Assembly (NCBI RefSeq): GCF_022376445.1
Contig: NW_025954986.1
Location: 62,001 to 126,000 of the forward strand
Length of the DNA stretch: 64,000 nt
Source of the DNA: Fomitopsis serialis
Lineage: Eukaryota > Basidiomycota > Agaricomycetes > Polyporales > Fomitopsidaceae
Reading direction: 5' to 3'
Shown here: positions 1 to 64,000 of the stretch, in pieces
Layout: the number at the start of each line of letters is the position of its first letter
Position numbering within the stretch: position 1 is the stretch's first letter
Made by a program: the position numbers and the translations under genes
The notes under the pieces: generated by a model
The model's database searches: none
What the model saw: only the letters and a program-made list of their open reading frames with translations
What the model was told of the DNA's origin: nothing

Positions 1-99
1 GGCTGCCGTACGCCATCCTACCAGCCATCGCGCCAACATAGCGACCACTGCGAGGATACCAGCCCTGGCGAACAAATCGAAATCCCGACACGGAACTGC

Positions 100-1245
100 G
101 AGCACGCAGGCGCAAACACGCTCGACGAGCGTACCGTTCGCGCGTAAGGACAGGGGAGGGCAAGGAGAGGAAGATGGGCAAGGGGAGGATGGTCGGCGAG
201 GACGAGATGGACACCGCCGGGCCACGGCAACGCAATGCACACGCCGGCGGCGAGCACGCAGGGCGAATGCCTTGTGTGCAAACGCAGCCAACGAGTAGAC
301 CGCGGGCGAGGGTGCAGGCAATGGCGATGGCGATGTGGAGGGCACTGGTGAACGTGCGATTAGGGCGAAGGTGTGGCTGAGCACGAGCGCGAGGACGAGT
401 GGATGGTCGGAATGGGCGGGCGCGAGGGCAAACGAGCGAGGAGGAGGGCAAACGGAAAAGAGGGTGAGAGGAGGGCGGGTGGAGGGCAACGAGGGTACGG
501 CCAGAAGGGCCCCCAAACAGGTGAGTGCCTACTTGTCGGCTGCAGACCGCCAGCCCCACCATCTGCGAACGCAGCCACGGCTTCCACGAGCCCCTCCTCA
601 CCATCCACGATCCCGGGCGTCCCGCGCACGGGCCTGTCGCGCCTGACGCGCCGAGCACGAACGCGGCGCGTAAGAGTCCGCCCCCTCGCGGTCCCGACGG
701 ACCATGGCCCATTGCCCGCACCGCGCACAAACAGGCCAAGTACACGCGCGACACGCAAAAGCCCGCGCGGGCACGCTCCGCCCTCAGGTCCGTGGTTTGT
801 CGGCCCTCTCGCCCGCCCGCCCGCTTCAAGTTGCCCTCTCACGCCCGCCTACCTGCCTCTCGTGGCCGCCCGCTGACCTTCTCGCGCCCACACGCCCGCC
901 CGCCGTCTCGCGCCCACACGCCCATCGTCTCGTGCCCACACGCCTGCCGTCTCGCGCCCACACGCCCATCGTCTCGTGCCCACACGCCTGCCGTCTCGCG
1001 CCCACACGCCCGCTATTGCCCTCTCGCCCGTCCACCTGCTTATTCGCCGGTCCACCTACCCGCCTGTTTGTCTGCCCACGCACTCCGATTCGCACTCCCT
1101 CTTGCCCACAACCCCTGTCGCATGCGCTCTGTCGCCCGTGCACCCGCTCGGCCGGCTGGCTACCCACTCGCCCGTGCGATCGACCACGCGATCGCCCACT
1201 GGTCCATGCGCCCACTTGCCCGCCCATCTACTTACCCGTGGACCC
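100..1245. repeat. Low-complexity tract, purine-rich then pyrimidine-rich, with a 22-bp tandem repeat
   Basis: From about 100 to 520 the + strand is dominated by GAGG/GCGAG purine runs. From about 780 to 1245 it is dominated by CTCGCCC/CCACACGCC runs. At 882-1012 there is a clear tandem array with a 22-bp period in which two variants alternate (one ending CCCATCGT, one CCTGCCGT), giving a 44-bp dimer. Long open frames here have Arg/Pro/Ala/His-rich translations with no domain and are composition artefacts. The same paired composition flanks gene fragments at 9.2-12.0 kb and 40.4-43.9 kb. Confidence 0.75.
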
Positions 1246-1249
1246 ATGC

Positions 1250-1906
1250 AAGTCCTCGCTCATCGACAAGATCAAGAAGGCCTCGCGCGAGTTCGTCGTG
1301 CTCTTCCTGCAGGTGCTCGTCGACGGTCGGCTTACGGACCCGGGCCAAAGCCGCGTGGTCGACTTTCGCAATACCATCATCATCATGACGATAGACCTCT
1401 GCGCGACGTTCCTCCACGGCATGGGCGACAGCCCCGCCAGACCCGAGACGCGCGAACTGGCCCTGGGTGCAATCCGCGTGCATTCCCCCTGCCCCCCGAG
1501 TTCATCAACCGGATCGACGGCATCATCTTCCGCAGCTCTCTCAGAAGATTGTCCTCAAGATTGTCGACCTCCGGCTTCAGGAGGTGCAGGACGGCCTCGT
1601 GGAGGGCAAGATGGCCGTCGACCTCGACCCCGCCGCGAAGCAGGACCTCGTCTCGATCGGGTATCCACCCGTGTACGCTCACACCCACTGACCCGCGTGA
1701 TTCAGAGTGAGGTCCTTGACCCGCTTTCCATGGTCATCCTTGGGGACCGCGTGCACGAAGGTGAAACGGTCGAGGCACCCTTCGACGGCCCGCAGAACCG
1801 CCTCCAGATCGTGCCCACCCACAAGGCGAGCGCGGATAACACGGACGTCGACTACGACGACATTGAATATATCGAGATGAGGGACATGAACGTGTACACA
1901 TCCTGA
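1250..1906 (+). pseudogene. HSP104/ClpB C-terminal fragment, broken
   Basis: The translation matches the second AAA+ module and C-terminus of the fungal disaggregase HSP104. It shows a helix resembling DEIEKAH (IDKIKKASREFVV), then LLQVLVDGRLTD-like, VVDFRNTIIIMT, then PPEFINRIDGIIF (arginine-finger region), then IVDLRLQEVQDGLVE, then a terminal segment with RVIQSE..DPLS and an acidic tail. These blocks lie in three reading frames (changes near 1490, 1545 and 1690), the Walker A half is absent, and the upstream sequence is low-complexity. It is a captured or duplicated, non-functional 3' piece of the gene. Family identity is confident from several conserved blocks; function is lost. Confidence 0.85.
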
Positions 1907-2235
1907 GTACGCTCAAGTTTGCACTCCCCTGGCGGTCATCCTCGCCGATTGGGCGGTGCACCACCGTCGAGCCACGCGTGTACGGGCCGTGCCATGTACT
2001 ACGACTCTGCATGCGCTGCGAATTGAGCAGTCGAGCAGTCGACGTCGAGCAGGCTCGCGCCACAGCAGTATCTGTGCACCTTGTCAGTTAAGGTGCACAC
2101 ACACACAAGGGTGAATAGATCCTACTTTCGGTGTGCCTTCAGTCGACTGCCAATGCATCTGGATGGTGGATCCATGAAGGGGCATATCGAAGCTGTAGTG
2201 GTAGACATCTCAGAGGACATTCCTATATAAATATG

Positions 2236-2400
2236 GTGAGGTTTGCAGGTCCGAACCCAGTCTGAACCGAACCTGACCTACACCGAACCGTCCGTGTGCG
2301 TTCGGTCCGAGGTTCAGTGAATTGCCCGAACCTGACCTGAGGTGCGGTCCAAGGTTCTCGAGATTCCGGGGGGAACCGGACCGAACCGGACCCCGGCAAC
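2236..2400. repeat. Degenerate GAACCGGACC-type simple repeat
   Basis: Interspersed GAACCGAACC, GAACCTGACC and CCGGACCG words recur on the + strand. No gene is visible in 1907-2480 otherwise. The stretch just after the HSP104 fragment holds CA-repeat DNA near 2095 and a TATA-like TATATAAATA near 2224. Confidence 0.5.
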
Positions 2401-2480
2401 ACTAGAACTTGCACGTAGTGAGGTGTGTCATACCCACCGTTGCCCGAGCAAAGCAGATACTCACATTGCGCTCGGTGTAG

Positions 2481-3470
2481 TCGCCGCAAGAGCGTGTGCC
2501 CGCCGAGGTGGATGGCCGTGCGCACAGCCGGAAGTTATTCAACATCCCGATGGAAATCGCTGATGAGGTAAGTCCCGGCACTCACTCGGAGCAGCCAGAA
2601 ACTCACTGCCGGTAGACCGCCACCGACGATCATGAGGGGTCCATTCCGCCGGGCCCGCCGAGCAAGGGAACGGACGAGCCGGCCGACGCTCAGAAGATAC
2701 AAGCTGACGAACCGGCTGGGCGTGGCGCAAGGGCCGCAAGCTGCGAGTCCGACGTCGTGATCACCGGATACACGCCCGCACCACTGACGCACGCCAGGAA
2801 CGACTCCGACATCGAGATCACGGATGACCGACCGGACAACAGGAGCACTTCGAGCGGCCGACGCGCTGATGGTAAGGCCCTCCGGGCACCAGCCTTCCCT
2901 GAATTTTCAGGGTATAAGAAAAGCGCACCGGTGGGCCCGAGCTTCGGCGAACTCGGTTGGGTGCCACCGCCTTGGAGGCATGACATCAGCCACTCGGACG
3001 GGGTTGCGGTATCCCCGGAGTCGGGGAGCAACGTGCTTGGAGGCGGTAGCCCCAGCACAGGTGAGGAAGAAGGCACCCGCAAGGACAAAGGAAAGTCCCG
3101 CGAGTTGCCCGCCGAGCCTGACAGGATGGTCCCTGCCAACATTACCAGCACCCTTGCTCCACACCATGAGCAAGACGCTGCATTTTTCACCTTCGATCCC
3201 ACTGCGACGAATGTGTTCAATCCGGCTCCGGAAACCAGTACGTACTCAATTCATTTGCTCATACATGGACACGCTGACATCCATTTCTTTGTGTCAGATG
3301 GCGGTCTGACCGGCGCCATGTCGTCACGAGTGCTGGAGTTGGCCGCCGAGCGTGCCGCGGTGATGGCACACATCGATTCGTTGTTGGCACTCCAGCGCGC
3401 AAACAACCAAAACAGGGCGGCAGTAGCGTGGGTGAAGGAATGGTATCGCGAGGCGAGTGGTTCACGGTAG
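2481..3470 (+). CDS. Hypothetical protein, 5'-partial, three exons
   Basis: I do not recognise this protein. A consistent reading frame runs through three exons: 2481-2567, 2616-3237 and 3298-3470. The introns at 2568-2615 (GTAAGT...GGTAG, 48 bp) and 3238-3297 (GTACGT, GCTGAC branch, TGTCAG, 60 bp) are typical of basidiomycetes. A further acceptor (GTGTAG, ending at 2480) suggests an upstream exon that I could not find. The first exon contains FNIPMEIADE, the middle is Pro/Ser/Gly-rich and disordered, and the C-terminus is a short amphipathic helix rich in Ala, Glu and Arg ending REASGSR. It may be a host gene truncated at its 5' end, or a transposon-associated ORF. No catalytic motif is visible. 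Confidence 0.5.
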
Positions 3471-3539
3471 ACAGATTTGTAATGCTCTGTACGACCGCCG
3501 TTGTTCAATGCATCACATACCTCGGCTGCAAAAATTAAC

Positions 3540-5100
3540 TGGCCGTACCTACGTGAGTTGCACTCGCCGGCCGGACCGTCAGAATCCACGGCCCGAGGTC
3601 GGTACCTTCATCCATCCCTGTGGCTATACCTAAGTCGCATTCGCCGGCCGGACCGTTTGAATACACGGCCCGAGGTCGGTACCTTCACCCATAGTTGTCA
3701 CAATACCTAAGTCGCATTCGCCGGCCGGACCGTCAGAATCCACGGCCCGAGGTTGGTACCTTCATCCATGTATGAGGCGATACCTGAGTCGCATTCGCCG
3801 GCCGGACCATCAGAATCCACGGCCCGAGGTCGGTACCATACAACGCCGAGGCCGGTACCTTCATCCATCACTGGGGCGATACCGAAGTCGCATTTGCCGG
3901 CCGGACCGTCAGAATTCACGGCCCGAGGTTGCTACCTTCATCCATGTATGAGGCGATACCTAAGTCGCACTCGCCGGCCGGACCGTTAGAATCCACGGCC
4001 CGAGGTCGGTACCTTCACCCATAGTTGTCACAATACCTAAGTCGCATTCGCCGGCCGGACCGTCAGAATCCACGGCCCGAGGTTGGTACCTTCATCCATG
4101 TATGAGGCGATACCTGAGTCGCATTCGCCGGCCGGACCATCAGAATCCACGGCCCGAGGTCGGTACCTTCACCCATAGTTGTGACAATACCTAAGTCGCA
4201 TTCGCCGGCCGGACCGTCAGAATCCACGGCCCGAGGTTGGTACCTTCATCCATGTATGAGGCGATACCTACGTCGCATTCGCCGGCCGGACCGTCAGAAT
4301 CCACGGCCCGAGGTCGGTACCTTCACCCATAGTTGTGACAATACCTAAGTCGCATTCGCCGGCCGGACCGTCAGAATCCACGGCCCGAGGTCGGTACCTT
4401 CACCCATAGTTGTGACAATACCTAAGTCGCATTCGCCGGCCGGACCGTCAGAATCCACGGCCCGAGGTTGCTACCTTCATCCATGTATGAGGCGATACCT
4501 AAGTCGCACTCGCCGGCCGGACCGTTAGAATCCACGGCCCGAGGTCGGTACCTTCACCCATAGTTGTCACAATACCTAAGTCGCATTCGCCGGCCGGACC
4601 GTCAGAATCCACGGCCCGAGGTTGGTACCTTCATCCATGTATGAGGCGATACCTGAGTCGCATTCGCCGGCCGGACCATCAGAATCCACGGCCCGAGGTC
4701 GGTACCTTCACCATAGTTGTGACAATACCTAAGTCGCATTCGCCGGCCGGACCGTCAGAATCCACGGCCCGAGGTCGGTACCCTCATTCATACAGAGCCG
4801 AGGCCGGTACCTTCATCCATCACTGGGGCGATACCGAAGTCGCACTCGCCGGCCGGACCGTTAGAATCCACGGCCCGAGGTCGGTACCTTCATCCATCCC
4901 TGTGGCTATACCTAAGTCGCATTCGCCGGCCGGACCGTTTGAATACACGGCCCAAGGGCGGTACCCTCATCCACACATGGGACCATCCCTGAATCCCTGG
5001 TGGACCGCCACCGGCCGGACCGTTGGGAATGGTGTATTATATATGGTGGCTGTAGCCCCGGACATCTGGATTGATAACACCGGCCGGACCGTTGGACACC
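3540..5100 (+). repeat. 77-bp tandem satellite with a 539-bp higher-order repeat
   Basis: About twenty units share the core CCGGCCGGACCGTCAGAATC followed by CACGGCCCGAGGTYGGTACC. Core starts fall at 3567, 3644, 3721, 3798, 3897, 3974, 4051, 4128, 4205, 4282, 4359, 4436, 4513, 4590, 4667, 4743, 4849, 4926, 5011 and 5080. The spacing is 77 bp for most steps; four later or variant steps are 99, 106, 85 and 69 bp. Unit linkers come in types (ATAGTTGTSACAATACC versus TGTATGAGGCGATACC). The block starting at 3897 recurs at 4436, exactly 539 bp (7 x 77) later and nearly identical, so this is a higher-order array. Short ORFs through it are repeats of the same peptide and are not genes. Confidence 0.95.
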
Positions 5101-5535
5101 ATGCCTGCTGGTGACCGACCGCACCGTCTAACTCATGGGTGTCGTCCCTAAGCTCCGACCGGAGCCCCCACCCATGATCACCCCACTCGCTCCGGCCGCA
5201 CCGTCCATTGAGAACATGCTGAATTCCCGGCCGCCACGTTGAGAATCAATGCTCAAAGTGGATACCCTGCTGCGGCCGGACGCCCCCGGCCGCGCCGTCC
5301 ACTGGCCGCGCGCTGAATGTCCGGCCGCCACGTTGGAATTCAGGGTTCATAGTGGAACCGGCTCCGGGCCAATCGTTTGATACGGGTCGGTCGGTACTCG
5401 GCCGGACCGCTAGAAGCCCGAGACGTGCAGCCCGGCCGGACCTCTGTATACGGCAGGTTACCTGCTCCGGCCGAGCCCGGGCCTACCGTTAGAAACGGGC
5501 CAAATGCACTCCGGGTGGACCGTTAGTAACGGTCA
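5101..5535 (+). repeat. Degenerate satellite edge
   Basis: The GGCCGGACCG / GGCCGCACCGTC core continues at irregular spacing (near 5108, 5155, 5193, 5275, 5400, 5432 and 5508) with diverged linkers. This looks like an eroded or ancestral form of the 77-bp array. No gene is visible. Confidence 0.7.
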
Positions 5536-6071
5536 AGTTCCACTCAGTAATGTGCCTGTATACCTGTCCCAAGTGCCGACGTACGGCCCCAGGCCATACG
5601 AACCGCGCATGTCCCCAGGTGGGACCAGCGACGACGCACGGTCGACGTCTCTCCGAGATCCTCGCCGCCGATATCCTTTCCGAGTCACACCTCGTCCGGC
5701 TTACCAATGCTGCTCAACGAGGAGCACGACAACTCGCCGAAGAAACCAATGAGAATAATCTTGCTGAACCGTACTCCCTTCGTCGGCGCGCTTCTCGTCG
5801 TCGCCGACACCTAGACTCATCACCATACCCGACGGCTCGATATTACGCCGTAGCTCGAGGCCGACTTCCGGGGATCTACCAGATAGGAACACACGCGATC
5901 CTGAGCTGATTGTATCGCTCGGGAATACGAGGAATGGTATTCCATACCTGGGTGGAGGCAGAGAACTATATGCATGAGTGGCATATAGGTCCGTTCTACG
6001 ATGAGGACTACGATGAGACGAACCCCGACGGAGGACTTCGCGGAATCCTACCATCGGATCTCGTCGCACGC

Positions 6072-7603
6072 TGTGGGGTGGGCCCACATGGGAGCACCAG
6101 TACGAGCTCGGAACGACGCACTCTCAGGTGTAGGACAACGCGGAACGAAGCAACGTCGATTGGAGGAAAAACGCCTCGGCGAGGGACGACCAAGTAAAAC
6201 TGCGGATTGAAGACAGCTACTGTACATGAACACCAGGTCCCTCCGGCACCTCATCCTCGACCTCTCCCTCCTCCATCGCCTCGAAGTCCTGAGGGTGCGC
6301 GAACCGCAGGCGACGCGGTATCCCGGAGTAGCCGTCGGGAACGTACACTCCCTCCGATAAGCGAACGTGTAAGTCGCGGACGCTGGCCTCAACAGAATTT
6401 AGGCCTCGGGCGATATGGACAGCCTCGGAACGAGCGTCACGGTTAGCGGTGCGGCACTCATCAAGGAGGCCCTGAAACCGACTAAGGAGGCCGTCGAGGC
6501 TGTCGGAAGAAGCACGATAGGACGAGAGCTGTAAGGGACGCTCTAAGTAGCGAACCGGAAGGAGGGGACGGCCAATCTCTGCGTCGGCTTGCTCGGCGGT
6601 GACTCGGTTCGGGGCCCAGGCAATCAGAGGGAAAGGCTCGCCGAGATAGCTATGCTGCGACGGAAGAGTGAGGAAGACCTGGTCGAGATACTCGATCAGC
6701 TCCTGCACGTCAGGGTAGCGGCGGACGAGCGGAAGGGAAGCATCGCCGTGGGCCACTGCGCGGGAACGAGAGTCGAAGAGCATTCGCTGCGCGGGGAGAA
6801 CGGCCGCTTAGAAGGACGATCGGGAATCAGGACGGAGGAAAAAGGACGCACGATTAACCATCGAGCTCCATGGGCCCAGGCAAGCCATTCGCGGTCACTA
6901 TCGGGGTTCAGGCGAGGCTCTACTACACGCTCGTCGCGGAGAAGATCGATGAGGCGGTAGAACCGGGTGGTGAAGACGATGGTGGACGGGTTTGGGGGAG
7001 CATCGACGGGCATCGGAGACGGTGGGGAGCACTGAGGGCCTGGCGGAGGAAGCGGAAGAAGCTGGAGGAGGGTACGGGGAGGTGTCGGAAGGAGACGAGG
7101 CGGGTGCGGAAGGAACAGGAAAGGAGAGAAACGGATGCCAGCGAGGGTGGGACGTGGGAAAACAGCGGCGGAGGGAGACTTAGAGGGGGAGACGGAGGAA
7201 AAGGGGAGTTAGTTACCTACCACCACCTCTCAGGACTCAGTATCTAGGTTGCACCGGGCAATCTCAGGCTTCAGGTCTCGTCTCAGGCTCGCGTTCAGGC
7301 TAAGGAAGGTCGCAGAAGTTAGGCTCAGGCTCAGGATCGAGGAGAGCTCAGGTTAGGAACGTCGGAGGGAAGGCTATCGAGTATACCAGGCTCAGGAAAG
7401 GGCAGTCTTCACTAAAAGACATCGCGAACGAAGCGTGCGGCGCACCACCCCATCTCCCCTTTCCCTTCCGCGAGGTACCACAGACCTCGCTCGCTTCCTC
7501 CGCCAACTGTCAACTTGTACCAACGACCCCCGCCCATCGTTTTCACCGATACCAAGAATTCCCTTCCGCGTCGTCCACGCACCGGGGACTCGCCATCACC
7601 ACA
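6072..7603 (+). mobile_element. Solo LTR of the gypsy-1 family
   Basis: This 1532-bp copy begins TGTGGGGTGGGCCCACATGG and ends ATCACCACA. It is collinear with the two LTRs of the complete element at 19681-33238, with moderate divergence, mostly third-position-like changes on the minus strand. It is flanked by a 4-bp duplication, ACGC (6068-6071 and 7604-7607). No internal element sequence remains, so it is a solo LTR left by LTR-LTR recombination. It lies inside the decayed ORF of an older element and carries an intact copy of the antisense LTR gene. Confidence 0.9.
6217..7013 (-). CDS. Antisense LTR gene, solo-LTR copy (unknown function)
   Basis: This is a two-exon gene antisense to the LTR. 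Exon 1 is 7013-6852 (54 codons, starting MPVDAPPNPS and ending EWLAWAHGARWLI). The 65-bp intron is 6851-6787 (GTGCGT...CGCAG, phase 0). Exon 2 is 6786-6217 (RMLFDSRSRAVAHG... , 189 codons). The predicted protein is 243 aa, soluble, with a conserved first two thirds and an acidic variable tail. I recognise no known domain. Homologues with the same intron position occur in the gypsy-1 and gypsy-2 LTRs in this window. Against the gypsy-1 LTR copy, hand counting shows mostly synonymous changes, which argues that the protein has been selected. The upstream promoter would lie inside the LTR, pointing away from the retroelement transcript. Confidence 0.75.
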
Positions 7604-8345
7604 ACGCCCTATACGTATCCCTACGCCACCTGCACATCTGCGTCGACCTCAAGGAATCCCTCCACCCCGACCCCTATCACGCATCGTTTCACCTCCTACG
7701 TCGCAGTCGGAGGAAGACTTCCATATAGAACCTACGCGCGCAGAACTGGCGGATGCGCCACCTAGGTACTCCCAACCGCCAGCATATTCCGAAGCAGACC
7801 GCCTCGCCGCACCAACACCTCGACCGTCTTCATCGTCGTCCATGAATACCGACGGATTCTTCACGCTTGAGGCCCAGCTTCTCGCTCAGCAGCGAGACGA
7901 AGGTCCACGAGCATCTACGTCCACACATGCAGAAGAACTTGTCGATCAAATCTTCGGTCGACGAATCCTTCAAGTCGTTTACGGTCCAGATGGGGAAGTC
8001 GTAGGGTATTCGGTTGGTATCAATAGCGATGATCCCAATCGCACCTTCCTTACTCCCTCAGAAGTACCACCTGCCGTCGCGACCTGAAACACCAACGCCG
8101 CCATTTACCGAATCCGCGCTAACAGACGATCGGCGAGTATTCCTCACGTCGGATCTCTTCAGGTGCTGGTCGAGTCCAACGAAGAGTCTCACTCGGTTGA
8201 AGACCAACCTTCGAGTCGAGTACCCTCTCCTTGGGATTTCAACGGCGACATAAACGACATGTATGCGGATGGCAACGACGGTGGAGACGAACAAGATCCT
8301 GAGGCTTAGTGGTCAACGCGGACGTCGACCATAGGAAGGGGCTTA

Positions 8346-8781
8346 TGTTACAAGTCGCCATGTTACGTACATTTTCATTTTCTTTTACTTGTTATCTCTA
8401 ACCACCTCACGTGCATGAGGACCGGTTATGTACTATACCGCACCCGGACTATCATGTGATAGCTGAACTCCGCTTACTCATTTCTTCGTCATGATTACCA
8501 CTTCCTTCGTCAGCAATGACATATCCTGACTCACGCTTACTGTACGCCTTGACTCAGACTCATTCGTTTGTATATATACCAGTACAGTAGAGGTCGGACT
8601 CTTCAGTTCGACCTGGTTAGCAATCGACGCTAGCTTTCTCATACCGCTACCGCTTCGGAACTCGACTAGGACGAAGGGACTTGCGTCCTTCCTAGGTCTA
8701 AGAAACAGAACCGCTCTTCGAAGTTAGTAGCCTTGCAAGCTGGTGGCTTGAAGTGTTCCACTCGCCTAGCTTCGCGTAACA
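8346..8781 (+). repeat. 436-bp LTR (right end of the decayed element)
   Basis: The segment begins TGTTAC and ends GTAACA (perfect 6-bp terminal inverted repeats). It is preceded by a polypurine tract (GGAAGGGGCTTA) and contains TATATATACC near 8570. This is the architecture of a 3' LTR. No matching 5' LTR lies in the window, consistent with loss of the left end at the satellite boundary. The segment 8782-8915 that follows shows no gene. Confidence 0.7.
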
Positions 8782-9239
8782 GTACGAGTGATTGGTGAAA
8801 CAGCAGGCCAGTGACCCAATTGGCGATGTGAGCGCTAAGCCATGTGGCTACCGTGCCTACCAGCCCTACGCTACAGCTGCTCGGTAGTGAATGACCTGCT
8901 ACCCAATGCTACATACATCAGGAAAACCCTCTTTCCGTAATTCGTGGTAATGTTCTGAAATTGTCAGTAATATGCGGAACACGGCAGAACACTCAATAAT
9001 ATCTTGCCATTATGAATCCAATCATCACACCTTTCGTATTCGCGAGTATTGTTCCGAAGTCGGTAGTTGCTTCGCGCATGTGCAATAATTTGCATATATT
9101 CGCATCACTGGGTACATATTGTTTACGAAATTGTGGACTGCATAGTATTGAGCTCAGGGGTCTAGACTACATGATTACAAGTTGGTACTAGGCTCGACCC
9201 GTGCACGTACCCACCCGCGTACAGATCCGCCACAGCAGG

Positions 9240-9530
9240 TACAGGGTCCACGTAGGCAAGTGAGACGGCGGGCGAGCATGACAGCAGGCAGGTGGAATGG
9301 CAGGTAAGCAGAATGGCAGGTAAGCAGGACGGCGAGGGGGATAACAAGCGAGAGGAAGACAGGTGAGAGGGTATAGCGAGATGGTGGGCGAGCAGGACAG
9401 CGGCGAGGGGAGCGACAGGGAGTTCGACAACAGACGAGAGGAGCGGCGGGCGCGTGAAACAGCGGGCGAGTGGAATAGCGGGGCCGTGGGCGAACTAGAG
9501 AGAGGGTGAGGGTGAGAGTGGACGACCGAG
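9240..9530. repeat. Purine-rich tract of element A
   Basis: GCGAG, GGCGAGCAGGACAG and GGAATGGCAGGTAAGCAG words are repeated. This is the composition complement of the pyrimidine-rich tract at 11290-11990 on the other side of the PKS fragment. Confidence 0.7.
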
Positions 9531-9579
9531 TCAGTGAGCAAACAAGTTAGCAGACAAATCAGTAAGGGGACGCCGTGGC

Positions 9580-10480
9580 GTGCCCGTCCTCAACAAACCT
9601 ACGCGCGCTGTGCCTGGCGAGAGCATGGCTGAGCTACTCCGTGCGATTTCAGAGGAGGCACCGCTTGCGGGGTGCATAGTCCTCACGGCCGCACTGTCCA
9701 ACCGAACGTTTGCACAGCTCGAGGAGGCGGACTTCGCAAGCGTGTACAAGTCGAAGATTGGTGTGGTTGACACGCTCCGTGAGTGCGTCGATGTCGGGGC
9801 ATTGGAGTTCCTCGTCCCATTCTCATCCGTGGCGGGCCTCTTTGGGAATGGAGGGCAGACGAACTACTGCGCGTGAGTGGCTACGATAGGGTAACAAAAT
9901 CTGATCAGGACTGACAAGTATCTTGTTAGAGCCAACACGCCGGTAGAGGAGCAGGTCTCCGCGTGTCCGGACACATTCGCCTTCGTCTGTCCGGGAATCA
10001 TCGACTCCACGATGATGCGCTCGAGCGAACTGGGTGAGTCAGGCAAAGTCGCACAGCTTGAGCAGTTCGCCCAGTGGGGCATCACGGCGGAAGGTGCGTC
10101 CACTCATCTGCACATCGCGCCCAACGTCAATCAGGGCTCATGTGGCTGGAAGACGCCCTTGCTCGCTTCCAAACCGGTGAGCGGTTCGCGCGGTATGTAC
10201 CGACAGTCGACTGGTACGCGCTCGAGCGCACGCCGTGCATGCCCCTTCTCGGACGACACCTCCTATCTACTTCCGTTGACGCGGGTCTGGGCTCGTCAGC
10301 CACTGGCCCCGGGGCGAGTGGTGTGGGGGCGGCAGACGAAGGGAGGCGACGTGGGCACGCGGATGGCGGCAATCGTACGCGGGGTGCTGGGCGTCGCTGC
10401 GGAGGACTTCTCGCCGGAGATGCCGTTCACAGTGTATGGCGTTAGCTCGCTGTCCGCACCTTGTCGTACCAGTATAACTT
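9580..10480 (+). pseudogene. Polyketide synthase ketoreductase-ACP fragment, broken
   Basis: The first exon (to 9872) encodes PLAGCIVLTAALSNRTFAQL and FLVPFSSVAGLFGNGGQTNY, the NADPH-dependent ketoreductase core of fungal PKS or PKS-NRPS enzymes (catalytic Ser and Tyr region). A clean 57-bp intron (9873-9929, GTGAGT...TTAG) joins NYCA to ANTPVEEQ in frame. Downstream, the conserved WGITAEG block, then FARYVPTVDW and GRHLLSTSVDA in another frame, then IVRGVLGVAAEDF lead into an acyl-carrier motif. There the expected G-x-D-S-L is G-V-S-S-L, so the Asp before the phosphopantetheine Ser is missing. KS, AT and DH domains are absent. This is a captured 3' part of a PKS gene, non-functional. Confidence 0.8.
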
Positions 10481-11289
10481 GTCGTACCAGCGCGCGTCGT
10501 GTCTGTATGTACCTGCACTTGTTGGGCAAACGTGCGCCGGGGCTGTCTCTGTCGTGTCACGGCACTAGGCTCCATCCACTCGTTCTTGATGGGCATTCCC
10601 GGAGTCGAGGTGAAAAGCAGGGTGCTCACCTGACTCGCTGGCCCTGCTGGACGCAGCCCATGTTCCTCCCTGCATCTTAACCTTTCGCTAAGAGCGTCGC
10701 TGGGGCTCGTTGCAGTTGCGTACAGCGCGATCTTGGTCGACTCATTGGTCCGATGTACGCGCCGTCTCTCGCGAACAGGTCCACCTGTGTGTACTGGAGG
10801 TCAGCGGCGGGCAAGCGAGAGCGAAGCAGAGTCTCAGTCACTGAGGGAGGAGGGGACTCGAGAGGCGAGAGAAAGTCCGGCGAGCGCGCGTGACGTGTCG
10901 TGGCTGAAGCGCTTAGCACTTCTCACGACAAGCCATATTCTCTGCCCCTCCCCATTCTCTGTCCCTCCCATTCTCCATCTCTCCCCGTCTCTTTCGACTC
11001 GAACGCACCGCTTGCCTGGCTCTGGTAAGCCGCAGCACGATCATGTGGGCTCGAATTCACGCACCGCGCATGAAGGACTCGGACCGGTTCTGAGCGACAG
11101 GATCATTGCACCGAGCGCGACAAGAGCGGAACGAAGAGGCAAGGGTAGCATGAGAGGAAGGCGAAGAAACACAGTTATGAGCACCTAGGAAGACTGTGGG
11201 AAGGCTCGACGGTATGTTCGTGGTATTTACTACCCTTCTCGTTCGCTCACAAGCCGCGACGCACTTGTTGAAGTTGCGCGTCAACCTGG

Positions 11290-11990
11290 CGGTTAGTTGC
11301 TCTCTCTCGCCTACCTACAAGCGTGTTACCAACCAGCTTGTCCACCCATCTGCCCTCTTGCATGCTCGCCTGCCTGCCTGCCATCTGTCACGCCCCCGCC
11401 TGTCTGGTCACTGGTCAGAGTCGCCCCCTCTTGCACACTCGCTCTCGCATCCGACTCTCTCTGCCCTACTCTGCCAATGGGGCCTGTTATCTCGCTTGCC
11501 TTGCCTCGCTCGCATACTTGTGCTTTCAGCCTTCCGCCTTCTTGCATGCTCACTCTCTCGGCTTCTCGTTCCCTCCCTGCCTTGCTCTCGCGCATCCTCT
11601 CGACCTCACTCTCGACCACTACCGTCGTCTCAATGGCTCAATTTTTCATACGCTCACTCTCTCGCCCGCCCGTGCGCTCGCCCATCTTTGCTTTCACCTG
11701 CTCACTCGGTGGCTCATCGGCTCTCTGGCTCACCCACTGGCTCTCGCCTGATCACCTACTCTCGCTGCTCTCGCCTGACCACCTGCTCTCACATACCCCT
11801 GCATCATCTCACCCGCGCAACCTCTCGCTCGCGCGACCTCTCGTCCGTGCAATCTCTCGTCCGCTCAACCTCTCGCCTGTGCACTCTCTCGCTCGCACAC
11901 TGTCTCGCTCGCACACCCTCCCGCCTGCACTCTTGCTCGCGCATCTGCTCGCCCGCTCGCTAGTCCACACCCGCGCAAAACTCTTACCCG
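11290..11990. repeat. Pyrimidine-rich tract of element A
   Basis: CTCTCGC/CCTGCC/CTCGCTCGC words repeat for about 700 bp. All three + frames are nearly open, with Leu/Ser/Arg/Ala/His-rich translations (ARPLARTLSRS-like). This is a composition artefact and not a protein. Confidence 0.8.
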
Positions 11991-12385
11991 CTCTGGTGGG
12001 CCTGTATACATGCGGGTACGAGTACAATAGGGATTGATTGCGAGTAGTATATATCACGAGTACTACCAATGAGTCGTGTTGGCTGTATTTGTATTGTATT
12101 GGATCATTGACAGTACATTATAATGCATCATGTTTTTTTCGCACCTATGTGTCTGTGGAATGCGCTGCGAACATTAAGAATAAAGACAATGGTTCATCTA
12201 ATAGTGAGGAACCCTGCCCCTAATACGACTGTATTCGGCACAATATCCTGTTATTCGTAGGTCGACCTCCGGACCATAGCGAATAAACCACTACTACAGC
12301 GAACAAAAGAATGGCTACAATTACCCGTTTTTCGCAGTAATAATGCATCATTCGTTGTTATTCCGAAAGTAGGGTTTTCCTGATG

Positions 12386-13473
12386 TAGAAGGTACCTTAC
12401 CTCCCGCCCTCCCGTGCCCTATGGGCCCTCTGTAGTGCTCTGTAGTAGGGAGCACACATTTTGCAGATGTGTTGTTGTTGTTGTTGTTTCCTTTTATTGT
12501 CACTGAGGGCGTAGCCCTATGTAGACAGTACATACACTACTCGGAACTTGTCTCGTCTCGTCTTTGGTCGCTGAGCATCGCCGTCCGCCGAAGCTTCAAG
12601 CTGGTAGGCTGTTATGTTATGGCTTCGGATGGACCACAGGACAGATAACCTGGACGGAATGTTGATGACACTGGAGCAGGATGATGTCCTGGCGTGATTG
12701 GACAGTATACTGCAAGAGAAGCAGTTCTCCTATACTGTTGCGTCACGCGGCATCTGTATAGGCACTCACGATGACAACACCACTTGGACGTCTAGTAATG
12801 AGCTTCTTGGGATGGGTTCAGGACTACGAGAACGGTGTGATCGGTTAGACGAGCTCGTCAGGCGGAAAATGCCACACTCGCATAGACGAGGTATATTGAG
12901 GTGTGTAGTACTATGGACTTGGTCAAATTGCAAAGGAAGCTGACTGTCCTTGGAGTACCGCTCCAGTGCATAGCTTCCAAGACTTCGCCAGCTGGAGGAA
13001 GGATGTGGACAAGATACCTCGTCACAGTATGCAAGTTGAACAGAAGAATACCGCCGAAGAGGAGGCCGAGGGTCCTTGAGGTAGCATGGATTGACGTCCT
13101 TGCAACCCTGCATCCTGGCTCGTATCGTCGCATGGAGTTTGTGAGTATAGAACCATCATCATCAGGCCGCCCTGCTAATGTGTTGTGCGGTCTCAACGTA
13201 CAGAATGGCCATGCGGCCGCAACGCGGGTCAAGATGCTGTGTCGGGGAAGGCATTGGCGCCCACTTATGCTCGTATGTGATCAATTCTTGAGAATGAAGC
13301 ATTGGATGGACGGCGGTTTGGATGTTGTGTACTCGAGGCCATGTGAGTGCGCGTACTGGATTGCGAGCGAGATATTCTGGACATCCCTGACGAATGCGAC
13401 GATCTTCGCGTCTATCGCCCAGCGTGCAATCACCTTGTTGTAAAGCACTGACTGTGAGACATAACGAGCTCCG
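12386..13473 (+). other. Unassigned stretch between element A and the LINE; possible eroded gene
   Basis: No domain is recognisable. A (GTT)n run sits at 12471-12488. On the + strand a frame around 13340-13450 reads CERDILDIPDECDDLRVYRP and ends in a stop, and looks coding by composition; a different frame is open at 12901-13443. No consistent exon chain could be built. The LINE 3' end abuts it at about 13474, so it may be the broken target gene of the LINE. Confidence 0.3.
12471..12488. repeat. (GTT)n microsatellite
   Basis: Six GTT units occur in a row, just outside the right TIR of element A. A similar run occurs at 56361-56380 near the right end of element B. Confidence 0.9.
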
Positions 13474-13638
13474 TTATTTTTTTATTTTTTATTTTTTATT
13501 TTGGAGGGCTTTTACAGACGCCGGCAACAGACAATTGGTCCGCCCCGGCCGCCCAGCTTGCATACGGTGTTACCCGTAAGTGCAGTCCACGGAAAAAAAT
13601 GCAATTTACGCACGGCTAAACAGCCAGTGTGGGACTCA

Positions 13639-16600
13639 TCAACCCGGATCTATATCAACGCGTAGGATCGGGGAACTACCCACTAAAAAACCTTTGCACT
13701 TCGTCCAATCATCCGGGAGCGCTAGTTCATCATAAATGACGGCGTTCCATGTGGCTAGGACTAGGTCGTGAGACAGCGCCTGTTTGCCGTATCGCTTTCT
13801 TGTGGCCTCAACGTCTATAGCAAGGCGGCTGTTCAGTACATAGGCGAGTTTGCATCGCACGTGCAGGGGACTGTGTTCCCAGCTTTCTTCATTTTGGTGG
13901 CCAATTACTCTGTCACAGCGTAGTTTCCATATGAGGTGAGTCGCCTCCGAGATCATAATTCGCCATAATCGAGTTGCACCCGGTCTGACTCTATTTCTTT
14001 CGTCTGTCCAGGTTTTCAGTCCTAGGGTGTGAACGTCTACAGTCGTCATGTCTGGCCATGGTAAGCCTTTTTTCAGCCATAGGCCGGTGATTATTTGCCA
14101 TATTTCGCGTTGGCCTGTTGCTGTGCATTCGAACAGTATATGTGTTATTGATTCTGTCATTCCACAGAAGCTACATTGGGCGCGGTGCTCGAGGCCGGGG
14201 ATTGCCAACCAGTAGCTTCCACATCGCAGCGCCCCGTGGATGCATTTCCACAAGAATGTTGCGAAAGATCTGCTGAAGTCTTTATGTCTCGTGCTGAGCC
14301 ATATTGTTTTGTTAGCCATAGTGTCTTCAGGTGTCCTGTTGCGGATGGTGTCAAGGTTCGTAGATGTAACTCGTCTTGGGGGCGTGTTCCTCCATGCTAT
14401 GATCCCTTTGTATGCTAGCGCTTGAGTGAGAGCGGGGAGTTTTGCTCCTGTGATGTCAAACCTCGGGTGCTCAGTGAGCGTTGGGGGAGGGATGAGGGGG
14501 AAGAGATCCAGCGATCGGTTTGAGGAGGCGGATTGTCTCGCTTTATCAAGTGTTTTTCGGTCCTCCGGTCTGACTATCTTCCCTAGGGACGTGACGGCGC
14601 ATCGTTGGCGAAGTCTGTTGAGAAGGACGCGTGTGTGCCTTGCCTGCGATACGTCTATCCAACCGTGGTCTTCCCATTCCGGCGATTTGGTTATAATCAT
14701 GGATGTGAGTATGTCATTTGTGCTCAGGATGCGAAGTGGTGCGTCGAGCGGGGTCTGTGCTACTGCATGCAACGCGGCAATGATTTCTCCTGGTGCCGAA
14801 CTGTGGGAGACGGGGTCTTTGGACACAGGCATCGATGCATTTCTGTGATCGTTTTCTCCGAAGAAAGCGATATATTTGCCAGGAGTCGCAGCTTCTCTTT
14901 CTCCGGTGTTGCTCTCTGGCAGGGCTCTGAAGATGTAGACAAGCGTGGACTCGCTAACTACTTCAAGTCCTGGGCGTTTACGGTGTGAAGGGGGATCGCG
15001 CATCGTGCTAGATTCCACGAAGACGCGGAAAGTTTCAGATATACCGCCTCTAGCGGTGATTGAGGGGTTGAAGGTGAGGGTGTCTCCTTCATTCGTGTTT
15101 GCGATATCGTTACGAAGAGACCGCCTCGTTGTTAAGGATAGGCCGTCTTTGTACTCTATGGAGAGCGGGTTCCACTTCGGTAAAATTTCGCTCAGTATGC
15201 GGAAAGCGGCTAGCCTACATTTCTCTGGGTGTCTGCATCCTGCTGCCCTTGAATTTGAGCATTCGGGGCAGTCACATAGGTCCTCCCCCCAGTTCTGTTT
15301 TTGTTGCGGCGGGGTCGATCCGCATGTTGATCGCGTGGAGTGCAAAAGGTCGGCAACGGTTATGACACCATGATTATCGCGTAGGCAATCGCTGACTTTC
15401 GTGTTGTTTAGTCGTCGTAGGGCCGTCGTTGCTCCAATGTGGTACCACGTTGGGAGTTGCTTCTTGAGCGAAGTGTCTACTTTCAGAGCCTCTAGGTGGG
15501 TTCCGTATTTCTTTGCCGTCGATAACATGGTCTTAATATATTGGGGCATGGAAGACTGTCCTCCGTGTGAGGGGCGCCAGCTTTGAAGGAAAGTATTGAT
15601 TTGCGCTTTCGGTCGGATCTCTCCTGCGTCTCTTGTGGCATATTTATTTATGATGGCGTCCATTGCAAAGGCCCAGGTAGGTCGATTCGGGCCCAGGTCT
15701 AGGTATCGTTTAAGCCACATTAGGTTTATCGCTTCGTTTCTTGATTCAATGTCCAGGAGACCGAGGCCGCCTTCTGTTATAGGTCTGTGCAGGGTTGCGA
15801 GGTTTATTTGTGGGACATTGTTGTTGCCCCACATGAAGGTACGGATTATTTTGGTCAGTTCTACCTCGATTGATTTAGGCATTCCTTGGACTACCGACAG
15901 GTATTGCGATATTCCTCCCGGTCCCATTTGGACTATATGATGTTTGCCGATCATGGACGGTCTGCATTTTCCCCATCTGTCGAGGAAGTTCTTTATTTTC
16001 GTGAGAGCCGGCGTCCATACGCTTACTTGGTCAACTTTGTTTCCTATCCATGCTCCTAGGACTCTAACCGGTTTGCCGTCAGCGGCGATCCGCACATGTT
16101 GAGGGATGTGGTCGGCGGACGGATCCTCTGGGTTTAGGAGACGTGTTCTTACTACTGCTTCTCGGTAAGTTTCAGATCCTACTGGTACTACTTCCGTTTT
16201 GCCGTTATTGAATTTTGCACGGGAGGCGTTACACCATGTCTCAAGGATTTGCCAGAGGTCTTCCCAGCGGTCCTGTTTTGATAAGAAGGTGGAGGTGTCG
16301 TCGGCAAACAGTTTTGTTATTAATTTGTTGGTGGCTCCAGGTATGCGGAAGCCCATTAGCGATGAGCGACGTAGGGCCACTGCCAGCGGTTCGATCGCGA
16401 TGTCAAATAGGAGGCAGGAGAGAGGGTCACCCTGTCGGACGCCCCTTATTACACTGAAGAAGGAGCTAATTTCACCGTTCACAATAGCTTTCGTGCGTGC
16501 ATGTTTGTATAGTGCCTTTATTTTGTTGATGAAGCGTTGCGGTAGATGGAAAGCTTCCAGCGTGCGCCAAAGGTATGTATGGTCGATTTTATCATACGCT

Positions 16601-18785
16601 TTTTCCTGATCAAGGGCTATGATGACTCCATCTTCTTCTAGGTTCTCGGCGTAGTCTACAAGGACGCGACAGGTTTGCGTTTGATCTTCAATGTGTCTTC
16701 CTGGTACAAAGCCGGCTTGGTCGGGGTGGATCAGCTTCTCGGCGACTTGCCCGAGGCGAGATGTGAGTATTCTCGTGTATATTTTGTAATCCGTGTTTAG
16801 GAGGGTGATGGGTCTGTAGTTGCTGATATCTCGGCGATCACCTTTTTTATAGAGCGGACATAACCATCCGTCGGCGAAGCCGCCGGCAGGATTCACTCCG
16901 AAGGACTCTATATCACCGAAAACAATTTGGAGGTATTCAAGGCTGTTGAACGCTCCTTCTCTGGTGTCGCGCATGAAGGTTGACCAGAACTCGTAGGGGA
17001 TCCCGTCCAACCCTGTTGCTCTCCCTGATTGGGCGAGACGGAGTGCGTTTTTTATTTCATCTGTGTCGACGTCTGATGAGAGGGTCTCTAGGTCCGTGTA
17101 GTCGAGACTAGAGTCCAGGGAGTTGAGCACAGTTGAGATCGCGTGTTCTTGATTCATTCTGGAGAACCCGGGGGGGTCGAGATGTTGTATTTGCTCGTGG
17201 TAGGTCTTCGTTAGCTCCGCCATTTTGTCTGACCTAGTTTCATAGGAGGGAGGGTCCGATTGAGGCACTTGGAGGAGATACATAAGGTCCCTTGGTTTTC
17301 GTTCTCGGTTTATCGCGGACCAGTACTTGGTGACGTGTTCTGCATTGATTACGTACCGCGCTGTGGTAGTGAGTTTCGCCGTCTTGTGTCGCTTCCGTTC
17401 CAGCGCTAGTATTCGGTTATGTATGACTGCTGAGTCTGCTTGCATCGAGGCGGATACAGCGTATTCCGGGTGAGCTTCTATTTCCTTTAGGTGCATAGAT
17501 AGGCGGTTAATCTCAGACCTTATCTTAGGAGACCGTTCCTTTTGGACCCGTTTCGCTAGCTCCCTAAGGTCGTTTTTAAAACGCGAGTGCAGAATTTGGA
17601 TTGGGCTGGGGAAGTCATTGCCATCTAGGTGCGTGGTGGATTTCATCATTTTGATTGTTGCTGTGCCGAGTTCAGCAGCTGATTTTTTAAACTCATCGTC
17701 ATCTAGGAGATGTGAGGGGAGGTTCCATCTGCCTCGTCCGATATAGGGCGCTGATCGGGTGCTTAGGTGTGCACAGATCAGCCTGTGATCAGTTTGTACT
17801 CCCGTCGTCTTAATGGACCATTCTTGTGAAGACATGATTAGTTCGTTTGTCGCATATATTCTGTCAAGTCTTGATCTCGATGCGCTACCCCTCTGTGGGA
17901 AGGTGAAGTCCTTTTTTGAGGGTTCGGATAGTCTCCATCCGTCAAATAGGTTGAGACAACGTAGTAAGGATCTTAGGTTTTGTACTGCCGTGGGTGAGTC
18001 TTCCTTCGCAGGGATTCTGTCAATTGCTTCTTCTACGATATTGAAATCTCCGACCAAGAGGTCGGGTTTGCAGAGCTTTCCATTTTCTACCATCTGCAGC
18101 AATTGTTGCCAGAAAGCGGTGTTGTCTTGCGGGGGTTGGGCGCATAGACATTCATTATCGTGAGGTGTTTGTTTGCGTGCCAGTGAGTCCTGAGTAGTGT
18201 TGCTCTCCCGGGAATGATCTCCGTGAACTGGGTACCCGCGGTGTCTACTAGTTCGCGGTTTAGTATTGTTGCAACACCTTGGGAGGACGTTGCAGAGGTT
18301 GAACATGAGTTATGTATCGTGATCCTCCTTCCGTAGATATTTTCTATGTTCTGGACGTCAGAGTCGTTTAGGTGTGTCTCTTGTAGGCACAGTATGCCAA
18401 TTCTATCTTCTCTTAGGAGTTGATTGATTTCATTCCATTTCTGGTTCTGGGGGCCTGTCATGCCTCCACGCCCGTTTATGTTGAGCGAGCAAACGTGTAT
18501 GCCTGCTTTTGTTTTCCGTCCTGATGTTTTAGCAGGAGTCTGCTTTGCCGGTGTTAAGGGGGTTTCCCTTGGATGTCGTCGGCCCCTAGGCCTTGGTCCT
18601 GCAACCGGTTGTGTCAGGGAGTGCAGAGGGGCAGCCCCGTCTCCAGGTTCCTCCATCTGATCATCGAGACCAGCGTGGGCGGGGGACGCGTTGAGCTCTC
18701 TCTGATGGAGGAGAGGTAAGCCAGTTGTTGTGAGATCGTCCGTATGGTTGGTTAGATTTATGTTGTTCACCGTTGCGCTACACAT
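13639..18785 (-). CDS. LINE ORF2: endonuclease-reverse transcriptase, one frameshift
   Basis: The N-terminal segment (18785-18136) has an EEP/APE endonuclease start (VCSLNINGRGG, CLQETHL). It then changes frame at a G5 run (18131-18135 on +) into a continuous frame reaching 13639. That frame carries the rest of the endonuclease (LLVGDFN, RLDRIYATNEL, TDHRLICAHL) and the RT domain (YRPITLLNTDYKIYTRIL, LDQEKAYDKI, RQGDPLSCLLFDI, LFADDTSTFL). It ends with two Cys/His clusters (CDCPECSN...GCRHPEKC and CSFCGMTESITHILFEC). Together these nick target DNA and copy LINE RNA at the nick. The catalytic DD and GDFN residues are present. A single missing base in the C/G homopolymer is the only break seen, so it is either a recent pseudogene or a sequence error. 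Confidence 0.9.
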
Positions 18786-19182
18786 TCCGACTACAACGAT
18801 CTGTCAGGTGCGGGGAACACTCCTGGTTCCCTCAGGGGACACGCTGCCTCGGCAGCTTCGGCTTCTCAGCCTGGGGCAAGTCTAAATAGTGCCCACTCGC
18901 TGTAAGAGGAACGGCACGGCGGTTCGGAAGCTTTCCTGTCCTGCGTTCGCAGTCAGTAAGTGTGGGCTTCGTTCCCGGGTGTCGTGTGGTTAGTGAGATG
19001 AGTTTATGAGATTTTCCTATCCTGTGATTCGTATTTGGGTTGTATCTGAGTCATGAGAGGAGGGTTGTCGAGATGTTTTTAACATGTCGAGGATACGCGA
19101 AAGAGGACGTATATTTGTTGCGAGAGTACTTGTTATCAGATACAGGGTACATCTAGGGCGATCACATATGTATAGCGTCCGA
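18786..19182 (-). other. LINE inter-ORF spacer
   Basis: This is non-coding sequence between ORF1 (stop at 19183) and ORF2. It contains TATA-like and T-rich patches but no ORF or RNA gene that I can support. Confidence 0.5.
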
Positions 19183-19680
19183 CTAGTTCATACCGTTACG
19201 ACGACCGCGAGAGTCATTTCCCCGTGCTCTGCCGCCGCGACCGCCTCGTCCACCACGACCACCACGACCACCTCTTCCGTTCTGTCCGTTGCCTTGTCCT
19301 CGGCGGTCTCTCGTGAGGGACTCGCGAGCTTCAGCGATGGAGGGGCCGTGCCATCCAGGCGTGGACGGCAGGGTGCAGGCGACTGTAGGGTGGTCGGATG
19401 AGTGACAATACATGCAGAAGAACGTATCTTCGATGAGCTCGGGAGGTCCTGCGTACGGTCCACCGTAGACATGCCCACGTACGCGGTCCCGGAAGTTGAT
19501 CCACTCCGCAGCGTCAGCAGTGGGGGATTCGACGTAGAGCAGCGCGATTGGTTCCTCGTCTTGTCCTTCACGTAGCCGGATTCGTCGGACGCGTATGGAT
19601 TGGAGTACGAGGCGGCATGCGTCGTCGACGGACAGGTGCCGCCATCTGCCGCCGGACCTGATGTCGGCGGTGATGAGCGC
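19183..19680 (-). CDS. LINE ORF1, C-terminal part (CCHC and RGG box)
   Basis: This continues the frame of 34157-33239 across the gypsy-1 insertion. Joining the two at a single GCGC gives GPYITALITADIRSGG in frame. The C-terminal part has a helical region, a zinc knuckle (CMYCHSSDHPTVAC), and an RGG-rich tail (repeated GRGG, ending GRRNGMN). LINE ORF1 proteins coat the element RNA and act as chaperones; the knuckle and RGG box fit this. The part shown is cut off from its start codon by the 13.6-kb insertion. Confidence 0.85.
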   Translation of the reverse strand, partial: ALITADIRSGGRWRHLSVDDACRLVLQSIRVRRIRLREGQDEEPIALLYVESPTADAAEWINFRDRVRGHVYGGPYAGPPELIEDTFFCMYCHSSDHPTVACTLPSTPGWHGPSIAEARESLTRDRRGQGNGQNGRGGRGGRGGRGGRGGRARGNDSRGRRNGMN

Positions 19681-21261
19681 TGTGGGGCAGGCCCACATGG
19701 GAACAGCGGTACGAGCCCGGAACGACACACGCACTCAGGCCCAGGCAATGCGGAGCGAAGCGACATCCATTGGCGGAAGGACGACTCGGCGGAAGGACAA
19801 CCAATATAAGAACACGCGGGAGGAAGACGGCTACAGTACATGGACAACAGGCTCCTCCCCCATGGCGTCCTCAACCTCTCCTTCCTCCAGATCATCGACA
19901 TCCCTAACAGGCGCGAACCGCAGGCGGCGAGGTACCCCGGAGTAGCTGTCTGGGACGTAGACTCCCTCCGACAGGCGGGCGTGCAAGTCGCGGACGCCGC
20001 CCTCGACCGTATTCAAGCCCCGGGCGATACGAACAGCTTCGGAACGAGCGTCGCGGTTAGCGGTGCGGCACTCGTCTAGGAGGCCCTGGAACCGAGTAAG
20101 GAGGCTGTCGAGGCTGTCGGACGAAGCGCGGTAGGACGAGAGCTGTAAGGGACGCTCCAAGTAGCGAACCGGAAGGAGGGGACGACCAATCTCTGCGTCG
20201 GCCTGCTCAGCGGTGACCCGATTTGGGGCCCAGGCGATCAAAGGGAAGGGTTCGCCCACGTAGCTATGCTGCGACGGAAGAGTGAGGAAGACTTGGTCGA
20301 GGTACTCGATCAGCTCCTGCACGTCGGGATAGCGGCGGACGAGCGGAAGGGAAGCGTCGCCGTGGGCAACCGCACGGGAACGAGAGTCGAAGAGCATTCG
20401 CTGCGGGGGGGACGGCTTAGAGGGGGATCAGGACGAAGGACGAAGGAAAAGACGCACGATTAACCACCGAGCTCCATGGGCCCAGGCAAGCCATTCGTGG
20501 TCGCTATCGGGTTCAGGCGAGGCTCGACAACACGTTCGTCGCGGAGAAGATCGATGAGGCGGTAGAACCGGGTGGTGAAGACGATGGTGGACGGGTTCGG
20601 GGGAGCATCGGCAGGCATCGCAGACGGTGGGGAAACACTGAGAGCTAGGCGGAGGGGGCGGAAGGAGCTGGAGAAGGGTATAGCGAGGCGTCGGAAGGAG
20701 GCGGAGGGAGCGGAAGGAGTTGGAGAGGGGTACGGCGAGGGGTCGGAAGGAGACGCGGCGGGTGCGGAAGGAACGGGAGAGGAGAGGAACGGGTGCCAGC
20801 GAGGGTAGGACGTGGGAAAACGGTGGCGGGAGGAGACTTAGAAAGGGGGACAGAAGGAGGGAGGGAGTTAGTTACCTACCACTACCTCTCAGGACTCAGT
20901 ATCTAGGTTGCACCGGGCAATCTCAGGCTTCAGGTCTCGTCTCAGGCTCGCGCTCAGGCTAAGGAAGGTCGCATAAGTTAGGCTCAGGCCCAGGATCGAG
21001 GAGAACTCAGGTTAGGAACGTCGGAGGGAAGGCTATCGAGTATACCAGGCTCAGGAAAGGCAGTCTTCACTAAAGGACAGCGCGGACGAAGCGTGCGGCA
21101 CACCTCCCCATTCTCCCTTTTCCCTCTGCGAGGTACCACGGACCTCGCTCGCTTCCTCCGCCAACCGTCAACTGGTACCAACGACCCCCGCCCATCGTTT
21201 TCACCGATACCAAGAATTCCCTTCCGCGTCGTCCACGCACCGGGGACTCACAATCACCACA
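19681..21261 (+). repeat. gypsy-1 5' LTR (1581 bp)
   Basis: It starts TGTGGGGCAGGCCCACATGG and ends ATCACCACA. It contains the antisense LTR gene in its left half and CTCAGGCT-type short repeats near its right end (about 20920-21060). Against the 3' LTR it lacks one G near 20510 and one G near 20730, with about four substitutions. Confidence 0.95.
19831..20618 (-). pseudogene. Antisense LTR gene, 5' LTR copy, frameshifted in exon 1
   Basis: Exon 2 (20400-19831, 189 codons) and the intron (20457-20401, GTGCGT...CGCAG) are intact and identical in structure to the 3' LTR copy. Exon 1 (20618-20458) lacks one G near 20510 relative to the 3' LTR copy, which breaks the frame before the EWLAWAHG motif. 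The two LTRs would be identical at insertion, so this is a later mutation or a sequence error. Confidence 0.7.
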
Positions 21262-21263
21262 AC

Positions 21264-21280
21264 TGGAGCCCACCGCGAGG
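21264..21280 (+). promoter_or_regulatory. gypsy-1 primer binding site
   Basis: TGGAGCCCACCGCGAGG starts two bases after the 5' LTR. TGG pairs with a tRNA 3' CCA. The implied tRNA end reads GGTGGGC-U-CCA with U at the discriminator position, which would fit tRNA-Cys among others. The same 17 bases occur at the PBS of gypsy-2. Confidence 0.8.
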
Positions 21281-21964
21281 GGGATTTCGTTGGTAAAATC
21301 TTGTTGACCCAACCCCGGGTGCCACGTCATCCTGCCTATCACACGGTCCCGAGCGAAAACTCTTGCTACCGTCCCTAATCGTTCAGAGCCTCGCACCCCT
21401 ACGAGAAGTCTACTCGAGGAGCTCGCTATCGTACATCACTCCCCGGACTCGCCGTACGACCCATCGCTCAGGGTACCCGCACTAGACGGCATTCCCCTTC
21501 CGCGCGCTGACGACAGTGACGGAGAGAACCTGTTCCTCGATCCGGCTGACAGCACCCTCACCTCTGCACCTGCATCATCACCAACTCGAAGCTCAGCGTC
21601 GAGCGAGTCGATCCCATTAGCAAACGTACCTCGGCGGCGAGCATACTCTACCCCGTCCGCGCTCTCCTCCTCGACCAAGTCAGTGGGCAGCCCCGTATCG
21701 GTGCCGGCCTCGGTTCCGCTTCCTCCCTCACCATATCCCATCAATGTTCCACTTCCAGAATCACCCGTCTCAATATACGCATCACTGCCATCGTCGCCTG
21801 TCGACGAAACCATACCCCTGCTCGTAGTCCCTTTAATCCCGTATCTCGCAATTCCCTCCGACATATCGGAGACAATTTCCTCCGTCTCATCTGTTACTCC
21901 CTCCGACGAGTCTCGAGCTCGTTCCCCTTTCCTCCGCACTCCTTCCGCCCAACCAGAAAATAAA

Positions 21965-23205
21965 ATGGCCGCTATCCAGCCACGCAGTATGCCCGTCCGC
22001 GGGGATCGCATTGCTCCAAAATTCGATGATCAGCCCCGGTCGCTCGCGCGTTACTTCGAGGACGTCTCCGATCTTCTGGGGCTCGCGAACATCACCGTCG
22101 ACGAGGAGAAGATTCGGTACGCTCAGAGGTACCTGAACCCCGATCAGTATGAGCTGTGGGGCACTGTAACCGTCCCCGACAACCCGACGTTCGAGCAGTA
22201 TAAGGAGGGGATCGTGAAGCTGTACCCTGGGTCGGACGGAGCATCCAAATATCTAGAAACCGATCTGGACGCAATTGCGGCGGCCGGGCTGAGTGCCGGG
22301 ACGGACACGCGCAGTGGGGAGGCAGAGTTCTATCGAAAGTTCCTTCCGGTGGCCCGCTACCTAATGACGGAAGGGCTGGTGTCTAAGTCGCAGGTGCACC
22401 AGAAGTACCTCTCCGGATTCGACGCGAAGTCGGCGGACGCGATCCGTCGGAGGGTCGAGATTGTCAACTCTACGGTCGACCCCGCGAAAGGATACAGCCT
22501 TGAGCAGCTGCATGGGGCAGCGCAGCAGTGTCTCAGCGCGGTCAGCTACGGCGGCGGAGGCAACACTCAAGGTGGGGGTACTGGTGCGGGAGCGGCGGAG
22601 GAGGGGGGTCATCTGGCGTTAAGCAGGAACCGATGACGGAGGAAGCCCTGAGCCGAGCCTTCGTGGCGGCGCTAGGGGCACTCCAGCAGACGCATGGAAG
22701 CGGAGGAGGCCGCGGAGGAGGGTACACTGCCGGAAACTACGGCGGAGGAGGGTACGGAGCGGGGAACTATGGCGGAGGAGCCTACACGAGCGCGAACTAC
22801 AATAGCGGGGGGTACGGCGGAGGAACGGGTCGGGGAGGACCGGTCTTCGGATACCAGCCTCAAGGACCTGGGCGCGGAGGGTATGGCGGCGGAGGCGGAG
22901 GGTACAGCGGAGGTGGAGGGTTCGGGACCAGGACATGCAACTTCTGCGGGGAGATAGGACACTTCCTGCGCGAGTGTAGGAAAGTCAGGGAATACCTCCG
23001 TGCGGGGAAGATCAGGCTCGATGACGAACAGAAGATACGCTTCCCCGATGGGGGTTTTGTGTCGCGGTATGGAGGCGGATTCCTGATCGACGCTATCGAG
23101 GCCAGGATGGCTAACTTGGCCGGCGGAGGGAACGGAGGGCAGCCGCAGCAGCAAGGGAACGTCGGAGGGAACGACGGGCAATTCGGGATGGGCCGCCGCA
23201 TCTAG
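21965..23205 (+). CDS. gypsy-1 Gag, with one frame change
   Basis: The ATG at 21965 has a strong context (AAAATGGCC). The N-terminal half (RYFEDVSDLLGLANITVDEEK...YELWGTVTV...FEQYKEGIVKLYPG...RKFLPVARYLMTEGLVS...) is a helical retrotransposon capsid-like domain. Near a G6 run (22603-22608) the frame shifts by -1 into a Gly/Tyr-rich segment (GGGYGAGNYGGG repeats). The zinc knuckle CNFCGEIGHFLREC follows at about 22936, and the ORF stops at 23205. Gag forms the particle and packages RNA. An open frame without ATG extends about 600 bp upstream of 21965 and is Ser/Pro-rich; whether it is translated is unknown. The knuckle makes the identification firm. Confidence 0.85.
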
Positions 23206-23207
23206 GA

Positions 23208-24260
23208 GCGAACATTGTAGAGATCGTCGAAGGATATACGGTCGAGGAGACGACCGAGGAAGAGGACTCACTCAGGCGCGCCGAGGACTTAGAGGAACGT
23301 GCACGTGTCTTAGCGGCGGAGGCGGCTCGAGTGCGCGGAGGAGGGAAGAAGGTATCTTTTAGGGATCCTCCAGCGGAAGAGGATGCGCGCGGAAGCAAGC
23401 CCAGCGGAGGAACTGTGCGCGGGGCGGTTGGGAAGCCGCCGGGCATCCCAGCAAAGGGGGTATCAGCCGGAACGAGCGGAGGAGGCCCGGTGGCGAGGGA
23501 TCAGGGGAAAGGGCGGACGGCCGAACCACAGTATCGGTTCCAGGCGAAGATCAACGAGGGAAAGGACCCTCGAGCGAAGGCCGAAGATCTGGCGCGGCGG
23601 ATGATGTACGAGAGCGATCAGAAGGCGAGCTGGGGCGAGATTCTCGAGATCAGCCAGGAGTTTCGGAAGGTAGTTGACGAGCAGATCAAGACGCAACGTG
23701 TGCAGGTCGCCGGCATGGCGGAGGAAGCGGTGTGGAACGTGGGGACCACCGAGCTGTCTAGCGGAGGGAACGTATTCGACAGCGGGTACTGGGACTCCTT
23801 GACGCTGCGGGAGCTGCGGCCGCTGATCAATGGCGTCGGAAGGGCGGCGTGCATCCTGGACTCAGGGGCACAGATGGTCCTGATGCGGAAGGATATCTGG
23901 GAGCGCGTCGGAGGGAGTCTTCGCCCCGACGAAGGATGCGTAATGGAAAGCGCGAACAAGACGACCACTCGGACGATAGGGAAGGCCATCGGGATGGAGT
24001 TCGTGTTCGACGACGAGGTAAAGATCGTCATGAATGTCCAGGTGGTAAGGGACGCTCCTTTCGAGGTGCTCCTGGGCCGGCCCTTCTTCGCCGCGAGCTG
24101 TTGCGAGACCCGGGACTTCAAGGACGGAAGCCAGACGGTCGTCCTTACCGATCCGCAGAGCAACCGCCGCGTGATGGTACCGTCCTTCGAGCGCCGCGCG
24201 GGGTCGAAGAAGAAGAGTGAGGGACGCCCGGCCGAAGATCCTCCCGCGGAGGATTTTTAG
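23208..24260 (+). CDS. gypsy-1 protease segment
   Basis: It overlaps the end of gag in the -1 frame and starts with LGANIVEIVEG. It carries acidic and coiled regions, then a retroviral-type aspartic protease with catalytic LDSGAQMVLM, a flap region (MESANKTTTRTIG) and VLLGRPFF at its C-terminal side. One DSG per chain implies a dimeric enzyme that matures Gag-Pol. The ORF ends at TAG (24258-24260), directly in a T5 run where the RT frame is reached by a -1 step. Confidence 0.85.
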   Translation, partial: ANIVEIVEGYTVEETTEEEDSLRRAEDLEERARVLAAEAARVRGGGKKVSFRDPPAEEDARGSKPSGGTVRGAVGKPPGIPAKGVSAGTSGGGPVARDQGKGRTAEPQYRFQAKINEGKDPRAKAEDLARRMMYESDQKASWGEILEISQEFRKVVDEQIKTQRVQVAGMAEEAVWNVGTTELSSGGNVFDSGYWDSLTLRELRPLINGVGRAACILDSGAQMVLMRKDIWERVGGSLRPDEGCVMESANKTTTRTIGKAIGMEFVFDDEVKIVMNVQVVRDAPFEVLLGRPFFAASCCETRDFKDGSQTVVLTDPQSNRRVMVPSFERRAGSKKKSEGRPAEDPPAEDF

Positions 24261-25943
24261 AAGTCGATGATGCAAGCAACGCGAGCGGAGACGATCTTAT
24301 GGGCCACTATTCAGTATATGTCTGGGACGGAGAGGGTGCGGAAGGAACGGGAGCGCCTACCGACAGGCTTAGCGACTATGGATCGTCGATGGACTCTGCA
24401 GATACCCATTTCCCGAGTTGTAACGAATCCTTGGATTTTAGCGACGCAATACACGAGACCGTTGCTCAGTATGGGGATGTGGGAGGCAGAGAGACTATCG
24501 ACGAGACTGAAGGATGTCGAGACAAGCCGGCGGGAGGAGCGCGTGGGGATGGAGAACGATACGATGAGTCAGCGGAGGAGGACTACGAGTCGGCGGAAGA
24601 AGACTACGAATCGGCAGATGAGGGACTCGAGTCTGCGGAAGGAGGATATGGTTCAGCGGAGGAGGACTGCGAGCCGGCGGAAGAAGACTACGAATCGGCG
24701 GGGGAGGATTTCGAGCGGGCGGAGGGAGATCGCAACGCAACGGAAGGAGAGTATGAGTCTGGAGATGGGGCGGAGGAGGAAGACGGATGGGAGGAGGAGG
24801 AGGTGTTCAAAGTAGAAACGGGGATGGCAATCGAGGTGCTGGCCTACAAGAAGGTGGCTCGGAAGGTACGACCAGTGGCCGCAACGCTCCCCGAGGAGTT
24901 TAGGGTGGTGCGAAGGGCGCCGACCGATCCGCTAGCGGGCATGCCCGTTATGCCGATCGTCGCGCCGGAGTTCATTCCGCGCGGAAGGTACACGCAGGAA
25001 CGGAGGGACGCACTAGACGTAGGACGAAGCGGATTCCTATGGCCGGAGGAGGCGAAGCTGGTGGACTGGCTCGTAGGGATGCACGACAAAGTATTTGCGT
25101 GGGATGAGACGGAGAAGGGGCGGCTGAGGGAAGAGTATTTCGATCCTGTGGTAATCCCAACGGTCGAGCACATTCCGTGGGTACTGAAGAACATCCCGAT
25201 TCCTCCTGGTATTTACGACGAGGTCGTCCGCATCATCAAGGACAAAATCGCGTCCGGGGTGTACGAGCCATCAAGCTCGTCGTATCGCTCGCGATGGTTC
25301 TGCGTGGTCAAGAAGGATGGAAAGTCTCTCCGACTGGTACACGACCTGCAGCCACTAAACGCTGTTACGATCAAGGATGCGGCGGTCCCTCCGTTCATCG
25401 AGCAGCTGGCGGAATCGTTTGGCGGAAGGGCATGCTACGGGGCCCTGGATTTGTTCGTAGCATTCGATCAGCGGGGGCTGGCGATTCGGTCGAGGGACCT
25501 CACAACGTTCCAGTCACCACTGGGGGCCCTGCGATTGACGGCAGTACCGATGGGATATACGAACGCGATGCAGATCGTACATGGGGACGTAACGTTCATC
25601 ATGCAGGACGAGATTCCGGACGTGACGATACCATTCGCTGATGACGTGAACGCAAAAGGGCCGAAAACTAGGTACGAGCTTCCCGGCGGAGGGTACGAGA
25701 CCATCGGAGGGAATCCAGGCATAAGGCGATTCGTGTGGGAACACCTGGAGAACATGAACCGCATCCTCCAGAGGATGGGTGCCGTCGGAGGGACGTTCTC
25801 GGGAAAGAAGGCACATCTGTGCGTACCGGACGTGGTAGTCCTGGGACATAAGTGCACATACAGCGGAAGGGAGCCTGACGATGCAAGGGTGCAGAAGATC
25901 CGCGACTGGCCAGCGTGCAAGACGGTGACGGACGTGCGGGCTT
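24254..25943 (+). CDS. gypsy-1 reverse transcriptase segment
   Basis: The frame opens at FLEVDDASNASGDDL and runs through a tandemly repeated acidic region (SAEEDYE-like units, about 24560-24740). The RT domain follows: WVLKNIPIPPGIYDEV, SSSYRSRWFCVVKKDGKS, LRLVHDLQPLNAVT, GALDLFVAFDQRGL, TTFQSPLGALRLTAVPMGYT, and the catalytic box IPFADDVNAKG (FADD where many gypsy RTs have YxDD; gypsy-2 has YIDD). The frame changes by -1 near 25941 into the RNase H frame. It makes cDNA from the element RNA. Confidence 0.9.
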
Positions 25944-28110
25944 CCTTGGGACGATGGGGCTGGTTCGGATCTTCATCAAGGACTTCTCAAAGATCGCGAG
26001 GCCACTCACTAGGTTGACGCGGAGGGAGGTTGACTTCGGATGGGGGGCGGAAGAAGAGCTGGCGATGGAAACACTGAAAGAAGCACTCGTGAACTGCCCT
26101 GCGCTCCTTCCGATCGACTATACAGTGGATCGGGTGGTGATTCTAGCTGTGGACTCCTCGGTAATCGGGGTTGGATTTGTCCTGCTCCAGCGGGACGGGA
26201 AGGGAAGGAAATGTCCAAGTCGATTCGGGTCTATAACGTGGAACGAACGGGAGTCACGATATTCACAGGCTAAGGTCGAGCTATACGGACTCTTTCGAGC
26301 GTTGCGGGCGTCGAGGATCCACATCATCGGGGTGCGGAAGCTGGAAGTCGAGGTCGACACGAAGTACATTAAGGGAATGTTGAACAACCCCGATATCCAG
26401 CCGAACGCAGCCATGAATCGGTGGATAGCGGCGATCTTACTGTTCGACTTCAAGCTAGTGCATGTTCCAGGGGTGCTACACTCCGGAGCAGACGGGCTGT
26501 CGCGGAGGGAGAGAGCGGAGGAAGACCCGGACGAGGAGGGGGATCCTGAGGAGTGGATCGACGAGGCCTGCGCATTTACGATCGAAACTTGGAACTCCAG
26601 TGAGCCGAGCTATCGGCGGAAGGGACTGCGGGCGCGGGAGGAGGAGCGAGTGCTCTGCCTGATAAGTGGGGAGATGGTCGTGGGCGCGGAAGGGGTTGAA
26701 ATTCCGCAGCACGACAAAGCAGACGCGGCGGAAGAAGATTTGGTCCGCATTGAAGAGTTCCTGAAGACTACCGAGAGACCGGAAGGAATGACGGACGAGG
26801 GAGCGTTCAGGAGATTCGTGCGGAAGGCGGGACGGTTCTTCTTACGCGGAGGGAAACTCTGGCGACGAGATCCAGGCGGGAAGCACAAGCGGGTGATTCG
26901 GAGGGAACGGAGGTTGGGACTGTTGAAGGAGGCACACGACGACCTTGGACATAAGGGAGTACTTACGGTGCGGACGAGGCTGCTGGAACGTTTTTGGTGG
27001 CCGTTTCTGGACCAGGACGTACGGTGGTACGTGAGCACCTGCCACGCATGCCAGCTCAGAAGCATGCAACGGTTGAAGATCCCTCCGACGGTCGCGATAC
27101 CGCAGGGACTATTCCACAAGGTGTACATGGACACGATGCACATGCCTGCCGCGGGAGGATATAAGATGGTGGTCCAAGGGAGGTGTTCGCTTGGGTCGTA
27201 TCCGGAGTTCCGGAAGCTGCGGAAGGAGACGGGGACGATACTCGGGGCGTGGATTTACGAAGACATTCTCTGCCGGTGGGGGGCGGTGGCGGAGATCGTG
27301 ACGGACAATGGTCCCGCGTTCCTCGCGGCGATGGAATACCTGGCGAAGAAGTACGGGATCCGTCACATCAAGATCTCGCCGTATAACTCAAGAGCGAACG
27401 GAATCGTCGAGCGGAGGCACTTCGATGTGCGTGAGGCGACGATGAAGCTCTGCGGAGGAAACGAGTCGAAGTGGCCTTCGGTAATTGACGCGGTTTTCTG
27501 GGCGGAACGAGTGTCGATACAGAAAAGCACAGGGATGTCGCCATACCGAATCATGCACGGGGTGGAACCCATCTTCCCATTTGACCTGGCGGAAGCAACC
27601 TACCTGGTCCCGGCACCGGAAGAAATGCTCACGCAGGAAGAGTTCATCGCGCATCGCGCGCGACAGCTGCTGAAGCGGAGGGAGGATCTTAACGAGATCC
27701 ATCGGAAGGTACTTAAGGCGAGGTATAGGTCGGTCAAGGAGTTCATTAAGCGGAACGAACATACTATCAAGGACTACAAGTTCGAACCTGGAGAACTAGT
27801 GCTAGTACGGAACTCCCAGATCGAGACGGAACATAGTCGGAAGGCGAAGCAACGGTACCTGGGCCCAATGATCGTGGTACGGCGGACGGAGGGAGGATCA
27901 TACATCCTCGCGGAACTGGACGGGAGTGTGTCTAGGCATAGATACGCTGCATTCCGGGTGATACCCTATCGCGGAAGGGACAAGGCGCGGGTTGAGATCA
28001 CGGACTTAGAAGAATGGGAGGAGTACCTACCAGATGAGAACGAAGAGCTTGAAGAGCGGTTTGGCGTGGACGATGAAGAGGAGGAGTCGGACACGGAGGA
28101 AGGGGATTGA
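25942..28110 (+). CDS. gypsy-1 RNase H and integrase segment
   Basis: The frame starts FLGTMGLVRIFIKDFSKIA, the end of the RT connection. RNase H has VVILAVDSSVIGVGFVL, RYSQAKVELYGLFRAL, EVEVDTKYIKGML and HSGADGLSR. Integrase has the HHCC zinc domain (AHDDLGHKG...CHACQ), then the DDE core (MDTMHMP, IVTDNGPAF, SRANGIVERRHFD). A C-terminal barrel-like segment (FEPGELVLVRNSQIE, YLGPMIVVRRTEGGSYILAEL) and an acidic tail end at 28110. No chromodomain is evident. It degrades RNA in hybrids and inserts the cDNA. Confidence 0.92.
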   Translation, partial: FLGTMGLVRIFIKDFSKIARPLTRLTRREVDFGWGAEEELAMETLKEALVNCPALLPIDYTVDRVVILAVDSSVIGVGFVLLQRDGKGRKCPSRFGSITWNERESRYSQAKVELYGLFRALRASRIHIIGVRKLEVEVDTKYIKGMLNNPDIQPNAAMNRWIAAILLFDFKLVHVPGVLHSGADGLSRRERAEEDPDEEGDPEEWIDEACAFTIETWNSSEPSYRRKGLRAREEERVLCLISGEMVVGAEGVEIPQHDKADAAEEDLVRIEEFLKTTERPEGMTDEGAFRRFVRKAGRFFLRGGKLWRRDPGGKHKRVIRRERRLGLLKEAHDDLGHKGVLTVRTRLLERFWWPFLDQDVRWYVSTCHACQLRSMQRLKIPPTVAIPQGLFHKVYMDTMHMPAAGGYKMVVQGRCSLGSYPEFRKLRKETGTILGAWIYEDILCRWGAVAEIVTDNGPAFLAAMEYLAKKYGIRHIKISPYNSRANGIVERRHFDVREATMKLCGGNESKWPSVIDAVFWAERVSIQKSTGMSPYRIMHGVEPIFPFDLAEATYLVPAPEEMLTQEEFIAHRARQLLKRREDLNEIHRKVLKARYRSVKEFIKRNEHTIKDYKFEPGELVLVRNSQIETEHSRKAKQRYLGPMIVVRRTEGGSYILAELDGSVSRHRYAAFRVIPYRGRDKARVEITDLEEWEEYLPDENEELEERFGVDDEEEESDTEEGD

Positions 28111-28133
28111 CAGGGAGAAGGGGAGGCGGGGAG

Positions 28134-28817
28134 TCAAGCGGAGGGGGCGGAAGGTGCGGGTGTCGCGTCGGAAGGAGAGCGTGACCCGCGGAGGGGCGGA
28201 GAGGGATGGGCAGACGAGCTGGATGGGGTGGAGCGGATATGCTCAAGAACGTATGAGAGCTGGGTCTCGATGACGTCGAGGGCGGCCTGGACGGAGGAAT
28301 CGTTTTGGATAGTGTCGAGACGGGATCGGATATAACCCCGGAAGGCCTCCAGGGCGCGGACCTTCTCGGCGAGGGTGTCGAGTCGACGGTCAACGGTGCC
28401 ACAATCGAAGCCGGCGCGGATCTCGAGGCGTCGCTGGGTGTTAAGGAAGGACTCGTAGTTCCTCCGGTGCTCCAGGAACAAATCAAGGAGTCCGTTAACT
28501 TGGATCGCGATGCGTGTGTCTCCGCGATCGATATCCCTGGCGTGACTCTCGAGCATCGTGTTAACGGTGCGGCGGAACTCGACGAACTCGTCCCAGATGC
28601 GCTCCTGTTGGCGGATCTGCCGGGCGGAAGAAGCCTCAAGACGGGTAAGGCGCTCCTCGATAGGAAGGGTGGAGATCGGGACGGGCGCGGAAGGGTCGAC
28701 GGGTGAGGGCGATGGGGGGAACGGAAGGGGAATCTCGTCGGGGTCGAAGAAGGGACGGTGCCCGACGCTGGAGGGACGGCGAGCGGCGGGAGGAATGCGA
28801 GTCCGAAGGCCACTCAT
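28134..28817 (-). CDS. Antisense coiled-coil gene in gypsy-1
   Basis: This is an open frame antisense to pol, ending 23 bp past the pol stop (convergent, tail to tail). I start at the ATG at 28817 (MSGLRTRIPPAARR); an upstream in-frame ATG at 29024 exists but the sequence before 28817 has Leu/Pro-rich, non-coding-like composition. The 227-aa product has a Pro-rich N-terminus, a long helical, probably coiled-coil middle (EERLTRLEASSARQIRQQER...NTMLESHARDIDRG...ALDVIETQLSYVLEHI) and a Ser/Pro-rich tail. It has no known domain. Position and strand match the antisense genes of gypsy-2, but sequence homology is not demonstrable by eye. Confidence 0.6.
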   Translation of the reverse strand: MSGLRTRIPPAARRPSSVGHRPFFDPDEIPLPFPPSPSPVDPSAPVPISTLPIEERLTRLEASSARQIRQQERIWDEFVEFRRTVNTMLESHARDIDRGDTRIAIQVNGLLDLFLEHRRNYESFLNTQRRLEIRAGFDCGTVDRRLDTLAEKVRALEAFRGYIRSRLDTIQNDSSVQAALDVIETQLSYVLEHIRSTPSSSSAHPSPPLRGSRSPSDATPAPSAPSA

Positions 28818-29258
28818 GGGAACGGGCGAAGGGGAAAACAATGCGGGGAGGCGTGACGGCCTGGAGGGGAACTTAAGAACGAGGCAGTAACGGGGGAGCG
28901 GGTAGTGCACCCGAGGCAGGGACAGATCGATGGGGATAGTGGGAATACGAATGAGCGATGGAAGGCGAGGGAGGAGGATCAGTAGGCGCGAGGCGTCGGC
29001 ATCACTCGAAATCAATGAGATCAACTAACTAGGCGCACGGGGCGGAAGCCTTGAGGTGATTGGGGATCAACGGAGGCCCCATTCGCGGTCGAACGGGGAA
29101 GAAGGACGCGTGCCGGGGGAGCTTGTCAGGCGGGTAATCCGAGGACCGGGAGGGTAGGCAGGGCTCGCGGAGGCAAAGGGGAGATACATTGTACACGCGC
29201 GGTACCGCACGGAGGCAAGTACATCGGAACGAGCAATTCACTACGGGGAAACGACTAC

Positions 29259-31357
29259 CTACTGACCCTCCTCCGACTCACATTCCGGCTCGGGCTTCTC
29301 GGGACCCTCCATCTCTACATCTTCGTCGAGCTCATCGTGTTCGTCCTCCGGATCGGGGACTTCGGGGGCACCAAGCATACCGGGGCGGTGGAAGAACTGC
29401 TGGAGTTCTCCAGATCGGCTGGCCATCCAATCAAGCCGATCCTGGACAGTCCGGAGGCGAGGTGGGGCGGCGGGTGCGACCGAACGAACCGGGGGAGGCC
29501 GCGAGGGACCAGCGACCGGCTCGAGGGATGGGGAAGGAGCGGGAGGCTGAGGAGGCGGCGCGGGAGCACCGCGGAACGGGAAGTCAGATCGGACGTCCGA
29601 GGGGCGGGGACCGACGAGGGTGCCCCCGGGGGCAGTGACCCAGTCATACGAGTCAAGGGCGGATCGAGGAAGGTCGGGATGGTGGCCAATGTAGAAGAAG
29701 CTTGGAGCTCCCTCTTCTGGAAAGCAAGGGGATGAGTGAGCAGGAGGCAGAGGCGGAAGAAGACCGGGAACTCACTGAAGGCGCTGAACACGCACCTTTT
29801 CTTCCGCGAACTACACGCGGCACACGCATGGCACGGAAGGGCATCAATGCGGCAGCGGAAGCCGTTCCGACGGCACTCGGGGCAGGGGGTAGTCGGTGAA
29901 TAGACGAACGGCCCATACCGAGGGCGCTCGGCGTTAGAGGTGCGCTGCGGGACCGGAGGGAATTTGTCGGGGAGGGCGGGGGACGGAAGGACAATGGTCG
30001 GGGAGGGTGAGACGTCGGGAACGGCTCCACGGTTCGGAAGCTTGAGGTGAACGCGGCGGGGCATCGGACGAGACGGACGAGGGTCGGGAGGGGAGGACGG
30101 CTGGGTCGGGCGGTACAGTCGGGTGCCAATATTGCTGGCGAAAATCGCCTCCTCCAGCGCACGAGGCGACATGGATCGGGCCGGACTGTCGTCCTCAATC
30201 GTATCGATGGGCGGCGGAGTCGGCGGGGCCCGTGACAGTGCAGTTCCGCGAGGAGGACCGGGTGGCGGAGAGGGGATGGAAGGCGCAACAGGCGGAGACG
30301 GGGATGGCGCAAAAAGAGGAAGAGGAGGGGCCGAAGCGCCTCGTTCAGTGAACAGAGGGGAGGAGCCGGGCGGCCGCGGAGACGCGGACGGAGCGGGAGG
30401 AGGGACGGAGGGGTCCCGCAGGTCGAGGGAAGGCGAAGACGCGGGCGGCGGGGTGCGGATGGAGAAGGCGGGAGGCGGAACGGAAGGGTCTCGGTCGGTG
30501 AACGAGAGGGACGAGGCGCGAGCATAGCGACCGCCGGAGGAGGAGGACGGCTCGGGGAACGGAAAACCGAACGGGCCGGCCACGGAAAGCCGAGGCTCAG
30601 GCACCGAAACCTCCTCAGAGGCCGCGGGAGGGACGAGGGACGAGGGAACGAGCTCGTCGTCAGCGGCGGGCTCGGGGACCGGGTCGTCGTACTCTATGGG
30701 AGACGGAGGCGGGAGATGGGCGGAGGGCGATCCGGCCGGCTCTGGGACGGGAGACAGGTGTGCAGCGACGGCAGGGGGCGGGGACGGACGGGGCACGGGC
30801 GACGGGGACGGAGCGCGAGAGGCGGGACGACGGGATGTGGCGAGGACGGCGGGGGAGAGCTCGAAGGTGGTGCCGGCCCAGTAGCCAGTCGAGCCGTACC
30901 GGCGGCCACGCAGTTGGGCCTCCTGCCGGAGGGTCTGGAGGGAACCCTGGTACCGGGAGGGCTGGCTGGCGAAGCCGTCCAGCCGCTCCCAGAAGGCGTC
31001 CAAAGCGGCCTCGGTTTCGGGACGCAAACGCGTCTCGAACAGCCCGTTGGTGAGGACGTAGTCGAGGTGCACGTCGTACACGGCCTGGAAGGACCTGTGA
31101 GCGTGGAGGACGGGGAGAGAGGCATCGGAGGTACTCACCCAGGCGTAACATAACTGGCGACCCCAGATCAACCACGCGCCCGCCTGCGCGTGCGACGGAT
31201 GGCGGCCCATGGTCGGCTCTCGAGCGGCGACAACGCTGATTCGCGCCTCAAGGGAGACCAGTTCAGCGGAGGCGGCGAGGCGGACTGGATAGTCCTCGTC
31301 GGGGAGACCGGCGGTGAAGTCCAGAGTGGCGGAAGGAGACGGGGAAGGACGAGACAT
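29259..31357 (-). CDS. Antisense Zn-cluster gene in gypsy-1 (679 aa, two exons)
   Basis: Exon 1 is 31357-29776 and exon 2 is 29716-29259. The 59-bp intron (29775-29717) has GTGAGT, a CTCAC branch region and TTTCCAG, and the spliced length is divisible by three. The N-terminal region (about residues 1-160) is globular and helical (WLIWGRQLCYAW, HLDYVLTNGLFETRL). A long Pro/Ser-rich disordered middle follows. At residues 492-522 there are six cysteines spaced C-x2-C-x6-C-x9-C-x2-C-x6-C with KKRC at the end, the spacing of Gal4-type Zn2Cys6 DNA-binding domains, although these usually sit at the N-terminus. The C-terminus is strongly acidic, resembling an activation domain. It lies antisense between integrase and the 3' LTR. 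Inference: a DNA-binding regulator encoded by the retrotransposon. Confidence 0.75.
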
Positions 31358-31641
31358 GTGTGACAGGAGATAGGAGGGAGGAGGAAGGAGCACGAAGGAG
31401 CAGGAGCGCGGCGAGCCTTATATGCGGGGAGACGAGGCCCAGCCACACTGATCGGAAGAAGATTCCCCGATCAAGAGACTATCCCGGCCAATCAACGCGC
31501 TGGACGAAGCGCCAGAGAAGCAAGGCGAGCAGAAGGCCGTGATCGATCACCGATCGCTCAAGACTTGGGACGATCCTGAAGGCGGCGGAGGAGTACCATA
31601 TCGGGAAGGAGGGGAGTCTGACCGGGGACGGTCAAAATTTC

Positions 31642-31655
31642 AAGGTGGGGGTAGA
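31642..31655 (+). promoter_or_regulatory. gypsy-1 polypurine tract
   Basis: AAGGTGGGGGTAGA lies immediately 5' of the 3' LTR and would prime plus-strand synthesis. It is preceded by GACCGGGGACGGTCAAAATT, close to the sequence before the gypsy-2 tract. Confidence 0.75.
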
Positions 31656-33238
31656 TGTGGGGCAGGCCCACATGGGAACAGCGGTACGAGCCCGGAACGA
31701 CACACGCACTCAGGCCCAGGTAATGCGGAGCGAAGCGACATCCATTGGCGGAAGGACGACTCGGCGGAAGGACAACCAATATAAGAACACGCGGGAGGAA
31801 GACGGCTACAGTACATGGACAACAGGCTCCTCCCCCATGGCGTCCTCAACCTCTCCTTCCTCCAGATCATCGACATCCCTAACAGGCGCGAACCGCAGGC
31901 GGCGAGGTACCCCGGAGTAGCTGTCTGGGACGTAGACTCCCTCCGACAGGCGGGCGTGCAAGTCGCGGACGCCGCCCTCAACCGTATTCAAGCCCCGGGC
32001 GATACGAACAGCTTCGGAACGAGCGTCGCGGTTAGCGGTGCGGCACTCGTCTAGGAGGCCCTGGAACCGAGTAAGGAGGCTGTCGAGGCTGTCGGACGAA
32101 GCGCGGTAGGACGAGAGCTGTAAGGGACGCTCCAAGTAGCGAACCGGAAGGAGGGGACGACCAATCTCTGCGTCGGCCTGCTCAGCGGTGACCCGATTTG
32201 GGGCCCAGGCGATCAAAGGGAAGGGTTCGCCCACGTAGCTATGCTGCGACGGAAGAGTGAGGAAGACTTGGTCGAGGTACTCGATCAGCTCCTGCACGTC
32301 GGGATAGCGGCGGACGAGCGGAAGGGAAGCGTCGCCGTGGGCAACCGCACGGGAACGAGAGTCGAAGAGCATTCGCTGCGGGGGGGACGGCTTAGAGGGG
32401 GATCAGGACGAAGGACGAAGGAAAAGACGCACGATTAACCACCGAGCTCCATGGGCCCAGGCAAGCCATTCGTGGTCGCTATCGGGGTTCAGGCGAGGCT
32501 CGACAACACGTTCGTCGCGGAGAAGATCGATGAGGCGGTAGAACCGGGTGGTGAAGACGATGGTGGACGGGTTCGGGGGAGCATCGGCAGGCATCGCAGA
32601 CGGTGGGGAAACACTGAGAGCTAGGCGGAGGGGGCGGAAGGAGCTGGAGAAGGGTATAGCGAGGCGTCGGAAGGAGGCGGAGGGAGCGGAAGGAGTTGGA
32701 GAGGGGGTACGGCGAGGGGTCGGAAGGAGACGCGGCGGGTGCGGAAGGAACGGGAGAGGAGAGGAACGGGTGCCAGCGAGGGTAGGACGTGGGAAAACGG
32801 TGGCGGGAGGAGACTTAGAAAGGGGGACAGAAGGAGGGAGGGAGTTAGTTACCTACCACTACCTCTCAGGACTCAGTATCTAGGTTGCGCCGGGCAATCT
32901 CAGGCTTCAGGTCTCGTCTCAGGCTCGCGCTCAGGCTAAGGAAGGTCGCATAAGTTAGGCTCAGGCCCAGGATCGAGGAGAACTCAGGTTAGGAACGTCG
33001 GAGGGAAGGCTATCGAGTATACCAGGCTCAGGAAAGGCAGTCTTCACTAAAGGACAGCGCGGACGAAGCGTGCGGCACACCTCCCCATTCTCCCTTTTCC
33101 CTCTGCGAGGTACCACGGACCTCGCTCGCTTCCTCCGCCAACCGTCAACTGGTACCAACGACCCCCGCCCATCGTTTTCACCGATACCAAGAATTCCCTT
33201 CCGCGTCGTCCACGCACCGGGGACTCGCAATCACCACA
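31656..33238 (+). repeat. gypsy-1 3' LTR (1583 bp)
   Basis: It is nearly identical to 19681-21261. It starts TGTGGGGCAGG, ends CACCACA, and is followed by the GCGC target duplication and then LINE ORF1. Confidence 0.95.
31806..32594 (-). CDS. Antisense LTR gene, 3' LTR copy, intact (243 aa)
   Basis: Exon 1 is 32594-32433 (54 codons, MPADAPPNPSTIV... to WAHGARWLI). The 57-bp intron is 32432-32376 (GTGCGT...CGCAG, phase 0). Exon 2 is 32375-31806 (RMLFDSRSRA..., 189 codons, acidic tail). Conserved blocks are FYRLIDLLRDERVVEPR, EWLAWAHGARW, FDSRSRA, YPDVQELIEYLDQVF, PFPLIAWAP and RPLLPVRYLERPLQLSSYR. The function is unknown, with no catalytic signature, signal peptide or membrane segment. Homologous spliced copies sit at the same place in the gypsy-2 LTRs. 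The open frame is maintained in four of the five LTRs in this window. Confidence 0.8.
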
Positions 33239-34157
33239 GCGCGGTGATGTATGGCCCGAGGTCCTCAGACTCGAAGCCGTCTTGGAAGCCTCTTGCGATG
33301 TCCTCGTTTGAAGACGTGCGCGCCAGTCGTCCCGGATAGCGGAATCCTCCCATGAACGTAGGAGGCTCATGGGGGGCTGCGATTATGCCGATGGTGCCGT
33401 CCGTTGTGGAGATCCACTGGTCTCGGAGTAGAGCGTCGCGCTGCGGAATTGTTATGTCACTGACGCGGTAGAAAGTTGGGTACGCATTCGGTGCAGGTTG
33501 GGGGTTCGCAGCGATGGGCTGCGTGATCGAGGCAGATCGGATGTCGTAGACTTTCCTGAGGATCGTATGCGCCATGGTGACGCGTCCGTGGTTCCCGGGG
33601 TCGTTCCCGCTGCGGCCCAGGAAGTGGAGGAGAACGCATGGCTCGGGATCAGTCGTCCATACAGCTAGTTGGCTCGGCTCCATGTTTCCGTAAGGCCAGA
33701 AGAAGTCATCGCCTTGGAGCGGTAGCCATCCGCCAGGCGGGGGCCGCGTCATCGCACCTGGGGCGGAGAAACCGTGCGCCTGTGGAAGCGGTGCGATAGG
33801 ACCTGTCGGGAAGGCGGGTTCGGCGGGAATAGCGGGCTCAGTGGGCGGGATGGGAAGGAAGTGATGTATGGTAGGCTCAGTGGGGAAAATAGGCGTGACA
33901 GGTGCAGGTGGGAAGTTAGGGAAAGGGCCAGGAGCGTAGTGTACCGGGTGTGGGTGGGAAAAAGTGGGCGGGACGATAGGAGGAGGGCGCTGGTACGTAG
34001 CGGGATCGACGTCTCGGGATGCGTTCGACGGTCCGGCCGTCGCATTACGTTGCGGGGCCTTTCCTTTATCAAGAGAGGAGAGAGGCGCGTTGTGAACCTT
34101 GGGCGTGTAGAGTGCTGGGGAGAGCGGGTCTCCCTGTCTGCCGAGGAAGGGGTTCAT
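33239..34157 (-). CDS. LINE ORF1, N-terminal and central part
   Basis: It starts at ATG 34157-34155, overlapping the stop of the preceding ORF as ATGA. The first 150 residues are Pro-rich and disordered. Then comes a compact region (GGWLPLQGDDFFWPYGNMEPSQ, CVLLHFLGRSGNDPG, TMAHTILRKVYDI, YRVSDITIPQRDALLRDQWIS) that continues across the gypsy-1 insertion into the zinc-knuckle part at 19680-19183. It is probably the RNA-binding coat protein of the LINE, disrupted by the insertion. Confidence 0.8.
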
Positions 34158-35047
34158 GTCGGCGCTGAGGTTGAACGCAGCTGACGGTTCCCGAGAGGGA
34201 GGCGGTCCAACCGGTATTTTGGCGTAGGCGAGACGGGGGGATGTCGCCGGAGTGTATAAGTCTTGTTAGATGTCCGTATGTTAGTATTGGTCATAGGTGG
34301 TGCATCGTCGTGCGACGTACCCTCAATGTTTCCTCCTGCGAAGTCCTCGCGGACCAAGACGTACGGACTCGTCTCCTGCTGCGATTGCTCCTCCAGAAAG
34401 CGTTGGACCATATAGGTTGCACCCGGAGCTTGACGCACGCGCGGTGGTTGTGCACCGGGGACGCCAGGTCCTGATAGACATCCCGGTGCAGCGAAGATGG
34501 GACGCGGACGGTACTCATCAGCGGTGTAGGTAGGGTGCAAGCCATAGAACATACGGATTTGCCCCGTGGAGAGCGGGATTTCGTCGCCTTCGAGCATGAC
34601 GACGTCGTCCATCTCCATGTCGGACGTCGTAGCCGCTGGTGGGTCGTGGAGGTCATCAACGATCGGCGAAGACGAGATCGAGATCACCGCAGCGCCGGCG
34701 CGTTGGGTGGGTGTCACAGGGAGTGTTGGAGCGACGACTGGGTCCTGGATGCGAGGTATGGTGCTGGTCTGCGCTGTTGTCCCGTCTACGTCGGTAGAGA
34801 CACGGCGGCGCTTGCGCGTGTCGCTGACCGCCCGTGTCGTGGTCGTCGGTGGGTCTGCGGCCTCGGGCGCTGGCACGATGGCGGCGGAGGTGGCGGCTGT
34901 AGAGGAGGTGGCAGCCGGGTGTCCTTTGCCCACCGACAGTTTCGCCTTACCGGTTACCGCCGCGCTCTTTTTGGCCCTCTGCTTTTTGGCTTTCTGTTTA
35001 GAGGCCGTCAATTTCTTTCCGGACCTCGTGCGGGAGGTGTCTAGCAT
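34154..35047 (-). CDS. LINE upstream ORF overlapping ORF1 by ATGA
   Basis: This frame of up to 297 codons is basic at its N-terminus (KKLTASKQKAKKQRAKKSAAV, nuclear-localisation-like). It then becomes Ser/Thr/Pro-rich with acidic patches. The stop overlaps the start of the next ORF in ATGA (34157-34154). It may be a separate ORF translated by reinitiation, or the N-terminal part of one ORF1 with an indel. I recognise no domain. Confidence 0.5.
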   Translation of the reverse strand: MLDTSRTRSGKKLTASKQKAKKQRAKKSAAVTGKAKLSVGKGHPAATSSTAATSAAIVPAPEAADPPTTTTRAVSDTRKRRRVSTDVDGTTAQTSTIPRIQDPVVAPTLPVTPTQRAGAAVISISSSPIVDDLHDPPAATTSDMEMDDVVMLEGDEIPLSTGQIRMFYGLHPTYTADEYRPRPIFAAPGCLSGPGVPGAQPPRVRQAPGATYMVQRFLEEQSQQETSPYVLVREDFAGGNIEGTSHDDAPPMTNTNIRTSNKTYTLRRHPPVSPTPKYRLDRLPLGNRQLRSTSAPT

Positions 35048-35530
35048 GGTCTCCGCTTCTTCGGCTTGCGGTAGGAGTCAGGGATGGGAGCGCTTTGTAA
35101 AGATGAGTCTGCTTACTTTTAACGACGACCTCTTCGTCGTTGCCTCCCTCAACTGCTGCTACTTCTACTGACGCGGGCCCATTGTCATCCTTTGCGGAAT
35201 TCGCATCGACTGCAGTGGCGGTGGTGGCGTTCTCGGTCTCGAGGTTGTCGCAGGCGGTAGCCGGCACTTGGTTCGGGGCCGGGAGCGAAGGTGACAGAGG
35301 CCTTGCCGCCATAGCAGCGTAAGAGAGCCCAGTGCGTTCCACGGGGGAGATCGCTCGGGGGAGACCCAGGGGTTACCGGCAGGAGAGGCGGCGGAGCTGG
35401 CTCCAGTGAGGCGCGAGGGCGGGGAGCGGGCAGGGAGAGATGTCTGGCGTCTGCCGGGCGGCGAACTAGTCCTGACGAGACGAGGAGGCGAATCGGTCCC
35501 ATCGTTGGAGGCGGATTTGTTCTGGTTCAT
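35048..35530 (-). pseudogene. Possible N-terminal LINE coding, two frame changes
   Basis: Three minus-strand frames are used in turn: MNQNKSASNDG from 35530, then LSYAAMAARPLSPSLPAPNQ near 35320, then the frame of 35047. Composition (Ser/Pro/Ala then acidic) looks coding, so this is probably the degraded 5' end of ORF1. Confidence 0.4.
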
Positions 35531-37827
35531 GCTGGGCAGGAGACAGAGGATAGCAAGATATCTATTGGATGTGGATAGCGCAGCCTCAGGCCTCCTTTTA
35601 TCCTCATGGCCAAGGATGAGGTAAGAGCTGTTGATGGGTCCACTGCACCGGGCTGTGCGTTGTCGTTTGCGTTCGTTCTGATGGACGTGAGTTTCCAGCT
35701 CGCGTTGTAGCAGTCGTGGATTTCAATTTTGTGTGATTTTCTTCTCGCGCTTGTCATCGGGCGTACGACATGGCGGACAGGCGGGTGCGGCCAGATTTTG
35801 GTAGGTGGCTAGGTCTATGATTCTCTGTTTAGGAAGAGTTGGCGTGGATTTCCGAGTTTATCGTTTTTTCTCGGGGTGAGTGAGTTGGGAGTGTGTAAGG
35901 CATTGAAATCATTGGGATTGAGTGGTGGAGGGCGGCTTAGGTTTTCGTACGCACCCTGACCTCGAGGTATGTTCTGCGGTGTTGGGAGTGTTTAGCACCT
36001 GTTAATCGAAATTGGCAATGAATATTTGGCAGGTGTCCCAAAGTGGATGCGGCTTCTTGCCGGCGGGGATTGTGGGGCCTTTGTGCCACATTGGTCTCAC
36101 GTTCGGGGCTTCCATGTCCAGGGATGGCGCGCATGTCGGGTCGGCTAATCTGTTAGTATGGCGGTGCAGTTGTCCGATCTAGCGAGCAAGGGGTCGCGGA
36201 TCTAAATTTTTCGCCGCGAGCTTCGGCCTTTCGACCGTTCGCGTCGCACTGGCTCGATCCGTGTTCGTTCCGGCGCTATTGGTAGCGAGATTGGGCTCGG
36301 TGAGTTATGTGCTCGAGAGGTATTGGTGCGTACACGATTTCTTTCACCGTCCGTCTTATTGAGTGCAGCGTATTACCTTCTTTCTTTTTACCGTCCCCGG
36401 TGCGTGGGATGGCGCGCGTCGTGATATAGGATTTGAGGATACTGTTTCAGTGGCACTTGTAGGGATGTTTCCTAGTTACGCGCGTGTGCTGTGTTGAGAG
36501 TGGGCGAGGCGCCCTATATCGAATATGATCGACCGGATGTAGTAGCTTACTGCGGGCGGGACGTGTAGTTACAGTGATCGAGACTACGGTGATTGTTCCT
36601 CAGAATCTCGTATTCGGTGCCTGCCATGCCGCCTCTCGGTTAGGGTTCTGCCTCCTCTTCCTCGTCAGATTCAAATTCGTAAGGGCTTTCGTTGCTCTCG
36701 CGGATGAGCATGTTCGAGGTGAGAGAGAGGTGTGGGGGTGGTAGGGGCGGTAAGAGGTGGTATAGGGTTGTATGGATTGTTCTGTCGCGACCGGCGAGTC
36801 TCGACCATGACGTTGGAGCTCTGATCCCGTAGATCCCCGGTGATCCGGCGAGGGACCACGTGATCCAGTGTCTCCGGAGCTCGGATACTGCTTCGATGAG
36901 GCCGGTCCCAGAACGTGATCCTCCGGTAATGAGCACGACCGGTTGGCCGGCCTCGATTTGGGAGAGTGGGCGTTTCTTCACTGTCCACGTCCAGGTTGCA
37001 CCATTTCGTTCAGGGATTCCATCCACTTCAATCGTCAAGGGATTCGACGCGTTGTGCGAAGGGTGGAGGATGGGGAGGCAACGTGCTGGTGGCGAGGGCG
37101 TTGGCGCATTGAGATCTAGGACTGTGGGGGTCCATGGATCAGGGCGCTTTGGTATTCTTGGCCATCTCAAGGAGTGTTTGTATCGTCGATGCGGAGGTTT
37201 AGTTGGGGTGGTGGGTGTCATCGCTGCTATCTGGGATTCTTGTCCCCTGATGAGAGGCCAGTTTTTAACAGAGGGCTGAGCGTTTACTTATGACATTATA
37301 GCCGGTTGGGAAGATCCGCTGTTACGTTATCATGGAGACACTGATGTATGCATTTTTCTTTTTAGACGCTCATTAACATGATAGTGGGTAAAGGAGAGTT
37401 TTGCAACCAGGGTGGAGCACTTGGGAGGGCGGCATCGCAGAGAGGAGGACTCAGTTCCAATCCATTCTTTTCGGACGATATCAGTCGAGTTCTTTGTTTT
37501 AGGGGTGCAGCCACAGGTGGCACTTGTGTTTGAGGTTGTTTTGGTGGTGGCCGGAACTTTAATTTTGGCGCCGTGCCCGACGGGTCAGCGCTAGCTCAGT
37601 CTAGGGGCGCTCAGTGTAGGGTGGGCCATCGGACCAGTGAGCGTGGTCGTCAGGTACATTTTTCTTTCTGACTTCGTGTATTTTAGGGCATGTTGAGTCT
37701 CGTAGTACCTAGAAGTACTCTAACACTCTGGGTGTTAGGAGGAAAGAGGGTGGATTGGCCTCGGTTTCCTCGGATGACGCTCTCAGGCGATATCCTGGTC
37801 TACGCGTTTAACAACGGCGACAGACCT
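35531..37827. other. Region between LINE ORF1 and the Harbinger element
   Basis: About 2.3 kb, GT-rich on +. Apart from the ORF at 36640-37221 no gene, RNA or repeat boundary is evident. It may be the LINE 5' region or unrelated host DNA. The AT-rich patch around 37340-37400 has no feature that I can name. Confidence 0.4.
36640..37221 (-). CDS. Hypothetical ORF, 193 aa
   Basis: This single open frame starts MTPTTPTKPPHRRYKHSLRW. It has a Pro-rich first third, a central segment (TWTVKKRPLSQIEAGQPVVLITGGSRSGTG...) and an acidic C-terminus (EFESDEEEEAEP). The VVLITGGSRSGTG string resembles a nucleotide-binding loop but lacks the rest of a Rossmann fold, so no enzyme is proposed. It lies on the LINE strand, 1.1 kb upstream of ORF1, and could be a first ORF of the LINE or an orphan gene. 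Confidence 0.4.
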   Translation of the reverse strand: MTPTTPTKPPHRRYKHSLRWPRIPKRPDPWTPTVLDLNAPTPSPPARCLPILHPSHNASNPLTIEVDGIPERNGATWTWTVKKRPLSQIEAGQPVVLITGGSRSGTGLIEAVSELRRHWITWSLAGSPGIYGIRAPTSWSRLAGRDRTIHTTLYHLLPPLPPPHLSLTSNMLIRESNESPYEFESDEEEEAEP

Positions 37828-37830
37828 TAA

Positions 37831-37890
37831 GGCCCCGTTCGGTGAGCGAAACCCAGCGAGACTCGGACGCGTCTCGCGCAGAGTCTCGAG
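37831..37890 (+). repeat. Harbinger left TIR (60 bp)
   Basis: Identical over 60 bases to the reverse complement of 57409-57468. The inner part contains sub-repeats (CGAGACTC and GAGTCTCG) that could fold or form paired transposase binding sites. Confidence 0.93.
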
Positions 37891-38021
37891 CTCTCCAGTG
37901 GCTGGCGCTTGTGACGCTTGTGTGACCTGTGTGACCTGTCAGTGACCCCGCGCGATGTACCGCGTCGAGGCGACGTGTCCGCTCGCATTAACATCGCTCG
38001 TACCTTCGCTCTTCTCACCGC

Positions 38022-39234
38022 ATGTCCGAAGACACCAAATGGAAGGATGAAGACACACGCGCGCTGCTCCATCACCTGATTGACCGCAAGGCGGAAGCCG
38101 GAGATGGAGTGAACTTCCCGAATAGGATCTGGAGTGATGCTGTACAGAAGGTGCAGGCTGTGACGACTGGCGGTGGAGCCAAGACAGCAAAATCATGCAA
38201 GGGAAAGTGGAAGCGGGTGCGTGGCCAGCTGTACATGCATACTCAGAAGCTGACAGAGCTCAGCAGCTCCGAGACACATATAAGCTTGTCGAGAAGCTCA
38301 TGTCACAGTCTGGGTTTCATTGGGACCCGAAGACAGGCGCGAGCATTGACGCAAAATCAGAGTCAGTCTGGCAGACATTCTGCAAGGTGAGTCATGTGTG
38401 CTTCCTCTATGAAAAAGCTTGTATCTAACAGATAGATAGAAAAACAAGGGTGCCCAGAGGTTCCGAAACAAAGGCTGGGACTTCTACGACCTCATGAAGG
38501 AACTCATGCCTGTCAAGGTGAAGGGGACGCACGCATTCCATCCTGCAGCATCTCAGCAACGTCAGAACGAGGAAGGGGAGAAAGACCACGATGAGGAAAG
38601 GGACGAAGATGAAGACGAGGAGAAGGATGAGGATGAGGATGTGCAGGCTGCTGCAGGGAGTGACGCAGGTGCGGATGCGAGGAGCGACATGGGTGCGGGC
38701 GCGAGGAGCGACGTGGGCGCGGGCGCGAGGAGTGATGTGGGTGCAGGGAGTGGGGCGGAAGATGCAGATGATGATCGTGCAGATGAGTACTCCTGGCCTG
38801 CCACTCCTCCCCGTGGTGCGAAACGTAACCCGCCACCGCGCGCACCGAGCCCTAGTGCCAAGAAGCCCCGAAAGTCCATGGTCAACCTCATGGATGGCAT
38901 CGGGGGACAACTCGCAGCGTTCAATGAGGTCTTCCGTGATGGTCTTGTTGCGTTGAGTGCGCCTCCGGGTCAGGCTCGGAACCCTGCACCCGAACCTGCT
39001 CCAGAGCCCGACCTGGTACCTGCACCAAACCCGTTGCTGAACACACCTTATCGCCGGCGCATCGCTATCAAACAAGTCCAAAAGGAGAGGTTTACACCAC
39101 GTGAGATTGTCCGCCTCATTGAAATCTTCGAGAAGGATACGTCTGCTGCTGATACATACCTGGCAATGGACGAGGGCGAGATTCGGGATCTTTGGATGGA
39201 GAGGAAGCTTGCATTGGACCCTACTTTACTCTAA
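38022..39234 (+). CDS. Harbinger Myb/SANT-like accessory protein (370 aa, three exons)
   Basis: Exons are 38022-38216, 38264-38386 and 38440-39234. The introns of 47 bp (GTGCGT...CTCAG) and 53 bp (GTGAGT...GATAG) give a spliced length divisible by three. The N-terminal MSEDTKWKDEDTRALLHHLIDRK...NRIWSDAV...SCKGKWKR...LRDTYKLVEKLMSQSGFHWD is a Myb/SANT-like DNA-binding domain of the kind that partners Harbinger transposases. An acidic stretch (EEGEKDHDEERDEDEDEE) and a GAGARSDV tandem repeat follow. A C-terminal helix (TPREIVRLIEIFEKDTSAADTYLAM) is conserved in type with such fungal proteins. It ends 9 bp inside the end of the transposase gene on the opposite strand. Confidence 0.88.
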
Positions 39235-39899
39235 TTCTACGTACATTGCATCATGTTCGGCGAGGCCACGTTCCCGTAATACCCGCTGGTAGTCGTCCCA
39301 CATCTGCTGTGCAATATGATCCCGTCTGTCATTTGCTTCCTCCTGTTCCCTCCGTGTGGGAAGTCCATCACTGAGATCACCGTACCAGACACCCTGCACA
39401 ATATCATTGAACTCGGCAAACTCCTCCGGGTCATGCTTCCGGATGAAATTATGGATGCCTGCCAGAGCTGGAGGAATGCGTGCTTGAATATCCATGCCGT
39501 ATTCAGGTGCGATGACGAGGATCTTGAACTGTCGCTTCAGTACACCAAAGACCCGCTCGATGACATTACGTAAGCATGAATGCCTGAGGTTGAAGAGCTC
39601 TTCCTTGTTTGCAGGCCTACACTCTGTCAGAACATGCATACCAAATAAGGAAACATGCTTACCGGATGTCTGCGCGCTTCCATTCAGCCAGATGATAACG
39701 CACATCTCGATACGGCACCAGTAGCCCAGCACATGAAGGCAGGCCAGCATCCGCGACATAGTATTTCCCTGGCAGCATAGGAAGGCTCATATCCCTGGCC
39801 TCATGGAAGAGAGATGCATCGGTGATAGAGCCTTCCCAGCCACTGAGAATGTACTGGAAACAGAAGTCGAATGAGCAACAGGCAAGGACATTCTGTGTT
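39226..39899 (-). pseudogene. Harbinger transposase, C-terminal part
   Basis: Reads QNVLACCSFDFCFQYILSGWEGSITDASLF (second catalytic Asp in GSITDASL), then YYVADAGLPSCAGLLVPYRDVRYHLAEWKRADIR. A short intron follows, with donor near 39663 (GTAAGC) and acceptor GTGTAG near 39615. Then RPANKEELFNLRHSCLRNVIERVFGVLKRQFKIL carries the catalytic Glu in NVIERVFG. This is the DDE_Tnp_4 (PIF/IS5-like) fold. The frame joins exactly to the N-terminal part at 56663 when element B and one TT are removed, so the gene was intact before that insertion. Confidence 0.9.
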
Positions 39900-40377
39900 C
39901 ATCAGGAAAATCCAGATTCCATAAGTTTGACTATCTGAGCTCTAATTAGTTTCATTGTCCTAATGACAATCTCACTGAGTATGATTAGTACTAATCAGAA
40001 TAATATGGATATTTTAGTTCATACTCTGAAGGTCTTATTCATGTTAGCCATACTTGTTGGCTAATAGTTCATAATCCTCCATAATCCTCAGCACATTGAA
40101 ACATAAGTATGACTACTGTTACTGAACAGCTATGTCTGTCAAGATGTTGATCAACATGCAAATCAGAGCTTCTTCTAAAACATCACTGGTGGTCCATTCA
40201 CAGGGCACAACTGGCCCAGGTCATAGACATCACAAGTGGAATGAGGAGAGTATGATATCAATGTCTCGTACACGAGCTCTATTTAGTATACAGGTATGCA
40301 ACAGAGGCGAACATCGAGTGAGGGGCTGGTGGAAACAATATATTTGCATGTGGCTAGCTGTCCTTTGAGCAGTGTTC

Positions 40378-40545
40378 AATCGGCAAGCAGGCAAATGAGC
40401 AAACAAATGAATGGGTACGTGAACAAACGGGCAGAACAGCGGGACAACGAGTGAGCCAATGAATGAGTCGGCGGGCAAACAAACGAGGGAGTGTCAGGCC
40501 AGTGTGAGCAGGGGAATGTGATGCTAGGATGCGAGAGAGGGAGAG
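40378..40545. repeat. Purine-rich tract of element B
   Basis: GAGCAAAC, GAATGAGTC and GGCAAACAAACG-type words, with few pyrimidines. The preceding 39930-40370 is AT-rich subterminal sequence with no gene. Confidence 0.65.
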
Positions 40546-40869
40546 TATTCGACGCACCCACTGATCATACTCTTGGCGCGGCCTGCACGGTGCACGCAGC
40601 ACATACGCCTCGGCACTCGATGGGATCCGGAGCTGGATAACGCGCGTGAGGGTAGTCGACGCCGCGCGCAGACACGTCATCTCGGATCTGAGCTGTGCGC
40701 CGAGTTGTTCTTCGTCTCGGGTCTCAGCTGTGCGCCGAGGCCTCCACGTATCCCGGTCCTTGCCCTCGCCCGCGATCGCGTCGACGAGCTGGAAGGCGGC
40801 TTGGATCAGGGTTAGCATAGCAGCACATCAGACAGTGGGGGAAGTGTCTGCTCGATGATGAGATGCTGT

Positions 40870-41645
40870 CGCGCTGGCTCTGGGGGAGGGCCCGGTGTGG
40901 GGCTGGTCAGTGATCGACAGCAGGCGGAAGTACTTCAAGGGAGATGGGTTCGAGAGCACCGCAGGGAGGTCGAGCGCGCCGAGGGGCTTGAGGTTCGTGG
41001 CGACGTCCGCGAACTCTAACATGGCCGTGAGCTAGGGCGGGAGGGACGGCTGGTCGGTCGTCTTGGTGAAGGAGAGGTACGCGCGCGGACGCTCTTCAGC
41101 TCGTCCTTCGCAATGACGGCGAAGGCGCAGTCGGGGACGGCACTGGCGGAGGCATGCACGCTGAAGGTGAAGTCGAGCTCGGCATTGTCAGCGGCTTGTT
41201 AGTCGAGCTCCATGAGGCCGCGCCCGAATTGGTCGGCGAGTTGGAGGGGGTCGTGTCGAGGGCGAAGGGTGACGGTCGTGTGCAGGGACTTGACCGCGCG
41301 ATGGTCGCTGGAGAAGTTGAATCAGTCAGAGTTGCCGTCGCGGACAAGGCTTTCAGTAATGACGAGTGTGCATCGAACCTCAGCTCCGAGTAGATTTCGA
41401 AAGTCTTCGTCATTATACGGCCTTCGAACCGTGTGGAACAACTGGTCGTGTGCGAGGGACGGAGGAGATGAGGGAGTTGACGCGGTCGATCCGCGCGCAG
41501 AGCTCGACAGTCAGAGAGCATGGTGACGAGCGCTGAAGTCAATAACAGAGACGTGGGCGCGGACGTCGTCGAGGCGGGCGTGCATGTCGGTAAACTCGAG
41601 GTCCGGAAGGCGCGAGCGTACATCTAGCATGTCAGGGATGCGCGC
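40870..41645 (-). pseudogene. Broken host-gene fragment, possibly CCDC47/DUF1682-like
   Basis: Minus-strand coding blocks in shifting frames read IPDMLDVRSRLPDLEFTDMH, RIMTKTFEIYSELRF, DPLQLADQFGRGLMELD, NAELDFTFSV, VPDCAFAVIAKDELKSVR, MLEFADVATNLKPLG and LKYFRLLSITDQP. The latter blocks resemble the order in the ER protein CCDC47 (DUF1682; translocon PAT complex): a long domain, then FAV..K, then SEFADVT, then a statement of Sxx-TDQP type in fungal members. In-frame stops and frame changes show it is dead. The identity is tentative, from motif memory only. Confidence 0.4.
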
Positions 41646-41859
41646 ATGAATCTCGTCGGACCCAGGTACGTCCGGTATGTGGGGACGTGGTGGCGTACCG
41701 AGGCGGGACAGATGTTCAGAGAGGGGCGCAAGGATTGGCAGACAGTGGTCGTCCGGGGAGCACGGCGAGCACGTCGGTCAGCAGCCCCTGGAAGACGAAG
41801 CGGCTATACCATGCGATGTGCTCACAGGGCGCGTGCGCGCACGGTCTTTTCCGCGGATC

Positions 41860-43260
41860 AAGGCAGAAGTGGGCGAGCGAGCGAAGACCCGAATGAGCGG
41901 GCAGACCAGATGGATGAACAGGCGGGCGGATGAGAGAGTGAGGGCGCGAACGAGTGGGCATGCAAGCGATTGAACGGGCAGGCGAGACCAAGATACATCG
42001 AACGGGGGCGCACCTGTGGTTTCGAGCCTTTGCGCTCGCTGTAATCTCCCTCTTCCCCGAGTCGCCCTTCAAGCTTCATGCTCTACCCATCCGCTATCTC
42101 CTCCTTCCGTGTTCGTTTCTGTATGACCAGGAGATGGCGGGGGGGCTTTGATGCGTGGGGTTCGGCCAAAATGGTTGGTAGTAGCAGTCGTGGGTGAGTC
42201 GCGAGTTGAATACGACGGTCCGGTAAGTGAGTGGTCAGATAACCACGCGCATGGCGCGGAGACGTGCAGACGAGCGAGTGTTCATGGATGTCAAGACAGC
42301 GTGCGAGTAGGCAGATGGGTCGACGCGTGCGGCGAGTAGTAGGCGGGCGAGATAGGACTTGGGAGTCAGGTCAGGACTCTGGCGCCGGCAGTCGTCGACA
42401 GTTCGAGCGCTAAAGACTTGGCGAGTGCCACGTCGCGACGCCAGCGCATCCGCCCTCTCGAGGATTTGCCCATTCGCCCTCCTGTGCACGTCCATCCTCT
42501 CGCGCTCGCTCACCCTCTCGTTTACGCCCGCTCTCACCCACCCGCCGCTGTGGCCTACTGCTCCCGCCGCCCGCTTACCCGTTCTCGCTGCCTGCTCACC
42601 AGCCCTCGCCGCCTGCTCGTGTAGCTTCGTCGCTCGTCTCGCCCACTGGGACCCGCCTGTCTAGCGCTCTCGCCGTTCTCGGCCACTCACCGTTCTCGAC
42701 CGCCAGCTTTCCTGTAGGCTGTCTACTGCTCGTTCTCCCACTCGTCTCCTCCTCTTGCCCACCCGCCTGCTCGCTCGCCGACTCGGTAGCACGCTCTCTC
42801 CCTAGCTCACCCGTCTGCTCGCGCACACTCCGTATCACTCTACAATAAGGTATTTTACTTGGGTAGGTGTGTCGACGAACCATCGAGTCTACCAGCAGTC
42901 CGCGCAGTGTCCGTCCTGCTCTCTCGCGCCCGTCCGCCCGCCTGCCCTCTCGCGCCCGCTCTCACTGCCCGCTCTCACGCGTCTCGTCTGCGGCCCTATC
43001 CCCACCCTCGGTAGCTGCCCACTCTCACCTCCGCTGGCTTGCCCACCCTCCCGCTCTTGCTCGCCCGCTCTTTCTTGTCCTCTCGCTCCTCTTGTTAGCT
43101 CACGCGCTTGGTTTCTCACTAGCTCGCTCGTCCACCCGCTCTTTCCCGTCGCCTGTCTTGCCCGTCGCCTGTCTTGCCCGCTTGCACCCTCACCCTCCTG
43201 CCAGCTCACTTGCCCGCCCGTTCGCTCTCGCCTCTCCCGCCCGCTTGCCCTGTCTGGTCT
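41860..43260. repeat. Purine tract then long pyrimidine-rich tract of element B
   Basis: The purine-rich part is 41860-41990. An unassigned 42000-42440 follows, with no gene that I can support. The pyrimidine-rich part is about 42440-43260 (CTCTCGCCC, CCCGCCTGC words) with artefactual open frames on all strands. Confidence 0.7.
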
Positions 43261-43267
43261 GTACGCC

Positions 43268-43459
43268 CTCGCGGTTGCCTGCGAGGTCGATGGCGACAAC
43301 TTCGCATCTGATGACAACGGTTCCGAGCTCATGAACCTTCTTAAGGCCTTCGATTCGGCCACCAAGTATACTATGCACGACGCGCAGGCCCTCGGCGTGC
43401 AGATGCTGCTGCGCGACCACCGGGATCTCTTTCCCGGCGATGTCGAGGTATGTATGTAA
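43268..43459 (+). pseudogene. Unrecognised host-gene fragment
   Basis: A short + frame directly after the pyrimidine tract reads CEVDGDNFASDDNGSELMNLLKA... and then YTMHDAQALGVQMLLRDHRDLFPGDVE, ending in a stop at 43459. Normal amino-acid composition and helical pattern contrast with the low-complexity flank. I do not recognise the family. Confidence 0.4.
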
Positions 43460-43639
43460 GAGTTGCCCTGTATTGATATTGACCTACCCATCCAGCACAT
43501 TTCTGCAACGGTGCACGCGTTCGAGCGTGCACTACCACGAGCACACTGATAGCTCTAGTCGGAACACGGACTGTAGTCAACGAATGGGCGGCGGTGAGTA
43601 CAGACATAGACAGATGAACGAGCTGACTTGACGACCGCG

Positions 43640-43889
43640 ATTCGGAGCACGCAGGACCAATGCGGCGCTGCGTGTAGACGCAGCGAGCCGTCAGATAATG
43701 GATGAGCAGGTGGAGGAGCGGGCACTCCGGCAAGTGGGCCAGCGGGTGTGTGTGCGGACATGCAGGTGAGTAGGCAATCAGACGGGCGGGTACAGGGCGC
43801 GGAGCAGCACTACACAGGCCGACCGCGAGCACGCTGGGTGAACGTCCAGCACGCAGACACGGCTGACGAACAGGCGCACAACCGAGCGG
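43640..43889. repeat. Purine-rich tract, left side of the gypsy-2 insertion
   Basis: GCGAGC/GGCGGG/GGAGGAGCGGGCACTC-type DNA up to the gypsy-2 LTR. The same composition resumes at 56039-56270 after gypsy-2, so gypsy-2 inserted into one continuous tract (GCGG duplicated). Confidence 0.7.
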
Positions 43890-45557
43890 TGATGAGCCCT
43901 TAGCTCACCTACCCACCGAAAACGCGATTTACGGTCGGTACGACAGTATACTAAGTCCGTATGGTCGACGCGCTATCCGCCCGTTCGAGGGAACCGTCCG
44001 ATGTTCGAAGCTCAAGTGTCAATGTTCGGAACCCTTAGTGGCAGAGGCAAGTGGTTTAGAAGCGTCGCTACATTGGTAGGACTCCGGAGCAAGTACATGG
44101 CTACGTCAACCTAGCTAGTGACGACCCCGGCAACTCTCGTATCTATGTCCTCGACCACCACACCCGTGACCACCACCCCTACCCCTACGAACAGACGGAC
44201 CGGTGTCGGAGCCACGATCAGTGTTGACGCGCTCGAGTAGGCTTTCGAGCAACCCGACGAGGGTGCCGTGCGTGCGGCGCTGGTCGACTGCGATGTTGTG
44301 AATCGCTCTACCCATGGACTCGAGGTTGTCGGGCAGCTGGCGAAAGTCGGACAGGATCAACGACTCGCGCTGATACTGCAGGTTCGCGAGGGGACGACGC
44401 TCGGCCTGGTTGACTTGTTCGAGCAGTACCAAGGTCTCGGACCACGCGATCGTAGGGTAGGGCGAACCTAGGATGTCTCCCTGGTTGCCATCGCGGTGAA
44501 AGACCTCGTCGAGGTAACGCATCAACTCGTCGATCTCGGGGAACGACCTAGGAGCAGGAAGCGTATCGTTCGCCAGCAGGATGGCCCGACTGCGGGACTC
44601 GAACAAGAATCGCTGTTCGAAGGTCGGTTCGATGGTTCGAACGATAGTCTAAGTTCGGAGGCACGTACAATCATCCAACGGACTCCGTGAGCCCAAGCCA
44701 GCCACTCTCCGGGACTGTTGGCATCGTATCGCGGCTCGACAAGTCCCTCGGTCTTGAGGACCTCTAGGAGGCGGTAGTAGCGGGCAGCATACGCTTCGGA
44801 AGTTGGGTCGAGGTGCGGCATGTTCGTGTAAGTCAGGCGAACTCCCGCAGCTGTCTCATATCTTCGAGGACTGTCACCGGCCCCGGTTATGTCCTTCGCC
44901 GTTCGGGGACGGTCGCCCGTTATGCGGAACCTGCGGAAGGCCGAGTTGGATTCTCTCATGTGTTAGTAGGTCCGGGTCGAGCGTTGTGACATTCTCCGAT
45001 TGGCTGCTTTCCTTATCACTTTCATTCATCATGTCTTGTATTTCTCTTGGCTCTCTTGGTCTTCGGACCGTATTTTCCTGTATATACTCTGGGACTTGTT
45101 CCCTTCGAATCTCAGAGACCCCCTACCCTCTCAATCTCACCTCGCGCCGGCGAGGTTCGTCAGCCAGCCAGTACGTTCGAAAGTCAGCAAGTTCGCCAGT
45201 CAGTCAGTACGTTCGAAGTCAGTCAGTCAGTTCGCCAGTACGTTCGCCAGCTCGTAGTTGCCCCGAGAGGCTCTACACTTCTTCTCCTGCCGTCGCTCGC
45301 CTCTCTTGTCACCGTTCGTTCGACACGTCTGTCGAAACCCTCCCTCCTACCTCCGAGGCTTAGCCCTCGTCTTCGAACAGTCTTCGACATCTTCGAAGCT
45401 CTCCCACGTCGTTCGGAGTCTTGTCCGTCCTCCTCCTTCTTACCTAGACCACTGTACAGTCCCCCGTACATCACATAGACGCAGAGGCCTCGCATACCAC
45501 TGCTCGACCTCACGGTTGGGTTTTTGTGTGGCTTTTGTGTTCTTTTCGGTCGCGTCA
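43890..45557 (+). repeat. gypsy-2 5' LTR (1668 bp)
   Basis: Starts TGATGAGCCCTTAGCTC and ends TCGGTCGCGTCA. It contains the antisense gene on its left half, a TATA-like GTATATAC at about 45080, and a GTTCGCCAGTCAGTCAGT repeat cluster at about 45170-45255. TTCGAA occurs eight times. Confidence 0.95.
44115..44821 (-). CDS. Antisense LTR gene of gypsy-2, 5' LTR copy (216 aa)
   Basis: Exon 1 is 44821-44669 (51 codons, MPHLDPTSEAYAARYYRLLE... to GVRWMI). The 56-bp intron is 44668-44613 (GTACGT...AACAG, phase 0). Exon 2 is 44612-44115 (RFLFESRSRAILLAND..., 165 codons), ending in a Gly/Arg/His-rich tail. The open frame extends upstream to an ATG at 44959; I choose 44821 because gypsy-1 starts at the equivalent Met-Pro. 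It is homologous to the gypsy-1 LTR gene along most of its length (EWLAWAHGxRW, F-S-R-S-R-A, ELxxYLDxVF, PxPxIAW, RPL..xxY.R..L.LS.xR), with the intron at the same codon. Function unknown. Confidence 0.82.
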
Positions 45558-45560
45558 TCT

Positions 45561-45577
45561 TGGAGCCCACCGCGAGG
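45561..45577 (+). promoter_or_regulatory. gypsy-2 primer binding site
   Basis: TGGAGCCCACCGCGAGG lies three bases after the 5' LTR and is identical to the gypsy-1 PBS, implying the same tRNA primer. Confidence 0.8.
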
Positions 45578-46135
45578 GGGATATAGAGCAAGATTCCGCC
45601 GCGTCGGAACTTCGACGTCAACCCTGAAGACTACCGAGACTACGAAAGTCCTCTTCTCGCACTCGCTATCGACAGTCGTCTAGGTCCCGGATCCGCCGCC
45701 GCCTTTCGCAGGCATAGCAACCCTCTACCAGGACCTTCGACTATCCCCTCTTCGTCCGAACACGTCGAGCTTGTCCCCGATCACGACGATCAGGAACGCT
45801 CCGCTCGAGACCAAGTACCTACTACCCCATCCCATCCCGGACGTGCTCGAAGACTTTCGCTCTCAGACGACCTAGAGTCTCGAGTCTTTGGCTCTCCTCT
45901 ACCGTCCCTAACGCCGTCGCCGCCTCTCGAAGGAGAGGACCTCAGTTCAGCCACGCCGATCACGACGCGTAGTGGAGCCACCACCTCACGTCTACCTTTA
46001 CCCACTCGTCGCAGAGCGTCGTTAGCCCCTCCAGGACCAGAGTCGTCCGAGCCGCGAAGGACTTCGACCAGCGACAACCAAAACCCTTCGAACGATCCAC
46101 CAAATCCTTCGAACCCTCCGAACACTGATACGAAC

Positions 46136-47240
46136 ATGTCCGAAGCAGCAGCACAAGCTTCGAAGGCGGCTTCCATGCCTGCCCGCGGTCACTCGACTGC
46201 GCCGGTCTTTGATGAGTCAGAGCCCTTCGCGTTCAACCGCTTCTTCCAGGACCTCGAGACCCACTTCACGCGATGCGGGATCACCACCAATGCGGACAAA
46301 AGTCATGGGCCGTTCGGTACCCGCCGATACGGGTCTCGGACCTGTGGACGATGCAGCCGACGTACAAGGATGCTACGAAGACGTACGACGAGTTAAGACA
46401 GCTCTTCGAACACTCTACCCGGTGCCGACGATCAACACAAGTATTCGACGGACGACCTCGACAAGGTGGTCCAGGAACGTCAGAGGCTTGGCCTGAGCAA
46501 CGCGCTCGACCTCGCCGCTTATTATCGTGATTTCTACATGATCTCCGAGTACCTCATCGCTCAGGGTTCCCTCTCGACGCTCGAACAAGATCGAAGGTTC
46601 CAGCAAGGCTTTCCCCCAGCGCTTTGGGGACCGATCGAACAACGCTTGTTCATGAAGAACCCGACCACTCGAGACGCAAGCCATGGACCTTCGCGCAGAT
46701 CTACATCGCCGCTCAATGGGTCCTAGACGGCCCTACCCCCGCTTCGACGTTTCAGCAAGTCATAGTCCAATCTTCGAACGTCCCCTCAGGTCCTTCGAAC
46801 GTCGCACCATCTAATTCGTCCGGCGTTAAGAACGAAGACCTCCTACCAGTCTTGCAGACGCTGATCAAGACTCTCGAGGCTCAGCAGTTTAGGAGTCGGT
46901 CCCCCGGACCACCAGGCGGTAGAGACGGCCCTCACTGCTTCTACTGCGGTCGTTCGGGCTGTCGCATCAACGACTGCGAAATGTTCGAAGACGACGCCAA
47001 GAAGGGCTTGTGCCGGAGGAACCCAGACGGCAAGGTCGTGTCGTTCGACGGTCGATTCATGAGCAGGAGAGAGGGCGAGACCCTCCGTGACGCCATCTAT
47101 GAGTACGCGCGCCGCACCGGCAAGGTCGGACTTAACGCGAACGCTTCGAACGGTTCGGGCGGTGCCACCAAGGTTCGACTACCTCCCAGCTACTCTACGA
47201 AGCGATCGAGACCCCACCGACCGCGACGTACGCCTTAGAC
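46136..47240 (+). pseudogene. gypsy-2 gag, frameshifted
   Basis: ATG at 46136 (MSEAAAQASKAAS). The capsid-like blocks FAFNRFFQDLETHFTRCGI, VSDLWTMQPTYKDATKTYDELRQLF, ALDLAAYYRDFYMISEYLIAQGSLS and FQQGFPPALWGPIEQRL occur in changing frames. Then a zinc-binding CFYCGRSGCRINDCEMFEDD segment and GLCRRNPDGKVVSFDGRFM follow. A Ser/Pro-rich open frame without ATG precedes it from about 45587. Its layout is like gypsy-1 gag, but the sequence is very divergent. Confidence 0.8.
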
Positions 47241-48525
47241 ATTGGCGAGACCCTCGAACGTATGCGAGACCAGCTGTCACATATCACGGAGGTCTACGCC
47301 CAAGAGCAGCGGAAGAAGCACGTGTTCGACGGCGTCATGATTGACAAGAGGCCGCAGCGTTCCACGGCCCGTCCTGCGAACTTGCCCACCGATAAGTCAC
47401 GAGCTCCGGACTCCCGAGGCTCTTCGAAGGAGCGTACCGTGCGCTTCGCTTCGCCGCCTGTGTCGAGCCAGCAAGCAGCACCGATCGAGACCCCAACCAC
47501 GCGTTCGAAGAGTGCAGAGCGTACCGGTCCACCGCCGAGAGCTTCGACGCCACCTGCAGACTCTAGGCCGAGCGTCCAGGCCTCGGCGCCACCAGCGCAG
47601 TCAGTGCCCGACAAGGAGAGTCCGATCCATCCCTTCGCAAATGTTCGGGACGCGACCTATGCACCACCGACGACCCGAAACTTCGGAGCAGCGCCTACGA
47701 AGTTTAAGAACCGGGACGGCTCGTATACGAATCTTGCACCTGTGTTCAGGCCCAGCTGGCCGAGTCCGTCTTCAAGCGGTCGATGAGCACGCCAACGGTC
47801 CCGCTGACCATCGAGGAGCTGTTGAGCATCTCGCCCGAGCTTCGGAACCGCTATCGCGAAGCTGTGACGCCCCGAAGAGTGACGCATGACTCGAACCCGA
47901 CCTCGACGAACATGGCTGCGTTCGAAGAACTTCCGACACACGACCCGCGTTAGTAGACTGCCACGACAACGAGCTCGACCCAGACGCTACCATCATCCCA
48001 GACTCGTACGAGACGTACCTGAGGGTGTTGCCTCGAGGCGCGATACCTAGCGAACTCACTGTCGCGGCGAGTCCCATTCGCTTCGAACGATCGACCTCAC
48101 GATCGATCGTAAGGAGAAGGTAGCCTGCATTCTCGATCCCGGTTCCAGGTCATCTGCATGTCGGAAGCACTGTGCTATCATCTCGGTTTATCGTTCGACC
48201 CGACCATCGTCTCAGCATGCAATCCGCGAACGGTGGAGTCGACCGCTCGCTCGGCCTTGTTCGAAACGTACCATGTCAAGTCGGCCCGATCACCTTGTAT
48301 CTCCAGATCCACGTCATCAAGCGCGCGTCGTACGACGTACTGCTAGGTCGACCATTCGACGTCATCACTGAGAGCCTGGTGAAGAACTTCGCCGACGAGA
48401 ATCAAACCATCACCCTGTTGTGCCCGAACACGTCCGAACAGATCACGGTACCTACGATGCCTCGAGGACGTCCGAAGTTCCAAGAGGTTTTTCAGAAGAG
48501 GCAGTCGGGACTTTTGAACACGTAG
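47241..48525 (+). pseudogene. gypsy-2 gag-protease linker and protease, frameshifted
   Basis: A linker frame (ALDIGETLERMRDQLSHITEVYAQEQRKKHVFDG) and Ser/Pro/Arg-rich linker are followed near 48120 by an aspartic-protease-like box (ACILDPGS, with P where gypsy-1 has S). The flap-side VKSARSPC/VGPITLYLQIHVIK and YDVLLGRPFDVIT follow, the last matching VLLGRPFF of gypsy-1. Several frame changes occur. Confidence 0.7.
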
Positions 48526-48871
48526 TTCAAGCCGACGATGACGAGCAAGTCGCGCTTGTGATCGACTTCGAAAACGATACCCCGTCCATTTCTGCCTATG
48601 CCAACATATCATCTCTCGAAGACCCAGTTCTCGCGGCTACGTATCTCTCCGTTCCACATACCTATTCCAGTTTTGTTTTCGATGAAGTCAGGACAGCCAC
48701 CGAGGCTACGAGATCGACTCAGCATACCCCGTCATACCTTCGAAACCTTCGAACACGCATACATCTTCGACCACTTCTCCGAACACATTCTCTCGTTCGA
48801 ACGACTCACCTACGTATACCCGCACCGGCCATACCCACGACAGTACCGACTCGTCCGAGGATGCTCCTGAT

Positions 48872-50040
48872 GTGTCCACATTCGCACAGGCAAAATCGAA
48901 GAAGAAGTACAAGCCGGTCGCACTCAAGACGAGACCTGTTCTCGGGTCCGTCCCCGAACAGTTTCGTATCGTTCGCGACATCAAGGGAGATCCGCTCTCT
49001 ACGATGCGTGAACTCAACCCCAACCCACCTCCTTTCAAGCCCGAAGGTCGCTACACGGCCGAAAGGGCAGCTGTCTCGGATAAGCTGCACGACGATGATC
49101 TGTTACAACCCGCCGAACGCGATCTACTTCACCACTTCATGGCTACGAACAACGACGCGTTCGCGTGGTCAGACAACGAACGTGGCAACTTCAAGTCCGA
49201 ATATTTCCCACCATAGACTTTCCTGTGATCCCGCACACGCCTGGGTCCAGAAGAACATCCCTATCCCTCCTGGTCTGTACAAGGAGGTCTGCTCGATGAT
49301 TCGTCGCAAGATTGACTCCGGGTCTACGAACCTTCGAACTCGTCGTACCGTTCGCGATGGTTTTGTGTTGTTAAGAAGGATGGCAAGTCCTTGCGGATTG
49401 TTCACAGTCTCGAGCCTCTCAACGCAGTCACGATCCAACACTCTGGTGTCCCGCCGACTCCCGAACATCTCGCCGAACAGTTCGGAGGACGAACGTGCGG
49501 AGGGATGCTAGACCTCTATGTCGGCTACGACGAACGCTATATCGCCGAAAGTTCGAGAGATCTCACTACGTTCCAGACACCGTACGGAGCCATGCGACTT
49601 ACTACGCTTCCTATGGGGTGGACAAATGCAGTACCCATCTTCCACGACGACGTAACCTATATCTTCAGCCCGAAACTCCCGAACACACTGTACCCTACAT
49701 CGACGACGTTCCGCTCAAAGGTCCGGCTAGCGACTACGGTGGCGAAGTCATCCCGCAGAACCCTGGCATTCGAAGGTTCGTCTGGGAACACTTCCAGAAC
49801 CTTAACCGGATCGTCACTCGAATGCGCTACGCTGGTGGAACGTTTTCGGGAGTCAAGAGTGTGCTGATAGCTCGAGAGATCATGGTCATTGGCCACCGTT
49901 GTACGCCCAAGGGCGCCTGCCTGACGAATCTCGAGTTGCGACCATCCGAAACTGGGGCGCCTGTCAGACCTTGTCCGATGTTCGAGCGTTTCTCGGCACG
50001 ATCGGAGTGTGCAGGATATTTATCAAGAACTTCGCGCACC
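48872..50040 (+). pseudogene. gypsy-2 reverse transcriptase, frameshifted
   Basis: The blocks match gypsy-1 in order: KKKYKPVALKTRPVLGSVPEQFRIVR, NIPIPPGLYKEV, FVLLRRMASP/VVKKDGKSLRIVHSLEPLNAVT, GGMLDLYVGYDERYI, TTFQTPYGAMRLTTLPMGWTNA, VPYIDDVPLKGP (YIDD catalytic box), NPGIRRFVWEHFQNLNRI and GTFSGVKSVLIAREIMVIGHRC. Breaks near 49208, 49320 and 49677 change frame, the latter two by what looks like a single missing base in short homopolymers. Confidence 0.85.
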
Positions 50041-50069
50041 GGGCCGACGCGCTCGTCGTCTAACAAGGA

Positions 50070-52170
50070 AGGATATGCCCTTCGAATGGGGCCCGCACAA
50101 CAGCAGGCTCAGGACGACTTGAAGCAGGCCTTGCTCGAAAGCCCAGCACTTCGTTCGATCAATTACGACTCGACGGCACCTGTTATTCTGGCCGTCGACA
50201 CGTCCTTCATTGCAGTCGGATTCCTCCTATGCCAGTGCGACGAGGAAGACGCCAAGCGCAGGTACTACAGCCGATTCGGGTCAATCACGCTCAACGACCG
50301 TGAACGTCGATTCTCGCAACCAAAGCTTGAAATCTATGGACTATTCCGCGCTCTTCGAGCGCTTCGAATGTATGTCATCGGGATTCGAACCTGATCGTGG
50401 AAGTCGACGCTCGATACATCAAGGGGATGCTGGCTAATCCCGATATCGCACCGAGCGCGAGCATTAATCGCTGGATTGTCTCAATTCTCACGTTTCACTT
50501 CACTCTCGTGCACGTGCCCGGGACCTCGCACGGGCCGGATGGACTGTCCCGAAGAACGACGCAACCAGGCGACGACCCAGTAGACGAAGACGACGCGTTC
50601 GAAGACTGGATCGACAACATGTACTCGTTCGTGCACATGATACAGCCTTATCCCACCCTCTCCCGCCCTTCGAACGTTGCGGTGCTCGTGTTGACCGAGG
50701 ACGGTCAAGATTTCAGTAAGGGGGAGGATGACGACGACTACGCGATAGTACCACGCTCGGACAAAGCTCGAAAGCTAGACGCACGTGTCGAGCAAGTCAA
50801 GCATTTCCTGATGACTCTGTCGAAGCCAGACGGACTTTCGCAACGAGCGTTCGAGGCGTTCTACAAGTACGCGACGCAGTTCTTCGTCACCGGGGATCGA
50901 CTCTGGAGACGAAATGGTCAGGGCGCGCATAAGGTTGTCCTACCACCCGAGCGAAGGCTTCGAACATTACGCGAGAGCCACGATAGGATCGGACACCGTG
51001 GAATCCACGCAACGATCGTAGCAGTCTCCGAACGCTTCTGGTGGCCCGATCACAAGTCCGACGTAGGCTGGTATGTTCGAACGTGCGACCTATGTCAGAA
51101 GCGTCAGTTACGACAGATCCTCATCCCACCGACGGTCGCGATGCCAGCCGGACTATTCATGAAGGCGTTCTGCGACACGATGTTCATGCCTGTTTCGGGA
51201 GGCTATAAGCTCATAGCGCAAGCGCGCTGTTCTTCGATCACGTACCCGAAGCCCGAATGCTTCGAAGAGAGACGGCTCAGACCCTTGGCGAATGGCTATA
51301 TCAAGACATTGTCTGTCGCTGGGGTACGCTTGTCGAACTAGTCTCCGACAACGGCGGACCCTGGGTCAAGGCGCTCGAGTACCTCTCGAAGAAGTATCAC
51401 ATCAACCATATCAGGATCAGTGGCTACAACTCGCGAGCGAACGGTATCGTCGAACGTTCGCACTTCGACATGAGACAAGCGTTGTTCAAGGCAGCAGACG
51501 GAGATCAGTCGCGCTGGTCACAAGTCTTCCATCAGTACTGTGGTCCGAACGCGTAACGACTCGTCGAAGATGGGATGTTCGCCGTACTTTGCAGCACAGG
51601 CACGCACCCGATACTGCCTCTCGACGTCATCGAAGCAACGTACCTTGTCCCACCGCCTGAGACAGCACTCGACACTACCGACTTGATTGCCGACGAGCCA
51701 TAGCACTTCAGAAACGGTCGGAGGACCTTTCGAAGATCTACTCAAAGGTCTACGAAGCGAGACGTGAGGCTGCCGACGCTTCGAACGAGAGCACCAGTAC
51801 ACGATCGAAGACTTGACTTCCACGTGGGGACTTAGTCCTCGTCGAAACACAGCGATAGAGAAAGCCTTGAATCGTAAGATGCGTCCACGTACCAAGGCCT
51901 ATGGTCGTCGTATCTCGAAACCGAGGAGGTGCCTACATCATTGCTGAACTAGATGGCACGGTCCTCGACAGACCTATGCCGCTTTTCGAGTCATTCCCTA
52001 CCTTGCTCGAAGATCGATCACGATTTCACTCGAACACCTGGATGTACCCTTCGAACGCTTGCGTGAAATGGAACAGTCAGACACACTGGGCGATGACGAG
52101 CCAGACGCGTCCGGCTTACCCGGCGAACTAGACGATGAATCGTCAAGTTCAGAAGACGAAGAATGAGTCT
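50070..52170 (+). pseudogene. gypsy-2 RNase H and integrase, frameshifted
   Basis: RNase H reads VILAVDTSFIAVGFLLCQ, FSQPKLEIYGLFRAL, a break near 50393, then VEVDARYIKGML and HGPDGLSRR. Integrase has its zinc domain (ESHDRIGHRGIH...CDLCQKRQ), then FCDTMFMPVSGGYK, a break near 51260, LVSDNGGPWVKALEYL, and SRANGIVERSHFDMRQ. C-terminal remnants MVVVSRNRGGAYIIAELDG and the acidic end DDESSSSEDEE match gypsy-1. It cannot make a full polyprotein as read. Confidence 0.85.
50693..50727 (+). promoter_or_regulatory. Internal copy of the gypsy-2 polypurine-tract region
   Basis: The 34 bases from GACCGAGGACGGTC to CAGTAAGGGGGAG match 54335-54368, just before the 3' LTR, at 31 positions. It lies between RNase H and integrase, where a central polypurine tract would be placed. 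Confidence 0.55.
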
Positions 52171-52322
52171 GTCGAGAGACTCGCGCAGTATACCCTTTAT
52201 GCTTTAAGGACACCCTCGTGCTTTTTCACTTCAATCCTTCGAACACCGTGGCAGCGGTTAGAAACGAGATATCTATTATACAAGACACGAGAGGGGGACG
52301 TTACACCAGCAGATATACAAGA

Positions 52323-53992
52323 CTAACGCTTACGGGACGCCGAACGCAAACACGGGCTACAAACACAACGGACGGTACTACGAATACGACCTACTTCGAA
52401 CCCTTGCCCTTCGAAGGTCCCGCGATGGGCCGGCAGCAGGAGGATCGAAGGCCCCACGCGCGACGGCCGTAGACTCGACGAACAATTGGTCGACGCGACG
52501 ACCGTAGTACTCTTGCAGCCCTTCGAGCATTGCGAGTTCGAGGCCCATGAGGTTGAGCGAGGCCTCCACGTTGCCGATGCGTTCGTTGGTCGCCGAGAGT
52601 GCCGCGCGAGCCTCGGCGAGCGAGCGGACGGGGGCGCCCTGAGACTGGAGAATCGCCGATATGTCGATCGGCGGGGCCTGCGTCTGTGCGGCGTGCAGGG
52701 CCGCGGCGGCACGGGGGTGGAGGGGCGTGCGCGACGGTACGAAGCCTGCGAGCCCGAGGCAGGGACCGTGACAGGAGCGGGCGCGGGGGCAGCGGGTTCC
52801 TCGGAGTCGCCCCGCTTACCTACGAAACGGAGATGTCAGCTACGAACAGCACCGAAATCTTCGAAGAACTAAGGCGAACTTACCGGCACGACGAGCCTTG
52901 CGAGTACCAGACAAAGTGGCGGCGCCCCAGTAGCAGCCCTGCTGGTCGTGCAGGCACTGGTTACACACCACCGCGTCGGCCTCGAAGACGCATTCCTTCG
53001 AGGTAGCGTAGCCGGCGGCGCAGCGATCGCACTGAGTCGCGAACAGTTAGCAGAATCAAACGAAGAAAAACGTTAGGGCACATACCGACATAGTCCGGTC
53101 ACGGACTGTAGTCGCGCGAGCAATGAGCTTGCGGACGGCGGTGTCCGTAACGTCGGGGGCCGAGCCGTCAGCGGGGGCCTTGCGCTTTTTGGTCTTCTTC
53201 GAGCCTTTGGGCTCGGGGACCACCTCGACTTCGGGCGACTCGGCGCGAACGGTCGACGCATCGGAGGCGGTGGGGGACGGAGCACGCAATTTACCTTTTC
53301 CCCGGACACCCGACCGGCCACGTCGTGGCAAGGCCTTCTCCTCGCGACGCTGGCGATCAGCCTCGCGCTTGTGCGCCTCGGCGGCCTCCTCGAGCTCGGC
53401 GGCCTCGCGGCGTTCGAGTTCCTCGGCCTTGGCGGCCTCGCGTCGTGCGCTTTCCTCGGCCTCGGCGGCCTCCTGTCGCTCGCGGCTCTCGCGCTCTTCG
53501 GCCTCCTTGCGCAGCTGGGCTTGGTTCGCTTCCCAGCGACGGCGGTCCTCGGCCTCCTTGCGCGCGTGATTGATAGCGGCGTCGAGCAGTGGCCACTGCA
53601 TGTTCTCGGCGCATTGGCGCGCGGCCTCCGGATTGGCGTGAGTGGCGAGGACGAGCAGCCGTCCCAACGCGTTCGCGTAACGGGCAGCGAGGGCCGCGCC
53701 CTTAGTCACGCGAGTGTACCGATTCTTCGAACACTTAAATTAACAAGACTTAAACGAGACGGACGCGACTTACCATGGCAGCGAAGGCGCCCTCAATCCA
53801 CTCTTCAATCGCCTCAGGGTTCTCTGGGACGAGGTGCGCCACGACCCAATTGGCGAGCGGAGCCATTGGGCTCTTCGGGTCGTGCGGAACGGGGAAGCCG
53901 GTTTTGGGATCCACGGTGTAGTCGGCGTCCGACGCAGGCGCGCCGGCGAGATCAGGGACGGGCGCGGGAGCGGAGGCAGGCGAGGCGGACAT
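52323..53992 (-). CDS. Antisense Zn-cluster/coiled-coil gene in gypsy-2 (about 490 aa, four exons)
   Basis: Exons are 53992-53774, 53700-53086, 53031-52884 and 52819 to 52323. Introns are 53773-53701 (GTAAGT...CTAAG), 53085-53032 (GTATGT, CTAAC, CTCAG) and 52883-52820 (GTAAGT...CGTAG). The N-terminal 73 residues (VDPKTGFPVPHDPKSPMAPL...WIEGAF) lead into a helical domain and a long charged coiled coil (EAEDRRRWEANQAQLRKEAE...). Basic KKTKKRKAP is a probable nuclear signal. Exon 3 begins with six cysteines (residues 279-311): C-x2-C-x9-C-x8-C-x2-C-x6-C. In the last exon two frames are open. The alternative one, ending at 52378, encodes a coiled coil (EARAALSATNERIGNVEASL...), so a one-base indel is possible. 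It has the same place and strand as the Zn-cluster gene of gypsy-1. Confidence 0.7.
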
Positions 53993-54357
53993 GGAGAGAC
54001 GGACGAAGTCAAGAGCGAGCAGAGCGGGGGATCAAGCGAAATTCGGCTGGAGACCCCGCCGCTATATGTGTGCTCGAGCTTTGTGGGTCCACCTACCGCA
54101 TTCGAGACGCTGAAACAACGGGGATCATCCCCATCAGAACCAGTCCAAAACGGGAAGGAAGCGCTCACCTCCCGTCCAATGGGATTAATTCTTCGGATCA
54201 ACGTGATCGAAGCGCGTCCTGCCGTTCGCTAATCGCTTCTCAAGTGCTCGCCATTGGACAAGACCTTCGGACGGCCTGGCGCGGAAGTATCTCGATGATC
54301 GCGGACGCAAATCAAGCGCCGGCGTGTTCGAGCCGACCGAGGACGGTCTGGATCTCA

Positions 54358-54369
54358 GTAAGGGGGAGA
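54358..54369 (+). promoter_or_regulatory. gypsy-2 polypurine tract
   Basis: TAAGGGGGAGA abuts the 3' LTR. The region before it (from 54335) is shared with an internal copy at 50693 and resembles the region before the gypsy-1 tract. Confidence 0.75.
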
Positions 54370-56038
54370 TGATGAGCCCTTAGCTCACCTACCCACCGAA
54401 AACGCGATTTACGGTCGGTACGACAGTATACTAAGTCCGTATGGTCGACGCGCTATCCGCCCGTTCGAGGGAACCGTCCGATGTTCGAAGCTCAAGTGTC
54501 AATGTTCGGAACCCTTAGTGGCAGAGGCAAGTGGTTTAGAAGCGTCGCTACATTGGTAGGACTCCGGAGCAAGTACATGGCTACGTCAACCTAGCTAGTG
54601 ACGACCCCGGCAACTCTCGTATCTATGTCCTCGACCACCACACCCGTGACCACCACCCCTACCCCTACGAACAGACGGACCGGTGTCGGAGCCACGATCA
54701 GTGTTGACGCGCTCGAGTAGGCTTTCGAGCAACCCGACGAGGGTGCCGTGCGTGCGGCGCTGGTCGACTGCGATGTTGTGAATCGCTCTACCCATGGACT
54801 CGAGGTTGTCGGGCAGCTGGCGAAAGTCGGACAGGATCAACGACTCGCGCTGATACTGCGGGTTCGCGAGGGGACGACGCTCGGCCTGGTTGACTTGTTC
54901 GAGCAGTACCAAGGTCTCGGACCACGCGATCGTAGGGTAGGGCGAACCTAGGATGTCTCCCTGGTTGCCATCGCGGTGAAAGACCTCGTCGAGGTAACGC
55001 ATCAACTCGTCGATCTCGGGGAACGACCTAGGAGCAGGAAGCGTATCGTTCGCCAGCAGGATGGCCCGACTGCGGGACTCGAACAAGAATCGCTGTTCGA
55101 AGGTCGGTTCGATGGTTCGAACGATAGTCTAAGTTCGGAGGCACGTACAATCATCCAACGGACTCCGTGAGCCCAAGCCAGCCACTCTCCGGGACTGTTG
55201 GCATCGTATCGCGGCTCGACAAGTCCCTCGGTCTTGAGGACCTCTAGGAGGCGGTAGTAGCGGGCAGCATACGCTTCGGAAGTTGGGTCGAGGTGCGGCA
55301 TGTTCGTGTAAGTCAGGCGAACTCCCGCAGCTGTCTCATATCTTCGAGGACTGTCACCGGCCCCGGTTATGTCCTTCGCCGTTCGGGGACGGTCGCCCGT
55401 TATGCGGAACCTGCGGAAGGCCGAGTTGGATTCTCTCATGTGTTAGTAGGTCCGGGTCGAGCGTTGTGACATTCTCCGATTGGCTGCTTTCCTTATCACT
55501 TTCATTCATCATGTCTTGTATTTCTCTTGGCTCTCTTGGTCTTCGGACCGTATTTTCCTGTATATACTCTGGGACTTGTTCCCTTCGAATCTCAGAGACC
55601 CCCCTACCCTCTCAATCTCACCTCGCGCCGGCGAGGTTCGTCAGCCAGCCAGTACGTTCGAAAGTCAGCAAGTTCGCCAGTCAGTCAGTACGTTCGAAGT
55701 CAGTCAGTCAGTTCGCCAGTACGTTCGCCAGCTCGTAGTTGCCCCGAGAGGCTCTACACTTCTTCTCCTGCCGTCGCTCGCCTCTCTTGTCACCGTTCGT
55801 TCGACACGTCTGTCGAAACCCTCCCTCCTACCTCCGAGGCTTAGCCCTCGTCTTCGAACAGTCTTCGACATCTTCGAAGCTCTCCCACGTCGTTCGGAGT
55901 CTTGTCCGTCCTCCTCCTTCTTACCTAGACCACTGTACAGTCCCCCGTACATCACATAGACGCAGAGGCCTCGCATACCACTGCTCGACCTCACGGTTGG
56001 GTTTTTGTGTGGCTTTTGTGTTCTTTTCGGTCGCGTCA
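54370..56038 (+). repeat. gypsy-2 3' LTR (1669 bp)
   Basis: Near-identical to 43890-45557, with one extra C in a C run near 55600. It ends TCGCGTCA, followed by the GCGG duplication and purine-rich element B DNA. Confidence 0.95.
54595..55301 (-). CDS. Antisense LTR gene of gypsy-2, 3' LTR copy
   Basis: Exon 1 is 55301-55149, the intron 55148-55093, and exon 2 is 55092-54595. It is identical in structure to the 5' LTR copy, with one substitution seen (LQYQ versus PQYQ in exon 2). Both copies are open, although the sense pol of this element is not. Confidence 0.82.
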
Positions 56039-56275
56039 GCGGGCAGACGGACGAGCAAGCGGACTCGCGGATGGGAGCACTCGCGGACGGGAGAACTCAC
56101 AGAGGGGCAGGCAAACGAGTGTGGCAACCGTGAGTGTACTGGGCAAATGCCCAGCGCGCAGACAGGGCTAATACCGAACGCACACACAGGCGGGTGAGCA
56201 GGTAAACGAGAGGGAGCACGTGTGTAGGTGAGCCAGCGGGTGCACGTACAGGTAAGCGGGCAGGCAGACGACACG
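56039..56275. repeat. Purine-rich tract continuing after gypsy-2
   Basis: GCGGGCAGACGGACGAGC-type DNA is the continuation of the 43640-43889 tract. AT-rich subterminal DNA of element B, with (GTT)n at 56361-56380 and CTAATTAGTACTAATT near 56525, follows to 56660. No gene. Confidence 0.65.
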
Positions 56276-56360
56276 TCTTAGGCTGAGGGTAGGATAGAAT
56301 ACTATGTGCACTGTTGTTTCTCAGTAGATATGCATGTGGAATACAGTCTTTGATTCATAT

Positions 56361-56380
56361 GTTGTTGTTGTTGTTGTTGT
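56361..56380. repeat. (GTT)n microsatellite
   Basis: Six or more GTT units in the right subterminal part of element B. Confidence 0.9.
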
Positions 56381-56660
56381 GTGAGATGGCCAGGCATGTG
56401 CTCACTCTCCCCTACTCAATGTATTGAGGACTCATGGTGGAGGATCATGGCTAATGTATACAGGATTGTCGGAGGATTACACCTCATGTAGCTCACATTA
56501 GAGCTCATTAGGACATCATTAGGGACTAATTAGTACTAATTATGTTGGGGGTAAAGGAATTCTGAATAATGCCTAATGCTTCTAATTTGTTCTAATTGTA
56601 TGAAAATATGTCTCATATACCCAAATTACATCTCATTAGGGAATTCAGGTTTTCCTGATG

Positions 56661-57316
56661 TTATTGACCCCTTCCGGTTACGGGCACCGTGGCGGTCCTC
56701 GACTGCAACTGTGGCGTGGATCTGTGTACCATCCATGGCGCCAACTGCATTGCGGAACCAAGGGAAGAAGCGAGGGTCGTCCTGTATACGTGGAGGAATG
56801 GGATCATCGGGTGATGGGAGACGGACCCATTTCTCGTAGAATTGTGGAGACGAAAAGAAATTGAGCATGCGCCGGAAATAGCTGAACAGCACATCAGAAG
56901 CTGTATTAGCAGACAGACAAGATCACCTACACTGAGATGGTCTCGTTGGACCGTTGGAAACGCTCTCCGAGGTGACGGATTGATAATCCCGTTACACATG
57001 CATACAGGAATATAGCAAGCTGTTCCTCCAGAGAAACATGACGGGAATCACCGTATCCATTGGCCTTGAGCTCATCAATGAGGCCATAGAAGACATGGTG
57101 ATGGACACCGAGTTCGGAATAGATACGCTCGGGATGACCAAGGAGTAACTCGAGGACCCAGGCTTCACCTGTGAGAGCAGATGTATGCCATGGTTCCCTG
57201 GCCACGAACGGTTGAAGTGCAACAAATATAGCAGTATAGACGACATAGATGAAGAGGGCAGCTCTCAGAATGAGTAGGCGGCGCTCTCGCTGCCAGTCGG
57301 GCGGCGGCGGAGGCAT
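56661..57316 (-). pseudogene. Harbinger transposase, N-terminal part
   Basis: Starts at 57316 (MPPPPPDWQRERRLL). Exon 1 has VHHHVFYGLIDELKANGYGDSR, SLEEQLAIFLYACVTGLSIRHLGERFQRSNETIS, a helix-turn-helix-like region typical of Harbinger transposases. A short intron lies near 56935-56907 (acceptor AATACAG). Exon 2 has YFRRMLNFF, then FFPWFRNAVGAMDGTQI with the first catalytic Asp (GAMDGT), and reaches RNRKGSI, where element B is inserted. With 39899-39226 it completes a DDE transposase. Confidence 0.9.
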
Positions 57317-57408
57317 GGTTTGTATGCGAGGATGCAAACGCGGGCGTGCGTCGTGACTCTGTGTTACTGTGGCTAATATTTGTACATATTTGCTATTGTA
57401 AGCAGAGA

Positions 57409-57468
57409 CTCGAGACTCTGCGCGAGACGCGTCCGAGTCTCGCTGGGTTTCGCTCACCGAACGGGGCC
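57409..57468 (-). repeat. Harbinger right TIR (60 bp)
   Basis: Perfect inverted copy of 37831-37890, followed by the TAA duplication. The 57472-57913 stretch beyond it is 3' flank of the methyltransferase gene; no other gene is seen there. Confidence 0.93.
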
Positions 57469-57913
57469 TAAAGTGCATGTTCGTTTCGCCCTTGAGAGGG
57501 TTACTTACCCCCCGGACCACGAGAAGGTCTGCACAGGGCTCGTCAGCGACGAGCCCTCCCGGGGGAACGAGCTCCGTTATGAGTGTTGACGGAGTTCAGT
57601 TGTCAAATCAATCATCATTTTCTTTGCTCGGAAGCGCTGATATCCCTGAGAAATCATAATCATATAATCAACAGAGCTAAACCCGTAGTACTGGGACCAC
57701 AATGACTGTGAGTGCATTATACCAACGCTGCCCAGTCGAAGCCTCGGTGGAAGTGTTTGAGTGTCACCCATGGCGGTAAACAAGCGTCCGCGGTGGACGG
57801 ATGGCAATTGCCCACTGGCGCTGACTGACAACCTCAAACACAAAATAGGCAGAACCTGCGCATTCAACGTCAGAAACGACGACAAATACATCCCAAAGCC
57901 ACCCACTTCATCT

Positions 57914-59050
57914 TCACGCCCTCCTCGCAAGCAACACCGCCATCGGCCACTCCACCTCCACCTCCTCGCCCTCCCCCGCCTCGCCCCCATCCTTCCCTTC
58001 CAATCGCGCCACCTCCTCCCTCAGCTTACGCCAAAACCGCACCTCCACGTCCGCGGCCTCTGGCACCTTCGCTTTCATGGTGTGCAGCGCGGAGAACGTC
58101 TGCAAGTATGCGAGCATGCCCGCCCACGTCGTGCGCGTCCGCAGGATCGACGGGCGCGCCTCCGGCAGCGCGTGGTGCGGCCGCGTGAAGTAGACGCGTT
58201 CAAAGTCCGCCCAGGACGCGGCGGAGAGGGTGCGCGGGTCTGGAATTGCCTGCAGGTGATCGTCGACGATGGTTCGCCCCGGTCGCTCCCAGTATGGCCC
58301 GACGGAGTGCAGCGGGTCCGTGCCTTGGCAGTACTCGTGGATGAGCGGCGTGAGGGAGGGGTATTGCGGGAGTCGGAATTGCGAGTAGCCCTGGTAGCGC
58401 TGTGAGCAACTGCGTATGGTGCGGAGGCGAAAAGACGGCTTACCCAGGCGGCGAGGGTGCCTCCGGGCTTGAGGACGCGCGCGGCTTCGGGCCAGAGCTT
58501 GGCCCAGTCGAACCAGTGCGCGGCTTGGGCTACATTCCGTCCACGGCGATTTAGAATCGGAGTATTGGATCATGTTGATTATTACGCACCGGAGACGATC
58601 AGATCCACGCTCCCTTCCTCCAGCCAGCCCAGCTCCTCCGCCGCGCTCTGTACGAACTTGAACCGCCCCGGCCTGTCGAGCTCCGGGCGCGACTTGACTA
58701 CCTCGCGTGCTTGCACGAGCATGCCCTCTGAGGGGTCTGACCCGATGACATTCTTGAAGGGGGTCAGCTCAAGCGTCGCTTGGCCTGTTCAAAGGATTGG
58801 TGAGTTAGAAAGTACAAGGGGACCTCAACACGCACCGGTGCCGCAGCCCAAGTCGAGCGCGGTGTCCCATCGCGCGCGCGGGTCGCGTCCGTGGTGGGCG
58901 AAGAGGAAGTCGTATAACTGCTTGGGGTAGGTAGGACGCGCTAAGGTACAGATGTCAGCGTGCAGTAGAACGCACGAGGTGGTGATCAGGGAAACGCGTA
59001 CCTGCGGCGTACCGCACCGCGTCAAACGTCTTCTGCGCGAACGTCGCCAT
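57914..59050 (-). CDS. Class I SAM-dependent methyltransferase (306 aa, five exons)
   Basis: Exons are 59050-59002, 58940-58836, 58784-58590, 58529-58444 and 58399-57914, all with GT-AG introns of 43-61 bp, and the sum is divisible by three. It starts MATFAQKTFDAVRYAA, then RPTYPKQLYDFL. Motif I is LDLGCGTGQATLEL, followed by VIGSDPSEGMLVQAR, an AEELG-x-L block, and LIVSAQAAHWFDWAKLWPEAARVLKPGGTLAAW. The order and the AAHWFDW motif are those of fungal trans-aconitate methyltransferase/Crg1-like enzymes, which methylate small carboxylic acids or related metabolites; the substrate cannot be read. Length is normal for the family and no breaks are seen. It is probably a resident host gene next to the Harbinger insertion. 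Confidence 0.9.
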
Positions 59051-60435
59051 GACTAAAGTACTTCCGTCCTGGTTGGACGCGTCTGAAGTGGGTGAAAGTT
59101 CGTTCTGGTCAACTGTGTAGCGTGTTAGCACTCGAACCTCCTAAGCTGAGGTATAGTTTTCTGTTCGCTGCACGCGTTTATAACCCCTGCAGTACGCGGC
59201 GAGACGCCAGCGTGAGTCAGACCTCGCGGTTGCGTGGTGTGGATAAAATGGAGAAGATGCGACATGTCGTTTGCACCGCAGGTTGGAAGGGACATTGTCG
59301 GGACAACATTTCGGCCGATAGGAGCGACGCGCGACGAAGGCGCCAAGGAAACGCGTCTGCGGGGATGGACACTAAACCATTTTCGGAATTTATATTGAAC
59401 GCTTGACATGGGCGCTTGAATTATTGCCGTTTGCGAAATAGTTGGCGGTGGCGCGTTTCAAACGCGTTTCGCACAAATGCGATCCCCAGTTTTTAGTCCT
59501 GCATGATTCACGAAGGCGGACGGCCATCATCGGATATATATTCTTGATGTACTCGATGAGGAGATTTGCACCCCATACTTAGTCTGTGAATTTGTTTAAT
59601 TCGTGCAAGACCGTCCGCGAGGGGGCCTCTTGGGCAAAGAAGCACACCTAGCACATGGATAACGAGCTGTGATCACAACTGGATAAGATACCCATGGTGT
59701 GACATGTTCCATGACGTGTACCCCAGGTCTTTTCTGGTAAGTAGCAGTGTCATCTTGCGATGTCGGGCCCGGTCGGTGTCCGACCGGCGCTCGAGCAATC
59801 CTAATGGGTACTTGCATTATGATAGCTTGAGCTCAACATTACATACCGTCGTTGGTGCCTTAGGTATGCTTGAAGGATTTATTGGGCGGTTTGAATCTAG
59901 AAACACGCTGCAGAGACGTCAGTGAATGTTCCAACGACACGGTCGTCGCCAAATGCCGCGGCAAGCACTTCATTTGAGCGCCAGGATGGCCCACTCGGCA
60001 TCGCTCAACGACACGCTGCTGACGCAAAAATCATGGGGCACACATCTAGTACATCATTGCATGTTATACCACAGCTATCCACGCAGTCACTCTTTATATT
60101 CTTCTAGTTTCATGGGCTAGACAGGCACTCAGCCCGGCTGCACAACTCCCCTCGGTCGAGCATATTCAACACCTATAAACATGTAAGGGGATCCGTGTCC
60201 GCATTCGCGAGTTATGCGGGACAGATGGTCGGGCATCGCGTTTGCGCGAAACGCGCCATCGCCCACTATCTCGCAAACAGCAATAAACACTGTTGAGTCA
60301 CCACGATGGATGCTATATAGGTGCCCATGAGGTCCTTGCGAGCCGTCTTCACGAAGGAAAATTGTACAAGCTCTGTGAGAGCTGTGAACGGCTTAGACCT
60401 AGTTGATTGTCGTAGCAGAGATAGCTCCACGACGT
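59051..60435. other. Intergenic region
   Basis: Between the methyltransferase start and the ABC protein stop. The 5' part would hold the methyltransferase promoter. AT-richer patches near 59510-59620 and 60040-60120. No gene, RNA or repeat supported. Confidence 0.5.
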
Positions 60436-62331
60436 TCAAGCAATGACTTCCTGTGCTACGCCATCCTTCAACAAGAGTCTCCTGACCCCGTCCGCCTTGG
60501 TCCAAGGCACCTCGTCTTCCCAATGACTGATCACCACGCACGCCTGCGTCGGTAGCAGTCCTCCCGCACCGTCCGCTAAGTACCGCCAGACCGCCTCCAC
60601 CATCCCCTCGTCCATCCCCGCCCACACCTCATCCAGCAGCACGATCGGCGGCCGCCCCACGAGCGCGCGCATCAGCAGAACCATGCCCTGCTCACCAGGG
60701 GTGAGGTCGATGAAGTGGCGCTTCGCAAACGCGACGTCCTCCGGCGCGCTGTACGACCCGTCGGGCACGCGCCCCTTCCACGCGCGCGGCCCAAGGCCCT
60801 CGAGCACCTCCCACACACGCTCGATTCGCCACTTCTCCTCGAGACCACCGGGCTCGAGCTCCTGCGCGGTGTCGTAGCCCACTCCGACGCGCATCCTTCC
60901 GCGGGGCACGAACACACCGCCGAACCCCGTCCCAATGACGTCCCACACCGTCATGCCGTGCCTTCGCGGGAACGCGGCGTGCAGCTCGGGGCTGACGCGC
61001 CCGATGCGCGTATTGAGCTGGAGCGTCGGCCAGCTCGCGCGCGGGCGGCCCAGCAGCTGGAGCCTCTCGCTCTGCGCGTACGACAGCGGGTGCTCGCCCG
61101 TGAGCATCGCGAGCAGCGTCGTCTTCCCCGCGCCGTTCTCGCCCATCAGGTGCCACCGCGAGTTCTCGTGGATCGTCCAACTCACGCTCTTCAGCACCTG
61201 CCGGCTGCCGTAGGTCACACTCAGGTTGTCGATCTTCGCGAGCTCGAAGCCGCGCTGCCGTTCGCCGTGTTTGGCACCACCGCCGGACATGGCGACAGCT
61301 GTGTGTCGCTGCTCATGTATCGCCTCGTGCATTTCTTCCGTCGTGCCCGTGCGTATGGTCTGTTCGGGCGTCACGAGCGCGACGTGAGTTATCCAGTCAG
61401 GAATCGGGTCCTTGGCTCGCATGCCGAGCAGAACATGGGGGGTATCAGGCTCAGTGGATGAGTGTTTCCGGTGGAGGAAGTCAGATATGACGGCTCGCGT
61501 TTCCACGTCCAGACCAGCTGCAGTGCGCGTGAGTACACAAACTAAGCTTCGACGGGGAGCACACGCACTCAGAGGCTCATCCAATATGAGCAGAGCAGGT
61601 CGCGCGAGGAGGGCCCGCGCAAGACGTGCCCTCCGCGTCTGGCCATTGCTCAACGCAATGAGCGGCAGGTCAAGCAGCGGGTTGAGGTGCAGCTCATCAA
61701 CCAGCCGTCGGAGCCTCGCAATCTTTCGCGAGGGTGTGCCATGATGGTGGTGATCCGCATCAGAGTGTTCCACTAAGTCCGGAAAGTACGTTTCCCGCAG
61801 GGTCTGCCCGTCACCATCCCGCATTGCACCGTACCTCGCAGTGTAGTCAAAAAACTCTCCGCCCTTCTGGCCCCTCGTGCTCCCCGCAAACCGGACATAG
61901 TGCTCTGGTGGTCGGTGACCTAGGAAGGGGAAGATCCCGCGAGGCGGGTTCGGGTGCAGACGGCGAGAACCAAGGAGTGACTCGAATAGAGCGCGTTTGG
62001 ATGTACCGTGGCCTGCGGATATAACGGCCCAGGATTCGAAGGGCTGGACCGTCCAAGAGATGTCACGGAGGATAGGCTCGGCGGTGTTTGGGTCGCCCGG
62101 AGCATAGATGGAGGACTTGGGTATCTCTATAATCGGGTCCGACGTGGACTTTGATGATACCGGAGCGGAGAGTTCTCTTTGTACAGAAAAGAACCGTGAA
62201 TCAGGTCGTGCAGCTATGTCACTGTACAGTCGTGCTCGAGGTTTGGCAAAGAACGCGTGCAGGATTTCGCGCCGAGGACAGAGTGCCGTCGAACGCATGA
62301 CCCACTTTGGAGGACGCCGTGATCGGCGCAA
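60436..62331 (-). CDS. Two-domain ABC ATPase without membrane segments (about 614 aa)
   Basis: The frame runs from 62331 to 60436 with one in-frame 51-bp intron (61568-61518, GTGCGT...TGCAG), whose removal gives LDEPLTGLDVETR. The first nucleotide-binding domain has a degenerate Walker A (SAGHGTSKRALFESLLG), a signature-like LSNGQTRRARLARALL and Walker B LLILDEP. The second has Walker A GENGAGKTTLLAMLTGEHP, a signature-like LTPGEQGMVLLMRAL and Walker B IVLLDEVWAG. No transmembrane helices are visible. The N-terminus is Arg/Ala-rich and could be a mitochondrial presequence. It resembles the fungal YDR061W-type ABC proteins. It is a likely host gene; its role is not established from sequence. 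Confidence 0.85.
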   Translation of the reverse strand: MRRSRRPPKWVMRSTALCPRREILHAFFAKPRARLYSDIAARPDSRFFSVQRELSAPVSSKSTSDPIIEIPKSSIYAPGDPNTAEPILRDISWTVQPFESWAVISAGHGTSKRALFESLLGSRRLHPNPPRGIFPFLGHRPPEHYVRFAGSTRGQKGGEFFDYTARYGAMRDGDGQTLRETYFPDLVEHSDADHHHHGTPSRKIARLRRLVDELHLNPLLDLPLIALSNGQTRRARLARALLARPALLILDEPLSACAPRRSLVCVLTRTAAGLDVETRAVISDFLHRKHSSTEPDTPHVLLGMRAKDPIPDWITHVALVTPEQTIRTGTTEEMHEAIHEQRHTAVAMSGGGAKHGERQRGFELAKIDNLSVTYGSRQVLKSVSWTIHENSRWHLMGENGAGKTTLLAMLTGEHPLSYAQSERLQLLGRPRASWPTLQLNTRIGRVSPELHAAFPRRHGMTVWDVIGTGFGGVFVPRGRMRVGVGYDTAQELEPGGLEEKWRIERVWEVLEGLGPRAWKGRVPDGSYSAPEDVAFAKRHFIDLTPGEQGMVLLMRALVGRPPIVLLDEVWAGMDEGMVEAVWRYLADGAGGLLPTQACVVISHWEDEVPWTKADGVRRLLLKDGVAQEVIA

Positions 62332-62394
62332 TAGAGTAGCAACGGCGGCCTGAGTCTTGACAGCCAGAAAAAGCAGGACGAAGATGAGGGGTGA

Positions 62395-62432
62395 CGAGGA
62401 GGAGGAGGAGGAGGAGGAGGAGGAGGAGGAGC
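62395..62432. repeat. (GAG)n microsatellite
   Basis: About twelve GAG units lie just upstream of the ABC gene start. The remaining 62433-63010 holds no gene that I can support, apart from a possible alternative 3' exon of the next gene (62616-62960). Confidence 0.9.
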
Positions 62433-63010
62433 GATGAGGCGTAGGAGGACGAGGAGGAGGACGAGGCGGGAGTCATGATCGGCTTCGGTGGTTGCCGAGA
62501 TCTCGCCGGACAATCTAGGCGCCCTACTGGGTTCGCTGATTTTGACCGCGAATTTGACTGCGTATTCGTAGGCTACTGGATGACTCGGTGCTTCAAGACA
62601 TCGTAAAAGCAGAATTCACTCGAAATCAGCCCTTTCAGAGCCGACTAGTGAGACCTCTCCCAATAAGCCATGGATAGACCTGCTAGCAATCTCAAGGAAA
62701 AGTCGTCCTTTTACAACATACTTAGAGGTCGCGAGGTTCAAGACAATCGCTACATCCAGTTGCTGTGCAGGGCAGATAAATAGGATGCTACTCTCGAAGC
62801 AGAGATGTATACATTCTAATGATAGATTCACGTTAATAATGAGATGATGCATCGAACGTACATAGTAGAGGGAATCCAATAATGCTTGCGAGAGCCCTGT
62901 GGCTGTCTCGCGGGTATGACGGATGCCACTCGTAGCGGCGAGCTCAGGCATCGGGCTCAGCTGCCGCGGAGTGGACCGCGTGTTCGTGTTCTGCATGCTA
63001 TCAGACATTA

Positions 63011-63777
63011 TCATAGCACAAGTAACCGCGAGTGCTTACGGGTATCTGTTGACATCGACCATCGAGCTTCCTTGTCGAATAGGGCGGAATGCTCGTACTG
63101 CTCGTACGATAGCTCCACAGTACGCACGTACGGGTCGTCAAGGTCGGCGATATCCACGGAGTGTTTTTCGAGCTCTGGTGTTTCCTGGGTACGGGGTGAC
63201 GGTGCAGTCGTCGATGTGGCGTCATCGGCCGAGAGCAAAGGCGCGCGCCCCTCGCTTTGTAGACGCATCTGTGCTTGAGATGTCGTTTCCTGGCGTACAT
63301 ATAGATTAGCATAGAGAGAACGAACAAGATTCACCAGACTTACAGAGATGTCGGCGCGTAGTTTGTTGACTTGCTGGCATAATCGATAGATACCGTAAGA
63401 CACGCCCGTGACCATGCCCTTGATTTGTTGTCCAAGGGTCTTTGCAGAGTATGCGGATAGTTTGAAGTCAATCGCATGCCCCTCAATGCTAGGCAACGAT
63501 GGCCATCAGGTAAGGCAACAAAGTCGATCAAGATATCGGTAACATACCTGATTAGAGCTAGCTTGCTCTTAGCGATGTAACCCACATCCGAAAGTAGTCC
63601 TCTTTCGATCACAGAGTCGAGGAGATCCTTCGTATCATCTATGGCCTCTTCGAGAGCTTTCACCTTCGTCAAGGGGATTTGGGTCATGACAAAAGTGTAG
63701 AGTAGAGGTAACACAGTGGCGAGGCTGATGGCACCAGTGATCCACGTCCATGTGTCGATGTTGAAACTGTCAGACAT
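63011..63777 (-). CDS. One-TM coiled-coil hypothetical protein (217 aa, three exons)
   Basis: Start at 63777 (MSDSFNIDTWTWITGA). Exons are 63777-63548, 63488-63344 and 63289-63011. Introns are 59 bp (GTATGT...CCTAG) and 54 bp (GTAAGT, GCTAATC, GCCAG), and the total is divisible by three. An N-terminal hydrophobic helix (ISLATVLPLLYTFVMTQI) is followed by a helix (KVKALEEAIDDTKDLLDSVIERGLL), a middle helical region (TLGQQIKGMVTGVSYGIYRLCQQVNKLRADI) and a polar tail. The layout matches a common uncharacterised Agaricomycete family with one membrane anchor and helices. A further intron near 63025 could add a different C-terminus. Function unknown. Confidence 0.7.
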
Positions 63778-64000
63778 CGTGTTGAGGTCCCTTGAGAGCT
63801 GGTCGCGCGGAGTGGCTCGGTACGAGGAGATCGCGAGACCGTCCGAGTCCTGAGCAGCCGGCGACTGCACTTATATCCAGTGCAGCCTCCACCTCGCGCT
63901 CAAGGGTAACATGAGGTGCCAGATGAACATCGGGAGACCGCATGGCAAGATCGCTCTTCGCTAACCAAAAACAGTAGCAGATCAGCACTGCCCCGTAGAA

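Follow-up and report, generated by a model that had tools for sequence, protein, structure and literature searches.

HTLV-1 carries HBZ, a spliced antisense gene that is transcribed from the 3' LTR and whose product regulates LTR transcription, and related deltaretroviruses have antisense genes of this kind as well. The gene analyzed here, found in LTRs of Fomitopsis serialis, resembles HBZ in belonging to an LTR element and in being antisense and spliced, its transcription and splicing being predictions in our case. However, HBZ lies mostly outside the LTR and encodes a bZIP protein, whereas the present gene has both exons within the LTR, occurs twice per element and encodes a product in which neither bZIP nor any other Pfam domain was detected. 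The sag gene of MMTV also encodes an accessory protein in the LTR, but does so on the sense strand, unlike the antisense gene described here with its intron inside the LTR. Plant Ty3/gypsy elements can contain additional antisense ORFs between the integrase and the 3' LTR, as do the elements described here (internal genes, below), but those ORFs lie outside the LTR, unlike the LTR gene. Dose-dependent control of copy number by an element-encoded protein, the role proposed in this study, is known from p22/p18 of Ty1; these are truncated forms of Gag encoded on the sense strand, whereas a search revealed no resemblance of the LTR protein to ORFs of the Gag region. Fungal Zn2Cys6 (Gal4-type) regulators (PF00172) are characterized by the spacing C-x2-C-x6-C-x5-12-C-x2-C-x6-8-C, which they have in common with an internal antisense protein of our elements. 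Unlike in these regulators, the internal cluster scores below the Pfam cut-off and is located near the C-terminal part, and the LTR protein lacks the cluster. We know of no gene that lies wholly within LTRs and is both antisense and spliced.

Antisense genes in the LTRs of the window

The window, i.e., the whole stretch of 64,000 nucleotides that was analyzed (C179:62001-126000, in a 66.2-Mb assembly of 806 contigs), contains five long LTRs, each with a two-exon gene on the minus strand:

6072..7603, + strand, solo LTR of subfamily B, ACGC repeats at both flanks
6217..7013, - strand, open gene of the solo LTR, 243 aa: exons 7013-6852 and 6786-6217, intron 6851-6787 (65 bp)
19681..21261, + strand, gypsy-1 5' LTR
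19831..20618, - strand, gene of the gypsy-1 5' LTR: 1-base frameshift in exon 1, intact exon 2 at 20400-19831, intron 20457-20401
31656..33238, + strand, gypsy-1 3' LTR
31806..32594, - strand, open gene of the gypsy-1 3' LTR, 243 aa: exons 32594-32433 and 32375-31806, intron 32432-32376 (57 bp)
43890..45557, + strand, gypsy-2 5' LTR, TG...CA
44669..44821, - strand, gypsy-2 5' LTR gene, exon 1: 51 codons, ATG at 44821
44613..44668, - strand, gypsy-2 5' LTR gene, intron: 56 bp, GTACGT...CAG, phase 0
44115..44612, - strand, gypsy-2 5' LTR gene, exon 2: 165 codons and stop
54370..56038, + strand, gypsy-2 3' LTR
54595..55301, - strand, gypsy-2 3' LTR gene: exon 1 55301-55149, intron 55148-55093, exon 2 55092-54595; open

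All five LTRs start with TG and end with CA, and 4-bp flanking repeats were read by eye for the solo LTR (ACGC), gypsy-1 (GCGC) and gypsy-2 (GCGG). The two LTRs of an element are 99.6% identical in gypsy-1 and 99.9% identical in gypsy-2. Between gypsy-1 and gypsy-2 LTRs, blastn gave no alignment, despite an identical putative primer-binding sequence after both 5' LTRs (21262-21290 and 45558-45585, by eye); a purine-rich tract just before both gypsy 3' LTRs was likewise read by eye. In gypsy-1 pol, the Pfam search identified an aspartyl protease (below cut-off), RT_RNaseH, Integrase_H2C2 and a weak rve on the plus strand, and in gypsy-2 pol RT_RNaseH followed by Integrase_H2C2, also on the plus strand; RVT_1 was not matched in the gypsy-1 and gypsy-2 ORFs given to this search. 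With near-identical TG...CA LTR pairs and pol domains in order, integrase last, both elements are of the Ty3/gypsy type. As the protease, RNase H and integrase domains are on the plus strand, this is the sense strand and the LTR gene is antisense. Elsewhere in the window, a 1556-codon ORF (13639-18309, minus strand) with reverse transcriptase and endonuclease-like domains represents a non-LTR retroelement, and a 77-bp tandem repeat array is present at 3439-5097.

The gene models bear out the preliminary description, which had reported a two-exon minus-strand gene in all five LTRs, with an intron of 56-65 bp at the same codon and phase in both gypsy families. The introns are in phase 0 and measure 65 bp (solo), 57 and 57 bp (gypsy-1) and 56 and 56 bp (gypsy-2), with donors GTGCGT or GTACGT and acceptor AG. 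The predicted products are, as described before, 243 aa (solo and gypsy-1) and 216 aa (gypsy-2) in length, and four of the five copies are indeed open; the exception is the gypsy-1 5' copy, in which a 1-base frameshift affects exon 1 and leaves exon 2 undamaged. The gene is placed in the 5' half of the LTR. The gypsy-2 LTR contains a sole TATATA (45081-45086), approximately 260 bp ahead of the start codon of the LTR gene, that reads on both strands; no TATATA of that form occurs in the gypsy-1 LTR.

Subfamilies, selection and orientation of the LTR gene

Searching the assembly with exon 2 of gypsy-1 yielded 150 scored matches among 171 candidates, and with exon 2 of gypsy-2 151 matches among 170 candidates, of which 150 were scored; these counts are lower bounds. 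By gene model, the LTR-gene matches listed sort into six subfamilies (complete models have a start, a GT-AG intron and a full-length exon 2):

Subfamily A (gypsy-1): intron 57 or 55 bp; complete models 11/15
Subfamily B (solo LTR): intron 65 bp; complete models 5/6
Subfamily B2: intron 60 bp; complete models 8/8
Subfamily C: intron 62 bp; complete models 3/4
Subfamily E: intron 48-49 bp; complete models 3/6
Subfamily G2 (gypsy-2): intron 56 bp; complete models 29/31

A gene model was obtained in 77 of the 78 fetched loci (L024 has none), and it is complete in 59 of 71 loci after removal of seven repeats of other loci, a proportion biased upward because the loci mostly came from the top of the match lists. 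Intron codon and phase are the same across all six subfamilies, and GT-AG is kept. Among the matches listed, exon 2 identity to gypsy-1 is about 85-89% for B and B2, 60-61% for C, 53-55% for decayed C-like copies, 41-46% for most E and 34-39% for G2. Two C-like LTR copies (L071 on C791 and L072 on C148) differ from C in a manner that, by eye, resembles C-to-T decay. The preliminary description had given GTRNGT as the donor; this applies to the window copies and C and, with few exceptions, to A, B, B2 and G2, but not to E, in which the donors are GTACGC or GTACAC. It had also taken the gene to be conserved between divergent gypsy families, and homologues proved neither absent from nor broken in all other LTR families, since six subfamilies carry the gene. 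No confirmed relative was present among 38 pattern matches in a collection of viral contigs and 51 in a collection of prokaryote genomes, where none was expected.

Selection was assessed by the Nei-Gojobori method between subfamily representatives (12 translated). Values of dN/dS are 0.13-0.16 for A-B, 0.08-0.10 for A-B2, 0.08 for B-B2 and 0.08 for B2-B2 (0.08-0.16 among A, B and B2), about 0.15 for E-E, 0.11 for G2-G2, and 0.15-0.17 for A-C at a dS of 1.7-2.0. Few changes underlie the values for A-A2 (0.26) and B-B (0.33), constraint is less clear for C-C' (0.41), and comparisons of A, B, B2 or C with E or G2 gave 0.22-0.54 at saturated dS. Changes at codon positions 1/2/3 number 15/15/57 for A-B, 24/16/98 for A-B2 and 17/15/84 for B-B2. 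Over seven representative pairs, the gene frame has no stops and each of the five other frames has 3-17. A low dN/dS (0.18-0.43) is also seen in frame 1 of the opposite strand, as expected from the wobble positions that it shares with the gene, yet this frame contains 7-13 stops. Across their 243 codons, the exons of A, B and B2 are free of indels, while the introns are 53-70% identical with gaps and varying length and the flanks are 66-82% identical. The LTR gene is under purifying selection at the protein level for the lineage as a whole.

It could be argued that there is no gene, and that constraint on LTR DNA (a promoter or RNA structure) or chance preserves an open frame. Young copies are near identical, and open frames alone are therefore weak proof. 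A chance ORF and constraint on DNA alone were nevertheless rejected on the third-position excess, the stops in the five other frames and the dN/dS values. The retention of GT-AG in six subfamilies and of indel-free exons next to diverged introns of variable length further speaks against an absence of a gene, and the one other frame with low dN/dS mirrors the wobble positions of the gene. We consider this explanation highly improbable; the LTR gene is almost certainly a real, selected protein-coding gene.

We compared the orientation of 148 LTR-gene places (from the exon 2 matches listed, without short and duplicate pieces) with that of 45 pol places (from 78 pol matches, without further pieces of the same element), pairing over a range from 12 kb upstream to 9 kb downstream of pol. 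Of the 49 pairings obtained, 47 have the LTR gene in antisense to pol. The two sense pairings, on C681 and C322, each also have an antisense LTR gene, so that the sense gene may perhaps derive from another insertion. At 10 of the 45 pol places no LTR gene was recognized in range. For one of these (C265) an antisense LTR gene is located about 10.6 kb away, past the range cut, and some of the remaining ones are pols with 39-50% identity; where pols of 39-54% identity do have LTR genes beside them, these pols are gypsy-2-like. The LTR gene is thus lineage-bound among pols, gypsy-2-like pols having such neighbors and 10/45 pol places none that was recognized. Downstream of one pol of another lineage (C160; one stretch, one element), the LTR-gene motif was absent from 3 kb. 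Among LTR genes separated by 8-13.5 kb, 14 pairs share a strand and 5 have opposite strands; 11 of the 14 same-strand pairs are of the same subfamily, as expected for the two LTRs of an element, and 3 join neighbors or pieces.

Internal antisense genes and their relation to the LTR gene

Both elements contain further antisense genes between the integrase and the 3' LTR:

29792..31357, - strand, 5' part of the internal antisense gene of gypsy-1: exon 1 at 31357-31139 and exon 2 from 31084, separated by an in-frame intron (31138-31085)
about 29884-29792, - strand, Zn2Cys6-like Cys cluster of the gypsy-1 internal gene
28137..28817, - strand, gypsy-1 second antisense gene, coiled-coil-like by eye, adjoining the integrase ORF
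53774..53992, - strand, putative exon 1 of the internal antisense gene of gypsy-2, followed by an intron at about 53773-53725
52879..53046, - strand, gypsy-2 internal exon with Cys cluster C-x2-C-x9-C-x8-C-x2-C-x6-C

The gypsy-1 internal antisense ORF comprises 700 codons, and the gene probably extends beyond a further intron to about 29259. In gypsy-2, the antisense exons at 52379-53992 (minus strand) form a separate, divergent set that ends in a coiled-coil-like part. With these genes by the 3' LTR, which the preliminary description had overlooked, the elements possess a larger group of antisense genes to which the LTR gene belongs. Elsewhere in the genome, the start of the internal gene matched 36 places, the Cys-cluster part 24 and the coiled-coil-like ORF 22. 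C and E versions of the latter two were identified by eye (L080 and L081), the C copy L080 being broken at the cluster. An internal-gene remnant about 50% identical to gypsy-1 (L083, C56:66300-69800) lies next to chromodomain-looking sequence (by eye), which is possibly another inserted gypsy lineage; the remnants in this C56 element are broken up by other sequence.

The Cys spacing is C-x2-C-x6-C-x9-C-x2-C-x6-C in A, the C131 type and E, which fits that of Zn2Cys6 proteins, while gypsy-2 has x9 for x6. The cluster is located downstream of a Pro-rich stretch. The internal protein P0001 scored 17.0 bits against PF00172, below the Pfam gathering score of 21 bits; three other internal proteins matched no Pfam family, and neither did the gypsy-2 Cys-cluster exon. 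In the C131 copy the compared parts of the internal gene lie in different frames, and each was therefore compared separately. The internal gene is constrained as well: between A and the C131 type, dN/dS is 0.075 for exon 1, 0.22 for the first 110 codons of exon 2, and 0.18 and 0.155 around the Cys cluster (the latter for 75 aa with the cluster).

Representatives of A, B2, the C131 type, C and E have the first intron of the internal gene (splice sites picked by eye) in phase 0, 12 codons past the W of a W-L-x-W-A/G motif. The intron of the LTR gene is found at the same place, 12 codons past the W of its own W-L-x-W-A/G. The C56 copy agrees with this spacing (by eye), and the gypsy-2 internal intron lies 9 codons past its W, not 12. 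Comparison of the spliced N-terminal parts by hhalign gave a score of 20.3, with a probability of 2.8% and a P of 0.016; this score was reached by 2 of 400 column shuffles, and the reversed alignment scored 13.2. With unspliced internal sequence the probability was 1.9% and P 0.026, and hmmsearch of the full LTR-protein profile against the unspliced internal ORF gave no match (E 0.86). In the AlphaFold2 models, low in confidence for both the LTR protein and the internal module, helices occur in similar order. An apparent 'DASLP' similarity of the LTR protein to the internal ORF was discarded, as this stretch is intron in the internal gene. The alignment used for the internal module excludes row L074:2-235, which was wrongly placed. 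Judging mainly from intron position and profile comparison, the LTR gene is on balance probably a short paralogue of the internal Cys-cluster protein.

Possible role of the LTR protein

No Pfam family, bZIP included, matched the 243-aa or 216-aa LTR protein at E up to 10, no PDB sequence matched the 243-aa protein at E up to 5, and the six-Cys cluster is absent from all 12 translated representatives. AlphaFold2 models of the LTR protein (a subfamily B2 copy, modeled with its in-frame intron retained) and the internal module have a pLDDT of 45.7 and 44.3, respectively, and with models this poor the fold supports no domain. The tail of the LTR protein is RG-rich in gypsy-2 and acidic in A, B and B2, and thus indicates no single function.

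Its position towards the 5' end, within the first half of the LTR, and the TATATA of gypsy-2 suggest that the LTR gene most likely lies in U3, and that U3 could act as a divergent promoter, driving gag-pol in sense and the LTR gene in antisense. A gene in U3 would be copied into both LTRs in each round of reverse transcription and would persist in solo LTRs. As the modest alignment scores hint, its product would be paralogous to the N-terminal module of the internal protein, in a short form lacking the Zn2Cys6-like cluster, and might act in trans on element transcription. A relation to the internal N-terminal part together with the absence of the cluster would suit a protein that pairs or competes with the cluster-bearing one at the LTR, which seems the most likely form of such action. 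Every LTR, whether solo or not, would add to the dose, which could feed back on activity or copy number. That the LTR gene encodes a trans-acting regulator of an ambisense Ty3/gypsy lineage is a tentative reading, and we regard the whole chain, from selected gene through paralogy to regulation, as possible rather than probable. Its most specific form, a copy-counting switch in which the LTR encodes a selected, spliced repressor or co-regulator, namely a truncated paralogue of the DNA-binding protein encoded antisense within the element, with a further dose from every insertion or leftover solo LTR, is doubtful.

Other roles can be envisaged for a selected LTR gene. VANC proteins of VANDAL transposons are the model for anti-silencing by element-borne proteins, and by analogy the LTR and internal antisense proteins might bind element DNA and counter host silencing, with solo-LTR copies aiding their relatives. 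The element bears selected, non-catalytic antisense genes, and the Cys cluster in one of them is DNA-binding-like. This would suit such a function, as would the C-to-T-like decay in L071 and L072 (by eye), yet we consider it unlikely. An accessory structural or nucleic acid-binding protein of the particle or of integration, rather than a regulator, would agree with the RG-rich tail of gypsy-2 and with the long C-terminal helix of the LTR-protein model, its sole stretch with a pLDDT of 70-80. Yet conservation does not extend to this tail, which is acidic in A, B and B2; there was no match to the Gag region ORFs below E 0.1, and the antisense position in no way links the gene to the genomic RNA. 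Such a protein appears quite unlikely. A captured host gene, riding in the LTR and mainly serving its own spread, is improbable: among the approximately 150 matches listed per search no non-LTR parent gene is evident, and the divergence of the LTR gene tracks that of pol, identity to gypsy-1 dropping in the rough order B/B2, C and E, gypsy-2. The intron and fungal-type splice sites are nonetheless what a captured gene might bring, and the region between integrase and 3' LTR, where the internal genes lie, is a typical site of gene capture.

Irrespective of its role, a selected protein gene inside LTRs breaks with the general view of these repeats as control sequence alone. Solo LTRs, often the most abundant relics of these elements, can code for protein, and gene annotation may label element proteins as host genes. 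Given a selected gene in the LTR, U3 could serve transcription both ways. If it is true that the product controls the element by dose, this lineage would provide a directly testable case of retrotransposon self-limitation.
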